Assembly: GCA_954871525.1 (NCBI GenBank)
Contig: OX940864.1
Coordinates: 21,570,001-21,634,000 of the forward strand
DNA length: 64,000 nt
Source: Parietaria judaica
Lineage: Eukaryota; Streptophyta; Magnoliopsida; Rosales; Urticaceae
Direction: 5' to 3'
Both the position numbers and the translations under genes were made by a program. The notes under the pieces were generated by a model. The model was not told the origin of the DNA. It searched no databases and was given only the letters and a program-made list of their open reading frames with translations. Below, piece after piece: positions 1 to 64,000 of the stretch (the stretch's first letter is position 1; every line of letters starts with the position of its first letter).

Positions 1-342
1 TGGCCAAGAAAAATATAGAGCGGAGGCGATCGAACGAGCGAATGAGTTGAGGGCTTCGAACGGTCCGGCGGCGAATCGAGGGAGGCAATCGGAGCGGCGA
101 CGAATCGAGGGAGGCGATCGACCGAGAAGAGCGAGAAGAGAGAATGTGCGAGAGAGAGATGGAAATGTCGTGAGAGAGACACGAGGAGGAGCAAAGAATG
201 AGAAGGGTATTTTGGGAAAAAAAAACTTGTAAATTGAGTATGATTTGGATTAATCAAACTTTGAGTAGTTTTTTAAATAGTTTGATATTTATTGAGGATT
301 TTGCTAATAAGCCATATATATATATATATAACCGTATCAGAC
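1..342. other. left edge, probable intron 3 of the CYP88-like gene
   Basis: This stretch lies downstream of a clean splice donor (AAG|GTCTGA read on the minus strand, GT at 342-341). It has no recognisable P450 exon on either strand. The first 230 bases are purine-rich and mildly repetitive (gagcgag-type units), followed by a short AT run near 313-330. It is best read as intron sequence continuing past the window, possibly containing a repeat. The remaining P450 exons (ExxR, PERF and heme-binding regions) should lie outside the window. Confidence 0.5.
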
Positions 343-2276
343 CTTTGCTCGCGCTAGGATGTGAGGGTTTTGTGTAAGGTAGATGATGACCCACAAAGCG
401 CTATGAGCAGAGCTTTCATGGCCGGCCAACATGAAGAGTAGTAGTAAATCCACGATATCTTCGTCCTCTAACTGGGCTCCTTGTTCATCTTCGACCGCCA
501 TTAACAGATCCATCATATCTTTCTTATTCTCACCGCTTTCATTATACCTTATTTTCTCCCTCTTGTTGTCCACCACTTTCTGAAGAATCTTCACTAGCTT
601 CTTTCTTGCCTGTCCATACATTCATATTTTTTATTTTTTATGTGTATATATATATGTATAATGTATCTAGATGCAGACTTAAATATGGTTTATTAGTAAT
701 ATTATAATAGCGATGAAAGTATCTAATATTTTATTTGTTTTATTTTTTTAGGCGAAAGTTTTCCATATCATTATATCATATTATGATAAAAAGTCCCAAA
801 AAAAAAAAAAAAAAAAATCCACCGTGAAAGTCTTTTTTTTTTTCGCGGTCAAAGTTTCCAATCCCAATGTCATCATATTTCTTTCCCATTAGATTCCAAC
901 AATATATTGTTAGCAAAAAATGTTAAAATAAATAAGTGTGACCTGAAGTTTTAATTTGGTAATAGAATAAATATATATTTAGTTGTACAATGTAATATAA
1001 CGTACAAATTAAAAACATCTAGTACATATATTCATTTTAACAATGGAATTTGATGGAATAGAAAATATTATGACATTGGAAACTTTCACGTTAAAAAAAT
1101 TGAGTATTTTTATCGTTATTATACGATGATTTTTAGAAGATTGAAATGTAATATGTAAAACATAAATATTTTTGTCGCTATTTAACCTGAAGGGCTCTGT
1201 GAAAAGCAAAGCCTGGTATGTTAATGACCATAGACCTCAAGCCAGTCAGCAAGTCGGAGTAGAGCTCGCCGACGGCCTCAACGTCGGAGTCGGAGGTGGG
1301 TCCCATGAAAATCGTGTTAATGACCTTGAAGGTGGCCTTGCGAAGCTCGACGACGAGCTCGATGGGGCTGCCGGAGCTGGACCAGAGGCGCAAGTGGTCG
1401 ACGACGATGCGCTCGATGGATGGGATGTACATGGAGAGCGCTTCGTGGCCGTTGATGGGCGAAGTGGTGATGCGGCGGAGGCGCTTGTGCTCGGCGGCAG
1501 AGACGTTGTGGAAGACCCGGCGGCCCATGAGGATGAAGGTAGATTTCGGGTAGCCAATCTTGAAGGTTGCCTCGTCGGTCATCGCTTTCCGGCACATCTC
1601 CGGTAAGCACACGATCACGCTGGGGTTCCCGAAGAGGTGGGTCTTGTAAATTCCGGTCTTGCCATATCTGCCGTTTCCAACAAATTAAATTACGAAATAA
1701 TTTTGGAAAGCTTTGTCTTTTTATTATTTATTATTATCTTTTTATAGTCTATATACTTTTATATTTATCTTTCAATTTTATATATTTGCTTATTATGTAG
1801 CTTTGTTTTTATAATTTTGTCTCCATGTATATCTTCATAATTTATTAATTTATTGTCCATTCTGTACCGATTTTAACTTCGTCTTTACATTTTCGTCACT
1901 ATGTAACTTTTAGACATATAACGATAACTTGACAAAACAAAAGATAAGAATATAAATAATTATCATTTATCAGAGCTGTTCAAGATACTCGAAACTTGAA
2001 AATAAAAGTAAAATAGAAGTGAAAGGTGTAAGATCACCTGGAAGCCATATTGGAAACAAACGAATCGGGATCGGTGGATTTGAAAGCGCGGAGGAACGTG
2101 AGGAGATTGCCGAGAAGAGGCCAACCCATGTCTCCCGGCGGAAGAGGGTGTTTGGAGTTTCTTCCGAAACGAGCAACGTAATACAGCTCATTGAACCTCC
2201 TAAGAAACCCGAACACGAACAACAAACCGCCCAGCAAAACCGACACCGTCGTTACCCACATCGGATCCAACTCCAT
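343..2276 (-). CDS. CYP88-like cytochrome P450, 3' part outside window
   Basis: Three exons are visible: 2276-2038, 1667-1187 and 609-343, all with GT-AG borders and compatible phases (2, 0, 0), giving about 329 residues. The N-terminus has a hydrophobic ER anchor followed by the proline hinge LPPGDMGWPLLGN. The wording of the hinge, the FLRAFKSTDPDSF block and the K-R-L-R-R / NGHEALS blocks of exon 2 are those of the CYP88 family. Exon 3 carries the I-helix oxygen-binding motif AGHESS, so the oxygen-activation site looks intact. The C-terminal exons are beyond the edge, so completeness cannot be judged. Known CYP88 enzymes include ent-kaurenoic acid oxidase (CYP88A, gibberellin pathway) and triterpene oxidases such as licorice CYP88D6 and cucurbit CYP88L. 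A triterpene role is inferred from the neighbouring OSC and the shared promoter. A gibberellin enzyme remains the alternative. Confidence 0.85.
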
Positions 2277-2283
2277 GACAGTA

Positions 2284-2405
2284 CTCTTACTTAATTACTG
2301 GATTCTTAAGGCTGTGATGAAACCTATGAAGGAACCCAACGCGTATTTATAGGTAGTTTACGTTAAAATAGAATATATTAAACTACTATAGTATAGCATT
2401 ATTCG
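2284..2405 (-). promoter_or_regulatory. core promoter and leader of the CYP88-like gene
   Basis: Read on the minus strand there is a TATA box, TATAAATA (2351-2344), 68 bases before the ATG. Downstream is the leader motif CACAGCCTTAAGAATCCAG (2316-2298). Both occur in the same order upstream of the OSC (TATA 8843-8850, leader 8875-8893), with only a few substitutions and one short gap between them. The transcription start is inferred to lie between the TATA box and the leader motif. Confidence 0.8.
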
Positions 2406-2423
2406 AATTTTAGGTCCCACAAT

Positions 2424-2831
2424 TAGTCCCCAAAATGTGAGCAAATTTGGTACCCGACCGGACCAAAATATTTTTGCCGCCCAAAACCCGGTACCGGATT
2501 TATCCGGTTCAGGAAAAGGTCGGACCCGGATAAATCCGGTTCCGGGTTTTTTAAAAAATATTTTTTTATTTATTTAATTCGTTTATTTAATGTGTAGTCC
2601 TTTAATCTGGGCCGTCGGATCGCGAGATCGACGGCCCAGATTATAGCTTTTAATTTTTTTAATTTTTTATTTTTAAAAAGGCCGGAACCGGACCTATCTG
2701 GGTCCGACTTTTTCCGGACCCGGATAGTTCCGGTTCCGACTTTTTCCGAACCCGGATAGTTCCGGGTCCGACTTTTTAAAAAAAAAAAAAGTGGATTCGG
2801 GTTTTAATCCGGATCCACATTTTTGAGACTA
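2424..2831. mobile_element. hAT-like MITE in the CYP88-like promoter
   Basis: A 408-bp GC-richer block is flanked by a perfect 8-bp duplication, CCCACAAT (2416-2423 and 2832-2839). The ends are short imperfect inverted repeats: TAGTCCCCAAAATGTG on the left and TAGTCTCAAAAATGTG at the right end read inwards. The interior is rich in CCGGAT/ATCCGG words and has no coding capacity. An 8-bp duplication with short TIRs fits the hAT superfamily. It splits the promoter homology shared with the OSC. Confidence 0.85.
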
Positions 2832-2859
2832 CCCACAATATTATAGACGTGTCACAAGA

Positions 2860-3200
2860 TTATTTTAATATGTAAATGAGTTGGTGCACCACACTGTTCA
2901 CTTTTGTTTACACTCAGCTGAGCACCGACGTTTATATTGCAAGTAATGTGATAATATGGATTGAATTATTTATATATAAATATTTTAAGAAGTTCTACGC
3001 AACTTCTAACTTCTAATACTTAATAGTAATACAAAATGATTTTGTATTTATTCTATTTATTATTACTAATCATGCAATCTTTAGTCAACGATCTCCAGCT
3101 TCCATTTATTACTATCATCTCGAAAAAACTTTCATGGATTAGTTGGTAATTAATGCAATATCTTTTACATTAAAATAGATTATATTTAATTTTTAGACCT
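2860..3200 (-). promoter_or_regulatory. distal promoter module of the CYP88-like gene, homologous to the OSC promoter
   Basis: On the minus strand this carries TCGTTGACTAAAGATTGCA (3091-3073), containing a W-box core TTGAC. The identical 19-mer lies at 8494-8512 upstream of the OSC. Flanking stretches also align in order: a GCTGGAGA block before the W-box, an AATAAATA...ATCATTTTG block after it, and AACGT(T/C)(A/G)GTGCTC with TGTAAACA closer to the gene. Subtracting the MITE and its duplication, W-box to TATA spacing is about 306 bases here and about 331 in the OSC. Confidence 0.75.
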
Positions 3201-3760
3201 ACAGTCTTATAAATCACATATTATATTACTAGCTTTAGCATTACTTCGATTTTTTTACTGTAGGTATGTGAAATGATTACAAAGACATATGCTATCATTT
3301 GGCTATTAATTAGCTAAAGAAAATATTCGTGAATAAATTATTTTACTAATTTAGAAATTCAAAACAAAAGGGCATAATTATAATTAATAAAATCGTTTAA
3401 ACTTAATACATAAATAATCTGATCTTGAGTTATTTTTTTTACTTATTATCTGGGAAGTGGAAAATTCACACTGATTTTGTGGCTAATAAGAATTCAAAAG
3501 GATTTATTATAGATACACGTCAAGAAAATTATTTTAAAGAAGGGATTTTGGCTTCATTCTCCTTCACCTATCTATAATATAGTACACATTATTATTTAGT
3601 TTACATTTATTAAATAGAATAGAACACCTCCACCTATCTATAACTTAGTGCACATTGTTATTTAGTTTGCATTTATTAGATAGAACACCAACGTTTATAT
3701 TGCCACTCATTTGATTATATAAATTGAATTATTTATATATAAATCTTTTGATAAATTTTA
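3121..3760. repeat. extra copies of promoter-derived segments
   Basis: A stretch near 3687-3746 (caacgtttatattgc ... gaattatttatatataaat) repeats the segment at 2926-2981 of the P450 promoter. Within 3548-3680, two copies of a roughly 80-base unit (cacctatctataa ... tttagtt(t/g)acatttatta) stand in tandem. The block at 3145-3190, read on the minus strand (tattttaatgtaaaagatattgca), matches 8795-8818 just upstream of the OSC TATA box. The promoter DNA here has therefore been locally duplicated more than once. Confidence 0.6.
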
Positions 3761-3795
3761 CTGAGTTTCTATATCATTTGGGATAGGGATCGCAA

Positions 3796-3851
3796 CATAA
3801 GTACCCGAAGTCTTCGGTTTGTCTTGACTTCGAAGACTTCATGTACTTATG
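3796..3851. repeat. 56-nt imperfect inverted repeat (hairpin)
   Basis: The arms are 3796-3816 and 3831-3851. They pair at 19 of 21 positions around a 14-base loop. The arm sequence is CATAAGTAC plus two unpaired bases plus GAAGTCTTCG. It lies about 1.5 kb upstream of the CYP88-like gene in otherwise AT-rich DNA. It could be a small foldback element or a transcribed hairpin. Nothing shows that it is expressed. Confidence 0.6.
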
Positions 3852-3859
3852 CTTAAATT

Positions 3860-6800
3860 ATAATGACTTCGGTTAAATACAAGTCAACTTAGTCCAGATT
3901 TGAATTCACTTAGTGAGATTTTGGACATCCATATTAAAAAAAATGATAATGTTGGGAATTTTCTCCGTGAGAAAGAAATTAAAAACTTTTTCTGTTAATA
4001 TTTAAACATTGCTTCACAAACAAAACTATATTAGCTACCCTCAAAATTTGATAATTTCAAAACATCTCTCACATAATTAAAAAAAATTACCAGCCCCCGT
4101 TCTAATAAAATCCAGACCCTGTAGATGCTCGTAGAACTTTATTATAAGGATTTAACGCTAGTTTTTTTATAATATTAAAATTATGCAAAAAATAAATAAA
4201 AATAAATAATAATACTATGTCAATACTCAATATTATGATTATCGCTGCAAAAATCCTAATACTTTTTTGTCTTGATTAAATATTTTGGTTTAGCCTTTCC
4301 CTTCGACTAAGGTAGGTGAAGTTGCTTTTTCCTTAAAATTCTATATTTTTTAACTACCAATAGTTTAAGTACAATATATTATTAATTAATTCCTTAGAAA
4401 GGTCATAGATTATCTATAAGATAAGCATACGGCCATGCACATATAATACACGAGAAAGAGGTATAGGTGGGACCTAAATGGCTAAGCACGTGATAAATAT
4501 GACTTTTATAAACAACTAATTATCAATGGAACCAATGGCAATTCCAATCAATGAATTTCTATAAATAAAGGGTTATTATGGATAAAAGTACCTAAGTAAT
4601 TTGAAAATGTAGCGATGTAGAGTCAAGTTAAAAAAAATCATGGCAATAATACCAAAGTTTCACTTTTTAGAAAAATTTAAAGAATTCCATCCATATTGAC
4701 GTTAGTTCCGTTAACTTATTTGTCAGATGTGTCATTTTTCAGATTTATCATTTCCCTTTCAAAGCTAAACGCCGACTTCGGAGTTAGCAACGCTAAATTG
4801 AGAAAAAAAATTGCACAACTTTCGTATTTTAGCAACTTTCGAATTCGGAGAATAATTGAACATCGTACTTAAAGGTTTGCTTTATTTTTTGAAGAGAGAA
4901 ATTATACAAACTACCAAATTTATGGTACATCTTACGTAAATGATTGTGCTCACATACTAACACATATTTGTGAAAAATCAATCTTGAGTGCCTGATATAA
5001 ATATAAGGAACATCCAACATATTTGTGAAAAACGAATACCACTAAATGCAATAACTGACTTGTATTTAATTATTATTCCACCCATGTTTTGTGCGAGAGT
5101 AATAATTATGACGTTTTTGGTTATAGTATTTTTTTTCTTTTCGAATTTCTTTTGAGTGACCAATAATATATGTGTATATATATAAACATTAATATATAGA
5201 GTATAATCGCTATAAATTAATAAAGGTTAGATTTGAGAGTTAACTATATAATTAAAATTATTAATTAATTGAGTATTAAAATTAATTATATTATTTTGAG
5301 TCAGGATTGAAATATATTATTTAATCGAAATTTTATTGTAGTTATATTACTTGAGTGTAAAGTCCAAGAATGTATGGAAATCATTGTTCACGTACCATTT
5401 TTTAAAAGTAATGCAAATTTTTCCCAGTAAGAACTGCAAGGTGTTTTTTTTTTTTTTTTTTTTAATAGTATGAAAATTAAATGAAACTAAACAAAAGAGC
5501 GTTTTCCGACACTTTTCACCAAGCGCTCTCAAAACTCTCAATATTGATGATGTTGATCATTTAACGCAAAAATTTGGAACACCACGGAAAATACAACGTG
5601 ATGCCTAAAATAATTTTCAATAATTTTTATAATGTAAAATTTTATTTTTTTTAATTTTTTTTTATAAATAAATGACAACAATCACGTAATAACATTGTAA
5701 CATCTATAAAAATTAAATAGATAAAGTTACTTTAAACAAAATATAAAGTAATTTTTTTTAAAATATTGTACAATAGATTCCCCATCGACAGAAACAGAAA
5801 TATATATCTCGATGACCACGTTTTGAGGCATTTATAGAAAATAATTAACTATTTATTAATTTTGAATGAATTAAAGACAATCAATGAGAAATAACTAAAA
5901 GTGGAAAAATCATAATAATAAAAATAGCTATTATGTTGAAATGCGATCAAACTAATAGAGCGAAACGTGGAATAATAATATGTCGCTATTTGAAACTTCC
6001 TGATAGAGACTAACGTTTTTATTTTTAAACTATTTTCACAAAAAATCATATCATTAACAAAAATTTACCACTAAAATTAAGGATTACAACTCATTAAATT
6101 GCAGTATTTTACCTCAAATAAGATGATAAATTATGTTTTTTTTTTTCATTTTCTTTTAAATAACATGTTTTGTTGATGTTAAGAGTCGATCCTGAATCTT
6201 TCCTAAAGAAAGATCTTGAAATTAAAGCAACAACCAAAGCTTACTACATGCTCAATTTATTACTTGATTGACGGTTAATATTTTATACATAATATCTCGT
6301 TTTTTATTTTTAAACTTTTTTTATTTTTTCAGTTTTTTACGTGCCATTTTTCAAGTGGTGTCCGAGCATACCCTCGCCTATAGGTGAAAATACTTATTAT
6401 CGGCTTAGATAGTGAAAACTCCGGTATTTTTTTTTAATTTTTTTTTTCTCAATATATATCACAATCGTTCTTCGGAAGTGTTGAAGATCACAATGAAGAG
6501 TGTTGAATAAGAATAGACGAACTGGTAAAAATAGTCTAATATATATATATAGTAGGAGCAAATTTAAGTTGTATTTGTACTTGCTTTTTTATTTTTATAT
6601 TTATTTTGAATATTACGTCCTTATAAGCTAATAATAACTTCCTTCTTATTATAATCGGATTGGTGACGTTTTTCATATTTTTTCTATGAGATAAAGGGGC
6701 ACTCCTACTTTGACTAAATTGAACCCATACAGTGCCTACTTTGTTTGACAAACAAAATTATTTATACACAGTTACACTGCATATATGAAAAAGAAACTTG

Positions 6801-7689
6801 TACATATTCACGTCATAAGTACTAATATTCTTCTAAAAAATAACAATAAGTCTCAATTCTCTTTTTTTAGCTGGCCAAAGTACCAAAATCATAATATTAT
6901 ATATAAGATAGGTACTAAAAACCCCGATAAAAAGAAACAAATCTCAAATATGATGTCAAAATTTTAATATTTTGTCCAGCTAAAAAAATAATAATCTAAA
7001 GTTTACTTTTTGAAAGAAAATTAGTACTTGTGCCGAAAATAACCTTAATGTTGTTGATTGAGATCTGAGACCTATTAAGATATCTGTTTCTGTATATATA
7101 TCAGTGCGCGGTGCGCTGGATAAAATATCCAATTAGTAGCTGCTAAAATATTAGATTGTGTTGCACATGTTATTAGAACATGTGCGACACATATATATTC
7201 GTCATCATCATAAATTCAAGCACTAGAGACTCGTTAATTTCTCTTTCCCAGTAGTGAGACTAAAACAATTCAACATGTTTCTTTTTTTGGTGGCCTCTCA
7301 ATTACTATCATATCTTGACAATAATTATCTTGACAATAATTAGGTCCGCACTCGAGACCCGATTGTGATATGAAGTAAATGAGTTTATTAAGTCTTATTC
7401 TTAAGAACACGATTAATATGGTTAAATATTAATATAAAAATATAAGAACGCAATGAGACGATGACAATTCATTTTATGTGTCTGGATCATTGTTTTTTAT
7501 TAAATAAATTGAAAAAATATATTTGTTCTTTTTATAATAATACGATAAGTTAAATGGATATAAACGGGTGATCAACATGAATGACATTATAACACGACTA
7601 ATTAAATATTTTAATCATCAAACACGACTAATAAACAAAATGAGTCTAGCTAAATCTATGTGATATGTACAATTAAATATAACCATGAC
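3860..7689. other. AT-rich intergenic DNA without a recognisable gene
   Basis: Only short chance open frames occur here, none with a recognisable domain. The stretch contains poly-A/T tracts (for example 5443-5463), AT microsatellite patches and a small foldback near 6862-6990 (TTTTTTAGCTGG and its complement). Some blocks look like degraded MITE ends, but no paired ends with target duplications were found. Confidence 0.6.
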
Positions 7690-7697
7690 ACAACATA

Positions 7698-8291
7698 CAG
7701 GGGCGGAGCTAGAACATTAACTAAGAGGGGGCGAAAATTAATAGATCATAAATTTCAAAATAAAACGCTACTATTACACATTGCAGTATAACTATTTCTT
7801 ATGAACTTTCGATTTATGAAACTAGTTCATTATGGTCTCTATACGGTTAAATTCCACATGTTGTTACATTCTCAAAATATTAATATAATTTTTTTCTCCA
7901 ATATTTAAAACTTTGCACGTCTTAAATTATTGATTGGTGGTTTTTATTATTATATAAGTTGTAATCATTTTACTATACCTATTATTAAGTAAAGTACAAA
8001 GATTTTAACAATGTATCTCTAGATTTAGAAGATACATGAAAATAATTGTAATCGTAAAGACACTTGCTAATATTTTTTTTATAGAAAATATGCTGGGAAT
8101 GAGAATTGAACCCAAGACTATAACTTGGCGGAACAACTTTAAGAGTAACAAGATTCCACTACACTGTAGTGACATTCAAGTTACAAATGTTATGTTTATA
8201 TTTATATATAACTTTATAGTAATATGAATAAATTAAAATTAAAATAACAAGCTCGAATCAAGTAGGGGCGGCCGATCCCGCTCCGCCCCTC
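7698..8291. mobile_element. hAT-type MITE upstream of the OSC
   Basis: The left end reads CAGGGGCGGAGC. The right end is its inverse, GCTCCGCCCCTC, with one changed terminal base. The 594-bp element is flanked by ACAACATA (7690-7697) and ACAACATG (8292-8299), an 8-bp duplication with one mismatch. The interior is AT-rich with no convincing coding region. The CAGGGGCGGA terminus and 8-bp duplication are typical of plant hAT MITEs. It lies about 550 bases upstream of the OSC TATA box. Confidence 0.85.
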
Positions 8292-8469
8292 ACAACATGA
8301 ACAAGACAAATAATATGAATTATCACCTCTAATTAATTTTCTATAAGATTTTCTGATCTCTTCAACAAAACTACATCGATTAACAAGCCAGTAATTATAC
8401 TATATATATGTCACTCTAAAATCATGTCATTGAAGTGGTATATGATTGATTATTCTTGTAATAGAATAA

Positions 8470-8895
8470 TCATATCAATTGCAGCTGGAGAAATCGTTGA
8501 CTAAAGATTGCACGAAAGCGCACAGATAATGAGAAATAAAATAAATAAATCATTTTGGAGCAGGGAAACCACAAGGTAGGCTGCGTATTAGAAATTGTCG
8601 AAAACTAATCAAAATACTCAAGTAAAAATAGTTCAATTCAAACACGTGAGTTCCATGTAACGTTAGTGCTCTGGTTAGTAAATGTAAACATAAAATAACA
8701 ATGCGCACGAACTAATTGATGGGTGCAGGGGAATGCAGCCAAAATCCCTTATTTTTAAATAGATTTAGCTAAATGATTGCATATATGTAATATATTTTAA
8801 TGTAAATGATATTGCATGCAGTTAATACCACTCAAAGAGACCTATAAATACGCACTCGGTTTCTTAGGTCTTATCACAGCCTTAAGAATCCAGCA
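8470..8895 (+). promoter_or_regulatory. promoter of the OSC gene, homologous to the CYP88-like promoter
   Basis: It contains the W-box 19-mer TCGTTGACTAAAGATTGCA (8494-8512), a G-box-like ACACGTGA (8642-8649), the TATA box TATAAATA (8843-8850) and the leader motif CACAGCCTTAAGAATCCAG (8875-8893). All but the G-box recur in the same order upstream of the divergent CYP88-like P450. W-boxes bind WRKY factors and G-boxes bind bHLH/bZIP factors. Which factor acts here cannot be told from sequence. Confidence 0.8.
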
Positions 8896-9013
8896 TTAAT
8901 ACACTACACATTCATTTCAAAGTAAGTCTCTCATCATTCTCTAGAAAAAAGAGTATTCACACACACGGCTCTCACAGTCTCACTAATATACTACTTCTAC
9001 ATATAATAAACTG

Positions 9014-9067
<54 letters not shown>

Positions 9068-9246
9068 TGAGTGCTTGTAAATAAAAACACACATGTATGT
9101 TGTACACGTTATGAAGAGCACATTATATGTTATATGCCCATTTTATTGATCCACTCAATAGTGATAATAATTATAGATATATCTGTACATTTAATTTCTG
9201 AAAAATATATGCGATGCATGTCTAGGTCAATATTGTTACGTATACC
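8896..9246 (+). promoter_or_regulatory. OSC 5' leader with (AT)n tract, possible leader intron
   Basis: The TATA box is nearly 400 bases from the ATG, against 68 in the sister promoter. The extra length includes an (AT)n run of about 48 bases (9015-9062). A donor-like AAA|GTAAGT occurs near 8923 and an acceptor-like CTAG near 9223, so the AT tract may lie in a 5'-UTR intron. That is inference and would need transcript evidence. Confidence 0.45.
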
Positions 9247-12200
9247 ATGTGGAGGTTGAAGGTCGGCGAAGGTGGGCCATGGGTGAGCACCACGACCAAT
9301 CACGTCGGTCGGCAGTACTGGGAGTTCGATCCCGAAGCTGGAATGCCGGAGGAGCGCACTCAAGTAGAGCGTATTCACCGAGAATACTCTGAAAAACGGC
9401 ATCGCAACAATCAGAGCGCTGATCTTCTGGCCAGAATGCAAGTACGTAAATTACTTGTCATTGTTAGCTTTTTGTTTTATATACATTTTTTTAATAAAAT
9501 TTAAAGAATCATCAGAAGAATTGTATTAAACTTGTTTGTTTATAGTAGTTTGTATTACAAAGTGTGTAATTATAAATTACTACTGTTGGGATTATGAGTT
9601 ATGACTATTTATCATCATCTTGTGACCTGAAATATTATTCTATAAATTATTTGAAAATGGCAGCTTAGGAAGGAGAACGGGAAGAGAGTGATCCCGGCAG
9701 CGGTGAAGGTGGGCGAGAGGGGCGAGATAACGGCGCAAGCAGTGGGGACGACACTTGAAAGGGCTCTTTCGTACTTCTCTTCCATCCAGTCTGGCAGTGG
9801 CCACTGGCCTTCTCAGCTCAGTGGTGGTCTGTTCTTCATGCCTACAATGGTAATCGATTAATTATATAAATGAATGCTACAATTATTGTTCTTGAAGATA
9901 TATTTTAATAAATTTTGCTCTTTTATTTTTGAATTTATAATATATCTTGAATATTTGTTGATTTACTCATTTTTTTTTTCTTCTTCTTCAGATTATAATG
10001 TCATATATCACGGGCACACTAGGTGTATCTTTTGGACCAGAACTCCGCAAAGAAGTAATTCGATACATTCACAATCACCAGGTATATTACTTACACATAT
10101 GCAAATATAACACCAGTGTATATATATATATATATATATATGATTTTAATATATATATATATGGTTTTGCGTATAGAATGAAGATGGAGGATGGGGTTTG
10201 CACGTGGAGAGTGACAGCACGATGTTCGGAACGGCAGAGAACTACGTAGCGCTGAGGCTGCTGGGAGAGAGCCGGGAAGACAGCGTCGTGGCCAAGGCCA
10301 GAAAGTGGATTCTCGACCGTGGCGGAGCCGTCGGAATTTGCTCCCGGGGGAAGTTTTGGCTCACGGTATATATTTGTTTATTCTTACTTGTTAACTATTT
10401 CTATCTTATATTCTTGCTTTCTGATATGACTACATGCTGATCATGACGCATGGTCAAAAAAATAATAATTAATTAATTAGATAAGGACAGATTATATTCT
10501 TGATCACGCACTCACTCCCATAATTGACTTGTACTAGGATGATAAAATAAATGTTAGGATTCAAATATATTAAATTAAATAAGAGAACGTTCTAGGATAA
10601 TAAAATACCTGTGTTAATTAAATAAATAAGAGAACGTACTAGGATGATAAAATAAATGTGAGAATTCAAATAAAATATATAAATAAGAGAATATGAAATG
10701 GTTTGAAAGTAGGTCTTAATTAAGCTTTTAATTGGAATTACATTTGTGATTAATACAATTATTTGTTGCCGAAAACTAATTTATTAGAATTGAAAAACTG
10801 TCTTTATTTGATAGTTTAGTGCAGTTTCATGTTTGGCAGTATTGTTGATCATATGCGCGGTCATACCTACGATCTCCTTATCCATAGAGCGGAGTTGGTC
10901 CGTTTCGGTTGAGATATTTAAGGAATTCGTTCTCCCTTATCTGCTGGTCAAATATCAGAGTTAAATGAGCTGGATAAATTCGAATTATTGAGAAAATACT
11001 TAGTCAAGGAAAGACTAAGTAAAAAGCCTTAAAATGAGGAAGAAGTGGTTATCTTGTTGAGAGCTTTTGGGGATCTATTTAAACTGATCTAGGGCACTCA
11101 ATTTCGTTCATCCTTTCAGCCATAAAGTCAGAGAAAATCGTTAAGAGCTACAGAGAGCATTCTACGCATTTTCTCACAATTTCTGTGGATCGTTCGTTGG
11201 CGTTTTCTTCCCGATAAGAAGTCTGAAGAGGTCTGAAGAACTTCAGTATCGTCAACGAAGTTGTGCATACTTGCACAGATCGACACTCGCCGGAAGTCGC
11301 CTTACCCGCTTGCCGAGCCGCCGTGTCGTCGTCTTAATCAGCAGGTTACAAGTCTGGTTACATCGCTGGTCGCACTGGTTAGAGTGTATTTTCCAGTTTG
11401 TTGTTCGGTGAACAAATCGATTGTGTAACGTCCATCTTGTAATTATCAATGTTGATTAATCTGGGTGAGGGCCCCGCAGAGTAGATAGGTATCGAACTGC
11501 GTTAATAAAACATCGCGTGTGTCTCTTTATTTTTGCGTGTGTTTGTTTATCGTTATTTTCCGCTTAACCGAAGAACGTGACGTTTCAATTGGTATCAGAG
11601 CTTGTCGCTGCAATATATATTCTTTGATTTCAAAGGCAGCGGAAAGATCTAGGTGTTCTTCGAATCACGATGGGTTCGCGCGAAAATATTGTTCTTATAA
11701 GACCACCGATGTTAGACGGTACAAACTATTCGTATTGGAAAGCTCGAATGACTATCTACATCCAATCGTTTGACACAAAAGCTTGGAGTGTTGTGAAACA
11801 TGGCTGGAGTTCTCCCATGAAGAAAAATACAAAAGGAGAATTTGTTGAAAAACTGCTAAGTGAATGGAATACCGAAGATGAGACCGCATCCCTAGCAAAT
11901 TGTCGTGCCTTAAATGCGATCGTATCTGCGGTCGACGAAGGACAGTTTAGGCTCATATCTACGTGTGCTACTGCCAAACAAGCATGGGAAGCATTGCAAA
12001 ATCTCCATGAAGGAACCTCAGCCGTTCGAACCTCGAAACTCCAAATGCTTGCATCAAAATTTGAGGAACTACGTATGACCGAGGATGAAACCATTGCAGA
12101 CTTCAATGGAAATCTTCGTGAAATCTCAAATCAAGCTTTTCAACTTGGAAAAGTATATTCTAATCTAAAATTGGTTAGAAAAACGCTTCGGTCATTACCA

Positions 12201-15200
12201 GAACGCTTCAGTGCCAAGGTTGCAGCCATCGAAGAGGCCAAGGATATAACCACGTTGAATTTGGATGAACTCATGGGATCTCTTCAAACTTTTGAGATGA
12301 ATATGTCTCAAGCAAAAAGAGAAAAAGGAGTAGCATTCAAAAGTTCTACCAAACGTGATCACATAGACGATGCAACCAGTCTTACCAATGATGTACCTGG
12401 TGATGGTACAAGTAATGTAACCATGGATGATATTTTTCTTCTTACTACAAATTTTGGTAGAATATTGAAGAAATTTAACACTCAGAGACCACCTTTCAAT
12501 GGAGGAGGAAATGGTTCTTCACACAGTAACTCAAGCAGTAAACACAGATCTACTAACAACAATCATGGTCATAATGATGGTGGTACTAAAAATGATAAAG
12601 TCAAAAGAAGTGGAATCAAGTGTCGTGAGTGTGACGGATATGGTCATATACAGTCAGAATGTGCTAACACTATCAAGAAACTAAAGACTAGATCCTACGG
12701 TACTTCTTCCAGTGATAAAGGGTCAGATGAAGAAGATGGCGGAGGAGTTTTTAGCAATTATGTTGCGTTCCCTGCATCACACCACTCTCGTGATCAGAGC
12801 AATTATTCAAGTGATGATTCAGATGAAGATTTTTCTGAAGAAGACTTTCAAACATCATTCAAATCTCTCTTTGAAAAATGGCTATCTTTATGCACCCTGA
12901 GCAAGAACCTTAATTCTGACAAGGAAAAATTGATTGGTGAAAATCAAGCTCTCTCAACAACTATAGAGAAACTGGTGAAGAAAAATCAGACTCTAAATGA
13001 CCAAGCTAAGTCCAAAAAAGAGAAGTTTATTTCTGAAAAACAAGTCTTATCCACGGTTGTAGAAGAATTAAGACAACAGAACAAGGTTCTCACTGACCAA
13101 GTGCTAGAACTGAAAGAGTCTCTTTCAAGAGTGAACTGTCTCGCCGTTGAAAAAGACAAGAAGATAACCTCAATGGAAAACGCTGTTGTGAAGTTCAATT
13201 CTGGAAAATCCAAACTCGATGACATACTTGAACAAGGACGTCAGTCTAGAAATCGTACCGGTCTTGGATTTTCGAAAGGACCAAGATTAGTTAGTGAATG
13301 TAGAAAGAATGAATATGACCGTACAAGCTACAACCGCATTTTCAGAAAAGAGTCAGACGATAAGAATATTACCGAAAGTGAAAGCATAACAACCACCAAA
13401 GGTACCATCAATATTGCTAGCCAAGTAACCAAGAAATGTGAATTATGCAAGTCTATTTTTCACAACGATGCTAGGTGCAAAAATATGTACAAACAATTCT
13501 CTGAAAATATTCAAAAGACATCGCTTCGCAAATATGCAACCAAGACCAAGAAAAGTCGTTCAGTGTGGGTGGCTAAGTCTCTTCTCTTCAAGGTTCCAAA
13601 GTCAAAACTTGCTTGGGTTCCTAAGAACAGTTTATCTTATGGAACAACCATCAACACAGTTCCTCTCATAGATGCAACCGTCAATCCAACGATAACAAGA
13701 TCCACCAACAATGCATCTCCCGCAAAATACAACCTGACAAGTAGCCATGGTAAATGGAGTGATAGCCAACTACAAATATGTGGACACAGTTGCACTTGTT
13801 ACTTCTCCAAAAGATATAATTAGAGACATATTCAATCCTGAAGATGCCACAAAATGGAAGCCTCAGAGGTTTATGCAAGCCTTCCAGAGGCTGATGAATT
13901 CGCACTCAAAAATAGTATCTCGGTTCAAGAGAATCTCTTACCGCTAAGGGTACTAAAGAGCCAAAATAGAATCTTGTGACTCAACCATCAGAGGAGTCTT
14001 TGGCATATTGCTTCGCATAGGGGGAGAACTGTGCAGATTCAGAAGAATTATCCCATAGTCAGGGGGAGCTTCACAAAGTTAGGCTCAGAATTGTACAGAT
14101 TCAGTTATCCAATAGTCAGGGGGAGCATTTCTTCGTTATCACCGAGTCAGGGGGAGCTTCACAAAATCGGTCTCAAAATTGTGCAGATTCAATCTCAGAG
14201 TATCACATAAGGAACATCAGATAGAAAAGGGGAGCATCTCTTCGGGCGTGTACGAGTTGGTCAATGTTCAGAAAGATCAAGCGCTGGTGGTTCGTACCAT
14301 AGAATCTTCTTTGGCACAGGTTCACGCTCTCTCAGACCAGATTACTCTTCTTCAAGAGACAGTTCTTGCCATTCAGCGGGATCTTTTTCCTCACTCCGAC
14401 TAGTTTTTGACATTTTCCGTCAGCAGAGGGGGAGAAAGGTGACAGGGGGAGACATCGACGACAGGGGGAACATTGGTCACTCAATTGGTTTAATCAGAAG
14501 TTCAAGTTTATTTCATGATCGTTTGCTCATCGCTACTTGTCTACGGGTCACCTAATAATCTGCTCAACAAAAATGCCAAAGGGGGAGTTTGAAAAACTGT
14601 CTTTATTTGATAGTTTAGTGCAGTTTCATGTTTGGCAGTATTGTTGATCATATGTGTGGTCATACCTACGATCTCCTTATCCATAGAGCGGAGTTGGTCC
14701 GTTTCGGTTAAGATATTTAAGGAATTCGTTCTCCCTTATCTGCTGGTCAAATATCAGAGTTAAATGAGCTGGATAAATTCGAATTATTGAGAAAATACTT
14801 AGTCAAGGAAAGACTAAGTAAAAAGCCTTAAAATGAGGAAGAAGTGGTTATCTTGTTGAGAGCTTTTGGGGATCTATTTAAACTGATCTAGGGCACTCAA
14901 TTTCGTTCATCCTTTCAGCCATAAAGTCAGAGAAAATCGTTAAGAGCTACAGAGAGCATTCTACGCATTTTCTCACAATTTCTGTGGATCGTTCGTTGGC
15001 GTTTTCTTCCCGATAAGAAGTCTGAAGAGGTCTGAAGAACTTCAGTATCGTCAACGAAGTTGTGCATACTTGCACAGATCGACACTCGCCGGAAGTCGCC
15101 TTACCCGCTTGCCGAGCCGCCGTGTCGTCGTCTTAATCAGCAGGTTACAAGTCTGGTTACATCGCTGGTCGCACTGGTTAGAGTGTATTTTCCAGTTTGT

Positions 15201-18200
15201 TGTTCGGTGAACAAATCGATTGTGTAACGTCCATCTTGTAATTATCAATGTTGATTAATCTGGGTGAGGGCCCCGCAGAGTAGATAGGTATCGAACTGCG
15301 TTAACAAAACATCGCGTGTGTCTTTTTATTTTTGCGTGTGTTTGTTTATCGTTATTTTCCGCTTAACCGAAGAACGTGACGTTTCAAGAATATTACCTAA
15401 TAAGCGTCCAGTCCACGTGTCCATACCTATAATTTGTCCTCACGCAAATTTGGCAGTTAGTCCTCGTGCAATTAACCCTTTTTTTTTTCTTACAGCCCAC
15501 AATTCAATTTATTAGACCCTTAATAGTGAATAAAAATACATTTAGAAAAAAAAAATACATATTTAATGTGGACCATATAAAATAAAGTCAAGAAGATAAC
15601 TTTCTAAATAATAAACTATACTATATTCTTTTAATTACAGTTATTAATAAATTGCCAATTTTAAATATAATTAGGTTCTCGGTGTCTACGAGTGGTCGGG
15701 CTTCAATCCTGTGCCTCCAGAATTTTGCCTTCTTCCAAATTCGCTATTCTTTAATCCAGGTATAGTAACTCTTAATTTCGCTAAAAGTCAAACTTAAAAA
15801 GCTAAGGCCTAAGTATATATAATGCTTGAATACTAACATTAATTTACTATATAATGAACGGTTTAATGCAGGCAAAATGTTGGCATTAGCTCGTACGATT
15901 TACTTGCCTATGTCATACTTATATGGGAAGAGATTTGTAGGACCCATCACTGATTTAGTTCTATCTTTGAGGCAAGAACTCTACATTGAGCCTTATTGCG
16001 AAATAAATTGGAACAAAGCGCGAAATACCATTGCCAAGGTTAGTTACGGTCTCATCAAATCATCTTCAAATTATCTAATCTCAATAAAATAATTCTCGAT
16101 AAGCTAATAATTCTCGATCAAATTATATTTCTGGTGATCATGAATGGGGACAAATAAGGTAAATAAATAAACTTAGATCCTATTATATATCAAAATAACC
16201 TAAATAATAACTTAGTATATATGCTTCATGCTGTAAAATATCATCGAAATGTTTCTGATTTTATATTTGAAATTTATGCTCATTCAATTCCATTTAAAAT
16301 TTTCTAGTTAGGGTACTTACTCAAAAGTCTCGATGCAAAATTATTTTTTTTAATAGAAAATTAATCGTGAAACTGTTATTTGGATTAATATAATATGATA
16401 TTTCAAGCTTATATACAACCATAGAACTATTAATATTTCATTGTTCAATAATTTGTACTAATTATTTAAAATTACACCTCTATAAAATTAATTATTTAAG
16501 ATAATTAAAAAGCGAGGTATATATTTTTCAGGAGGACAACTTTTACCCACACCCTTTGCTGCAAGATATGCTATGGACATGTCTTCACCATGTCGCAGAG
16601 CCCATCCTATCATGTTGGCCTTTTTCAATGCTGAGAGACAAGGCATTGAAGCTTGTCTCTCACCATTTAGACTACGAGGATAAAGCCACCAATTACTTAT
16701 GCTTGGCAAGTGAAGAGAAGGTATAATACTTGTAGATATACATATATAAATAAACAAACGTATATCATTAAATTTTGGAATATGATCCAGATGATGAGCA
16801 TGGTTGCTTGTTGGGCTCAAGATCCAAACTCAGAAGCGTTTAAGCGTCATCTCGCTAGAGTGCCGGATTACGTATGGATTTTAGAAGATGGAGCAAAGTG
16901 TCAGGTTTTTCTCTTCCAACCAATATTGTCTGTATAAAAATTCTATATGTCGATTAATTTGTTCGCCACACCACAACTATGTTCAAGAATGAGATGGTTC
17001 ATACTATTAGACAAACTATATAATGAATAAAACATGCATATCTCACGAAATAAACACGTTTAGATACAAACAAAGAAGCAAATATGTATATGATCCATTC
17101 TTTTAATTCTTATAGTGATGTTGCAATATGCAGGGTAATGGTTCTCAAATATGGGACACAGCTTTTGCGGTTCGAGCAATAATTTCAGCTGGTTTAGATG
17201 AAAAGTATGCTCCAACACTCAGAAAAGCACATGAATTTTTGAAGGCCTCACAGGTATATAACCTAAAATCTATATTGCTAGTTCATTTTAATTTAGAGAA
17301 ACACTAATATTATTAACATATGATGATTAGATACGTGAAGATCCTCCCGGAAACTTCAGACAAATGTATAGACAAAACTGTAAAGGTGGATGGGTCTTCG
17401 GAGATGCTGATCAACAGAGTTGGATCGTCTCTGATTGCACTGCAGAAACATTAAAGGTATATATTACTAAATGGTCGCCCAAATTTCTTTTCTTTTAGTT
17501 AGTCACTTGATAACAACGTTATAAAATATATTTTTACACTAAATTTTCATATTTACCCGTAAATATGTTTATTATATATATATATATATTTCAATTTTTT
17601 TATGGTGAAATCTATTATTAATTTGCCCCCTGAAAAGTTTATGGACCCGTCTCGAATTTACGATTCCTGGTCCGCCACAGCTAAAAAAAATATAAACTTT
17701 TTTGCAGGCTGTACTCTTGCTTTCACAAGTATCACCTGCCCTAGTAGGAGAAAAAATGGACTCTCAGTGCTTTTATGATGCAGTGAATGTCTTGCTCCCA
17801 TATCAGGTTAGATTTTTTTTTTATCTAATTAATTCAATATATATGTGGGTATTAATTTTTCTTCTTCAACGTGATCACTTGATTAACAAATAAAATAATT
17901 CAGTGACATGTAGTATGTACTATTCTTATATTAGCAAAATATTTATTTATGTGCAAACTTAAAAAAAAAATACTCAGTTTAGCAAAAATACTCATGTTAA
18001 GCAAAAAAAAAATACTCAGTGACATGAAGATTATTTTTGTCCTAAATTATCAAAATAGGTATTTTTTAAAATAGTTTGACTTGATTTCTTAAAAAAAAAA
18101 GTTTGACTTGATGAGTATTTATTAAAAACATTTGGATAACAATTAGTATTTCCCTAATTCACCCTTCTTTTAATTTCATTAATCATATGTGATTAACAGA

Positions 18201-21188
18201 GCAGTAATGGAGGTTTTAGTGCTTGGGAACCCCGTAAAGCATTTAGTTGGTTGGAGGTAACTCTCTCTCTTGCCTGGTCAAAGCTCCTTAATAAAGTGCT
18301 TACATAAATAAGATTACAAACAAACCAAAACCCGGAATCGGGAAGTTGACTTTTTTTTTCGTCCATATTCCAAAAAATTGGGATTATTTTGGTAACGGTT
18401 CCGATTTTGGTAACGGTTCCCGATTCAAAAATTTCCCGGGGTTCCGGTAACGGTTTCGATTCAAATTTCCCGGTTCCGATTTGGGTTACGGTTCCATTTC
18501 TAAAATTTCCCGGTTCTAAAAGTGTTTGACTTATAAATGACATGTATTTTTGAAAAATTAGTAATTATAAATTACACGTAGTATAAAAAACGACAATAAA
18601 AATATATATTACACTAAAAACGACATATTAAAAACTTAGAAATGACATGTAGTTTAAAATCGGAACCGGTACCAAAAACAGGGAAATATTTTTTAGGTAC
18701 CGGTTCCGGTTCCCGGTTCTGAAAATCGGAAACCGGGAAGTACCGGTTCCCGGTTTTAAGCTAAATTTCCCAGATTTTTTAAAAAATCGGTCCGGGACCG
18801 GGACAAAACCGGGAAACGGTTACAAAATTTTCACCCCTAATTATATATACAGAAATTATTAAACATAAAGTGAACAAGAGACAAAAAATTTAAATTTAAA
18901 TTATGAGCAGGTCCAAAATATATGGACTTAAACATTGTCATCTCCGAATAATTATCTAAGAAAATTAATAACAACTATTAGAATATTAGTTATTTAATAA
19001 TGTAAGACAATGTTACATGATTTGTTCTTGGCCTCAAAGTAGATCTTAATAAGTACTATCTATTGTATATATCATATAGATATAAATTGCATGGCTAATT
19101 AATTAATTAGCTGATAATCCTATAAGCTATACCTAACAGTAAATCTAACTATTTATTCGTCCCTCCACTTTTTTTTTTTCAGAAACTCAATCCAATAGAG
19201 TTCCTTCAAGATGCCCTGATTGAGAGAGAGTAAGTTTTTGTTTTTTTTAATCATGGTACTCTTTTATGCAAAGAACTAATTGTTGGTATATATAATATAT
19301 ATATATAGATATAGTGTATCATATAAATATATATATTTATATATAGCTTAATTTATTAAAATTAATTAATAAATTATTATCTCAGGTATGTAGAATGCAC
19401 GTCCTCGGTCATTCAGGGTCTCGTAGCCTTCAAGAAGTTATATCCCCATTATCGACAAAAAGAAATAAATAGTTGTGTATCAAAAGGACTGTCTTATATT
19501 GAGAATACACAAAATCCCGACGGCTCATGGTATATACATATATATATATATTCAAAGATCCAGCATTCTTATATAAGTTAAATATGTCACAAATATATAT
19601 ATATATATATACACATATGTATTTTATATTTACTATGTATAGTTTATAATTGTCGGTAGGTACGGTCGTTGGGGAATTTGCTATACGTACGGTACATGGT
19701 TTGCATTAGAGGCACTCGGGGTTTGTGGTATAAATTACAGCAACAGTCTCGGTGTGAGAAAAGCTTGCCAATTTCTACTCTCAAAGCAACTCCCAGATGG
19801 TGGTTGGGGTGAAAGTTACCTTTCATGCCGAAATGAGGTACATTTTCTACATAAATGAAACATCTTTTTACCATGTTTGATAATAATAATCTTATAGAAA
19901 GACAATATTATAGATGGGTAGAGAAAATAGGAGAAAATCAGAACAAATGGACCATAGATGGGCTTGTTTGTCCTGCCTTTATATCAGGCACTCCGGAACA
20001 CGGGTTGCTTGTCCCCTTGAGATCAATATGACGGATTATAAACCCCGCCTGCTTTGCTAATGATGATGATGCACACCCGTCCCGAGTTATTTTTATTTTA
20101 TATGTTTTTACTTTGATTTTCATTTTAAAATAAGTAAAATAATGGATGGGGGAACAAAGTTGTCTGCTTCTTTTCGGTCCCCCGTTGAACGAGCAAACAC
20201 GAGTACGGGTAGTGGGCGGAGGAAAATTGCCCCTACCTGTATGGTCTTGATTTAAGGAAATTCGTAGCTGGGATGTCACAAGAAAAGTGAAATATAGAAG
20301 AGTCAAAACATATTTTTATTTTTATTATATTCCTGTATATTCTATTATGATTAACGATGTTTAAGTGCAGGTTTACACTAATCTAGAAGGCAACATTTCA
20401 AATTTGGTTCAAACTTCATGGGCATTGTTAGGTCTCATCGCTGCAGGCCAGGTGATTACATATCATCCTTAAACTAACCATATTTAATCTAGATATCCAA
20501 AGAATTAGGCATTAAATAGCTATTTAAACTTCAAAATATTTTGAACAATATCTTTTGATCTATAACTTTGTTGAATATAATAAATTTAACTCTTTGTATC
20601 ACTTTGGCTTTTATACTCTTTTTTTTTCACTCTATGAACTTATTAATCCACATTAGTTCACCCTCAAAACTTATTACGGTATCATATACCTTTGGAACAT
20701 ATCACTAAATCATTTTTCTGTAAAAATCAAACTCATAATATTATATATATATATATACTTATTGTTGACTTCTTGATCAATATAAATCAGGCTAAATTTG
20801 ATCCAAAGCCAATACAAAAGGGGATAAGGTTATTGATCAACGCACAAATGGAAGATGGAGATTTCCCTCAACAGGTATAAATTCATAAGTATATATATAT
20901 ATATACATTCAGCTAATGTTTCATATTTAACTAATTTTTTTTCTTCTAAAGATTACATATACTAATTTGCTGTACCTGTATTTTTTTTTTTGTCTTTAGA
21001 TTTATAATATATATATATATATATATATCATTGCATTGGATTAATATATAATAATGATTTTGTTACTGATTAAGCAGGGGATTAACGGAGCATTTATGAA
21101 GAACGGTGCATTAAACTACTCTGCTTATCGTAACATTTTTACCATATGGGCTTTGGGGGAATATCGCCGATGTGTGTTATCCAAATAA
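9247..21188 (+). CDS. oxidosqualene cyclase, lupeol-synthase-like, 18 exons, intact
   Basis: Exons: 9247-9441, 9664-9849, 9992-10081, 10177-10365, 15675-15759, 15872-16038, 16532-16720, 16791-16904, 17134-17253, 17331-17456, 17708-17806, 18200-18256, 19183-19229, 19386-19529, 19660-19837, 20371-20451, 20791-20874, 21078-21188. All borders are GT-AG and phases join into 753 residues without a stop, the family's usual length. It starts [10 protein letters not shown], as plant OSCs do. QW motifs (QNPDGSW, QLPDGGW, QMEDGDF) and the proton-donating DCTAE motif (Asp480) are present. Many blocks ([34 protein letters not shown]) match the eudicot lupeol-synthase branch. The specificity motif MLCYCR/MWCYCR is replaced by MLALAR (residues 251-256). 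It should cyclise 2,3-oxidosqualene on the ER membrane. The product is not predictable. Intron 4 (5.3 kb) holds a copia-type element. Confidence 0.92.
10366..10790. other. OSC intron 4, part before the retrotransposon
   Basis: AT-rich intron sequence with three short near-repeats of a gagaacgt-type word at about 10582-10692. No exon or RNA gene is seen. The last five bases, AGAAT, are the left target duplication of the inserted element. Confidence 0.6.
10791..11587 (+). repeat. 5' LTR of the gag-only element
   Basis: 797 bp, TGAAAAACTG at the start and GACGTTTCA at the end. It is nearly identical to 14590-15386. Differences include gcgc/gtgt in the first 70 bases and single changes near positions 130, 720 and 735 of the LTR. 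Confidence 0.95.
11590..11601 (+). promoter_or_regulatory. primer-binding site of the gag-only element
   Basis: TGGTATCAGAGC lies two bases after the 5' LTR and is complementary to the 3' end of plant initiator methionine tRNA, the usual primer of Ty1-copia reverse transcription. Confidence 0.9.
11670..13823 (+). CDS. retrotransposon Gag polyprotein, UBN2 type, 717 aa
   Basis: The frame is uninterrupted. The first 200 or so residues have the plant copia Gag signature ([13 protein letters not shown] near the start, then [13 protein letters not shown] and L-R-S-L-P blocks), as in the UBN2/DUF4219 families. A CCHC zinc knuckle CX2CX4HX4C starts at residue 318. A long acidic and coiled-coil stretch runs from about residue 400 to 520 with heptad-like leucines. 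A second CX2CX4HX4C knuckle starts at residue 590. Gag packages the element RNA. Protease and later pol domains do not follow in any frame. The ATG is the first after the primer-binding site and fits the usual Gag start. The open frame agrees with recent activity. Confidence 0.9.
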   Translation: MGSRENIVLIRPPMLDGTNYSYWKARMTIYIQSFDTKAWSVVKHGWSSPMKKNTKGEFVEKLLSEWNTEDETASLANCRALNAIVSAVDEGQFRLISTCATAKQAWEALQNLHEGTSAVRTSKLQMLASKFEELRMTEDETIADFNGNLREISNQAFQLGKVYSNLKLVRKTLRSLPERFSAKVAAIEEAKDITTLNLDELMGSLQTFEMNMSQAKREKGVAFKSSTKRDHIDDATSLTNDVPGDGTSNVTMDDIFLLTTNFGRILKKFNTQRPPFNGGGNGSSHSNSSSKHRSTNNNHGHNDGGTKNDKVKRSGIKCRECDGYGHIQSECANTIKKLKTRSYGTSSSDKGSDEEDGGGVFSNYVAFPASHHSRDQSNYSSDDSDEDFSEEDFQTSFKSLFEKWLSLCTLSKNLNSDKEKLIGENQALSTTIEKLVKKNQTLNDQAKSKKEKFISEKQVLSTVVEELRQQNKVLTDQVLELKESLSRVNCLAVEKDKKITSMENAVVKFNSGKSKLDDILEQGRQSRNRTGLGFSKGPRLVSECRKNEYDRTSYNRIFRKESDDKNITESESITTTKGTINIASQVTKKCELCKSIFHNDARCKNMYKQFSENIQKTSLRKYATKTKKSRSVWVAKSLLFKVPKSKLAWVPKNSLSYGTTINTVPLIDATVNPTITRSTNNASPAKYNLTSSHGKWSDSQLQICGHSCTCYFSKRYN
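13824..14589 (+). repeat. non-coding tail of the gag-only element with repeated GGGGGAG boxes
   Basis: Between gag and the 3' LTR there is no pol. About nine purine boxes of the form (A)GGGGGAG or GGGGA recur at 20-90 base spacing, several preceded by CAGATTCA or followed by CTTCACAAA, so part of the segment is a degenerate tandem array. The last box, next to the LTR, is the functional polypurine tract. A 74-codon open frame (14179-14403) is present but has no recognised domain. Confidence 0.75.
14590..15386 (+). repeat. 3' LTR of the gag-only element
   Basis: 797 bp, starting immediately after the polypurine tract and ending at the right target duplication AGAAT. It is nearly identical to the 5' LTR. 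Confidence 0.95.
18258..18840. repeat. GC-rich degenerate repeat in OSC intron 12
   Basis: Words such as CCCGGTTCCGG and its complement recur from about 18330 to 18835. The right end reads inwards as TAGGGGTGAAAATTTTG, a hAT-like terminus. A matching left terminus and target duplication were not found, so the element is truncated or its left border has drifted. It does not touch the exon 12 or exon 13 splice sites. Confidence 0.5.
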
Positions 21189-21476
21189 AAGAGTCCATGC
21201 ACGACATAATACAATAAGTGTCATGTATATGTGTGTAATATGTATATACATCTCTCTAGCTGTCCCTCAAAATAATATGTGAACTCGTGCATCTATTTCC
21301 TTACATAGACGTATTTGGTTGGTCTCATTATACCATAAAAAAATTTAAGGATGATTGTACGAGTTCAGCGTCAGTTACCATGTAAAATCCCTTATATATA
21401 TATTTTTAAGGGAATTGATTGTAAGGCATTCCAATGTAATAAATGGGGTGAAATCAGTCTACTTCGGTCTCACATG
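21189..21476 (+). other. OSC 3' flank
   Basis: About 290 bases between the OSC stop codon and the gypsy-type element. It contains AATAAAA-like and AATAATA words (around 21185-21280) that could serve polyadenylation. No gene is present. Confidence 0.5.
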
Positions 21477-21780
21477 TGATGTAGAGCAACGTACGATTTA
21501 ACAAGAACACGTCTCAACGAGTAGAATACTCGGTTTCCAGAGCAAAGCTCGAATTTTATTAATAAAAAAAATTGCATAAACAATCGCAAGCAGAGGCTAT
21601 ATAGCCTTGGGGGTTTATACGATTCCTATAAAATAACAACTACCCTATAATATCTATTAATGAAAATAAAAGGAAATAATAATAAATAATAACTAAACTT
21701 AAAACAAATAAATAATAAACTTAAAACAGAAACAAAATTAGCTCGAGCTAGTTCGGGGATCGTATTCACGTCGTCTTCCT

Positions 21781-22945
21781 TCAGTCCCACGCTTCCATGA
21801 AGGCAATCCCTATTGTGTCGGCATCATTCTCCCCCGGGTCGAAAGAATTCGTCCCCGAATTCGGTGGTTCATCGTCGTCGGAGTTGTCCCCGGTATAAGC
21901 TCGGAGGTGTTTGACATTGAAGACGTCATGGGTACGGATATGGCTCGGTAGACGAAGTCGATACGCGTTGGGGTTTATTTTTTCCACTATCTCAACCGGA
22001 CCAATAGTCTTGTGTTTGAGTTTGTTGAACTCATGTGCGGGAATACGGTCTTTAGTCAAGACGGCCCACACGAAGTCTCCTACGTCAAATTCCACATGGC
22101 GACGTTTCTTGTCGGCATCACGCTTGTAACGAGCGTTTGTGGCTTCAAGGTTTGTCGCGGTTTGCTTGTGAGTGGCTTGAAGTTGCTCGATGAATGCGGA
22201 TGCGTCGGCGTGCATGGGTTCGGTGGGTGGAATAGCGGCGAGGTCGAGTGGACAGCGCAGTAGAACGCCATAGACCACGAGGAAAGGGCTAAAACCCGTG
22301 CTTCGATTTACCGTGTGGTTGTGCGCGAACTCGGCTTGGCTAAGCTTGAGATCCCATCCTTTGATCGAGCTTCCCACAAGACAACGTAGTAAATCACCAA
22401 GCGAACGATTAACTACCTCGGTTTGGTTGTCGGTCTCCGGGTGATATGCGCATCTAAAGTTAAGGCGAGTATCCACGAGGTGCCATAAACTACGCCAAAA
22501 GTGGCTAAGGAAGCGCGTATCACGATCCGATACTATGGAAGTCGGTAGGCCGTGCAAACGATAGACCTCGCGAAAGTATAAAAATGCTACATGGCTAGCG
22601 TCGGAAGTCTTCTTGCAGGAATAAAGTGAGCCATTTTAGAGAAGCGATCCACGACGACAAAGATAGAGTCGTGTTGTCGTTGAGTACGAGGTAAGCCAGG
22701 GACGAAATCCATGCTCACATCGGACCAAGGGCGGGTCGGGATCGGGAGTGGTCAGTATTCGTAGCTTTGCCTTTAGCAAGATGACACACTCGGCAACGGT
22801 CCACAAAACAGAAAATATCCTTGCGCATGGATGGCCAAAAATAAGATGTGGCGACGAGCGCGAAAGTGCGGTAACGCCCTACGTGCTCTTCGTTGTGGAG
22901 GTCCCGAATAATCATGAGGCGCAAGCTACCGTCGGGAATACACAA
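21781..22945 (-). pseudogene. Ty3-gypsy integrase, frameshifted
   Basis: An H-H-C-C zinc-binding segment (HNEEHVGRYRT ... CRVCHLAKGK) lies at 22895-22775. The core follows with [12 protein letters not shown], then after an apparent one-base deletion near 22622, IVSDRDTRF and HPETDNQTE, so the D-D-E catalytic residues can all be found but in two frames. The C-terminal part (VGDFVWA, IGPVEIVEKINPNAYRL) is the usual post-core barrel. No clear chromodomain follows. The frame ends inside the 3' LTR, which is normal for compact elements. Confidence 0.85.
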
Positions 22946-22980
22946 CTTACCGTCACGATATAAAAATCCGTCATGCCATG

Positions 22981-25016
22981 CTAAGCCGAGTCAAGTAAAG
23001 GAGCCGACGTCATGGTGAAGCGTGCAAAGAGCGGGTCGGTGGAGTAGAGTTCGGGCAGCTCGTCAAAGCCCAGAACGGAAACGCGAAGACATTGGAGCAA
23101 TAAGTGGCGACGGCTCAAAGCATCGGCAACACGATTGAGAACCCCGGCTTTGTGCTTGATTGTAAACGTGAATGTGTCCCGAGGTGTTTGAGGGCATTGT
23201 GGTCCGTGAAAATGACAAATTCTCGGTGAAATAAATAGCAACGCCAATGATGAATCGCCCGAACTATAGCGTAGAACTCAACATCATATGTGTTATAACG
23301 TGATTTGGGACCGGATAATTTTTCGCTAAAGTAAGCGACGGGACGAGATCCTTGGCTCAAAACAGCCCCGATACCGACTTTGGAGGCATCACAATGGAGG
23401 AGGAATGGTTGCTCGAAATTCGGAAGGACAAGGATCGATGCGGAGGTGAGCTTTTCCTTAATCAACTCGAATGCTTTAGAAGCGTCCGGGCTCCAATGAA
23501 AGCGTCCCGTTTTGATGCACTTGGTGATAGGCGCCATAATGGAGCTAAAATGTGGAATGAAACGACGATAAAATGAAGCTAGGCCGTGAAAACTACGTAC
23601 CTCGGTAACCATAGTAGGAGTCGGCCAAGAGGATACAACGTTGACTTTTCCCGGATCCACAGAGAGGCCATCGGCGGAGACGATATATCCCAAGAACTCG
23701 ACGGAGTTGGTCACGAAAGAGCACTTTTGTAATGCTCTGTAAAACTCGTGGGCGCGAAACACGAGTAATACGTCACAAAGGTGTTTGAGATGATCCTCGA
23801 CATTGGCGCTATAAATTAATATGTCATCGAAATAAACGACCACGAATTTTCCAATGAACGGTCGGAGTGCTTGGTTCATGACACGCATGAAAGTGCTCGG
23901 GGCATTAGAGAGACCAAACGGCATGACAAGCCATTCGTAGAGTCCCTCACGAGTCTTAAACGCCGTCTTCCATTCGTCCCCGGGTCGGATACGGATTTGA
24001 TGATAACCACTTTTCAAATCAAGTTTGCTAAACACGCGTGATCCGCTTAATTGGTCGAGGAGGTCATCGAGGCGAGGAATGGGGAACCGATAACGGATGG
24101 TTATTTTATTGATCGCACGACTATCCACACACATGCGCCAAGTACCAATTTTTTTTGGCGTGAGGAGGGCGGGAACAGCGCACAGGCTTAGGCTTTCACG
24201 AATATGCCCCTTTGCGAGTAGATCCTCGACTTGCCGATGTAATTCCTCATGTTCAACCAGGCTCATGCGGTAGTGTGCACGGTTCGGGAGTGGCGCTTTG
24301 GGAACCAAGTCGATTTGGTGTTGTATGTCGCGAAGCGGTGGTAAAGAAGACGGCGGTGAACTCGGAAAAATATCCGAGAACTCGTGCAAAAGCGGTGCGA
24401 CCAAAGACGGAATAACACCGGGTTCGGTAACGGGTTTACCCACGAATGCGAACACGATTCTGGATTCGGCGGCGGTGTGCTCAAATTCGGACCGGGTGAG
24501 TAAGCTCGGCGAAGTGTGGTACGCGGGAGTGGAGGTCGGTATCGACGGTAAAAGCACGATCGTTTTCCCCTAAAAAAGGAAGCTATATGTGTTGGTGGCG
24601 CCATCATGTGTGGTTTTCCGATCGAATTGCCACGGCCGCCCTAAAAGTAAGTGACAAGCGTCCATAGTTACCACGTCACAAAGAACCTCGTCACAATATC
24701 ATGAACCAATGGAAAATTTTACCCGGATTCGCCGCGAGACGGGGACTTCGGTCCCGGCTTGGAGCCAAGCGAGCTTGTAAGGTTTCAGATGTGGCTCCGT
24801 AGTAAGACCGAGTTTCTGGACGACCTCGTCGGCGATGATGTTCTCACAACTGCCGGAGTCAATAACGAAGCGACAAACTTTGCTGCCAATGGTGCATGTC
24901 GAAAGGAAAATATTAGAGCGGAGCCAACGATCATCCCGGCTATGTGGCGTGAGAAAATTACGGCGGACAACGAGAGCGTGACCCACATCCCCGGCGAGTT
25001 CAACGGTGTCCTCCAC
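22981..25016 (-). pseudogene. Ty3-gypsy protease, reverse transcriptase and RNase H, broken
   Basis: The aspartic protease motif VIDSGSCENIIA appears near 24905. The same frame resumes at 24557 with reverse transcriptase, including the catalytic YFDDILIYS (around 23830) and the [14 protein letters not shown] block. Between about 24700 and 24560 the frame is interrupted. RNase H follows ([10 protein letters not shown]), but a deletion with frame change near 23180 moves the ADALSRR end into another frame. The enzyme set would normally copy element RNA into DNA. This copy cannot make it intact. Confidence 0.88.
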
Positions 25017-25047
25017 GTCCTCGTGATCGGTGTCAAAAGTCGGGGTG

Positions 25048-26049
25048 TCAAGAACGGTTGCATCGGAATCGTCGAGGAAAAGTCCAGTGCGTTTTGTCGT
25101 CGTTGGGGGCAGTTTTGTCGTCGTTGGGGGCAGTTTTGTTGGGGGCAGTTTTGTCGTCGGTGTCCGAGCTCACCGCACCCAAAACAGCGAAGCATGGACA
25201 CCGGTGCGCGTGGGGCAGAACTGGAGCGGTGGTGGGGCCCGGTGGGTGGGTCGGTGGTGCAGTGGCAGTGGTGTTCGATGTGGGGTTCGGAAATCGCCGG
25301 CGAGTTTGTTGAGTCTCAATGGCGATTGCGCGTTGTTGGGCTTCGGATACGGAGACAGGATCGAATAAATTCATCACATCTTGGATCGGAATACGCAGTC
25401 CACCGATGTATCGTGCCGTTAATTGGGCCTCCGATTCCGCTAAATCATTACAAAGAACGAGCATACGAAAAGATGTATATTCGGAAATAGATTTTGTACC
25501 TTGGCGGAGGTTTTGGAGGGCGTGGTAAAGCGTGCGTTCATAATTAAACGGAAGGAATTCCGCTCGCATATGTTTACGCATCTTCACCCATGTCGTGATC
25601 TTCGGTTTTCCCGTGCGGCGTCGTTGGTTTTTGAAGTGATACCACCATGCCGCTGCGCGTCCACGGAACCGAGTAGCAACGAGAGAAGCTCGTCTGTCGT
25701 CGGGTACCTCTTTAAAATCGAGAATCTCTTCTGCTGCCACGATCCAATCAAGAAATTCCTCGGCTTGGAGACCGCCATGAAATTCAGGAATTTCAACCTT
25801 GAACGAAGCCTCCCATTGTCCCGCTTCTTGAACCGCCGCACGTCCATGTAATTGGTGAGCAAGTGGGTTGACAAAATCGTCCACGGTTTTGGAGTCGTCC
25901 ACTTGGTTTTGTTGTTCCGTTTGATTCCGCATCATCGCTTGCATCTGACGGGTCAACAACTCTACTTGTGCACGTAATCCGTCGACCTCTTCTTGCCTCG
26001 GGTTGCTCTCCCCAAAATTGTCATGAACGTTCCGCTTCTTCGTTGGCAT
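25048..26049 (-). pseudogene. Ty3-gypsy Gag with frameshifted zinc-knuckle end
   Basis: It starts MPTKKRNVHDNF about 30 bases after the LTR. The capsid-like part runs VEIPEFHGGLQAEEFLDWI ... AAAWWYHFK ... EFLPFNYERTLY, typical of the retrotrans_gag family. The CCHC knuckle CFGCGELGHRRQNC lies at about 25190-25150 in a different frame from the capsid. It is followed by copies of a 21-bp unit encoding QNCPQRR. Confidence 0.85.
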
Positions 26050-26439
26050 CGCACAAGAAGCGGTTGGCTCTGATACCAGATGATGTAGAGCAACGTACGA
26101 TTTAACAAGAACACGTCTCAACGAGTAGAATACTCGGTTTCCAGAGCAAAGCTTGAATTTTATTAATAAAAAAAACTGCATAAACAATCGCAAGCAGATG
26201 CTATATAACCTTGGGGGTTTATACGATTCCTATAAAATAGCAACTACCCTATAATATCTATTAATGAAAATAAAAAGAAATAATAAATAATAACTAAACT
26301 TAAAACAAATAAATAATAAACTTAAAACAGAAACAAAATTAGCTCGAGCTAGTTCGGGAATCGTATTCACGTCGTCTTCCTTCGGTCCCACGCTTCCATG
26401 AAGGCAATCCCTATTGTGTCGGCATCAAAATGTCATTCG

Positions 26440-26960
26440 AATTCTTGACCGATGGTGATCCATATTTTTTTTAAAAGAATCGATTACCAAAATATAATAA
26501 TTAAAGAACCGTTTCTATTTAGTCTAGAGATTTGGTCCACAAATTTGTTTATCGATCTCCGGGTTGACTTATTGGTGTGGGCCCGGGTTGACTTTTTTAA
26601 GCCGAGTTCAGGTTAACTTTTTCAAGCTTGGGTCTCTGGTTAACTTCTAGCGCCGAGCCCGGGCTAAATTTTAAGGGTCGGGTCGGATTGAAAAAGACAA
26701 TCCATGCCCGGCCCAAAATATTCAACCCGAGCTTGGCCGTTAAAGTCAATCCGGGCCTGGCCTTAAAAGTTAGTTAAAGACCCAGTCTCAGAAAAGTTAA
26801 CCCGGTCCCGAAAAAAAAATTCAACCCTTAGTTTGGCCCCAAAAAGTCAACCCGAGCTCGGCTCGAAAAATGTCAAACTCGAGCCCACTCCAAATAACTC
26901 AACCGAGCCCACTTTGAACATCAATTGAGGCCCTCCCGTGTAGAGTCGACCAAAAAATTG
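26440..26960. repeat. degenerate minisatellite of GTTGACTTTTT / CCCGGG type
   Basis: Units of about 25-35 bases built around (C/G)GGGTTGACTTTTTNAAG and the complementary AAAGTCAACCCG switch orientation near 26690, making a loose inverted arrangement. No coding potential or target duplication was recognised. Confidence 0.5.
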
Positions 26961-28070
26961 GTAGTTTGACTTCGATAATAGATTTTGTTTGTATATTGTT
27001 TGTATGAATATCGAGAGAGAAAATAAGCACTTATGCCGCAAATAAGTACACATGGCGATGAATTGGCGTACATGTGGCGGGAGTTAACGGCTATGTGGCA
27101 AGAGCTAACGGAGAAACAAACGGCGACATTGGTCAACAACCCAAAATGTAAGTTGGGTACTACTGTACTATTGCCGCACTTTTCAAAGTTGAGTATATTT
27201 CACCAATTTTGATCATACATTGGGTATTTTTATTGCGATTATCCCTAGAAAAATTAATCGATAAGAATGGCTCAAATACTTATATAGACTTGCATGTCAA
27301 AAGCCCATATGAAATAGGGTTAGTGACACAAATGCCTATTTTAATCTAACTTTTTTAATAAATTGCCCAGTAATTAAAACTACCAATTAATTGAATTGGT
27401 GGACTAATATACCCTTCATTGACATATTTTTGATATTTAAATATCAATTATAATTACCTAATTTTTTTATTTATTTGAAAAAATAGCCAACCAGAATAAC
27501 TAATTAATGGAAATATAAACCTAATGAGTAGTTTTACACCTAATAAAATTATCGAATAAAATTTTGAAAATAAATTATTAACTACGAATAATTATTAACT
27601 AAGCCTATTTTTTAGGAATTACTAATCTAAATTACCACTTAATTTGCCTAAATAGTTTTATTTCAACGAATAAATTTGGTCTAAAAAATATCATGAATGA
27701 ACAGAAATAGATTTGTAAAATAGAAAACTCACCAAATGCCCAAAAACCACCTAAGTTTAAGAAAATTACCCATAGTTTCAAATAATTAATTTATACCCAT
27801 TAATAAAAAAAATTGGACCATATTAATTATTAACCATAATATTAATTATTAATTTTCGTTTTAATAATTATTAATAATATAATTTGAAATTAGAATTTTC
27901 TATAATTAAGCTTGACAATTTCTCCTATTAAGTACGATTTAATTTAAAAAATTATATTACCCCTCATCATTTATGTCTCCAGTCATCAATGCAGTGAACC
28001 CTAAAGAAAAGTTATGAGTTGTTTGGCATTTATGACTCATATATGTAGGTCATTTTGAACTAGATGAGTA
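26961..28070. other. AT-rich intergenic DNA
   Basis: No gene is seen. A block near 27310-27350 (GGGTTAGTGACACAAATGCC) resembles one in the CYP716-like intron (37164-37190). Both look like a dispersed MITE end, but a paired right end was not established. Confidence 0.5.
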
Positions 28071-28078
28071 CTCTTGAG

Positions 28079-29695
28079 CAAGGTTCAACTTACCGAATTT
28101 GCCGATGAATCGCTTGCCGTTTTCGATGGATTAATCGATAGCTTACCGATTAACCGATGGAAAACTTATAATAATGTTGCTTACCGATTACCGACACTTT
28201 TCGATGATTATCGACGGATTATGGACGCTTTTCGATACTTTTTGACGGAAAACTTATAAAAATATTTTTAAGCTTATATTTGCCCAATTTTAAAAAAGTG
28301 TGTTAAAAATACCAAAAATAAAATCATGTCATGATGATTATTGATTCTATTCTATTATCTAATAGCATGTCATGATATAAAAAATAATATCATACACAAA
28401 CATATATAAATAAAATCATATACAAACACATATAATTCCATCACATAAACTTAGAAGACTTTTGGCATAATTATGAGAAAATCCGAATTAAGCTCAAATC
28501 TGAAAATAAGTTACACCAAAATATCATATTATTAGTTTAAAAAATATTTAATCAATGAAAACACCAAAAAAAAATGAATAGATTACCTTACAAATCACAA
28601 AAAATAAACTTAGAAGACTTTTGCCGCAATTATGATAAAATCCAAATTAACCTCAAATATGCACAAAAAAAAAACCAAAATAACAGATTAATATTTCAAT
28701 AAATAATTAATGAAATAGAAACATAAAAAAATTGAATAAATTACTTCAAAAATTAAAAAATATGAATTTCTGGACTTTTTACACAATAAAGTCTTGTAAT
28801 CTAAAAAAAATTCAAGAGCTCAAAAGCTCAAACATTCATATTTCTTAGTAACTATCATATTTTGAACCCTATACAATCAACAAATCATAACATAATATGT
28901 ACATTTCTAGTAAATTCCTAAATTGAAAATTTTATATACTTTTGCCTAACAAGCATAATAATCCGAATTTAACCTAAATCTAACAAAATAATTATAAATA
29001 AGTCATCAAAACATGTTTTCATATAAAAATATTCATAAGAATGCAAAAAAAAAAAAAGATGATAAAGTTCCAATTTTTAGTCTTTTCTAAACATAAATCT
29101 CATATGAAACTAACTCTTTATATTTGAACTCATGAAAATGCCCTAAAAATCGTATAAATGAGTATATATCAAAGAAGAAATGATTGATTCATATAGATTT
29201 AACATTATAAGTCATTAATTTACTAAAACCTACAAAAAAATGCCAAGAAATTCGGTTTAAAAATGAATAAATCAAAACTTTAGAAACTTATGCCAAAAAT
29301 CGATTAATCAGTGAAAATATGAGAATCTGTCAAAAAATTGGCAACTTACCAGTTCGAAAATCAAGTTTTCGTATAAGATTTGGTCGTTGGTTGTCGAAAA
29401 GACCGAAAAGTCTCGGTTTTCCACTGGTAAGCTCGAAAATCGTATAAGATTTGGTCGTCGGCTGTCGAAAAGACCGAAAAGTCTCAAAAAATTAATTTTT
29501 TTATTTGACCGAAAAGTACCTGAATTTTACACTGAGAAAAACGAAAATCGTTTGGAAAAAAACTTATCGATTATCGCGATTATCACCGAAAACCTTACAA
29601 AACGATAACTAGTGTGGTTGAATATTTACCGGTAACTACCGGTAAGACCGATAATCGCCGATAATCGACGATTATCGCCGAAAAGTCGAACCTTG
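28079..29695. mobile_element. hAT-like non-coding element, CAAGGTTC family
   Basis: The ends are CAAGGTTCAACTT and, inverted, CAAGGTTCGACTTTT. The flanks are a perfect 8-bp duplication CTCTTGAG (28071-28078 and 29696-29703). The subterminal regions carry repeated CCGATTATCG / CGATAATCG words and the 1.3-kb centre is AT-rich with no transposase. The 8-bp duplication supports hAT. Relatives occur at 33696-35215, 34165-35096 and 48781-49267. Confidence 0.85.
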
Positions 29696-29739
29696 CTCTT
29701 GAGTCTAACGATGCTTTTGTCACGTGCTGACATTTGATT

Positions 29740-29935
29740 CATTAATGCACAAGAGCGCGGCGCCTCTCTGTCGCGTTGTCGCGTCGCCTCTTCGTCACCA
29801 CATCCTCGGCAAGGTCGACCCGCTCTCCCACGACGAGTAGATCCGCTCCGAGTTCCGCTCCCTCGCCGGGAAAACCATCTCCGATATCGTCGCAAACCAC
29901 TTCCTCGTACAGGTCGCCGATGTTGAACGTACGTT
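29740..29935 (+). pseudogene. unidentified GC-rich coding remnant
   Basis: One frame reads HHILGKVDPLSHDE, then a stop (TAG), then IRSEFRSLAGKTISDIVANH and FLVQVADVER, with GC-rich third positions unlike its AT-rich surroundings. A plausible splice donor (GT) follows. It begins right after the target duplication of the 28079-29695 element. I do not recognise the family and it has no start or continuation here. It is probably a fragment of a captured or decayed gene. Confidence 0.5.
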
Positions 29936-29939
29936 AATT

Positions 29940-30320
29940 AAATTTCGTAAATATATTTACAGTTTGATATTGATACGTACATATACCAAATTTATGTTGA
30001 TATTTACGATTTGCACAAACAATCCACATATTAATTAATGGTATATGTATGTACAATTTTGGTAATTAAATTTACACTTTGATATTGGTATATACATATA
30101 CAAAATTCATGTTGATATTTACGATTTGCACAAACAGTCCCCGTATTAAGTATTGGTATATACATATACAATTGTGGTAATTAAATTTATAGTTTGATGT
30201 TGGTATAGATATATACAGTTATGCTTGATATTTACGATTTGTAGAAACAATTCCAGTATAAAGTATCCGTATATACATATACAAGATTCGTAAATAAATT
30301 TACTCTTTGAAATTGGTATA
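29940..30320. repeat. about three tandem copies of a ~120-bp AT-rich unit
   Basis: Each copy contains, in order, a gtaaattaaattta block, ttgatattggtatatacatatac, then gatatttacgatttgcacaaac and a (c/a)gtattaagta block. The copies are diverged by substitutions and small indels. No coding capacity. Confidence 0.75.
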
Positions 30321-30327
30321 TTTAAAT

Positions 30328-30876
30328 TAGGGCTGTAACCAAAACCAGAAATCCGGTTTTAAATCCGCATCCGCATCCGATTTTAAAATCCGAACCCGAA
30401 TCCGAAATCCGGATACGGATATCTGGATCCGGATTTAAAACCGGATTCGGATAAGGGTTTTGTTATTTAAAAATTTAGATATCCGTATCCGGTTTAAAAC
30501 CCGGTTTATTTTAATATTTTTATTTTTTAATTCATTTTATAGGGTTTTTAATTTTATATGTATTAGAATATGACAATATGTATTAGATTTGTTCGGTTTT
30601 TTGGACAACTGGAAGATATGTACAAGACTTGTACGGGTTTTTTAGTGGTTAAAACACACGTTTTATCTTCTTCTTTTTTTATAATAAAAACCAGATCCGG
30701 ATATTCGAATAATATCCGGATCCGGATTTCAAAGTCGGATTCGAATACCGGATCCGGGTTTTGAAAATAGATATCTGGATTTTTGGATCCGGATATCGAT
30801 TTTTGGATATCCGGAAATTCGGATCCGGATTCGAATAGTTCCAAAAAACCGGATATCCGCTCCGGTTACAGCTCTA
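30328..30876. mobile_element. hAT-like MITE rich in CCGGATATCCGG
   Basis: 549 bp with ends TAGGGCTGTAACC and, inverted, TAGAGCTGTAACC. It is flanked by a perfect 8-bp duplication ATTTAAAT (30320-30327, 30877-30884). Long subterminal palindromic arrays of ATCCGGAT words could fold the whole element into a stem. A second copy is at 60889-61424. Confidence 0.88.
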
Positions 30877-30884
30877 ATTTAAAT

Positions 30885-32490
30885 ACAATTTATGTTTGTA
30901 GATTTTATATTAGTGTGTGCTCATTATTTCCTACGATTTTAGAAATTTAGAAATTTTGTTTTTAAAATTTAAATCGTTAGAATACTGATTAATAGGAAAA
31001 TAAAATATTTGAAAATAATTAGAGAATGATTAAGAATAATCAGTTATTCTATTTAGCTACATTTAAGGGAAAAAAATTATTTTAATTTATTAATTAATTC
31101 AAATTATTAATTAATTTTAAACGTAATTTAAATGCCAAATATTAATTAATTAATTCGAATGGTATATTGGTCTATATTTCAATTAGTAGGTGATTTTGAT
31201 TACTATAAATAGAAATGAGTATTTTTTTGAAACTTTCAATCACAAATGGGCATTTGGCTCATTTACCATTTTTAAAATTATGGGACTCTATGTGTCATTT
31301 AAGGCATTTCATAGAATTTTTTTATAAAATAAATGAAAAACCTAATCAAGATTCAAGACGTAACTAATTAGATTTGGCCATGCATAGAACATGGAGGAAT
31401 AGTTTGACTAGTAATTTATTGCATATAGTTAATTATTCTTGTCTTCCAACTAGTCGATGGAAATTGGAATTTTAAATACCACCATATTTATTTCGCGAAT
31501 AATACTCTAACTGATAGCTTTTAATATGTCATATTATAAGTCGAGAGACGTCTACGTGATGTAAGACGAGTTTGACTCACTGGACTGGACTATTATGTAT
31601 TTTTTGTTTTTGTTTTTGTTTTTTGGTGTACTTTTTACTAAATTATATGGAAAGGAGTTTTCAAATTTTTGAGAGAATTCTATTTAAAAAAAAAAAATTA
31701 TAGTGGGAATTGGGTGGGCCGGCTAACTTATATATATTTCTAATACTAAAAAAATATGCAGGTGTGTGTATGGGCAATTGGGCATATGGCTATATACGTG
31801 TGGGTTGAATGCGTGTTATGCTTTCATCGTAATTTATGATGAATAATTACGATGTTCTTATTTTAGAGTGCGTGATTCACGTTGAAACACGACTTCCGAG
31901 TCTCCACAATATTAAGTATTTAGCAAAAGTTTATGTGGAAATATTGCGATCTAATTATGTTGACGTTGAAAGCAAACAATATAAACTATATGGACATAAA
32001 GATGATGCTATATATGATATATCAATATGGCATGGAGCTATTTACTTGCTGTGTCTTTAAAACGTGGTTGGTGTTGTTTTGGTACGAATTTCCTTTATAA
32101 ATCATTATAAATTACAAGTTTTTTATTTTCGAAATAGGATTTATGCCTTTGGTTTAGGCCTACTTGAAGAGCCAATAGAATTAAAATGTATATTTTAAAT
32201 TGATTTTTCCTTTGTTTTTACTCAATAACCCTAGTATTTTTCATTCTCAATTCTCTTTCATTTCAACGACAGTTTGGTCTCTGATGCTCAAATCTCTCTA
32301 ACAAGCCTTAGTTTTCATGTGGATTAGTTAGTAATAGTAATAGTTTGAAATTGTTTAGACATGTTTGAAATATGGATATACTAATTTGATGCAGTTTCAT
32401 AAATAGTAATATATCGTTTTATTGGTTTGGATTTTTCTCTCTAAAATATTAGGTTGGATTTGGCTTATTTTTTTCAATACGAAATAAGTG
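30885..32490. other. AT-rich intergenic DNA without a gene
   Basis: Short chance frames only. The longest on the plus strand (31836-32060) has no recognisable domain and ordinary intergenic composition. Confidence 0.55.
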
Positions 32491-32629
32491 AACCAGATTG
32501 ACATAGAGAATTTGAATGACCCAATCCAACCCATGCTCACCACTATGACTGTAACGAAGAACACGTCTTTGCGAGATAAAATTCGACTTTCTCAAGCAAA
32601 AGCTCAATTTTTTATAATCATTATCAACC

Positions 32630-32880
32630 TCCTAGTGCCCGGCCTCGTCACACTCGGCTTCCTCTTTCTCATCATTTTCCTCGTCGTATATTGTCTCAAC
32701 GAACACATCGTCATATACACGGCCTCGTCATAGACGGTTTTTGCGTACTCCACCTCATCGTACACAGGCTCATCGTAAATAGCTTTGTCGTACATTGGTT
32801 CATCATACTCTGTCTCGCCGTAAACTGATTCGTTGTACACGGCCTCGCCGTGCTCCGCCTAATTGTACAACGTTTTGTCG
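32630..32880 (-). repeat. 15-bp minisatellite encoding YDE-type repeats
   Basis: About fifteen imperfect units of the form (T)CGTCGTACACGGCCT recur. On the minus strand they give an open frame of alternating V/M-Y-D-E-x units (78 codons in all, 32840-32604). Because the unit is a multiple of three, open frames follow by default. It adjoins a decayed gypsy-type fragment, so a retrotransposon-associated repeat is more likely than a host gene. Confidence 0.55.
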
Positions 32881-32984
32881 TACTCCGGGATAACCACCTG
32901 GAACACTGCTTCCCATCGCACATATTTTGGGACCGCCTCACGTCGATGCATTGCGTGACTGTAGCCGCCAAAACTCTGCTAGAA

Positions 32985-33206
32985 CAGGTTTGCTCGGCCG
33001 TCCTTAGTATCAGACTCGTCTCGGCGTCGTTGCTCCGTTTGATTGTGCACCATTGCAGCCATATGATGGATCAACAATTCTAACTGAGCACGCAATCCGT
33101 CGACCTCTTCTTGTCTCACCATATCCTCTACAAAAGCGTCTTTAACGGCTCGCTTCTCTGGTGTCTCTATAGTGAAACGAGTGGCTCTAATACCAATTGA
33201 AGAGAC
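32985..33206 (-). pseudogene. decayed Ty3-gypsy fragment: start of gag and primer-binding site
   Basis: The segment around 33050-33110 (caacaattctaactgagcac then gcaatccgtcgacctcttct) closely resembles the start of gag in the complete gypsy-type element (25950-26000). At 33183-33195 a GGCTCTAATACCA lies where that element has its primer-binding site. It is an older fragment of a related element in the same orientation. LTRs were not delimited. Confidence 0.6.
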
Positions 33207-34164
33207 GCGAGCAGTTTTATGGATGCTATAGCCGTCTCACCAATATCATGTACGAACGTAACGGCTCACTTCTTCGGTACCTTTGCACTGAAACGAATGG
33301 CTCTGACCGACTGAACAAACGGGAGCACTTGTATGGATGCTAAGGGGAAAAATTATCGTGGCTAAGTTGAACTTGTATTGTGTCCAATTTTATAAATGTG
33401 AGAGAATACAATTCTGTTCATTAATTAAAAGCCTTTAACTTTTGTCAGATATAAAAAATGAAATGAACTGATAGACCAAGTCATAATAGATTATCAATAT
33501 GCCGATAAATTTGAGTGAAAATAATAATATTTCACTATTACAATTCAATTATACCATATTTTAGTTGCAATCTATTTTCTGTATGAGAAGAAGTAAATTA
33601 CCCATAAGTTTACACTTAAAATTCATTTACAATCGCCAGTATGGCTCTAGAATATACCAATTTAATTTTAGTTATATATAATCATTAGTGTGAACCAAGG
33701 TCTAAATATCGATATCGATGTGATCATTTCGCACTCTCCATTTTACGGATATATCGCTTGTCGACGGGCATGCTGACGGATAAATAAGAAGAAATGGATA
33801 TATCGCTTGCCGATAATACCGTATAAATTTCTCGGATATATCGCTCGCCGATCGAAATATCGATGGATATTCCGGAAAAATATTTTCAATCATATTTTAT
33901 ATATTTCTAAATTACCTATTTAATAAATATGACACATATTAATAGCCTAGAAAACACACTCATAAATCATACCATAACACAAACATATAACATAATGTCA
34001 CATAACATAAAATAAGCTAGTCATCACAATAAAGTCATAAAGTACGAACATAAATACGAACATAGAGTACGAAGTAAGAACATACATACAAAGCATGGTT
34101 CTAAATGCTGATATCGATGTCGTTTCGTACTCTCCATTTTACGGATATATCGCTTACCGACAGA

Positions 34165-35096
34165 CAAGGTTTCAAATTTTGCAAAATTCGAACGACATTC
34201 GGCAAAAATACCAATTAAACTTTCGGCAAAAATAATTATACTCACACAAGAGCACCCCACCCCGCCACGTCACGTCCGGCCGGCCGGCGGCGTGCGCGTG
34301 TGGTGGTGTAACATTTGTGTGAGTCCTCCCACATCCACAAAATCCTATGACCCAAAGAGCCAAAGCCCTTGTCCCTAATATTTGGTATATAAACATCACC
34401 AAACTCTTGTCATCTATCAATGTAGGACTTTTTGTTATTCAACTAATATCGCACATTCACACTTAACATACACATACACATACACATACACTTCACCTAA
34501 TAATTTAACTTAATATTATACACTTCAAATAATATTATACACTTAACATACATATTAATTTCACCTAACATACATATACACTTAATATACATATTCATTT
34601 AATATTATACACTTCAACTAATATTAAATTTTTTAACATTATACACTTCAACTAATATTAAATTTGTTAACATACATATATAATTAACATGCATATTCAC
34701 TTAATATTACACACTTAATTAACATACATATTCACTTCACATAATAATTTGACTTAATATTATACACTTCAACTAATAAAGTGACTTAATATTATACATT
34801 TCACTTACATATTTAAGTTACAAATGTGTTTTGTTGTATACAATTATGTCTTGTATTTATTAAATATGTAGTTTTGAACCTATATAAATATCTTGCTTAA
34901 ATACTCTAATACTTTTTACAAAATATCCGTCGAAAACCCCATCAGCATGCGGTATGCCCATGCGAAAAATGCGGTATATGCGGCATGCGGCATGCCCTTT
35001 TTTTACGATTTGCCCATCGACATACCCATCGGCAAGCGATATATCCGTAAAACAGAAAATGTGAAACGACATCGGCAAGCGACATTTTAAACCTTG
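34165..35096. mobile_element. hAT-like element nested in 33696-35215
   Basis: The ends are CAAGGTTTCAAATTTTGC and, inverted, CAAGGTTTAAAATGTCGC. The flanks CCGACAGA (34157-34164) and TCGACAGA (35097-35104) are an 8-bp duplication with one mismatch. It contains a GC-rich island (34250-34310), a TATATAAA box near 34386, and an AT-rich minisatellite (34440-34850). No transposase. Confidence 0.78.
34440..34850. repeat. AT-rich minisatellite inside the nested element
   Basis: Degenerate units of about 20-35 bases combine CACTTAACATACATAT, AATATTATACACTTCA and TTCACTTAATATT words. It is unlike the flanking GC-rich block and has no coding capacity. Confidence 0.65.
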
Positions 35097-35223
35097 TCGA
35101 CAGATAAATGAGAAGAAATTGATAAATCGATTTCCTGCGAATATCGTTTTGCATTTCTCATTTTCTGGGCACGTCGTGGATATATCGAGGACATATCCGG
35201 ATATTTAAAACCATGGTGTGAAC

Positions 35224-36077
35224 ACAATATTTTATAGTTATTGCGCACGGCTTTCACGTGTCCACTTGTATATCTGATAAAGATATAATTCAAAATGATT
35301 TTAAATGAGACTATAAGAGTGACGCCAAAATGCAACGAACTTCATATCCAGCCCATCATAAAGTGCTCTATTATATATTACATTAGTAGAAGATTGTTTT
35401 TGTTTCAACCAATCAAAATCTTGTCACTAAAAAAAGATCTATGATTTTATTTTAAGGGTTAAATTTTTTCTTAAAGATTTATAGATAACTTTTTATATAT
35501 TTATAATATTTATAAAATTAATATAAATATAAGTTTTAATTTTATTTTATATAAAGAAAAAAAAACTTTATTTATTGCAATTACAAATTTAAAGTTGCAA
35601 TTATAATTTTAAATTTATAAGAAAATTTAAGAGTAGTATTAGTAGTATATTTATTACATATTTAAAAAAATTAGGACCCAGATGTAATTTTCCCCTTAAA
35701 ACCTCAAATTACTGAAATATTCAGTGCAAGAAAAACGATAACTTCAGTTTTTCTCGAAACGATTATCGATTTTTGTCCCGCAAATGAGAAAACAACTAAA
35801 ATATACGGTAGAGAAGCTACCGGCCACCCAAAATTGATAAGTCGACGCCTTCGAAAAACTTTAGTGTTTGGAAAACTGTTTTCAATAATTAAGATCATCA
35901 TTATCAGGAAATAATCATAAAAGAATAAATAAAATTTATAAAGAATGAAACCCAGCCCACCATAAACGCGTGCATAAGCATATATTTAATTCAAATAATT
36001 CACTATAAGTATGTTGGGAACTCCATACCCTATCTCATCACCAAATTACCCGAAAGTAACATACTTGGCTCCAAGAA
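35224..36077 (+). other. upstream region of the CYP716-like gene
   Basis: AT-rich. A TATATTTAA word at 35979-35987 could act as a TATA-like element about 90 bases before the ATG. The promoter motifs shared by the CYP88-like gene and the OSC are not found here. Confidence 0.45.
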
Positions 36078-37831
36078 ATGGAATTTCACTACCTTATTTT
36101 CTCACTGTTTGTGACCTTCTCGCTCTCCCTCTTCCTCCTCTTCCGCAAGCACCGGCCCGATTCCAACCTCCCTCCGGGCCGGTTGGGGCTGCCGCTGATC
36201 GGGGAGAACTTCGCCTTCTACTCGGCCATTCAAAAAGGGTGCTCGGAGAAGTTCTTCTTTGACCGTGGCTGGGCCGAAGGGGCCATATTCAAAACCTCCC
36301 TGCTGGGTGGGCCCACCGTCGTGCTGGGAGGCGCACCGGGTAACAAATTCGTCTTCTCCAACGAGAACACGTTCGTGACGTCGTGGTACCAGCCCGGGCT
36401 TGCTAAGCTCGTTTTTGCCACCGCGCATGACGCCCACGGCGCAGCCGAAGTGAAGAAGCTCCGGAAGGTCCTCCCGGGGATTTTGAAAGTCGAGATCGTG
36501 CGGCGCAACGTCGGCGTCATGGATGAGGTAGCGCGACGGCACTTCACTGCCGAATGGGATGGCTGCGCTGGGGACTCAGTCTCGAAGGCGCGTTTCGCCA
36601 AGAGGTACACCTTCCGCGTGGCGACCGGCATCGTAGCGAGCCTTGGCGACCCGGAAGAGATCGAGAGGTTGGAGGAGCTCTTTTACACGCTTGCTGCCGG
36701 GACGTTATCCATTCCGATTAACCTCCCGGGGACGACGCTGAACCGGGCGCTGAAGGCAGCGCAGGTGCTGAAGAAGGAGATTGTGAAGTTGATCCAGCGG
36801 AGGAAGGCTGAGTTGGCGGAGGGGAAAGCCGGCACGGGGCAGGACGTCCTCTCGGACATGCTCGCCGCACGCACCGACGATGGGCAGTCGTACAGCGAGG
36901 GCGACATCGCCAGTTTGATTATCGGCATCGTCCATTCTAGCCACGTGACAACCAGCAAGGCTTGTATTTCCCTCCTCAAGTATTTGAAAGAGCTTCCTCG
37001 TGTTTATGAAGCAGTTTACAATGGTAAGAATTATGATTATTTCTTTTAATCTCTTTAAGTTTCTTTTCGTTATTTGACTATTTGGAAATTAAAATCCCTA
37101 CAAGTGTAGGAAATGATTTTGATTGCTTTGCTAATCTTCGGGGTGAGTGGGGGAATAATTATAAGGGTTAATGAGTTGAATGCCCGTTTTAATCAAACTT
37201 TTTTAAAAAAATGCTCAAAACATGCATGATTAATTTTATACAGCCCAAACATGATTAATATGTATAAAATTGTTTTTCGGTTGAATTAAAGATTTTCTAT
37301 TTAAAATTTATTCATTCACAATGATCACAATTATTATCTCTTTCTTTCTTATTGGTGAATTATATATGTTAATTAATACGATAAATACTAACAATGGCAT
37401 ATGATATGATGATAGAGCAAATGACGATCGCAAAGTCAAAAGCAGAAGGAGACAAGCTGAATTGGAACGACCTGCACAAGATGAAATACTCTTGGAATGT
37501 TGCTCAAGAAGCGCTCCGTATCGCCCCTCCGGTGCCGGGAAATTTCAGGGTGGTAATAAACGATTTCAACTACGCCGGATTCTCCGTTCCCAAGGGTTGG
37601 AAGGTCTGCTGGAGCTCCAGCACCACACACAAGAACCCAGCCTACTTTCCAGACCCCGAAAAGTTTGACCCCACCCGGTTTGAGGGAGACGGACCCGCCC
37701 CTCAAACATATGTGCCCTTCGGCGGCGGCCCCAAGATGTGCCCAGGCAAAGAGTACGCTAGGGTTAAGATCCTGGTGTTCATGCACAACCTCGTCAAGCA
37801 CTGTCCCTGCGAGAAGATGGTCGTCGACTAG
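36078..37831 (+). CDS. CYP716-like cytochrome P450, altered I-helix and early stop
   Basis: Two exons, 36078-37023 and 37416-37831, joined by a GT-AG intron in phase 1, give 453 residues; CYP716 enzymes are usually about 480. An ER anchor is followed by [25 protein letters not shown] and KLRKVLP blocks, as in CYP716. Exon 2 has the ExxR motif (EALR), FDPTRF and an intact heme-binding loop [15 protein letters not shown] (Cys424). Two features are abnormal. The oxygen-activation motif, normally GGHDT in this family, reads SSHVT, with the acidic residue replaced by Val290 and the Thr kept. TAG at 37829-37831 ends the protein about 20-25 residues early. CYP716 enzymes typically oxidise amyrin or lupane scaffolds (for example C-28). 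This copy is either decaying or has changed chemistry. Exon 1 is clearly GC-richer than its surroundings. Confidence 0.85.
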
Positions 37832-38997
37832 ACAATCACCGTGCTAGATTTTGGCAAATCGGTCTTCCTCTCCGCCGGTTTTCCTGTTGCAAACAATAAG
37901 TGCAATGCTCTAAGACCATTGATAATTAGTGGTCCGTTGCCATGTTCATATGTTTGTTGTTCAAGTACTTTTTGTGCAAATTGTTTTAGTTTCAATTTTC
38001 AAATACGTCAAGCTCAAGGGCACAATCTTTTATGTGGCTTGAAATTAGTATGTCCTTTTAGCTTCCATGTTCCTTCTAATATTGCACTCTTTGACAAATA
38101 ATCTTCATGGCCATTATACTATATATATATTTATATAAAAGGAATAAGACTTTTTGTAAAAATTGAAGAAATTAACCATCTATTCTTTTTCTTCTTTTTT
38201 TTTTTAATTTTTTTTATAGAAAAAATAACTTGACACATATCCGTACCCTAGAGTTGCTTTAATAAAAAATGTTTTACTATAACTATACGTGTAACGGGTT
38301 TTCGTAAAAAAAAAAAAATTCATATTAATTTTTTTCTAAAAAAAAAACCGTCAACCTAAAAGAAATAATAAAAAAATCTATTAATATATATGATATTTAT
38401 TATATTTATAACATTAACTTAAATATTAATTTGAGACATTATATTATTCATTTAATTATTTATAATTTGTTTTACATATGGACTGGGACTCGTATAAAAG
38501 GGCAATTGCTAGGTTCGATTATAAGACTAGAGATCATAAAAGTCCCATTAGTCCCATAAGAGAGATCACAATATCAGCATAACATCAGCGCCATCACATG
38601 GAGGAGCATTGTCAACTGGTACTAATCACCCGACGCTTGTCGGAGTGATGAGAGTCTCGCCGAAATCATGCATAAAGAAATAGGGTGAGATCCGACGGGA
38701 TAAGCGCGAAGGAGAAGAAGCAGCAGCAGTGTCCGGTTTTGATCTTTTAAGCCATTAGAATTTTAAAATACATGCAGAGAGTAGGAGCACATTGAATATT
38801 GGCAGACACAAATAAAACCAGTAGCACAATGTTTGTGAACGTTGATGTGTACATTCAAATTCATAGATTCTCAGCATTTCCGAACACTATCAACATGTTC
38901 TGTCCGGTTGGACTTCTTGAGAAACAAATTACAAGATTCTTATTTATTTACAGAATTTCAATACCGTGACTTAGTGATTCAGAATCAAGTGGGTGAT
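37832..38997. other. intergenic region between CYP716-like gene and OSC pseudogene
   Basis: The first 70 bases after the P450 stop still read like a P450 C-terminus (TVLDFGKSVFLSAG). Beyond that the sequence is AT-rich with poly-A/T tracts. No other gene is recognised. Confidence 0.5.
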
Positions 38998-41219
38998 TCA
39001 CATACTCTCAGGCTTGGCAAGACAATTGCGGTACTCTGCAAGGGCCCACATTGGAAAAGCATTCCTGTACATTGGATAGTGCAGCATACAGTTCATCTTG
39101 AAAACTCCTGTTATTTCCTGCATATAATAATTAACCATTCATTTTTTTTATTCAGTGTTACACAATATTAAGCTAATATTAGACCATTTATCGGACACTT
39201 GAAGATAATAGGTACCTCCTGTGGGAAATCTCCGTTCTCCAGCTGAGAGTTGATGAGAAGCTTCGCACCACGATGAAGAGGGGTCGGGTCTCTCTCCGCT
39301 TGTCCGGAGCTGATCAGACCCATCATAGCCCACACGGTGTGCACTACATTTGATCGGTTCTCCGGAAGCGCTACGTAGTCCTAAACACACCATGCACAAA
39401 ATAGTTGAAAATTGCAATGCTTTTATTTTCAAATGGTTGAGAGATTCAATTTCTGCATTTAAATTCTTACTAAATTAGATGAAAAATATAGATTTTTTCA
39501 TCAAAACATATAATATATATGAATCTACACTCAAGGAAAAGTCCCGATTTCGTAGTTGTTGGGTTTGGATTGCTCACTATTACCTTTTTCGGGCACGAGA
39601 GGTAACTCTCTCTCCATCCGCCATCGGGACTTTGCGTTCGAAGCAAGTAGTCAACCCCTCTACGTACAGTGGTGCTGTTTTGGTAAGTCTTGTTGGCAGC
39701 CGCAAGTCCGCCCAAGGCGAAGAACGCTCCGTATATGAAGCAGACTCCCCAATTTCCGTACCTGTTAATTCCCGAGTTTGACATTATATTTGTTGTAAGT
39801 ATCAAATTTTGTTAAAACACGCTAATTAATGAAGAGCAAGTCGTATAATTTAACATGAACCATTCTGCATTTGTTTGTTTTCGAGATACATCACAGCATT
39901 CTTTATGAAGCTGTTGATCTCGTTCTCCCGATATCTCGGGTATTGCTTCTTGAACATAACCATTGCTTGGATCGAAGAAGCCGTGCATTCCACGTAGTCA
40001 TGCTCGACAACGATGTTCTCCAAAAACTCAACTGGATTGAGAATCTGAATGCAAAAAAATAAAAATAGAACATGTAGAAGACTTGGAGTGTGTATGTATT
40101 GTTATACCTAAGTTGCATCAGCATATAAATGTGTAATTACTTACCTCTAGCCACGGATGTGATCTCACAGCCTCCCATCCTGCTAGCCCACCATTCTTAC
40201 CCTGCACCGGCCAGAATCAAATTATAGGAGATTAATTAAGATAAAAAAAAAAAACTCGTGTATGTATCAACAACTTTATTTTCCTAATCTGCACCGTTTT
40301 TGTGAACAACTCCACTGCCTCACCTGTAAGGAAAATAGGTTAGTAAGTGCGTCATCGATTCTCTCAAACTCTATTGGTTCGCCGACGAGCTCCGGAGGCA
40401 GGAGCGAGAGCAACAAACAACTCTGTCATGAAAGATACTTTGTAAAGCATATACTTTTCAAAGAAATCACTAGTAAATTAATATTGTTAGTACTAGTATA
40501 TGATCAGAACATCAGTTTGGTGAAAGCTTACCTTGAGACCTTCTGCAGTACAATCTGAAAGTTGCCAACCATGATCCTGGTCGGAAAATGTCCACGACCC
40601 TTTTGAAATGTGACGATACATGCCTATGAAGTCACCAGAAGGGTCGTCTTTCACCTTCAAATCATTTTCGAAAAAGTAAATGAGTAATCAGTCCTACTAG
40701 CGAAATTGGTTACGTTAAATCAAATTTGAAATAAGCATTTTCAAATTTTAACCTGAGATTTCTTTATGAAGTCATGACCTCTGGCAAGAGCTGGACTGAT
40801 TTCGTCAGTTAGTTTAGAAGCAATGAAAGCTTGCATCGCAAAACAAGCATCCCAGAGTTGGCTACCGAAGCTCTGCAAATTTTCAACATGTACCGAAATA
40901 ACTTACCGCATTCAAATATGTTATTTGACTTAATTTTACCGAGTTAAATTAGCATATTTGAATTGTTCTAGAATTATAATTTTGGTAAAGTGTGAAGTAA
41001 ATGTCTCACTTGAATCTTCATTCCGTCTTCAGCGACCCATATGAAATCCGGTATCCTCACGAGATGCTTCTTGAAGTATTCTCCATTTGGATCTTCAACC
41101 CAGCACGAGAGCATACATAAAACCTATTATATATTCAACATAACCAGCAGCAGCATGATAACTGTCAGTTTGGTAATGTTTTTAGCATTTTTCTCTCGTA
41201 TAACTATCCATATTACTAT

Positions 41220-41309
41220 GTGGTTGCTAGGATAGCCTAGTGGTAATTCCACACTACCTCCAAAGTGGAGGTCGTGGGTTCGATCCCTGCCTTAAAAAAA
41301 AAAAAAAAA
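41220..41309 (+). mobile_element. short tRNA-derived SINE in intron 7 of the OSC pseudogene
   Basis: A perfect RNA polymerase III box A TAGCCTAGTGG (41233-41243) and box B GGTTCGATCCC (41277-41287) are 33 bases apart and followed by an A tail of about 17. The whole is flanked by a perfect 14-base duplication ATCCATATTACTAT (41206-41219, 41310-41323). This is the structure of a SINE integrated by L1-type target-primed retrotransposition. No folded cloverleaf with a paired acceptor stem was seen, so it is not a tRNA gene. Confidence 0.88.
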
Positions 41310-43135
41310 ATCCATATTACTATTTATAAACCACAAGAAAATGACGTATATGACCTTTTCAACACATCCGATGGTAAATTGGTAATGTATCGACTATTCT
41401 CATCTTCGTAATGAATATGCTTCATGGTCTGTTTAAGAGCCCTTTCTCTTATCACTTTGTTCATCGGCCATCGAGTGAGAATAGGCTCCGTACATTTGTA
41501 CAAAGTATCCCAGAAGAAGTCTTGAGCTCAAGGAGGAGGATAGTAGAGGTCCTCCAGGAAAATACGAATATATATATATATATATATAGTTAACGGCTGT
41601 ATATATGGGGGATAATTGAGGTTTATTTAAGATTTTAAGGTATATATTGGGCTTGTACACTCGCCTTAGCACAGAGATGACGAGCTTTCGGCCAATCAAT
41701 TTCATTGAAAGGTTGAGTGTGGAGTTTGTCTCTGAGTTGTAGAATGAGAGGTGTGATTGGACCAACGAATCTCTTGCCATACAGATACGACATTGGCATG
41801 TAAACCAATCGACACCACATCTTAGCTACATATTTCGACAAAAATAAAAAATAAGATACAAGCGATAGCCGAAAACCCACAAAAAATCCCTTCATAAATT
41901 TTTATATATATATTTAAAATCGGGGGTATATGTTGAAAAGAACTTATTAAAGAATCCTCGCCTCATCGAGCGGATTTTCAATCAAAATATCTCGTTTGGG
42001 CCTTCAAAGCGATATTTCTTCGTAAGGCTTGTCATCCGCTCTCAAAATATCACTTATTTTTGTATACTTGCATATTTATTCGAATATTCCAGCCAATATA
42101 ATGATTTTTTAGAATATTATTACTTTTATAGAGTAACCGGTAAACCCGTACGGTAAATTCCACATCAATATTTGAATACCTATATTGTTTACCAGTCAGC
42201 AAAACTTGTAAGTCGTCGATATACCAATAAATTCAAACTTTTGGTATTAAATCCATGATAAAATCCAGCCCTATTTAACCATTTCATCATCTAATAAGAA
42301 TAACACATACTATTAACATCAAATCCAAGTATCATGGACCAAATATGGTTGTAGTTTTAATTACATTCTAAAATGCATCTATAAAATTGCTTTCTACTAA
42401 TGAGTCGCAACTAAGAATTTTAAGGCACAAACCTGGATGAACAGGAAGGTAAGAAGGAAGAAGCCAAAATTCTGGAGGCATGGGATTGCATCCAGACCAA
42501 TCAAATATGCCAAGTATCTACACAGTTTAAAAAACATAAAAACCTCTCAAGATCAAAAACAAAAAAATAAAAAAATAAAAAATAAAATAAAATAAATCAA
42601 CCTAATAAAGCCCCAAGTGATTGAATGTATTGTATGAAAAATATGGCTTTGAATCCCCTAAACTTTTAACAGTGTAACAGTTTGCCTCTTAAACTTTCTT
42701 TTGTATCAATTTACCGCCTAAACTTATTATTTGATATAAGTTTGCCTTATGAATTTTTTTCTTGTATCAGCTCACCTCTTGATTAGTAGCTCACCTCTTG
42801 AACTAATCAGTTTATTTCAGTTTTTCCCTTAGTAAACTTAAAATTATGTATAAAGATACAAAATGTAGCATTTGGTACACAATAAAAATTGAGATAGCGA
42901 ATACAAAAATGGGGCAAGCAGATAAAAATAAGTATAGGGGGTTTTATGATACAAAATGAAAAGTAAGGAGGGGAATGATACACAATATAATTTAGGGGGT
43001 ATTATGATACAAAGTGATAAGTTCAAGGAGAAAATTGATACAAAATAAAGTTCGGGAAGCAAACTGATACCAAGTATAATAAGTTAAGAGGGTATTAGTA
43101 ACTAATATTTATTCTTTTATATTAATAAAAAACAA

Positions 43136-43603
43136 GGGTTAATGACGGCAAAAATACCCAAAGTTTGGTCAAAGAACCCCTCGTGTACTCAAAGTGTAAA
43201 AGTGGTGGGAAAAATACCCAAAGTCACATTTGAGGAATTGACCACTTAATTCTCGTAATGCCGTTAACTTACTCGTTAACCCTGGCCACATGGACAAATT
43301 TTCTTGCTAAGTATAATCATTAGAGGTTTAATTAGTTGTATTAAATAGTATTAGTTAGGGGTTTAATTTGTTGTTTTGTCGTAAACAAGACTTATTTGGG
43401 CTCATCCATTTGGCAAAAATTGTTATGTCAACAACCAACGTTTGCCCGCGTGGCCAGAGTTAACGGGTAAGTTAACGGCGTTACGAGAATGGAGTGGTCA
43501 ACTCCCCAAATGCGACTATGAGTATTTTTACCACCACTTTTAAACTTTGGGTACACGAGGGGTTCTTTGACCAAATTTTAGGTATTTTTGCCGTCATTAA
43601 CCC
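43136..43603. mobile_element. Mutator-like MITE in intron 4 of the OSC pseudogene
   Basis: Long terminal inverted repeats of about 90 bases begin GGGTTAATGACGGCAAAAAT. The flanks are a perfect 10-bp duplication TAAAAAACAA (43126-43135, 43604-43613). Long TIRs with a 9-10 bp duplication indicate the Mutator superfamily. 468 bp, non-coding. Confidence 0.88.
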
Positions 43604-44439
43604 TAAAAAACAATAATTCGGACACTTTTGAATTGAAGACACGTGCAATTTCTAATTTATGCCAATATATATTGTAAAAGAATATTACTCGGAGTGTGGT
43701 ATATGGACATACCGAGAGCCAAGTTTTGCCCCCAAGAAGGTATGTGGGTGACACCACCGAGATCGAGAATCCATTTTCTTGCTCTCGCCCAGCCGTTGTC
43801 TTCACCGCGGTCCGGTCCTTCCCCAAGAATTCGCATACAAATGTAGCTGAAGACTGTGCGTAACATAATACTGTGACCCTCTATGTGCAATCCCCATCCA
43901 CCATCTTCGTTCTAATGCAACAAGAAAAGTCAATACAATAAGGAAACTTCATAAAACATCCCTCAAAACAGCATAAATTATTTTATTACATCTCAAAACA
44001 TCATAATTGGAAATACATCCTTTTCAAATTTGGTGGTACAAAAATACCCCTAACTTAACCAAAAAACATCTTAACTATAGTTACCCAAACATTTCATTTC
44101 CCTCTCTCCCACTACATTCTCTCCTACCCTTTCCCCCTCAAATATGTCATTCCTTTCTTCTTCTTTTTTCTTCTGAAGATTATAACACAAGAGATGACAG
44201 TGGAGTTGCGTTGATTCCCACACATTACATATTGAGGGTACGATTCTCACTTCTTTTTTTGTTTGCAAGATGATCACTTTTTTTAGGCTTAAGATTATGA
44301 GGTAAATAATGATTCAGTAACCAAATAAATTTCGCTCTAACGAGTTGTAAGGTTCATTTCTATGGTTTTTTAGGTAGAATTTCGAAGAAAAAAAAAACGC
44401 AGAAAGTCGAATTTTTTTTAACCTCGGATGAACAGTAAT

Positions 44440-45720
44440 AATGGTTGCGGAGATGGAGTCTAAAATATTGGACATTTTTATGTCTTTAATATTGGACAAC
44501 TTGTGACATGAATTTTTGGTCAAATGTATCATGAATATTGGACACAAACTGTCCTGATATTTGGACACCAAATGTCTCGAATATTGGACTATATTTTACG
44601 GGAATTTTGGACAATTAATAAAATTACTTTTTCCAGTTTTTTTTTTGCAGATCTTTATTTCACTATCCATTGTATCACCTCACTCATCATCATCACACTG
44701 TCATCAATAGGTATGATTGTTTTAAATTTTATCAACGTTTGTATGTATTAGTTATTAGTGCTTTATAACATTTTTTATTTGTTTGTGGCTTCGTAGACCC
44801 ATCAAAAACGGCAGGCGAAGGGTCAATCGCAATTGTCGTCAATGATACATTTGACTCGACCTAATAACTAATATATTTCTGAAGGCCAAGAAAGACAAAT
44901 GGGGAAGGCCAAGATGCAAACGTCGTCAATCGCAAGGTGAAACGATCGTCGTCCACAGAAAATGCGGGAGATGCGGAGTTCTTGGACATAACCGAATTAC
45001 ATGAAAGTCTAGAAGATGAATATATAAAAGTAAGCCTCTCGCTTTTGCTTGTTATTAATTGTTAAGTATAATTTTCTAACCAATTTTATTTACGTAGGTC
45101 GAGTCTTCTATGGAAAAGCAATTTTTTGAGGAGGTCTAGTATGGAATGGAAATCCAATATTTTATTGTTATCATAATACGATGTTATATTATTTGCAAAA
45201 AATTATGATGGGCGATGTCTTGTAATTTGAACGCAAAATAGATCCCAGTATATTGTCATGAAATATTGTCAATTACCATCCCAGTATTTTGGACATTATT
45301 GTTGTTGAATTTGGACATATCGCGTCCGTAAAAAAGGACATTTGTTGTCCGGAAAAATGGTTATAACATCCTGAAATATGGACATCACCCAAGAAAATTC
45401 GTGAAATAATCCCTTAAATAATGCATACAATATTTTGCATATTTGCGGGTCCTGAAATATGGACATTTATTGTGCTGAAAATTTGACATATTTCGTCCTG
45501 AAATGAAGACATATATATTTCTGAAATATGGATATTTATTGTCCTGAAAATTTGACATATTTCGTCCTGAAATGAAGACATATGTCGTTCTGAAATTAAG
45601 ACATATATATTTATGAAATATGGATATTTATTGTCCTGAAATGAAGACATATTTCGTCCTGAAATGAAGTATTTCTGAAATATTGATGTTTATTGTCCTG
45701 AAATAAAGACTTATATCTAT
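44440..45720. repeat. degenerate minisatellite of GAAATATGGACATTTATTGTCCT type
   Basis: Dozens of loosely related 20-35 base units are built from TCCTGAAAT, ATGGACAT, TTGACATATTTCGTCC and ATGAAGACATAT words, densest at 45440-45710. The transposase remnant at 44880-45004 interrupts it. Confidence 0.65.
44880..45004 (+). pseudogene. MuDR-type transposase C-terminal zinc-knuckle remnant
   Basis: One frame reads KGRPRCKRRQSQGE ... RKCGRCGVLGHNRIT and then TGA where the fourth zinc ligand (Cys) is expected: CX2CX4HX4 with the last Cys lost. This GRP-K-R stretch plus CCHC knuckle is characteristic of the C-terminus of MuDR transposases. No DDE catalytic domain was seen upstream. Confidence 0.65.
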
Positions 45721-45953
45721 ATGAAATAATGCATGTAAAAAAGAAATTGAACTATTCTACGAGTAACATAATACATGCTTTGAATAAAGTGGACATACAA
45801 AATAGATAGGAAATATTGCACATCACCTACCAAGTCCACAAAATGATGCATTATCCTTACAAGTAGTAAATATCTAAGGCACATCACCTACCAAGTCCAC
45901 AAAAATGATGCATTATCCTTACAAACAGTAAACATCATAAGCATAAATCTATT

Positions 45954-46085
45954 CTATGTTCCATAGTAAACATCATAAGCATATTGCTTCCTAAACACTA
46001 CCATGTCATCATCGTTGATGACATCTAGTTTCTCACCATGCAGACGGTGCTCACAGTACTTCAAAGCATAGATGCCACAATCGCC
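45954..46085 (-). pseudogene. Ulp1-like (C48) protease C-terminal fragment
   Basis: The 43-residue fragment begins GDCGIYALKYCEHRLHG and ends at a natural-looking stop. The DCG with the catalytic Cys and the following K-x-x-E-H block are the signature of SUMO-protease-like C48 peptidases carried by several plant transposons. The His and Asp part was not found. A neighbouring exon-like stretch (46283-46191, beginning MALLYSEEDLCTKARVWYRG after TTTGCAG) may belong to the same gene. Confidence 0.7.
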
Positions 46086-46712
46086 GCTAACAAAATAAAA
46101 TAAGAAAACTATTACCATGAAATTTCTATTATCAAGAAAACTAGTATCATGAATTTTCTATAAATTTCTATAGATACCTGTGAGTAGAAAACTATCGCTT
46201 TTTGATATCTTCTAACCGAGCAGTTCCACGATACCAGACTCTAGCCTTCGTGCAAAGATCTTCTTCAGAATACAATAAAGCCATCTGCAAAGGCAAACTT
46301 CAATAATCAGCTTCGATAGATATAAATCCCTAAAAAAAATCAGATTCTCATGCACGTTCCTAATATCTAATCACTCAATCAAATTTTTTAATATCTAATC
46401 AATCAAAACCCAAACAGCAGTGACCTAAGCAATCGTCGAGCTCGGAGTGAAGTGAGTGAGTTTCAAACCACAGTTTCACTTCACTACCACGTTCCTGAAA
46501 AATCGTTTGACAAGGAATGTTTGAACACAATCCACCCACAGTAACCACAGTTTCACCTCACTACCACAGTAACCAAAATGATGAACAAAACCGTTGTACC
46601 GTTTTGGAAAAAGATATTCTGGCGAGAGCCCGAAAGCCTTCTTCTGTGGACGGAGAAATCGCCACATTCTTCTCAGTTCTGAAACCAAAACCCAGAAACA
46701 TTACTCACCAGA

Positions 46713-46800
46713 GAAGAAGAAGAAGAAGAAGAAGAAGAAGAAGAAGAAGAAGAAGAAGAAGAAGAAGAAGAAGAAGAAGAAGAAGAAGAAGAAGAAGAAG
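46713..46800 (+). repeat. (GAA)n microsatellite, about 29 units
   Basis: An uninterrupted GAA run inside the right part of the Mutator-like element. The poly-Lys, poly-Arg and poly-Ser open frames over it are by-products of the repeat. Confidence 0.95.
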
Positions 46801-47200
46801 CTACCGTCTGTGAAGGGTTCGGCGAGGGTGGGTTCGGCGAGTTAGGGTTCGGCGAAGGGTGGGTTCGGCGAGGGTGGGTTCGGCGGTCGGGAGGATTTGA
46901 TCGATGGGGGTGGGTGTTGGGCTGGTGGTGTTGAAAAATGGGGGAAATAAAATGGGAAATTGAGTAACCATAGTTAAAAGCTTGAGTTATCTTAAAATGG
47001 TATTTTTGTACCACCAAATTTGAAAATGATGTATTTCTAATTATGATGTTTTGAGGTGTAAGAAAATAATTTATGGTGTTTTGAGGGATGTTTTATGAAG
47101 TTTCCCATACAATATGGCAAGTAATAAATTTAGAAAGAAACAAATATGCGACAACCAAAAGTCATATTTCTCGATAAACATTGAAGACTCGTTACTAAAT

Positions 47201-47501
47201 GGGAAGATAGAGGCATAAGTACTCAAACTTTTTTAAAAAATTGACATTAAGTTTCCATCTTTTTTTTTTTAGCGAAAGTTGCGAAACTCTTATTTTGTAT
47301 CTTTATTTATCATTGATAAATTAGTTTATTTTTTTTAGATAAAAATAGTATATCTAAAGGGTTTAAAAACGTGAACGTTCTGAACATAAACATGACGGAA
47401 GACATAAAATAAGAGTTTGGCAACTTTTACCACCCAAAAAAGTAATAGATACTTAATGTCAATTTTTCAAAAACTTTAGGTACTTACGCCGTCATTTTTC
47501 C
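47201..47501. mobile_element. Mutator-like MITE
   Basis: Inverted ends of about 60 bases (GGGAAGATAGAGGCATAAGTAC and, inverted, GGAAAAATGACGGCGTAAGTAC). Flanks TTACTAAAT (47192-47200) and TTACTGAAT (47502-47510) form a 9-bp duplication with one mismatch. 301 bp, non-coding. Confidence 0.75.
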
Positions 47502-47850
47502 TTACTGAATTATCAGTTTTGTTATTGTTATGTGAAGTCTTGGGGAGAGGGAGACCAATTTCTAGTTTCATCCTCAATATTGTAGGCTGGATAATTAGTA
47601 ACGTACTTAGGGTTGATACCAACTATTTTAGAGATTTTCACCGAAAAAAAAAAAATATGAGGTCTTTTTTATTTTTAAACATTTATACATTTAATAAATA
47701 AAGAACCTTTTTTTTTATTATTATTATTCCAGTCTTTTAAATTGCATAAAATTTGAATATAATTGAACTAATATTTTTGTTAACAAAAAAAAATCAGATT
47801 CTTTATTTCATTTTCTTAAAATCAAATAACAAATAAATATCATTTTTATC

Positions 47851-49513
47851 TAGTGGTGTCAAGTGGGCCGGGACGGGCCGGCCCGACCCACAACACGTTA
47901 AGCCCGCATGTCAAACGGGGCGGGGCAGGTTTTGGAAAGGCCATCAAGGCCCACCCCGACCCATGAACCCGAACCCACAATGTCACGGAGCGGGGCGGGG
48001 CGGGCTTTTACAAGTCGAGTTTAGTGGGCTTTTACAGGTCGAATTTAGTTGGCTTTTCACAAACAAAAAATGTTGGGTTTTTACGGAGAGCGATACATTT
48101 TTACGAAACAACTTTATTAAGAATTTTACAAGATATCGTGGGTCTTTAACGAAAAATAATACCTCTTTTTTTTTAATTCGAATATTTATTTTGAAAGTCG
48201 AGTAATGTAAATGTAAATAAAATTCAATCGCATATTTATAAATTTAAAGTTCAAACATAGTCTTAGATATTCAAAAAATAAGATACACATTGCGTATATA
48301 TTAGAATTAATGAACGTTGAATTGATTCATGAATTTCAAGATGTAGAGGTTAAGTAGTGAATATGAAAGTGATAAGTGAATAATAAAATGAGAATAAGTG
48401 ATTTTTATTTTTTTAAAATTGAATATAAAATTAGAATAGTGATTTATGAAAGTGGCTAGTAATTATAAATTGTAAAGTTGAAACTATTGAATTAAGAAAT
48501 TATGTTTTATACATGAAATCGCTCAATATCGTAATTGATTAATTCATTTTCAAACTAAAATTAAAATCAGAAAATGTTCAAATCGATTAGCGAATTTTCA
48601 AATCGACTAATGAAGTTAAAATTGTTTAATTAAAAAATTAAAGAGCTACATACAGTAATTTTTAGTGTAAAATTTTCTATAACAATAAAATAGTTAGAGT
48701 AATTTTTTAAATATTTTTATTAGTATTAGTATTAGTATTAAAACTTAATAGTTTTTTAATATAAAAATATGATTCATGTGCAAGGTTCGACTTTTCCACG
48801 ATTATCTTCGATAATATTCGATTATCCGTCTTGCCGGTAGTTATCGGCAAGACGGCCATGCCAATACTTTTCCATGATTTTTGTTGAAAATCGGCAAACA
48901 TGCATCTTGAAAAATAACAAAAATATGGTACTTTTCCAGAAATTTTGCACTTTTCGATGATTTTATTCGAGTATTTACATATGTGAAAGTGAGACTATAT
49001 TTTATTTACCTATGTTGAGTATAAAATGATTTTATTTTTGGCATTTTAATGTTTTATCAACATTATAAATGTAGTAAATATATTCTTAAAAATATTTTAG
49101 TGATTTTTCATCGATAAGTGTCGATAATCCATCTATAATCCTCGATAAGTGTTGGTAACGATAATCTACAGTGTTTATTAGTTTTTCGTTGATTAATCGG
49201 CAAGCAAACGATAAATCCCTCGAAAACGGCAAGCGATTTATCGACAAATTCGGCAAGTTGAACCTTGCAAGTAGGCTTTTAAACGGGGCGGGGTGGGTTG
49301 ACCACGGGGCGGGTTAATGTGGGCTTCGGGGCGGGGCGAGGCAGGATTTTGAACGAGGCGGGGCGGGGCGGGGCGGCATAACCCAGTCTGACCCTTTTGA
49401 TAGGGGCGGGCTTAGCCCGGCCCACAAAATAACCGGCGGGGCGAACTCGCTTTTTTTACGAGTCGGGGCGGGTGGGCCTGGGCCGGCCCGGCCCGGCCCA
49501 CTTGACACCTCTG
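47851..49513. mobile_element. GC-rich-ended hAT-like element
   Basis: The ends are TAGTGGTGTCAAGTGGGCC and, inverted, CAGAGGTGTCAAGTGGGCC. The flanks are a perfect 8-bp duplication TTTTTATC (47843-47850, 49514-49521). Subterminal GGGGCGGG/CCGGCCC arrays are striking against an AT-rich middle. No transposase. It contains the element at 48781-49267. Confidence 0.88.
48781..49267. mobile_element. CAAGGTTC-family hAT-like element nested in 47851-49513
   Basis: The ends CAAGGTTCGACTTTTCC and, inverted, CAAGGTTCAACTTGCC match the 28079-29695 family, as do the CGATTATC / CGATAATC subterminal words. A clean 8-bp duplication is not visible (TTCATGTG left, CAAGTAGG right), so one border may have changed since insertion. 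Confidence 0.65.
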
Positions 49514-49521
49514 TTTTTATC

Positions 49522-49659
49522 TGGTCTTGGAGAATAGTAATTGATGCAAAAGTTTCTATTATTAATAATCGAAGGAAATAAATAGAGAGGAAGAAAGAAA
49601 AACAGAACGAAAGTACTCCGTATATATTGCAATTGACAACATAACAATGACAATGACTA

Positions 49660-49694
<35 letters not shown>

Positions 49695-50204
49695 TTAAGA
49701 TAGTAATCTTCTTCCACACATACCATTTCACTTTATTATTAGGGCCAAATTATTCAGCAGTTTTCTTAGCCCAAAGAAAATCTTGTCTTAAATGCTCAAG
49801 CTTCAAACATTTAAGGCCTTTTATGTTAGGGGTCTTGGGCTTTGACCAACTCGTCAAGCTAATGGGCCGCCCATGCAAACACTATTAGTGACATTACGTT
49901 GGTTATTGATTTTGCTAAATGTATGGTACCATAAAAAGTATATAAATATTAAAATAATATAATTATATATAAACAAATATGTGAATTTCCCATTTTAAAA
50001 TATTAAAATTTTATTTTATTTTTTATTTATTTTCTGAATACTTAATTAGAGTTATTATTTTTGAAAAAATAACTAATTTATAACACAGTACACAGCTAAA
50101 ATGTATACGGAAAATACGAAAACAGTCAAAAAAATTTATATAACGCTCCCAATTTGTTTTTGTTTTTGTTTTTTGTTTTGTTTTTTTTATGATATGAGTG
50201 TGAC
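49522..50204. other. intergenic DNA
   Basis: No gene is seen. It contains a (TTA)n microsatellite of about 31 bases (49661-49691) and T-rich tracts. Confidence 0.55.
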
Positions 50205-50535
50205 TGTTGAGTGTGAAGCCTAATCTACACGAAAGCGCTACCGAGACCCGACGCAGAGCAGTCAAGCTGATCGAGGTTTGTGCCTAGGTTTATTTTTTGC
50301 TTATAAGGCTTGTAGCCGTCATTAGTGCGTTTTGTAGCACAAATTGAGAGAGGCGAGATTGAGGGTGTAACCAGAAACTCCGATTGAGAGATTGATAGTG
50401 GATCGAGATTTACAGGCGGCAAGTGGACGTATCTCGTACACTGGGAGCGAACCACTATAATTCTTGTGTCGATTTCAATTTCATTTATCGCTTTTATCAT
50501 TTTTTCGAATTGGGAATTAGGGCAAAATTCCTAAC
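50205..50535 (+). mobile_element. probable solo LTR of a Ty1-copia element
   Basis: It starts TGTTGAGTGTG and ends CCTAACA. The 331-bp block is flanked by a direct repeat TGTGAC (50199-50204, 50536-50541). The segment 50410-50475 (GGACGTATCTCG, then GGGAGCGAACCAC, then TTCTTGTGTC) has the R/U5 wording common to plant copia LTRs. No internal region or second LTR is nearby, which fits loss by LTR-LTR recombination. Confidence 0.65.
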
Positions 50536-50541
50536 ATGTGA

Positions 50542-51297
50542 CATCTAATACGTGTTGTCGTGTTGAATACAAAATAGATTGCTTCCGGATTAGCAACTTA
50601 ATATCAACAACCAAAAAATTGGCCAGTTGAGAAAAGAAAAGAAAAAGACAATACGTTTGTTTTTGTTTTTGTTTTTCTTGTAGGATGATTGTTTATAACT
50701 TTATATGTTTAAATGGAAAATGGAAATCAAACTACAAGTAGAAAGTTCTTTTTCAAACGAGAAACATTTATCTAATTAAAAAAAGATGGTCGACATACTT
50801 GAGAAAAACATCAGATTAAACCTTCCATTTTGTAGGCATAAGATGCAAACTCATTTTATTTGGTATATTTAATTTTTCAAATATTTCTGTTTGGCGTAAC
50901 TGGTCAGATAATTCTGAAATAATATTAAATGAGGCTGCGTTTTTTTTTTTTTGAAGCCTAGTGTCACTTGCAAAGAATTTAATTTAGTGGCTGATTGATC
51001 ATTTTATAAAGGTAATCAAGAAGTAATAAATCACTAATCTACTTTCATATTTTTCTTTCTTATTATAGCTACTATTTTTTTTTTTATAGTACTGTTGATA
51101 ATTTCCTTTTGTCATTGTTAAAGTCTAGTATAGTATCTCAGACCAGATACAATTAATAAAGCTAGCTTTTATAATAACATGTTTGTCTCATAATTATTAT
51201 ATAATTGATTAATACCTTAATTAAATTAAACAGAATTAATTATTTTTTATCTAATCTTGAATCAAACCCAACGTAGTAGCCAGATACTAATTTATAA
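50542..51297. other. AT-rich intergenic DNA
   Basis: No coding region or paired repeat was recognised between the solo LTR and the CACTA element. Confidence 0.55.
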
Positions 51298-51319
51298 GAT
51301 CACTACTACAAATATGAGA

Positions 51320-51730
51320 TTATACTACGGAGCTTCCACTACGCAAGACAAAAAACGTCGTTGGAATCATATATTCGACGATGGAAATTACTATGCGTAG
51401 TCGGAGTTTAAAAAAAATAGAATTCCGACAACACAAATTTTTATGTGTCGTCGGAATCATATATTCGCCGCGGCAAATTAATATTAGCCGCGGCGAACAG
51501 TGTTCAACTACGGACATATATGAGTGTCGTCTGGAGGGGTTTTAGAAAGCAAATATTCGCCGCGGCGAATTGATATATTGCCGCGGCGGGTAGTGTTCCA
51601 ACTACGCATATATTAGTGTCGTCGGGATGGAAAACGACCTTCATGTCCAACGACACTTTTTAGTGTCGTTGGGATGACTCGCCGTGGCGAATTTAAGTTT
51701 GCCGCGGTGAGAGTCGTGTTTTAACCCAAA
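51320..51730. repeat. left subterminal GCCGCGG / TGTCGTTGG array of the CACTA element
   Basis: Repeated words CCGCGGCGAA, its complement, and (A)GTGTCGT(T/C)GGA alternate in both orientations. In CACTA elements such arrays are binding sites for the TNPA-type protein. That role is family knowledge, not shown here. Confidence 0.75.
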
Positions 51731-51959
51731 CACGAGCCGCAATCCCTCATTTCGCACGAACCCTAATATTTCTCTCTCTCTCTCTCGCCTTCGCTCGCCG
51801 CCGCGACCTCTACCCATTCGCCGTCGCCCCCATTCGCCCGCCGTTGCCCGCCGTCGCTTGCCGTCGCCCGCCGTCTTAAGGTTAGGCTTGAATCTTTGTG
51901 TTTTTGCTTGAATTTGTAGGATTTTTCGATTTTTAGGGTTGAACATCGATTTTGGGAGA

Positions 51960-52400
51960 TTTTTTTTAATGATTTTATGCGATTTTATTGATGATTTTGC
52001 GATTTTGATTATTTTTAGGGTCGATGATTTTTAGGGTTGAAATTGTAAATTGTGATTAGGTTTTGAAATTGTAAATTTGATTAGGTTTTGAAATTGTGAT
52101 TAGGTTTTGGAATTGTGAATTGTGATTAGGTTTAGGAATTGTGAATTGTGAATTGTGATTAGGTTTTGAAATTGTGATTAGGTTTTGGAATTGTGAATCG
52201 TGATTAGGTGGTTTTGAAATTGTGAATTATGATTAGGTTTTGAAATTGTGAATTGTGATTAGGTTTAGGAATTGTGAATTGTGATTAGCATTTAAAATTG
52301 TGAATTGATTTAGTTTAGGAATTGTGAATTGATTTTGTTTAGGAATTGTGATTAGGCCGATTCTTAATGCGAATTGATTTTGGTTTTGAAATTTAGTTTA
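51960..52400 (+). repeat. degenerate tandem repeat of GGAATTGTGAATTGTGATTAGGTTT
   Basis: Units of about 10-25 bases (GATTAGGTTTTG, GAAATTGTGAATT) repeat with variation just upstream of the accessory gene, probably inside its 5'-UTR intron. Confidence 0.75.
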
Positions 52401-52457
52401 TGTTTTGGGTTGAATTCCGTGAAATGAATATATGCTATTTTTTTTTTTCAGATTTCA

Positions 52458-53764
52458 ATGGCGCCTAAAGTAAGACGGGGTATTAGGAAAGAAACGGCGA
52501 AACGGGGAAAGCATCGGAACGCTAATTTGCCAGATGAAGAGGTCAATGAAACGGTTCTTCCGCCTCCGCCGCCGCATATGCCCTTAATGACGGAAGCGGC
52601 AAAGAACCGTTACGCGAAGATATGCACGCAGAAACTTTGCTCCGAGCGTGGTTTCACCGAATCACCGCTCGCTTCGAATGCGGTGAATGACCTCGTCAAC
52701 GCCAATTATCAACGATGGGTTGGCTAAATTATATGCTCGAGCCAAAGAACACGGCGTACACAAGCATGGTCCTTGAATTCTATGCGGCCTTTCCTGACAA
52801 CGTCAAGGACGGGTTCGTGATGGTTCGAAATGTGCGCGTTCCCATCAGTCCGGAGGTCATAAATGCCTACTATTGCACTCCGAATTATACTGTAGAGGAG
52901 GATGAGCACAACCATTACCCGGGTGCTGAGGTCGAGTTGGACAAGGCATTTTACGACGACATCGATGCAACGATTGCGCAGCCCGGTGTGCAATGGCATT
53001 CAAGAGCTGGGGAATCACGCCTTGAGAAGAGCCAGTTGTCTAAGATTGGGAAAATTTGGATGTACTTCTTCGGTTACCATCTTTACCCGCATCTTCACTT
53101 CACGGAGCTTCAGTTCGATTTTCTGAAGCTTATCTACGCCGACGCAAAAGAGTTGAACATCGATGTGGGTCGGGAGACCTTCCACCACATGAACCACATC
53201 AACTACGACCATAAGAAGAGCTCATTGGGATTCCCGTTCCTTATTTCGGGTCTTTGCATGAATGCCGTGGTAAGTGTTATATAATACTAAACTATCATTT
53301 GATTAACTTGAATGTTGTTATTTCATTGATACTAAATTTTATTGAATTTGATTGTTTAGGTCGAGGAATATGATCGCGAAATCAAGTTTCCCAAAGGAGG
53401 TACCTTTGATGAGGCTTGGATAAGGAGTCTGAAGCCATCGGTGCTTGAAGCGCCACCTAGGCTCCAATCACTTGTGATTATCGCCACCCCACCGGAGCAA
53501 CAATTTACATATGATGACATTCCCATGAGGGCGTTTGTGGCTCACAGTCAGCGGGAAATGTACAGCTACATGTGCTACGAACGCAGCTACCAGATGGCTC
53601 AAGATCCAAACTTCCAGCCACCAAATCCGTATCCAGCTCCGGTTTGGCCAACGAGGTATCCCGACTGTTATCCCTTTCCCGGTGACGCAGGCGGATCTGA
53701 CAATGCAAGTGGCTCCGGCAATGCAGGCGGCCCCCACGAAGACGGAATGGACGAAGACGCATGA
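52458..53764 (+). pseudogene. CACTA accessory gene, putative plant transposon protein
   Basis: It starts MAPKVRRGIRKETAKRGKHR after ATTTCA. The first frame stops at 52725-52727 (QRWVG then TAA), and the next part (MLEPKNTAYTSMVLEFYAAF, VRNVRVPISPEVINAYYC) is in another frame, so there is a frameshift near 52720. A GT-AG intron spans 53272-53359. The last part (VEEYDREIKFPKG ... GGPHEDGMDEDA) is acidic with a Gly/Pro-rich tail. The middle resembles the plant transposon-protein domain found beside CACTA transposases. Its biochemical role is unknown. Without the frameshift it would encode about 400 residues. Confidence 0.65.
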
Positions 53765-53989
53765 AGAACCGTTATTTTGTTGTTTTTTCTTTGAACAATT
53801 TTAAATTATGTTTTTTTTTTCTATTTTTGAACCATTTACTATGGTTAGTTTTTGTTGAATTCGGTTTTTATAATTTTTTTTATATTACAATGTTTAATTA
53901 TTTTGCTCATTAACTTAATTATTTAAGTGTATTTAAATTTTGAAGTAACAATTTATAAAACAACTTAATTTCTGTAAAATACAACAGTA

Positions 53990-54400
53990 TGAAAATTTGA
54001 ATTCAAATCTGTCGCGGCCATTTATATATTTATCGCAGCTATATTTTCAACGACACAAAAAATTGTCGTCGTTAATCAAATTAGCCGCGGCAAACATATA
54101 TTCGCCGCGGCTAAACTATGCAATAATCAACCCGTAACCTCTGTAATTTCTGAGCATTGTTTAGCCGCGGCGAACTGGATGTTGCCGCGGCTAAATTGTG
54201 TTTGATGCGGCGAATATATGTTTTCCGCGACAAAACTTTGCGAAAAACAACCCGTAGCCTCTGTAATTTCTGAGGATGTTTTAGCCGCGGCAAATTGGTA
54301 GTCACCGCGGCGAGTCGTACGATGACACATTTTTGTGTCGTTGGAGAATTTCTGCCGCGGCATCATTTAATTTGCCGCGGCCGATGTCGCAGATCTTAGA
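53990..54400. repeat. internal GCCGCGGC array between the two CACTA genes
   Basis: Same words as the terminal arrays, in both orientations. Two copies of a block containing AACCCGTA(A/G)CCTCTGTAATT lie at 54129-54150 and 54249-54271. This looks like a former element end now internal, or a bidirectional regulatory region. Confidence 0.65.
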
Positions 54401-54588
54401 TTTTATAACTCTTATTTAGGATTTCCTTTCACTTATTTCTCTATACACTCCACATACACAATCCATTTCAGACTTAGTCAACTTAGGCGACTTGGTTGAA
54501 GGATTTCAGCTTTGTCTTCTCGGCTTGTCTACGGGAAAGAAAGGTATTATTTCTCAAAATTCCGGATCTTGTTAAATAGATTTGCATT

Positions 54589-57500
54589 ATGGCTTCTAGA
54601 GAATGGATGAAGGCAAATAGATTGAGCGATGATTACCGAAGAGGTGTTCAAGAGTTTTTTGATCCTGTTAAATTTAAGTATAGAAGAGGAGAATTTATTC
54701 GGTGTCCATGTCTCATATGTTGAAATTTAGTTTCAAAATCTATGGAGGATGTCGAATCGCACTTATTTGCGTTTGGTATAATGAGTTCATATGATCATTG
54801 GTACTTTCACGGGGAAAAAATTCGTGGTAGAAGAGTCGATGATTATGTACAAGAACAAGACGTCGAAGAGGATGACGTGGACGGTTTGTTAAAATGCGCC
54901 GAAGAGGATTTTGTGGGAAGACCGGAGTTATTTGAGTCGATGGTGGATGATTTAGAAGCTCCTTTGTTTGATGGGTGTAAGAGTTCGAAAGTAGAGTTTT
55001 TGGTGACGTTATTTCATTTAAAGGCGGCAGGAGGTTGGTCAAATACTAGCTTTACGCAATTGTTGGAAGCCCTTCGGGATATGCTTCTGGAGGGAAATAG
55101 AGTGCCTTTATCCATGTATGACGCAAAGAAGACGTTGGGGTTGTTAGGTCTGAAGTTCGATAAGCTTCATGCATGTCCAAAGGATTGCGTACTGTATAGG
55201 AATGAGCATGAATATTTAATGGAATGTCCGGTCTACAGTGAGTCAAGGTGGAAGATAGGGAAGAAGCCTCACGACGGTGTCAAAGGGGTTCCGCAAAAAG
55301 TATTATGGTACATTCCCCCATTGCCGCGCTTTAAACGCATGTTTAACAATCCCACTCACGCGAAGAACGTGATTTGGCACTCAAAAAACCGCAGTTAAGA
55401 TGGCGTTATAAGACACCTTGTTGATGCTGTACAGTGGAAATATTTTGACGCCCATCATCCGGAATTCAGCGCAGATCACAGGAATTTGCGTCTCGGTTTG
55501 GCCACCGAATGGATGAATCCATTTGGTAACATGAGTAGTCGATATAGTGTTTGGCCGGTAATACTCATCAAGTACAACCTCCCTCTGAAATTGTGTATGA
55601 AGCGGAAGTTTTTAATGTTGACGCTTTTAATTTCGGGACCGAGCCAACCGAAAAATGACATCGATGTTTACTTGGCACCATTGATCGATGATTTGAAGAT
55701 TATGTGGGAAGAAGGAATGACGATCATGGATGCGCACCTACAAGAAAAGTTCAAATTAAAAGCAATGCTAATGTGGACAATCAACGACTTCCCGGCGTTC
55801 GGGAACTTGTCAGGTTACTCAGTTAAATGCAAAATTGGTTGTCATGTTTGCATCAAAGATACATGTTCGACCCGGTTGAAGCATGGGAAGAAGATATTTT
55901 TTCTCGATCATAGGAGATTTTTACCGTTAAATCACCCGTACAGGAAGAATGCGAAGAAGTTTAATGGACATTAAGAATTTCGAAGACCTCCAAGAATTTT
56001 GAACAGTGAAGCTGTCTATAAGTTGATTTGCGAAGAGACTTATCAGTGCTTGGAAAAAGAAAATTAAGCGGTAAGAAAAAGTCGTATGAAGATATACCAT
56101 TCAAGAAAGTATCAATTTTCTATGAGCTCCCGTATTAGAAGTCGCATTATGTTCGTCATTGTTTGGACGTTATGCACATTGAAAAAAATGTGTGTGAGGC
56201 GATTGTCGGTACTTTGCTTGATGATCCAAATAAAACAAAAGACGGGAATAAAGCTTGAGAAGATCTTGTTGAATTGGGTATAAGACCGGATTTGCATCCC
56301 GAGACTCAAGGAAAAAAAACATTTCTACCACCGGTTGTGGACACATTATCTCGACCGGAACGAAGGAAGTTTTGTAAATGGCTTGCGGCCATAAAGGTTC
56401 CCGAAGGTCATTCGTCGAACTACAAGAGGTTTGTATCTATGAAGGATTTGAGACTTATCGGAATGAAGACCCACGATTGTCATATGTTGCTTCAACAAAT
56501 ACTTCCTCTTGCATTGCGATGTTTTTTTGTCAAAGGAAGTTCGGTATGCCAATTCCAAGTTATGTGAGTTTTTCAACAAAATTTGTGTCAAAACAGTTAA
56601 GACATTGGATCTCGACGAGATACAGACGGACTTGGTTAAAACCCTATGCATGCTCGAGATGTTCTTTCCACCATCATTTTTCGACATCATGATACACTTA
56701 ACTGTTCACTTAGTACGCGAAGTGAAGTTTTGTGGACCCATATTTTTACGATGGATGTATCCGATTGAGCGTTATATGAAAGTCTTGAAAGGGTACGTGA
56801 AGAATTATAATCGGCCAGAAGGGAGCATTGTCGAATGTTATATGGCGGAGGAGTCGGTTGAATTTTGGGCTGAGTATTGCGCGAAAACTCCGCCGATTGG
56901 GGTGCCTAAACTCGCCGTTGCGGAATCAAAAGGCTTATCCTCAGGTAATAATTAATAATTTCATTATATAAAAAATATTGTTAAAATAATAACTGATCTT
57001 TGATGTTTTGATGCGCAGGTAATCCTTCGACTGTCAACCGAAAAGAATGGGAGCAAGCCGTTCTATATGTGTTGCACAATTCAACCGGTGTGGAGCCCTT
57101 TATTGATGTGAATATGAATGAGTTGAGGCGTATTTATCCGAAAAAGTCAAAAAATGTAAAATGGCTACAAGAAGAGCACAATCGTACGTTTCCAAAGTGG
57201 TTCGATGAACATTTATATCCAAGGAGAAAGCATTATGATGAGACAATATTGAAGATCTCCGGTGGCTCTTCACAAGTAGTTACCCGGTTCTCATCGTGGT
57301 ACGTTAACGGGTACACGTTTTACACAAGGGGAAGAGACAAAAAACACCCCGTACAAAACAACGGTGTTACGTTATTTGCGGAAGGAATGCATGTTGCGTC
57401 GGCCAAGGATAAGAATCCAGTACAAGCTATTATGAGCTACTACGAATATGTAGAAGATATTTGAGAGCTTGATTATTGTGGTTTGCGAGTTGGATTGTTT

Positions 57501-57839
57501 AAGAGCAAATGGGCCGACAACAACTACGTAAAAGTTGACGATGACGGAATTAAAGTTGTTGACTTTAGACGAGTGGGCTACGCCAATGATTCATTTATAA
57601 TGGCATCCCAAGAAACTCAAGTGTTTTATGTCTCCGACCCGATTGATCCAGAATTATCTCTTGTCGTGCATGTAAAGGCAAAAAACGTAGAAGAATATTC
57701 CAACGAAGAAGCCGTAGACATAACCACCATCACACCATTCTCGAAGAAGCTACCGAGCATTGAAGAGGTCGAGAACTTTGATGATGATGATGTTTCTAAG
57801 TTGCGACGTCTAGACATCCCGTCAACAGAAATTGAATGA
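54589..57839 (+). pseudogene. TNP2-type CACTA transposase with several stops
   Basis: The N-terminus MASREWMKANRLSDDYRRGV and the CPC-x-x-C block are the transposase-associated zinc domain. TGA at 54721-54723 interrupts it. The core (SKVEFLVTLFHLK, CPKDCVLYRNE, then stop TAA 55396-55398, DGVIRHLVDAVQW, NPFGNMSSRYS, LMWTINDFPAFGNLSGYS, HRRFLPLNHP) is the Transposase_21 family. Another stop is at 55972-55974. Then come LDVMHIEKNVC, a DUF4218-like block (FFPPSFFDIMIHLTVHLVRE), an intron at about 56944-57018, and a DUF4216-like block (VGLFKSKW, VDFRRVGYANDSFI). TNP2 cuts CACTA elements at their ends. This copy cannot be translated through. An active relative elsewhere would be needed to move it. 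Confidence 0.85.
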
Positions 57840-58079
57840 AATATTCATTTATCAGTATTAATAATAATTTTATATTTCATTATACTTATTTAATAATTTA
57901 GTTTTATGACTTTATTTATAATTAAACATTTACTATTATTTCATAATATAAGTTACTGATGTGATTTAAGTTAAATTGTCAAAAGCAAGTACTTACCGTT
58001 GACATTTTTTAATTTTTTCAATGTGTAAAAGATTGAAAACAAAACAACTTTTTGAAACAACTTTTCAAAAGCAAGTACT

Positions 58080-58204
58080 AAAAAGTGTCGTCGGATCAAA
58101 TATTAGCCGCGGCTAATACATATATGCCGCGGCAGACTTATAAACCTCTCTGAAAAATTGTTTTTAGAATAGCGGCAAAAGTACCTATTTTCAATATAGT
58201 AGTG
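58080..58204. repeat. right subterminal region and terminus of the CACTA element
   Basis: It contains AGTGTCGTCGGA, GCCGCGGC words and the terminus ending TATAGTAGTG (58195-58204). The GCGGCAAAAGTAC motif near the end is repeated outside the element at about 58330. Confidence 0.7.
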
Positions 58205-58745
58205 AATTTGAGATATATTTTTACATTTTTTGGTGTATTTTATTATTGTAACATTATATATAATTAGTAAACACTAAGTTTGACATAATTCATTTTGTAA
58301 TTTGATGTTTTGCCGAATTGTGACCTTATTGCGGCAAAAGTACATATTTTTTTGGAAATTTGTTAAATTGGATTTTTTTTGTCCGATTTTTTATGTAATT
58401 TCATTTTGTAACTTAATGAAAAAATTTAGAACCCTAGCTAACCCTAACCCTAACCCTAAGCCCTAAACCCTAAAACCCTTTTTGGCAAAATTTTACTTGG
58501 GAACTAATTTCATTATGTACTCTTGAATTAATTTTTGTTTAAATAAAATTGATTGTTTATGAATTTAATAAATTGGTTAAACCCTAACCCTAAGCCCTAA
58601 GCCCTAAACCCTAAGCAAGCCTAACCCTTTGTTGGCAAAATTTTACTTGGGAAATCGATGCATTCGTGGTGTTCATTTACTAATTATAAATTATATAATA
58701 TAATTTAAGTGTAATAATATAAACCAAGAGTAAAATAAGAGGTTT
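58205..58745. repeat. two blocks with short interstitial telomere-like repeats
   Basis: Runs of CCCTAA/CCCTAAA occur at 58432-58477 and 58578-58628, each followed by GGCAAAATTTTACTTGGGAA. The two blocks are therefore a direct duplication of about 150 bases. The plant telomere unit is CCCTAAA; here it is mixed with CCCTAAC and CCCTAAG. Confidence 0.75.
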
Positions 58746-58769
58746 TTTTTAAGTGAAAAATGGAAAAAA

Positions 58770-59460
58770 AATCTTAATACGCCGCGACATTGTTATATTA
58801 GCTGCGGCTAAATTTTCATCCACTTTAACAGAGGCTACGGGTATGTTTCTTCCAGGATTCGCCGCGGCACAATATTATATGCCACGGCAAGTATGCTGTA
58901 CAACGACACAAATAAGTGTCGTTGGTTATAGTAGCCGCGGCACACAATATTGCGCCGCGGCGAATCCTGCATCCAATTTTATAAAGTCTACGGGTTTATT
59001 TGTATCAGGATTAGCCGCAGTGAAATATGTTATGCCACGGCATGTATTCTATACGACGACACTTATTAGTGTCGTCGGTTACATTCGCCGCGGCACACAA
59101 TAATGTGCCGCGGCTACTCCTGCATTCAATATTATCAGTTGGCTACGGGTTTATTTTTTCCACGGCATGTTTATATTCGTCGCGCTGAGTGTCGGGAATT
59201 TTGACGACACATATCATTTTGTGTCGTCGAACCCCCAAATTTTCAATTATTTGCCGCGTTTTTTCAGTTTCCCTCCTTTTTTTTCTATCTTTTCAGTTTT
59301 TTTCACTCTCTTTCTCTCATTCTCACTTCTCTCCTTTTCTCTCTTTCTCTCATTCTCCCTTCTCTCCTTTTCTCTTTTTCTCCTTGTCGCCGTCGCCGTG
59401 GAAGAGAACGCCGGCCATCAACAAGTCTACTCACATTGATATTACATTGAACAAGGTTAG
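58770..59460 (+). mobile_element. second CACTA-like head: subterminal array and leader without terminus
   Basis: GCCGCGGC words and GTGTCGTCGG motifs recur at 58775-59230 in several units of about 130 bases, each with a (T/A)(A/C)ACAGAGGCTACGGG or TCTACGGGTTTATTTGT block. They are followed by a pyrimidine-rich leader (59270-59390) like the one at 51760-51790. No CACTA terminus was found at either side, so this is a truncated relative in the same orientation. Confidence 0.6.
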
Positions 59461-59684
59461 AATCTGAGCCCTAAATTGATATTACATTTTTAATGCATTT
59501 TTGTGTTAAAATAATATTGTTTATACTTTATGTGATGATATTTTGATGATTTAGTGAATATATCTTAATGGATTCATGAATTTGTTGATGGTTTTTAATT
59601 TTTGTTGATTTGTGTTTTGGTTTGTTGGCGGGTTTATATTTTCCGAAATTTATTGATATATTTTGTGGGTTTATGAACTTGTAG

Positions 59685-59898
59685 ATGAATTTTCGAGACG
59701 AATCACCCGAACGTGATATGTTGGATCAAGAAGAATCACCCGAACGTGAAATCAAACCCGGTTAGTTTATTTTTATTTGCATTAGTAATTGTTGTATTGA
59801 ACTAGTTTCTAAGATTGAGTTAATTGATTTATGGAGGTATAGACGAGAATGAAACAAAACCGACAAGAAAACTAGAAGATCAAGGACAAAAAAAATGA
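59685..59898 (+). CDS. small two-exon ORF in the CACTA-like head, function unknown
   Basis: Exons 59685-59760 and 59843-59898 join in phase (CCC G|AC) across a GT-AG intron into a 44-residue charged peptide. It contains two copies of ESPERxxM/I-type text (DESPERDML, EESPEREIK). An acceptor-like TTGTAG precedes the ATG. It is probably the first exons of a CACTA accessory gene whose remainder is deleted. No family is recognised. Confidence 0.35.
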
Positions 59899-60888
59899 CT
59901 CTAATGAAAAGAATCAATGTATTGAAGCATAAGGGGGAAAACTAAATACGAAATATCCTTAATTTTAACCACGTATAAAATTTGTAACTACTTTGATATC
60001 AATATTGATGTTTTTTTTTTAAAATAAACGTGATAATTACTATTAACATGGAAATATTTTGTAAATTCTAACGAATTAACGGTTGATATTTTGAATTGTG
60101 AACGTGATAATGCCCAACTATACTTGCTATTAACATGGAAAGCATTTTAATAAATACATAATCTTTATAAAATTCAAATGATAATTAAAATGCAGTTGTA
60201 TTATAATACATTTAATTTGATTAACACGTTAACTCTCAATACAACTGTATTATAATACATTTAAATACATATAAAAGTTGTTATTTATGGTTAATACATG
60301 TCATTCCTTTTTTTTTTAATAATTATTCACGCATACTAACGTTGTTAATTTTGGTTTATAAGCGTTATTCCTTTATATTGTCATTATTCACGCATATTTA
60401 ACGTTGTTAATTTTCGTGACATAACGTTATTCCTTAATATTATAAGTCATTCATTCATATTAACATTGTTAAAAATATTTAATTAACGTTGTAACTATTG
60501 GTTAATAAAACTTTCTACATATTACAATATGAATAAAGCTCTATTAATATGAGTAAAAAAATGTTAATACTTATATACATTATCGTAAAAACTCTATTAA
60601 TATGATTTTTTTTATTTATTTGGTATTTCCTAATTTTATGGGATTTTGAAGTTCAAATCTAATTTTCATATTTTATTTATATTGATATGATATTAAAATT
60701 CAAATGTATTAATGAAAATGAATTTCATTAATTATAATTGGGTATTAAATCAGAATGTATAAATGTGATAATTAAGGGTATATAAGTCATTTTATATTAT
60801 TAACATGGTTAATTGATTGTGCTTAAATATAAAAGAAAAGTTGACTATTTAGCAAATATAAAATTTTATTTGACTATTACGCTATAAT
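59899..60888. other. AT-rich intergenic DNA
   Basis: Repeated AACGTTGTTAATTTT and CATATTAACGTT words give it a loose repetitive character (60330-60490). No gene was recognised. Confidence 0.5.
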
Positions 60889-61424
60889 TAGGGGTGTAAC
60901 CGGAGCGGATATCCAATTTTTTAGAACTATCCGTATCCGGTTTTCCGGATATCCAAAAATCACTATCCGTATCCGGATCCGGAAATCCGGATACCTATTT
61001 TCAAAACCCGATTTTACTATTCGAATCCGGTTTTGAAATCCGGATACTGATATTATCCGGATATCCGGATTTTTATCCGGATCCGATTTAAAAAAAGAAA
61101 AAGATAAAACGTATGTCTCAACCACAAAAAAAAAACCGTACATATCTTGCCATTGTCTCAACTCTCAACCACCAAAAAACCGTACAAATCTAGTACATGT
61201 TCTAGTACATATTAAAATAAAAATGTATGAGTAAACCTAAAAAAAATTAAAAAAATTAAAAAATTAATACAAACCAGGTTTGAAAGCGGATACCGGATAT
61301 CCGGATTTTAGAATAACAAAACCCGTATCCGAATCCGGATCCAGATTCAGATTCGGATTTAAAAATCGGATACGGATGCGGATGCGAATTTTTATCCAGA
61401 TTCCGGGTTTTAGTTAGAGCTCTA
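60889..61424. mobile_element. second copy of the CCGGATATCCGG hAT-like MITE
   Basis: The ends are TAGGGGTGTAACCGG and, inverted, TAGAGCTCTAACTAAAACCCGG. The flanks GCTATAAT (60881-60888) and GCGATAAT (61425-61432) form an 8-bp duplication with one mismatch. The interior, including the CCGTAC...ACCACAAAAAA centre, matches 30328-30876 in inverted orientation. Confidence 0.83.
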
Positions 61425-61489
61425 GCGATAATGCCGGTTAAGTGTTTGACTAGACTGTCAAAACTGAGCTTATAGTATCTTAAATGGTT

Positions 61490-61995
61490 ATTGGCGTCAA
61501 ATTATACTCCCTTGAAATGAGTATGCTTACAGCTAGCACCCCAAACTTCAAAAAAAAAAAAAAAAACAATTAATACCCTCTTAATTTTGAATTCATTAGC
61601 ATCTTCAACTCTAAACTTTGAAAATTATACAAATACAATTGTATGTATATGGTTATTAAATTTAAATTTAGTTAACATTTTTTTTTAAATATTGATCATA
61701 AGTACTAAACAAAAAGTGTATTTAGATTTAACAATCATTTTGTAATTTATGGAAACTAAAAGAAAAATTACATGCCGTTACATTTTTATCACAGATTTTA
61801 TATCGAACGAAAACAAAACGTATTATAGCCTTGGAATTCATATTTATAACCAAAATATAAAATATAAAGTGTATTTACATCTTTTTCAAATTTTAGGGGT
61901 GTATTTGCCAGAAAATTTAATGTTTAGGGGTTTTAGCTGCTATTTTTAAAGTTGAGGGAGCTAGCGGCAAGTATACTCACAATTCAGGGGTATTG
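61490..61995. mobile_element. MITE-like element with long imperfect inverted ends
   Basis: The left end (tgagtatgcttacagctagc, then accccaaacttcaaaaa) and the inverted right end (tgagtatacttgccgctagc, then tccctcaactttaaaaa) match over about 60 bases. No clear target duplication was found. The family is unassigned. Confidence 0.5.
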
Positions 61996-62867
61996 ATGCA
62001 CAAAGAACGTCACATTATGATGCGCAAGGTCCTCATGTTACACGTTTCAACATTAAGTGCCACGTTGCAATGTCAACATCGCTACATTTTATTTTAGGAT
62101 ATTGGTGGCGAAAGTGGGATAATTGCATCTTTTATATATATACACATACGGAAAATTCATTATCTTATCATGAATTGCACCGAAATTATAAAACTAGCGA
62201 TGAATGTTCTAAAATCTGAAAAACTAGTGAACATCACTGTTTTCTTTCTATTTTGCACTTGAGATCACTTTTGTATCACTCGTTCTCCGACTTTAGCCAA
62301 CCTACCGAGGTATGGTATTTTCTCCAATGTTGGTGATTTATACCCGAATTCGGCCAGCGAACCGAGGTCGGTGATTTATTCCCGATTAATAAATGTTCGA
62401 ACTAGGGGACGACCTTTTGATTATCACCGACTTCGAGCGTAATCGTCGACCCAATATCTATGTTCGACCTCGACAATTATAGCCGAAGTCGGTGATATTT
62501 AACACTCTGTATATGTTATGTCCAAATTCGAGGATATTTTTATCACAGAATTCGAAGATCTAAACATCCCAAATTTTTTGACCTCGGATATATTCATTGT
62601 CGAAATAAAAAGTATCATTAATTCAAAACCAACGACATCGGTGGTGCAATTACATATAAATATCGGAGGAAATTTGCATGAAATATGAAAATACTGTTGT
62701 CTAACAAAGACAAAGAAAGAGAAAAAAAAAATCAAAACACGGGAGCGATGCTCTCGACGTAATGATGGGCATGCTTTACACGAATTTGGTAAATCACGCT
62801 CCACACTTCCCTCCACCACGGTACAATCGCCGTTGAACAACATAAATACACACGATTTTCGCCCCTG

Positions 62868-63068
62868 TTATCCTACACCAATCAGGATTGGGTCATTTTT
62901 GGCCTGCTGACATATTCTGTGAGAGTCAATGAACGACGCGTCGCCAGATATGGCATCCTGCCAAGTTTTCGACACGCTCTTGAACCTTATCAGGGATTTT
63001 GCCGGCAGTTCAGGTAGAATGTCGGAGAAGACGATGTCCCCGGGAAGGTTCTCCGAAGTGTTCTCCAT
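62868..63068 (-). pseudogene. F-box protein fragment, truncated
   Basis: The 66-codon frame starts MENTSENLPGDIVFSDILPE and carries a near-complete F-box (LPGDIVFSDILPELPAKSLIRFKSVSKTWQDAISG). Plant F-box proteins normally continue for 300 or more residues with Kelch, LRR or F-box-associated domains. Here a stop follows after ...NDPILIGVG, and the next 400 bases on the minus strand show nothing recognisable. F-box proteins recruit targets to SCF ubiquitin ligases. This remnant would lack target binding. Confidence 0.75.
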
Positions 63069-63309
63069 GGCAAATTTTTAGGAGAAAGAGAGGACAATAT
63101 TCATAGGGTGATCGGAGAGAGAAGGATGATTATGATGATGAAATGCAGAGATCAATTGCTCTCATTATGTACACTCAGACATGGCCATTCAATAGCCTGT
63201 CCGTTGTTTGGGTTTCGAAAGGCTACTCTAACTAAGGCAACGCTTCAGACTTCCCATGCATTATTCAATAACCATGCACGAAAAGACCAAAGTCAGAGAT
63301 ATGAATGAC

Positions 63310-63870
63310 CGAGGTCGAAATTATGGGTTTTAATTTCCGAGGATTGCATTTATATCCTCGAGGTCGATGGATGATATTTCTGAGGTCGATGATATGAAAC
63401 ACCGAGTTCAGAAATATTTAATTCGGACATAATAAATCTCCGACTTTGATTTTTTTTCTCTCATAATCGTTTACCCAAATATTCAAATTCAGAGATAATA
63501 AATGTACGAATTTGGAAATTCAAATATATGAATTGATAACCGTGCATAAAAAGACATGCAATTGTATCCTCGACCTCGGTGAATGGTAATGCAATTATAT
63601 CCTTGATCTCGGTGAATGGTACTACAATTATATCCTCGACTTCGGTAAATGGTACTGCAATTATATCCTCGATCTTGGTGAATGGTACTGCAATTATATT
63701 CTCGAGGTCAGTGAATGGTACTACCAAAGTCGATGATTTATACTCCCAAAGTCGGTGGGTGATACTTCCGAGGTCGGTGATATATCCAAGGTCGGTGATT
63801 GATACTCCCAAAGTCGGTGGGTGATGCTTCCGAGGTCGGAGATACTTTCGAGGTCAGTGTTATTTTTCCA
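63310..63870. repeat. GAGGTCG(G)TGATA-type repeat region with a 33-bp tandem array
   Basis: Four full and one partial 33-bp unit (63568-63725) of the form CCTCGACCTCGGTGAATGGT plus a 13-base AT-rich end stand in exact register. Around them are looser CCGAGGTCGGTGAT words, also seen at 62290-62490. Since 33 is a multiple of three, both strands show open repeat frames. I infer no protein. Confidence 0.8.
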
Positions 63871-64000
63871 CTCGTAAATATGCCTATGTCCGATTTTCCT
63901 ATGGCTTTAATTTGCAATTCGATGTCTTTAAAAATGCCAATGTCTTTAACTTATGGTCTCTATTTGCAATGTGAACGTTGATTAATCAAGATTTTATATA

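Follow-up and report, generated by a model that had tools for sequence, protein, structure and literature searches.

Homologous promoters of a CYP88-type P450 gene and an oxidosqualene cyclase gene in Parietaria judaica suggest promoter capture

The joint activation of unrelated enzymes in plant gene clusters still awaits an explanation; it is usually put down to a shared regulator, to chromatin or to a slow evolution of the promoters (PMC9298681). The same review describes control via a bidirectional promoter for the EAS-EAH capsidiol pairs of Capsicum, ancient pairs of an oxidosqualene cyclase (OSC) and a CYP85-clan P450 as proposed cluster seeds, an association of eudicot terpene clusters with MITEs, and a recruitment model in which enzymes enter existing regulons through promoter evolution. 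In the cucurbitacin clusters bHLH factors bind the promoters of nine genes, according to the review PMC8418127.

Here we describe a locus in a window of 64,000 nt of P. judaica (the whole stretch of DNA that was analysed). As in the capsidiol pairs of Capsicum and Nicotiana, where the two enzymes serve one pathway, a terpene synthase stands beside a P450. In contrast to those pairs there are two separate homologous promoters, inverted and facing away from each other, with approximately 5.4 kb between their W modules and 7 kb between the start codons, hence we do not regard the arrangement as a bidirectional promoter. The cucurbitacin clusters (an OSC with CYP88L2 and others, in one pathway) likewise combine an OSC with a CYP88 P450; there control is described as coming through a common factor, promoter homology is not mentioned in the passages of PMC8418127 on them, and the plant studied here belongs to the Urticaceae. 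A cucurbit origin was rejected, as no cucurbit protein was among the best 120 homologs of the P450 or of the OSC and matK was 94% identical to Parietaria. With the MITE-associated clusters the locus shares an OSC next to a P450 and a MITE within one promoter, whereas here the element belongs to a single cluster copy and did not supply the shared modules. The locus fits the recruitment model, to which it would add a concrete capture with a putative junction, and the sequence suggests promoter takeover as a shorter route to joint expression. In the open-access literature searched, no report of a comparable promoter capture was found.

The gene pair and its cluster copies

Three copies of the cluster were found in the genome: the copy of the window (C6) and the paralogous pairs C5 and C10 on chromosomes 4 and 9. 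The remaining P450 exons of C6, located by tblastn with the spliced C5 protein, are at C6:21562210-21563363, to the left of the window and separated from exons 1-3 by approximately 7 kb. This protein matched Pfam p450 (PF00067, E 1e-71) and contains FGFGGRLCPG, which follows the P450 heme-binding motif FxxGxRxCxG. Its closest homologs reached 63-64% identity (up to 64%), and among the best 120 many were named beta-amyrin 11-oxidase-like, ent-kaurenoic acid oxidase or CYP88A154-like, while others were 'hypothetical'. By its nearest named relatives the P450 can be assigned to the CYP88 family, which does not imply a formal CYP name.

The C5 OSC protein scored 722 bits against TIGR01787 (cut-off 323) and also matched PF13243 and PF13249, and the best full-length homologs of the OSC were 66-67% identical. 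The catalytic motif of oxidosqualene cyclases, DCTAE, was found as SDCTAE. At the product-determining site, where such enzymes usually carry MLCYCR or MWCYCR, the gene reads MLALAR; this was seen in none of the 104 fetched homologs with the motif located (MLCYCR in 85, MWCYCR in 2). As the family domains are present, MLALAR would lower the product guess only and not the family assignment, and a product cannot be predicted. The C6 gene further contains an insertion of approximately 4.6 kb (10790-15387) which is a gap in C5.

Further along the window lie a second P450 at 36078-37831 and, at 39019-43917, a second OSC; as adjacent, non-homologous genes of pathway type the CYP88 gene, the OSC and these two form a putative biosynthetic gene cluster. 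Transposon-like ORFs, including one with a Transposase_32 domain, are also found in the window. Ks between the cluster copies was 0.03 and 0.12, i.e. three copies of two ages. Coding Ka/Ks was 0.04-0.31 over 356 and 571 codons in every pair of copies, hence both genes are kept by purifying selection.

Homology of the two promoters

When the two upstream regions were compared by BLAST, five blocks of the OSC promoter (8474-8893) matched the inverted CYP88 upstream, with 48-67 bits each (Table 1). After dinucleotide shuffling, repeated 1000 times, the OSC promoter gave 32.8 bits at best, and the summed matches of at least 30 bits amounted to 291, against at most 32.8 in the shuffles (n=1000). 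A preliminary description of this DNA had pointed to an identical 19-mer with a W-box, an identical 19-mer in the leader and a CCTATAAATACGC block (minus 2353-2341, plus 8841-8853), all of which were recovered in both promoters. With both exact words masked, matches of 67, 58, 48, 34 and 30 bits were left; the first three blocks were unchanged, and the last two were no better or barely better than the best shuffle. The reverse complement of the P450 upstream thus aligns with the OSC upstream far above shuffles also outside the 19-mers, and the proposal that the promoters are homologous independently of the coding regions was supported.

The shared promoter is real and larger than first described. 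Its strongest matches involve the distal copy in the P450 promoter (3526-3759), beyond the blocks of the first reading, which had overlooked that the P450 promoter carries the module partly duplicated in tandem. The claim of one block order for both genes stands for the proximal part, which is collinear, and fails for the whole, as the P450 promoter reads B-B-M-W-B'-M'-core and the OSC promoter W-B-M-core. By nhmmer, P450 3108-2875 (W and B' together) matched the OSC promoter at E 7e-9. The MITE noted earlier in the P450 promoter was verified as present in C6 only, absent from C5 and C10; its 8-bp target duplication (CCCACAAT, at 2416-2423 and 2832-2839) makes it presumably hAT-like.

Table 1. 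Positions of the genes, promoter modules and related features in the window
Feature	Position	Strand	Remarks
CYP88-type P450 gene, exons 1-3	343..2276	-	tblastn with spliced C5 protein
P450 core promoter and leader	2280..2365	-	TATA 2341-2353, 19-mer 2298-2316; 84% over 57 nt to OSC core (2354-2298 vs OSC 8840-8893, 62 bits, inverted)
M' remnant, proximal copy of module M	2357..2382	-	26-nt 88% match to distal M, E 0.005, weak
MITE	2424..2831	.	alignment with C5 and C10; 408 bp
Module B', proximal copy	2880..2998	-	without TAAATGYA; 82% to distal copy 3683-3761
P450 module W	3032..3109	-	W-box 19-mer 3073-3091; 3109-3032 vs OSC 8474-8557, 76%, 56 bits, inverted
P450 module M	3153..3188	-	3188-3153 vs OSC 8782-8817, 89% over 36 nt, 48 bits, inverted
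P450 module B, distal copy 2	3526..3613	-	L1-box-like TAAATGTA 3602-3609; 3613-3526 vs OSC 8675-8766, 78%, 67 bits, inverted
P450 module B, distal copy 1	3627..3759	-	L1-box-like TAAATGCA 3668-3675; 3759-3627 vs OSC 8601-8729, 71%, 58 bits, inverted
OSC module W	8474..8557	+	W-box 19-mer 8494-8512
OSC module B	8601..8766	+	L1-box-like TAAATGTA 8679-8686
OSC module M	8782..8817	+	
OSC core promoter and CYP88-type leader	8829..8906	+	TATA 8841-8853, 19-mer 8875-8893
Putative fusion junction, CYP88-type leader / OSC-type 5'UTR	8906..8916	+	alignment ends/starts, modest scores
Putative OSC 5'UTR intron	8922..9225	+	borders read by eye, sequence only
OSC gene coding exons, lupeol-synthase-like	9247..21182	+	tblastn

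A transposable element or dispersed repeat could have given both genes their promoters independently, and the transposon-like ORFs (Transposase_32) together with the MITE in one P450 promoter would fit such a source. Against this, each promoter used as a DNA query in 538.7 Mb of genome matched the three cluster loci only (10 and 13 pieces), in a search which skips very common words, so that absence elsewhere is not absolute. The leader 19-mer had five exact occurrences (at the P450 of all three copies and at the OSC of C5 and C6) and an 18-mer of the W-box word four (at the P450 and the OSC of C5 and of C6, at neither gene of C10), all at the cluster loci, while the reversed patterns of both words gave none in the genome. 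As many copies would be expected of a dispersed repeat and three loci were found, we rejected a repeat-borne promoter; this source is largely refuted and very improbable. Convergence, or selection for similar motifs by a shared regulator in sequences of separate origin, could produce short words such as TATA and TAAATGYA. It would hardly produce alignments of 36-135 nt which include the presumed leader and reach 48-67 bits where no shuffle exceeded 33, nor the 67-, 58- and 48-bit blocks that persist after masking, and we give it next to no credence.

Direction of capture and the fusion junction

For the direction we compared the OSC core with the upstream sequences of 14 CYP88 genes in 15 rows (two rows being one gene; there are more in the genome), taking 180 nt each, and of five OSC paralogs out of many OSC matches, taking 600 nt each, with 500 shuffles. 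Against three CYP88 paralog cores the C6 OSC core reached z 17.9, 13.6 and 13.2, scores which the TATA box common to most upstreams raises slightly; the highest corresponds to 76.6% identity over 77 nt upstream of the CYP88 gene C10:30101658. At most 5 of 500 shuffles matched the C6 core in 9/15 CYP88 rows, and the C10 OSC core in 13/15. In the other six rows at least 7/500 shuffles matched the C6 core, which counts against the resemblance, and upstream of the CYP88 gene C5:8092071 nothing aligned to it. To the five OSC paralogs the core showed no resemblance (z -1.8 to 1.4). Further, the CYP88 paralogs scored at most 31 against the OSC paralogs and second OSCs (98 pairs, mean 22); their 42 pairs with the three cluster OSCs had a mean of 30 and a maximum of 65, and at least 12 of these exceeded 31. 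The second-OSC upstreams in C5 and C10 were unrelated to the cluster promoters beyond noise (scores 18-27).

Because the core is like that of other CYP88 genes and unlike the five OSC paralogs, we infer that the promoter probably moved from the CYP88 family to the OSC, most likely earlier than the duplications of the cluster (Ks 0.03 and 0.12). The opposite direction would have an OSC promoter copied to the P450; the two cluster promoters alone do not give a direction, and the OSC has a single unit where the P450 has a duplicated one. The TATA flank and leader recur at CYP88 genes on several contigs and not at the five OSC paralogs, and we consider such a transfer unlikely. With the CYP88 genes C10:30101658, C82 and C5:8272355 the TATA flank of the C6 OSC scored 60, 48 and 48 and that of the C10 OSC 45, 38 and 37; the cluster P450s gave 22-45, below the C6 OSC. 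As the C6 OSC flank is nearer to these three CYP88 genes than those of the cluster P450s, a different CYP88 copy, instead of the cluster P450, may have served as donor.

The CYP88 alignment of the OSC upstream stops at ATACACTA (8906), and the alignment to OSC paralogs begins near 8909 (L066) and at 8916 (L063). The 5'UTR donor region scored 27-29 to two of the five OSC paralogs, values reached by 1-4 of 500 shuffles; the other three were without a match, which counts against a junction here. As controls, two CYP88 upstreams scored 25 and 23 with the C6 query (11 and 20 of 500 shuffles). On the acceptor side of the intron there was no clear match to the five OSC paralogs. This modest evidence points to a likely junction in the OSC 5'UTR at approximately 8906-8916. 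A tblastn search with CYP88 protein, at E up to 0.01 only, detected no CYP88 coding remnant between the OSC leader and the ATG.

Possible mechanism and candidate regulatory element

We suggest, with a probability of roughly 0.8, that the OSC lost its own promoter and now stands behind a captured CYP88-family promoter, from which we infer co-expression of the pair. A unit of approximately 450 bp (W, B, M, then TATA and leader) would have come from the P450 side, been placed inverted before the OSC and been fused within its first 5'UTR exon, so that the first intron and the coding region remained those of the OSC itself. The P450 promoter would have gained its partial tandem second copy before or after the capture. 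The shared modules would bring both genes into the same cells, where skeleton and oxidation would be made together. Head-to-head CYP88 pairs are present on C9 and C21, and we speculate that such a pair lost one coding region and that the cyclase moved behind the orphaned promoter. If so, the cluster was built by exchanging the gene behind a resident promoter, the cyclase was under pathway control from the start, and the shared TAAATGYA module would place the two enzymes in epidermal or hair cells; as a whole this scenario is tentative and rather doubtful.

The homology might also be a relic, with the OSC or the P450 expressed from other elements and the modules not causing co-expression. In line with this, the W-box is lost in the P450 promoter of C10, TGTAAACA is broken in the OSC copy of C5, and the 408-bp MITE stands between modules and TATA in the C6 P450. 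Conservation of the modules is just modestly above the flanks, as module-bearing bins are mostly 88-98% identical between C5 and C10 and flanking bins 80-94%, with the OSC bin at the edge of module W at only 68%. On the other hand 6/6 cluster promoters retain the TATA and leader apart from single changes, and the coding regions are under purifying selection. We regard a relic as quite possible, though not probable.

The preliminary description had emphasised the W-box and WRKY binding, which was not supported; the C10 P450 promoter has GCTGACT in the place of the W-box, and WRKY was set aside as the main explanation. The L1-box-like motif TAAATGYA is a binding site of HD-ZIP IV factors and is linked to expression in the epidermis or hairs. 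At least one is present in 6/6 cluster promoters, against a chance expectation of 0.1-0.5 per promoter, the six being homologous. It was found in 0/5 OSC paralogs and in 1/15 CYP88 rows, these upstreams being read over 532-700 nt where the P450's own boxes lie beyond 900 nt. It also occurs in both second-OSC upstreams and is missing from the three proximal B' copies. As a lead, TAAATGYA is our first candidate for the acting element, and through HD-ZIP IV factors it would give epidermal or hair expression to the pair.

With a lost W-box, a MITE insertion and a module duplication, the three copies of two ages are natural test variants. A leaf RNA run of P. judaica, ERR11641095, is listed in PMC12514444.

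Homologous promoters of the P450 and OSC genes

The window spans C6:21570001-21634000. Homolog and domain searches identify the minus-strand gene as a CYP88-type P450 and the plus-strand gene as a lupeol-synthase-like OSC. The preliminary description had proposed that their promoters are homologous, and the elements it named were found on the sequence at the positions it gave. Between the upstream regions we find five inverted matching blocks of 48-67 bits each, and the top match in 1000 shuffles of the OSC promoter reached 32.8 bits. When both exact words (the W-box and leader 19-mers) were masked, blocks of 67, 58 and 48 bits persisted along with two of 34 and 30 bits, which bears out the homology.

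We named the block with the W-box W and the others B, M and core. The promoter of the OSC holds a single W-B-M-core set. That of the P450 runs, from its distal end, through two overlapping copies of B, then M, W, B', a weak M' and the core, which amounts to a partial tandem duplication. The proximal modules had been recognised earlier; the rest of the duplicated P450 modules had been missed.

Positions of promoter features and intron insertions (window coordinates unless a contig is named)
Feature	Position	Description
MITE	2424-2831	408 bp; P450 promoter, between regulatory modules (B') and TATA/core; 8-bp target duplication; C6 copy alone
P450 promoter internal repeat	2920-2998 vs 3683-3761	82% identical
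P450 promoter internal repeat	3561-3619 vs 3627-3685	88% identical
Word ahead of OSC	7959-7981	23 nt, 21 identical; matches a stretch close to module M in the P450 promoter (E 0.002); may be left from an additional module copy
OSC intron insertion	10790-15387	~4.6 kb; C6 copy, absent from C5
ORF in OSC intron insertion	11670-13823	717 residues; retroelement-like as judged by eye
P450 intron insertion	C6:21563433-21570314	~6.9 kb; C6 copy, absent from C5; extends left of the window

Source of the OSC promoter

A scan for CYP88 exon 1 at 17 paralog loci gave 15 matches at 14 loci, representing 14 genes of a larger number of CYP88 matches; L046, L059 and L060 had no exon 1 match and were left out. 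The 93-nt OSC core from C6 scored z 17.9, 13.6 and 13.2 against the CYP88 paralogs at C10:30101658, C5:8272355 and on C82, and 9 of the 15 CYP88 rows were equalled by at most 5 of 500 shuffles (13 of 15 with the C10 OSC core). Against the five OSC paralogs, at least 58 of 500 shuffles reached the score in every row. CYP88 paralogs scored at most 65 with the cluster OSCs (42 pairs) and at most 31 with OSC paralogs and second OSCs (98 pairs). Among themselves, 15 of 85 non-recent CYP88 pairs exceed 31, and therefore the core is retained in only part of the family.

The preliminary view that the promoters are shared independently of the coding regions is supported and can be sharpened: the cyclase probably took its promoter by capture from the CYP88 side, at a time preceding the cluster duplications. 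The OSC core has its closest matches in the cluster P450s (scores 65-76), and the OSC TATA flank is nearer to the C10:30101658 group than the cluster P450 TATA flanks are. An ancestral CYP88 promoter, kept better in the OSC than in the P450, is the simplest explanation; the alternative is that the OSC promoter was taken from a different CYP88 copy and not from the cluster P450.

Under capture from the CYP88 side, a junction within the first OSC exon has modest support, because the 77-nt CYP88-OSC match continues across the leader and ends at ATACACTA (8906), and likeness to OSC paralogs begins at about 8909 (locus L066) or 8916 (L063), extending through the 5'UTR splice donor. This donor likeness was reached by 1-4 of 500 shuffles for these two paralogs, the word overlapping partly with the general splice donor consensus; the other three of the five OSC paralogs gave no match in the donor region, and with the C6 query two of four CYP88 controls were reached by 11 and 20 of 500 shuffles.

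Two reviews (PMC9298681, PMC8418127) describe common factors and chromatin as means of co-regulating clusters, cover the bidirectional promoters of Capsicum EAS-EAH pairs and present recruitment via promoter evolution as a model. We found no account in the open-access literature of a cyclase carrying a P450-family promoter.

Head-to-head CYP88 pairs, 1.1-1.7 kb apart, occur at C9:5587817(-)/5588965(+) and C21:22917531(-)/22919225(+), with OSC genes within ~60-75 kb.

Three copies of the cluster

Genome-wide searches covered 538,666,778 bases in 87 contigs; the published assembly is summarised as 538.70 Mb in 89 scaffolds (PMC12514444), and contigs C5, C6 and C10 very probably correspond to chromosomes 4, 5 and 9, respectively. 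The plastid matK (474 residues) shows 94% identity to that of Parietaria floridana. The exact leader word has five genomic sites, at both genes in the C5 and C6 clusters and at the C10 P450; the W-box word has four, at both genes in the C5 and C6 clusters. Searches with the OSC promoter (10 pieces) and the C5 P450 promoter (13 pieces), which pass over very common words, returned the three cluster loci only, which speaks against a dispersed repeat. As both promoters are present in every copy, their sharing predates both cluster duplications.

Identity of aligned C6 pieces lies mostly at 89-97% with C5 and at 74-91% with C10. For P450 and OSC (356 and 571 codons) Ks is 0.03 for C5-C6 and ~0.12 to C10, with Ka/Ks of 0.04-0.31. 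C5 and C10 appear to form a homoeologous pair, since several further P450 matches are paired on them and duplicated BUSCO is given as 83.4% (PMC12514444). The C6 copy looks like a later duplication between chromosomes, one that is recent by the identity and Ks between the C5 and C6 clusters. Window 1-43917 has an inverted counterpart at C5:8370001-8430000 (loci L006-L011), second P450 and second OSC included, with the same identity to C5 over the part compared and the same Ks for the two main genes. Among the matches listed, the second OSC of the C6 copy (39019-43917) is without an exon 1 match, which those at C5:8365485 and C10:30083009 have, and on these matches it may be truncated.

Conserved motifs and the OSC product

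TATA and leader are retained, with single changes, in all six cluster promoters. The W-box is broken in the C10 P450 promoter and TGTAAACA in the C5 OSC promoter. In the best-kept part of B, TAAATGYA (except at its C/T place) and AAATAA are invariant in the nine OSC, D1 and D2 copies, D1 and D2 being the distal P450 copies; TAAATGYA is absent from all three proximal B' copies. TAAATGYA corresponds to the L1 box, the binding site of epidermal HD-ZIP IV factors. It occurs at least once in all six cluster promoters, in none of five OSC paralogs and in one of 15 CYP88 rows, the paralogs being read over shorter stretches, and also in both second-OSC upstreams. As homologous copies are non-independent, this putative regulatory element is a lead only. 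Between C5 and C10, module-bearing bins are modestly more conserved than flanking bins. From the shared promoters we infer that P450 and OSC would be co-expressed.

The OSC exon at 15862-16038, in the window as in the C5 copy, encodes MLALAR. Of 104 homologs, 85 carry MLCYCR at this site, and the closest variants are MIALAR, from a Morus notabilis OSC (P0238), and ILCLAR, from P0197. The OSC product may be unusual.
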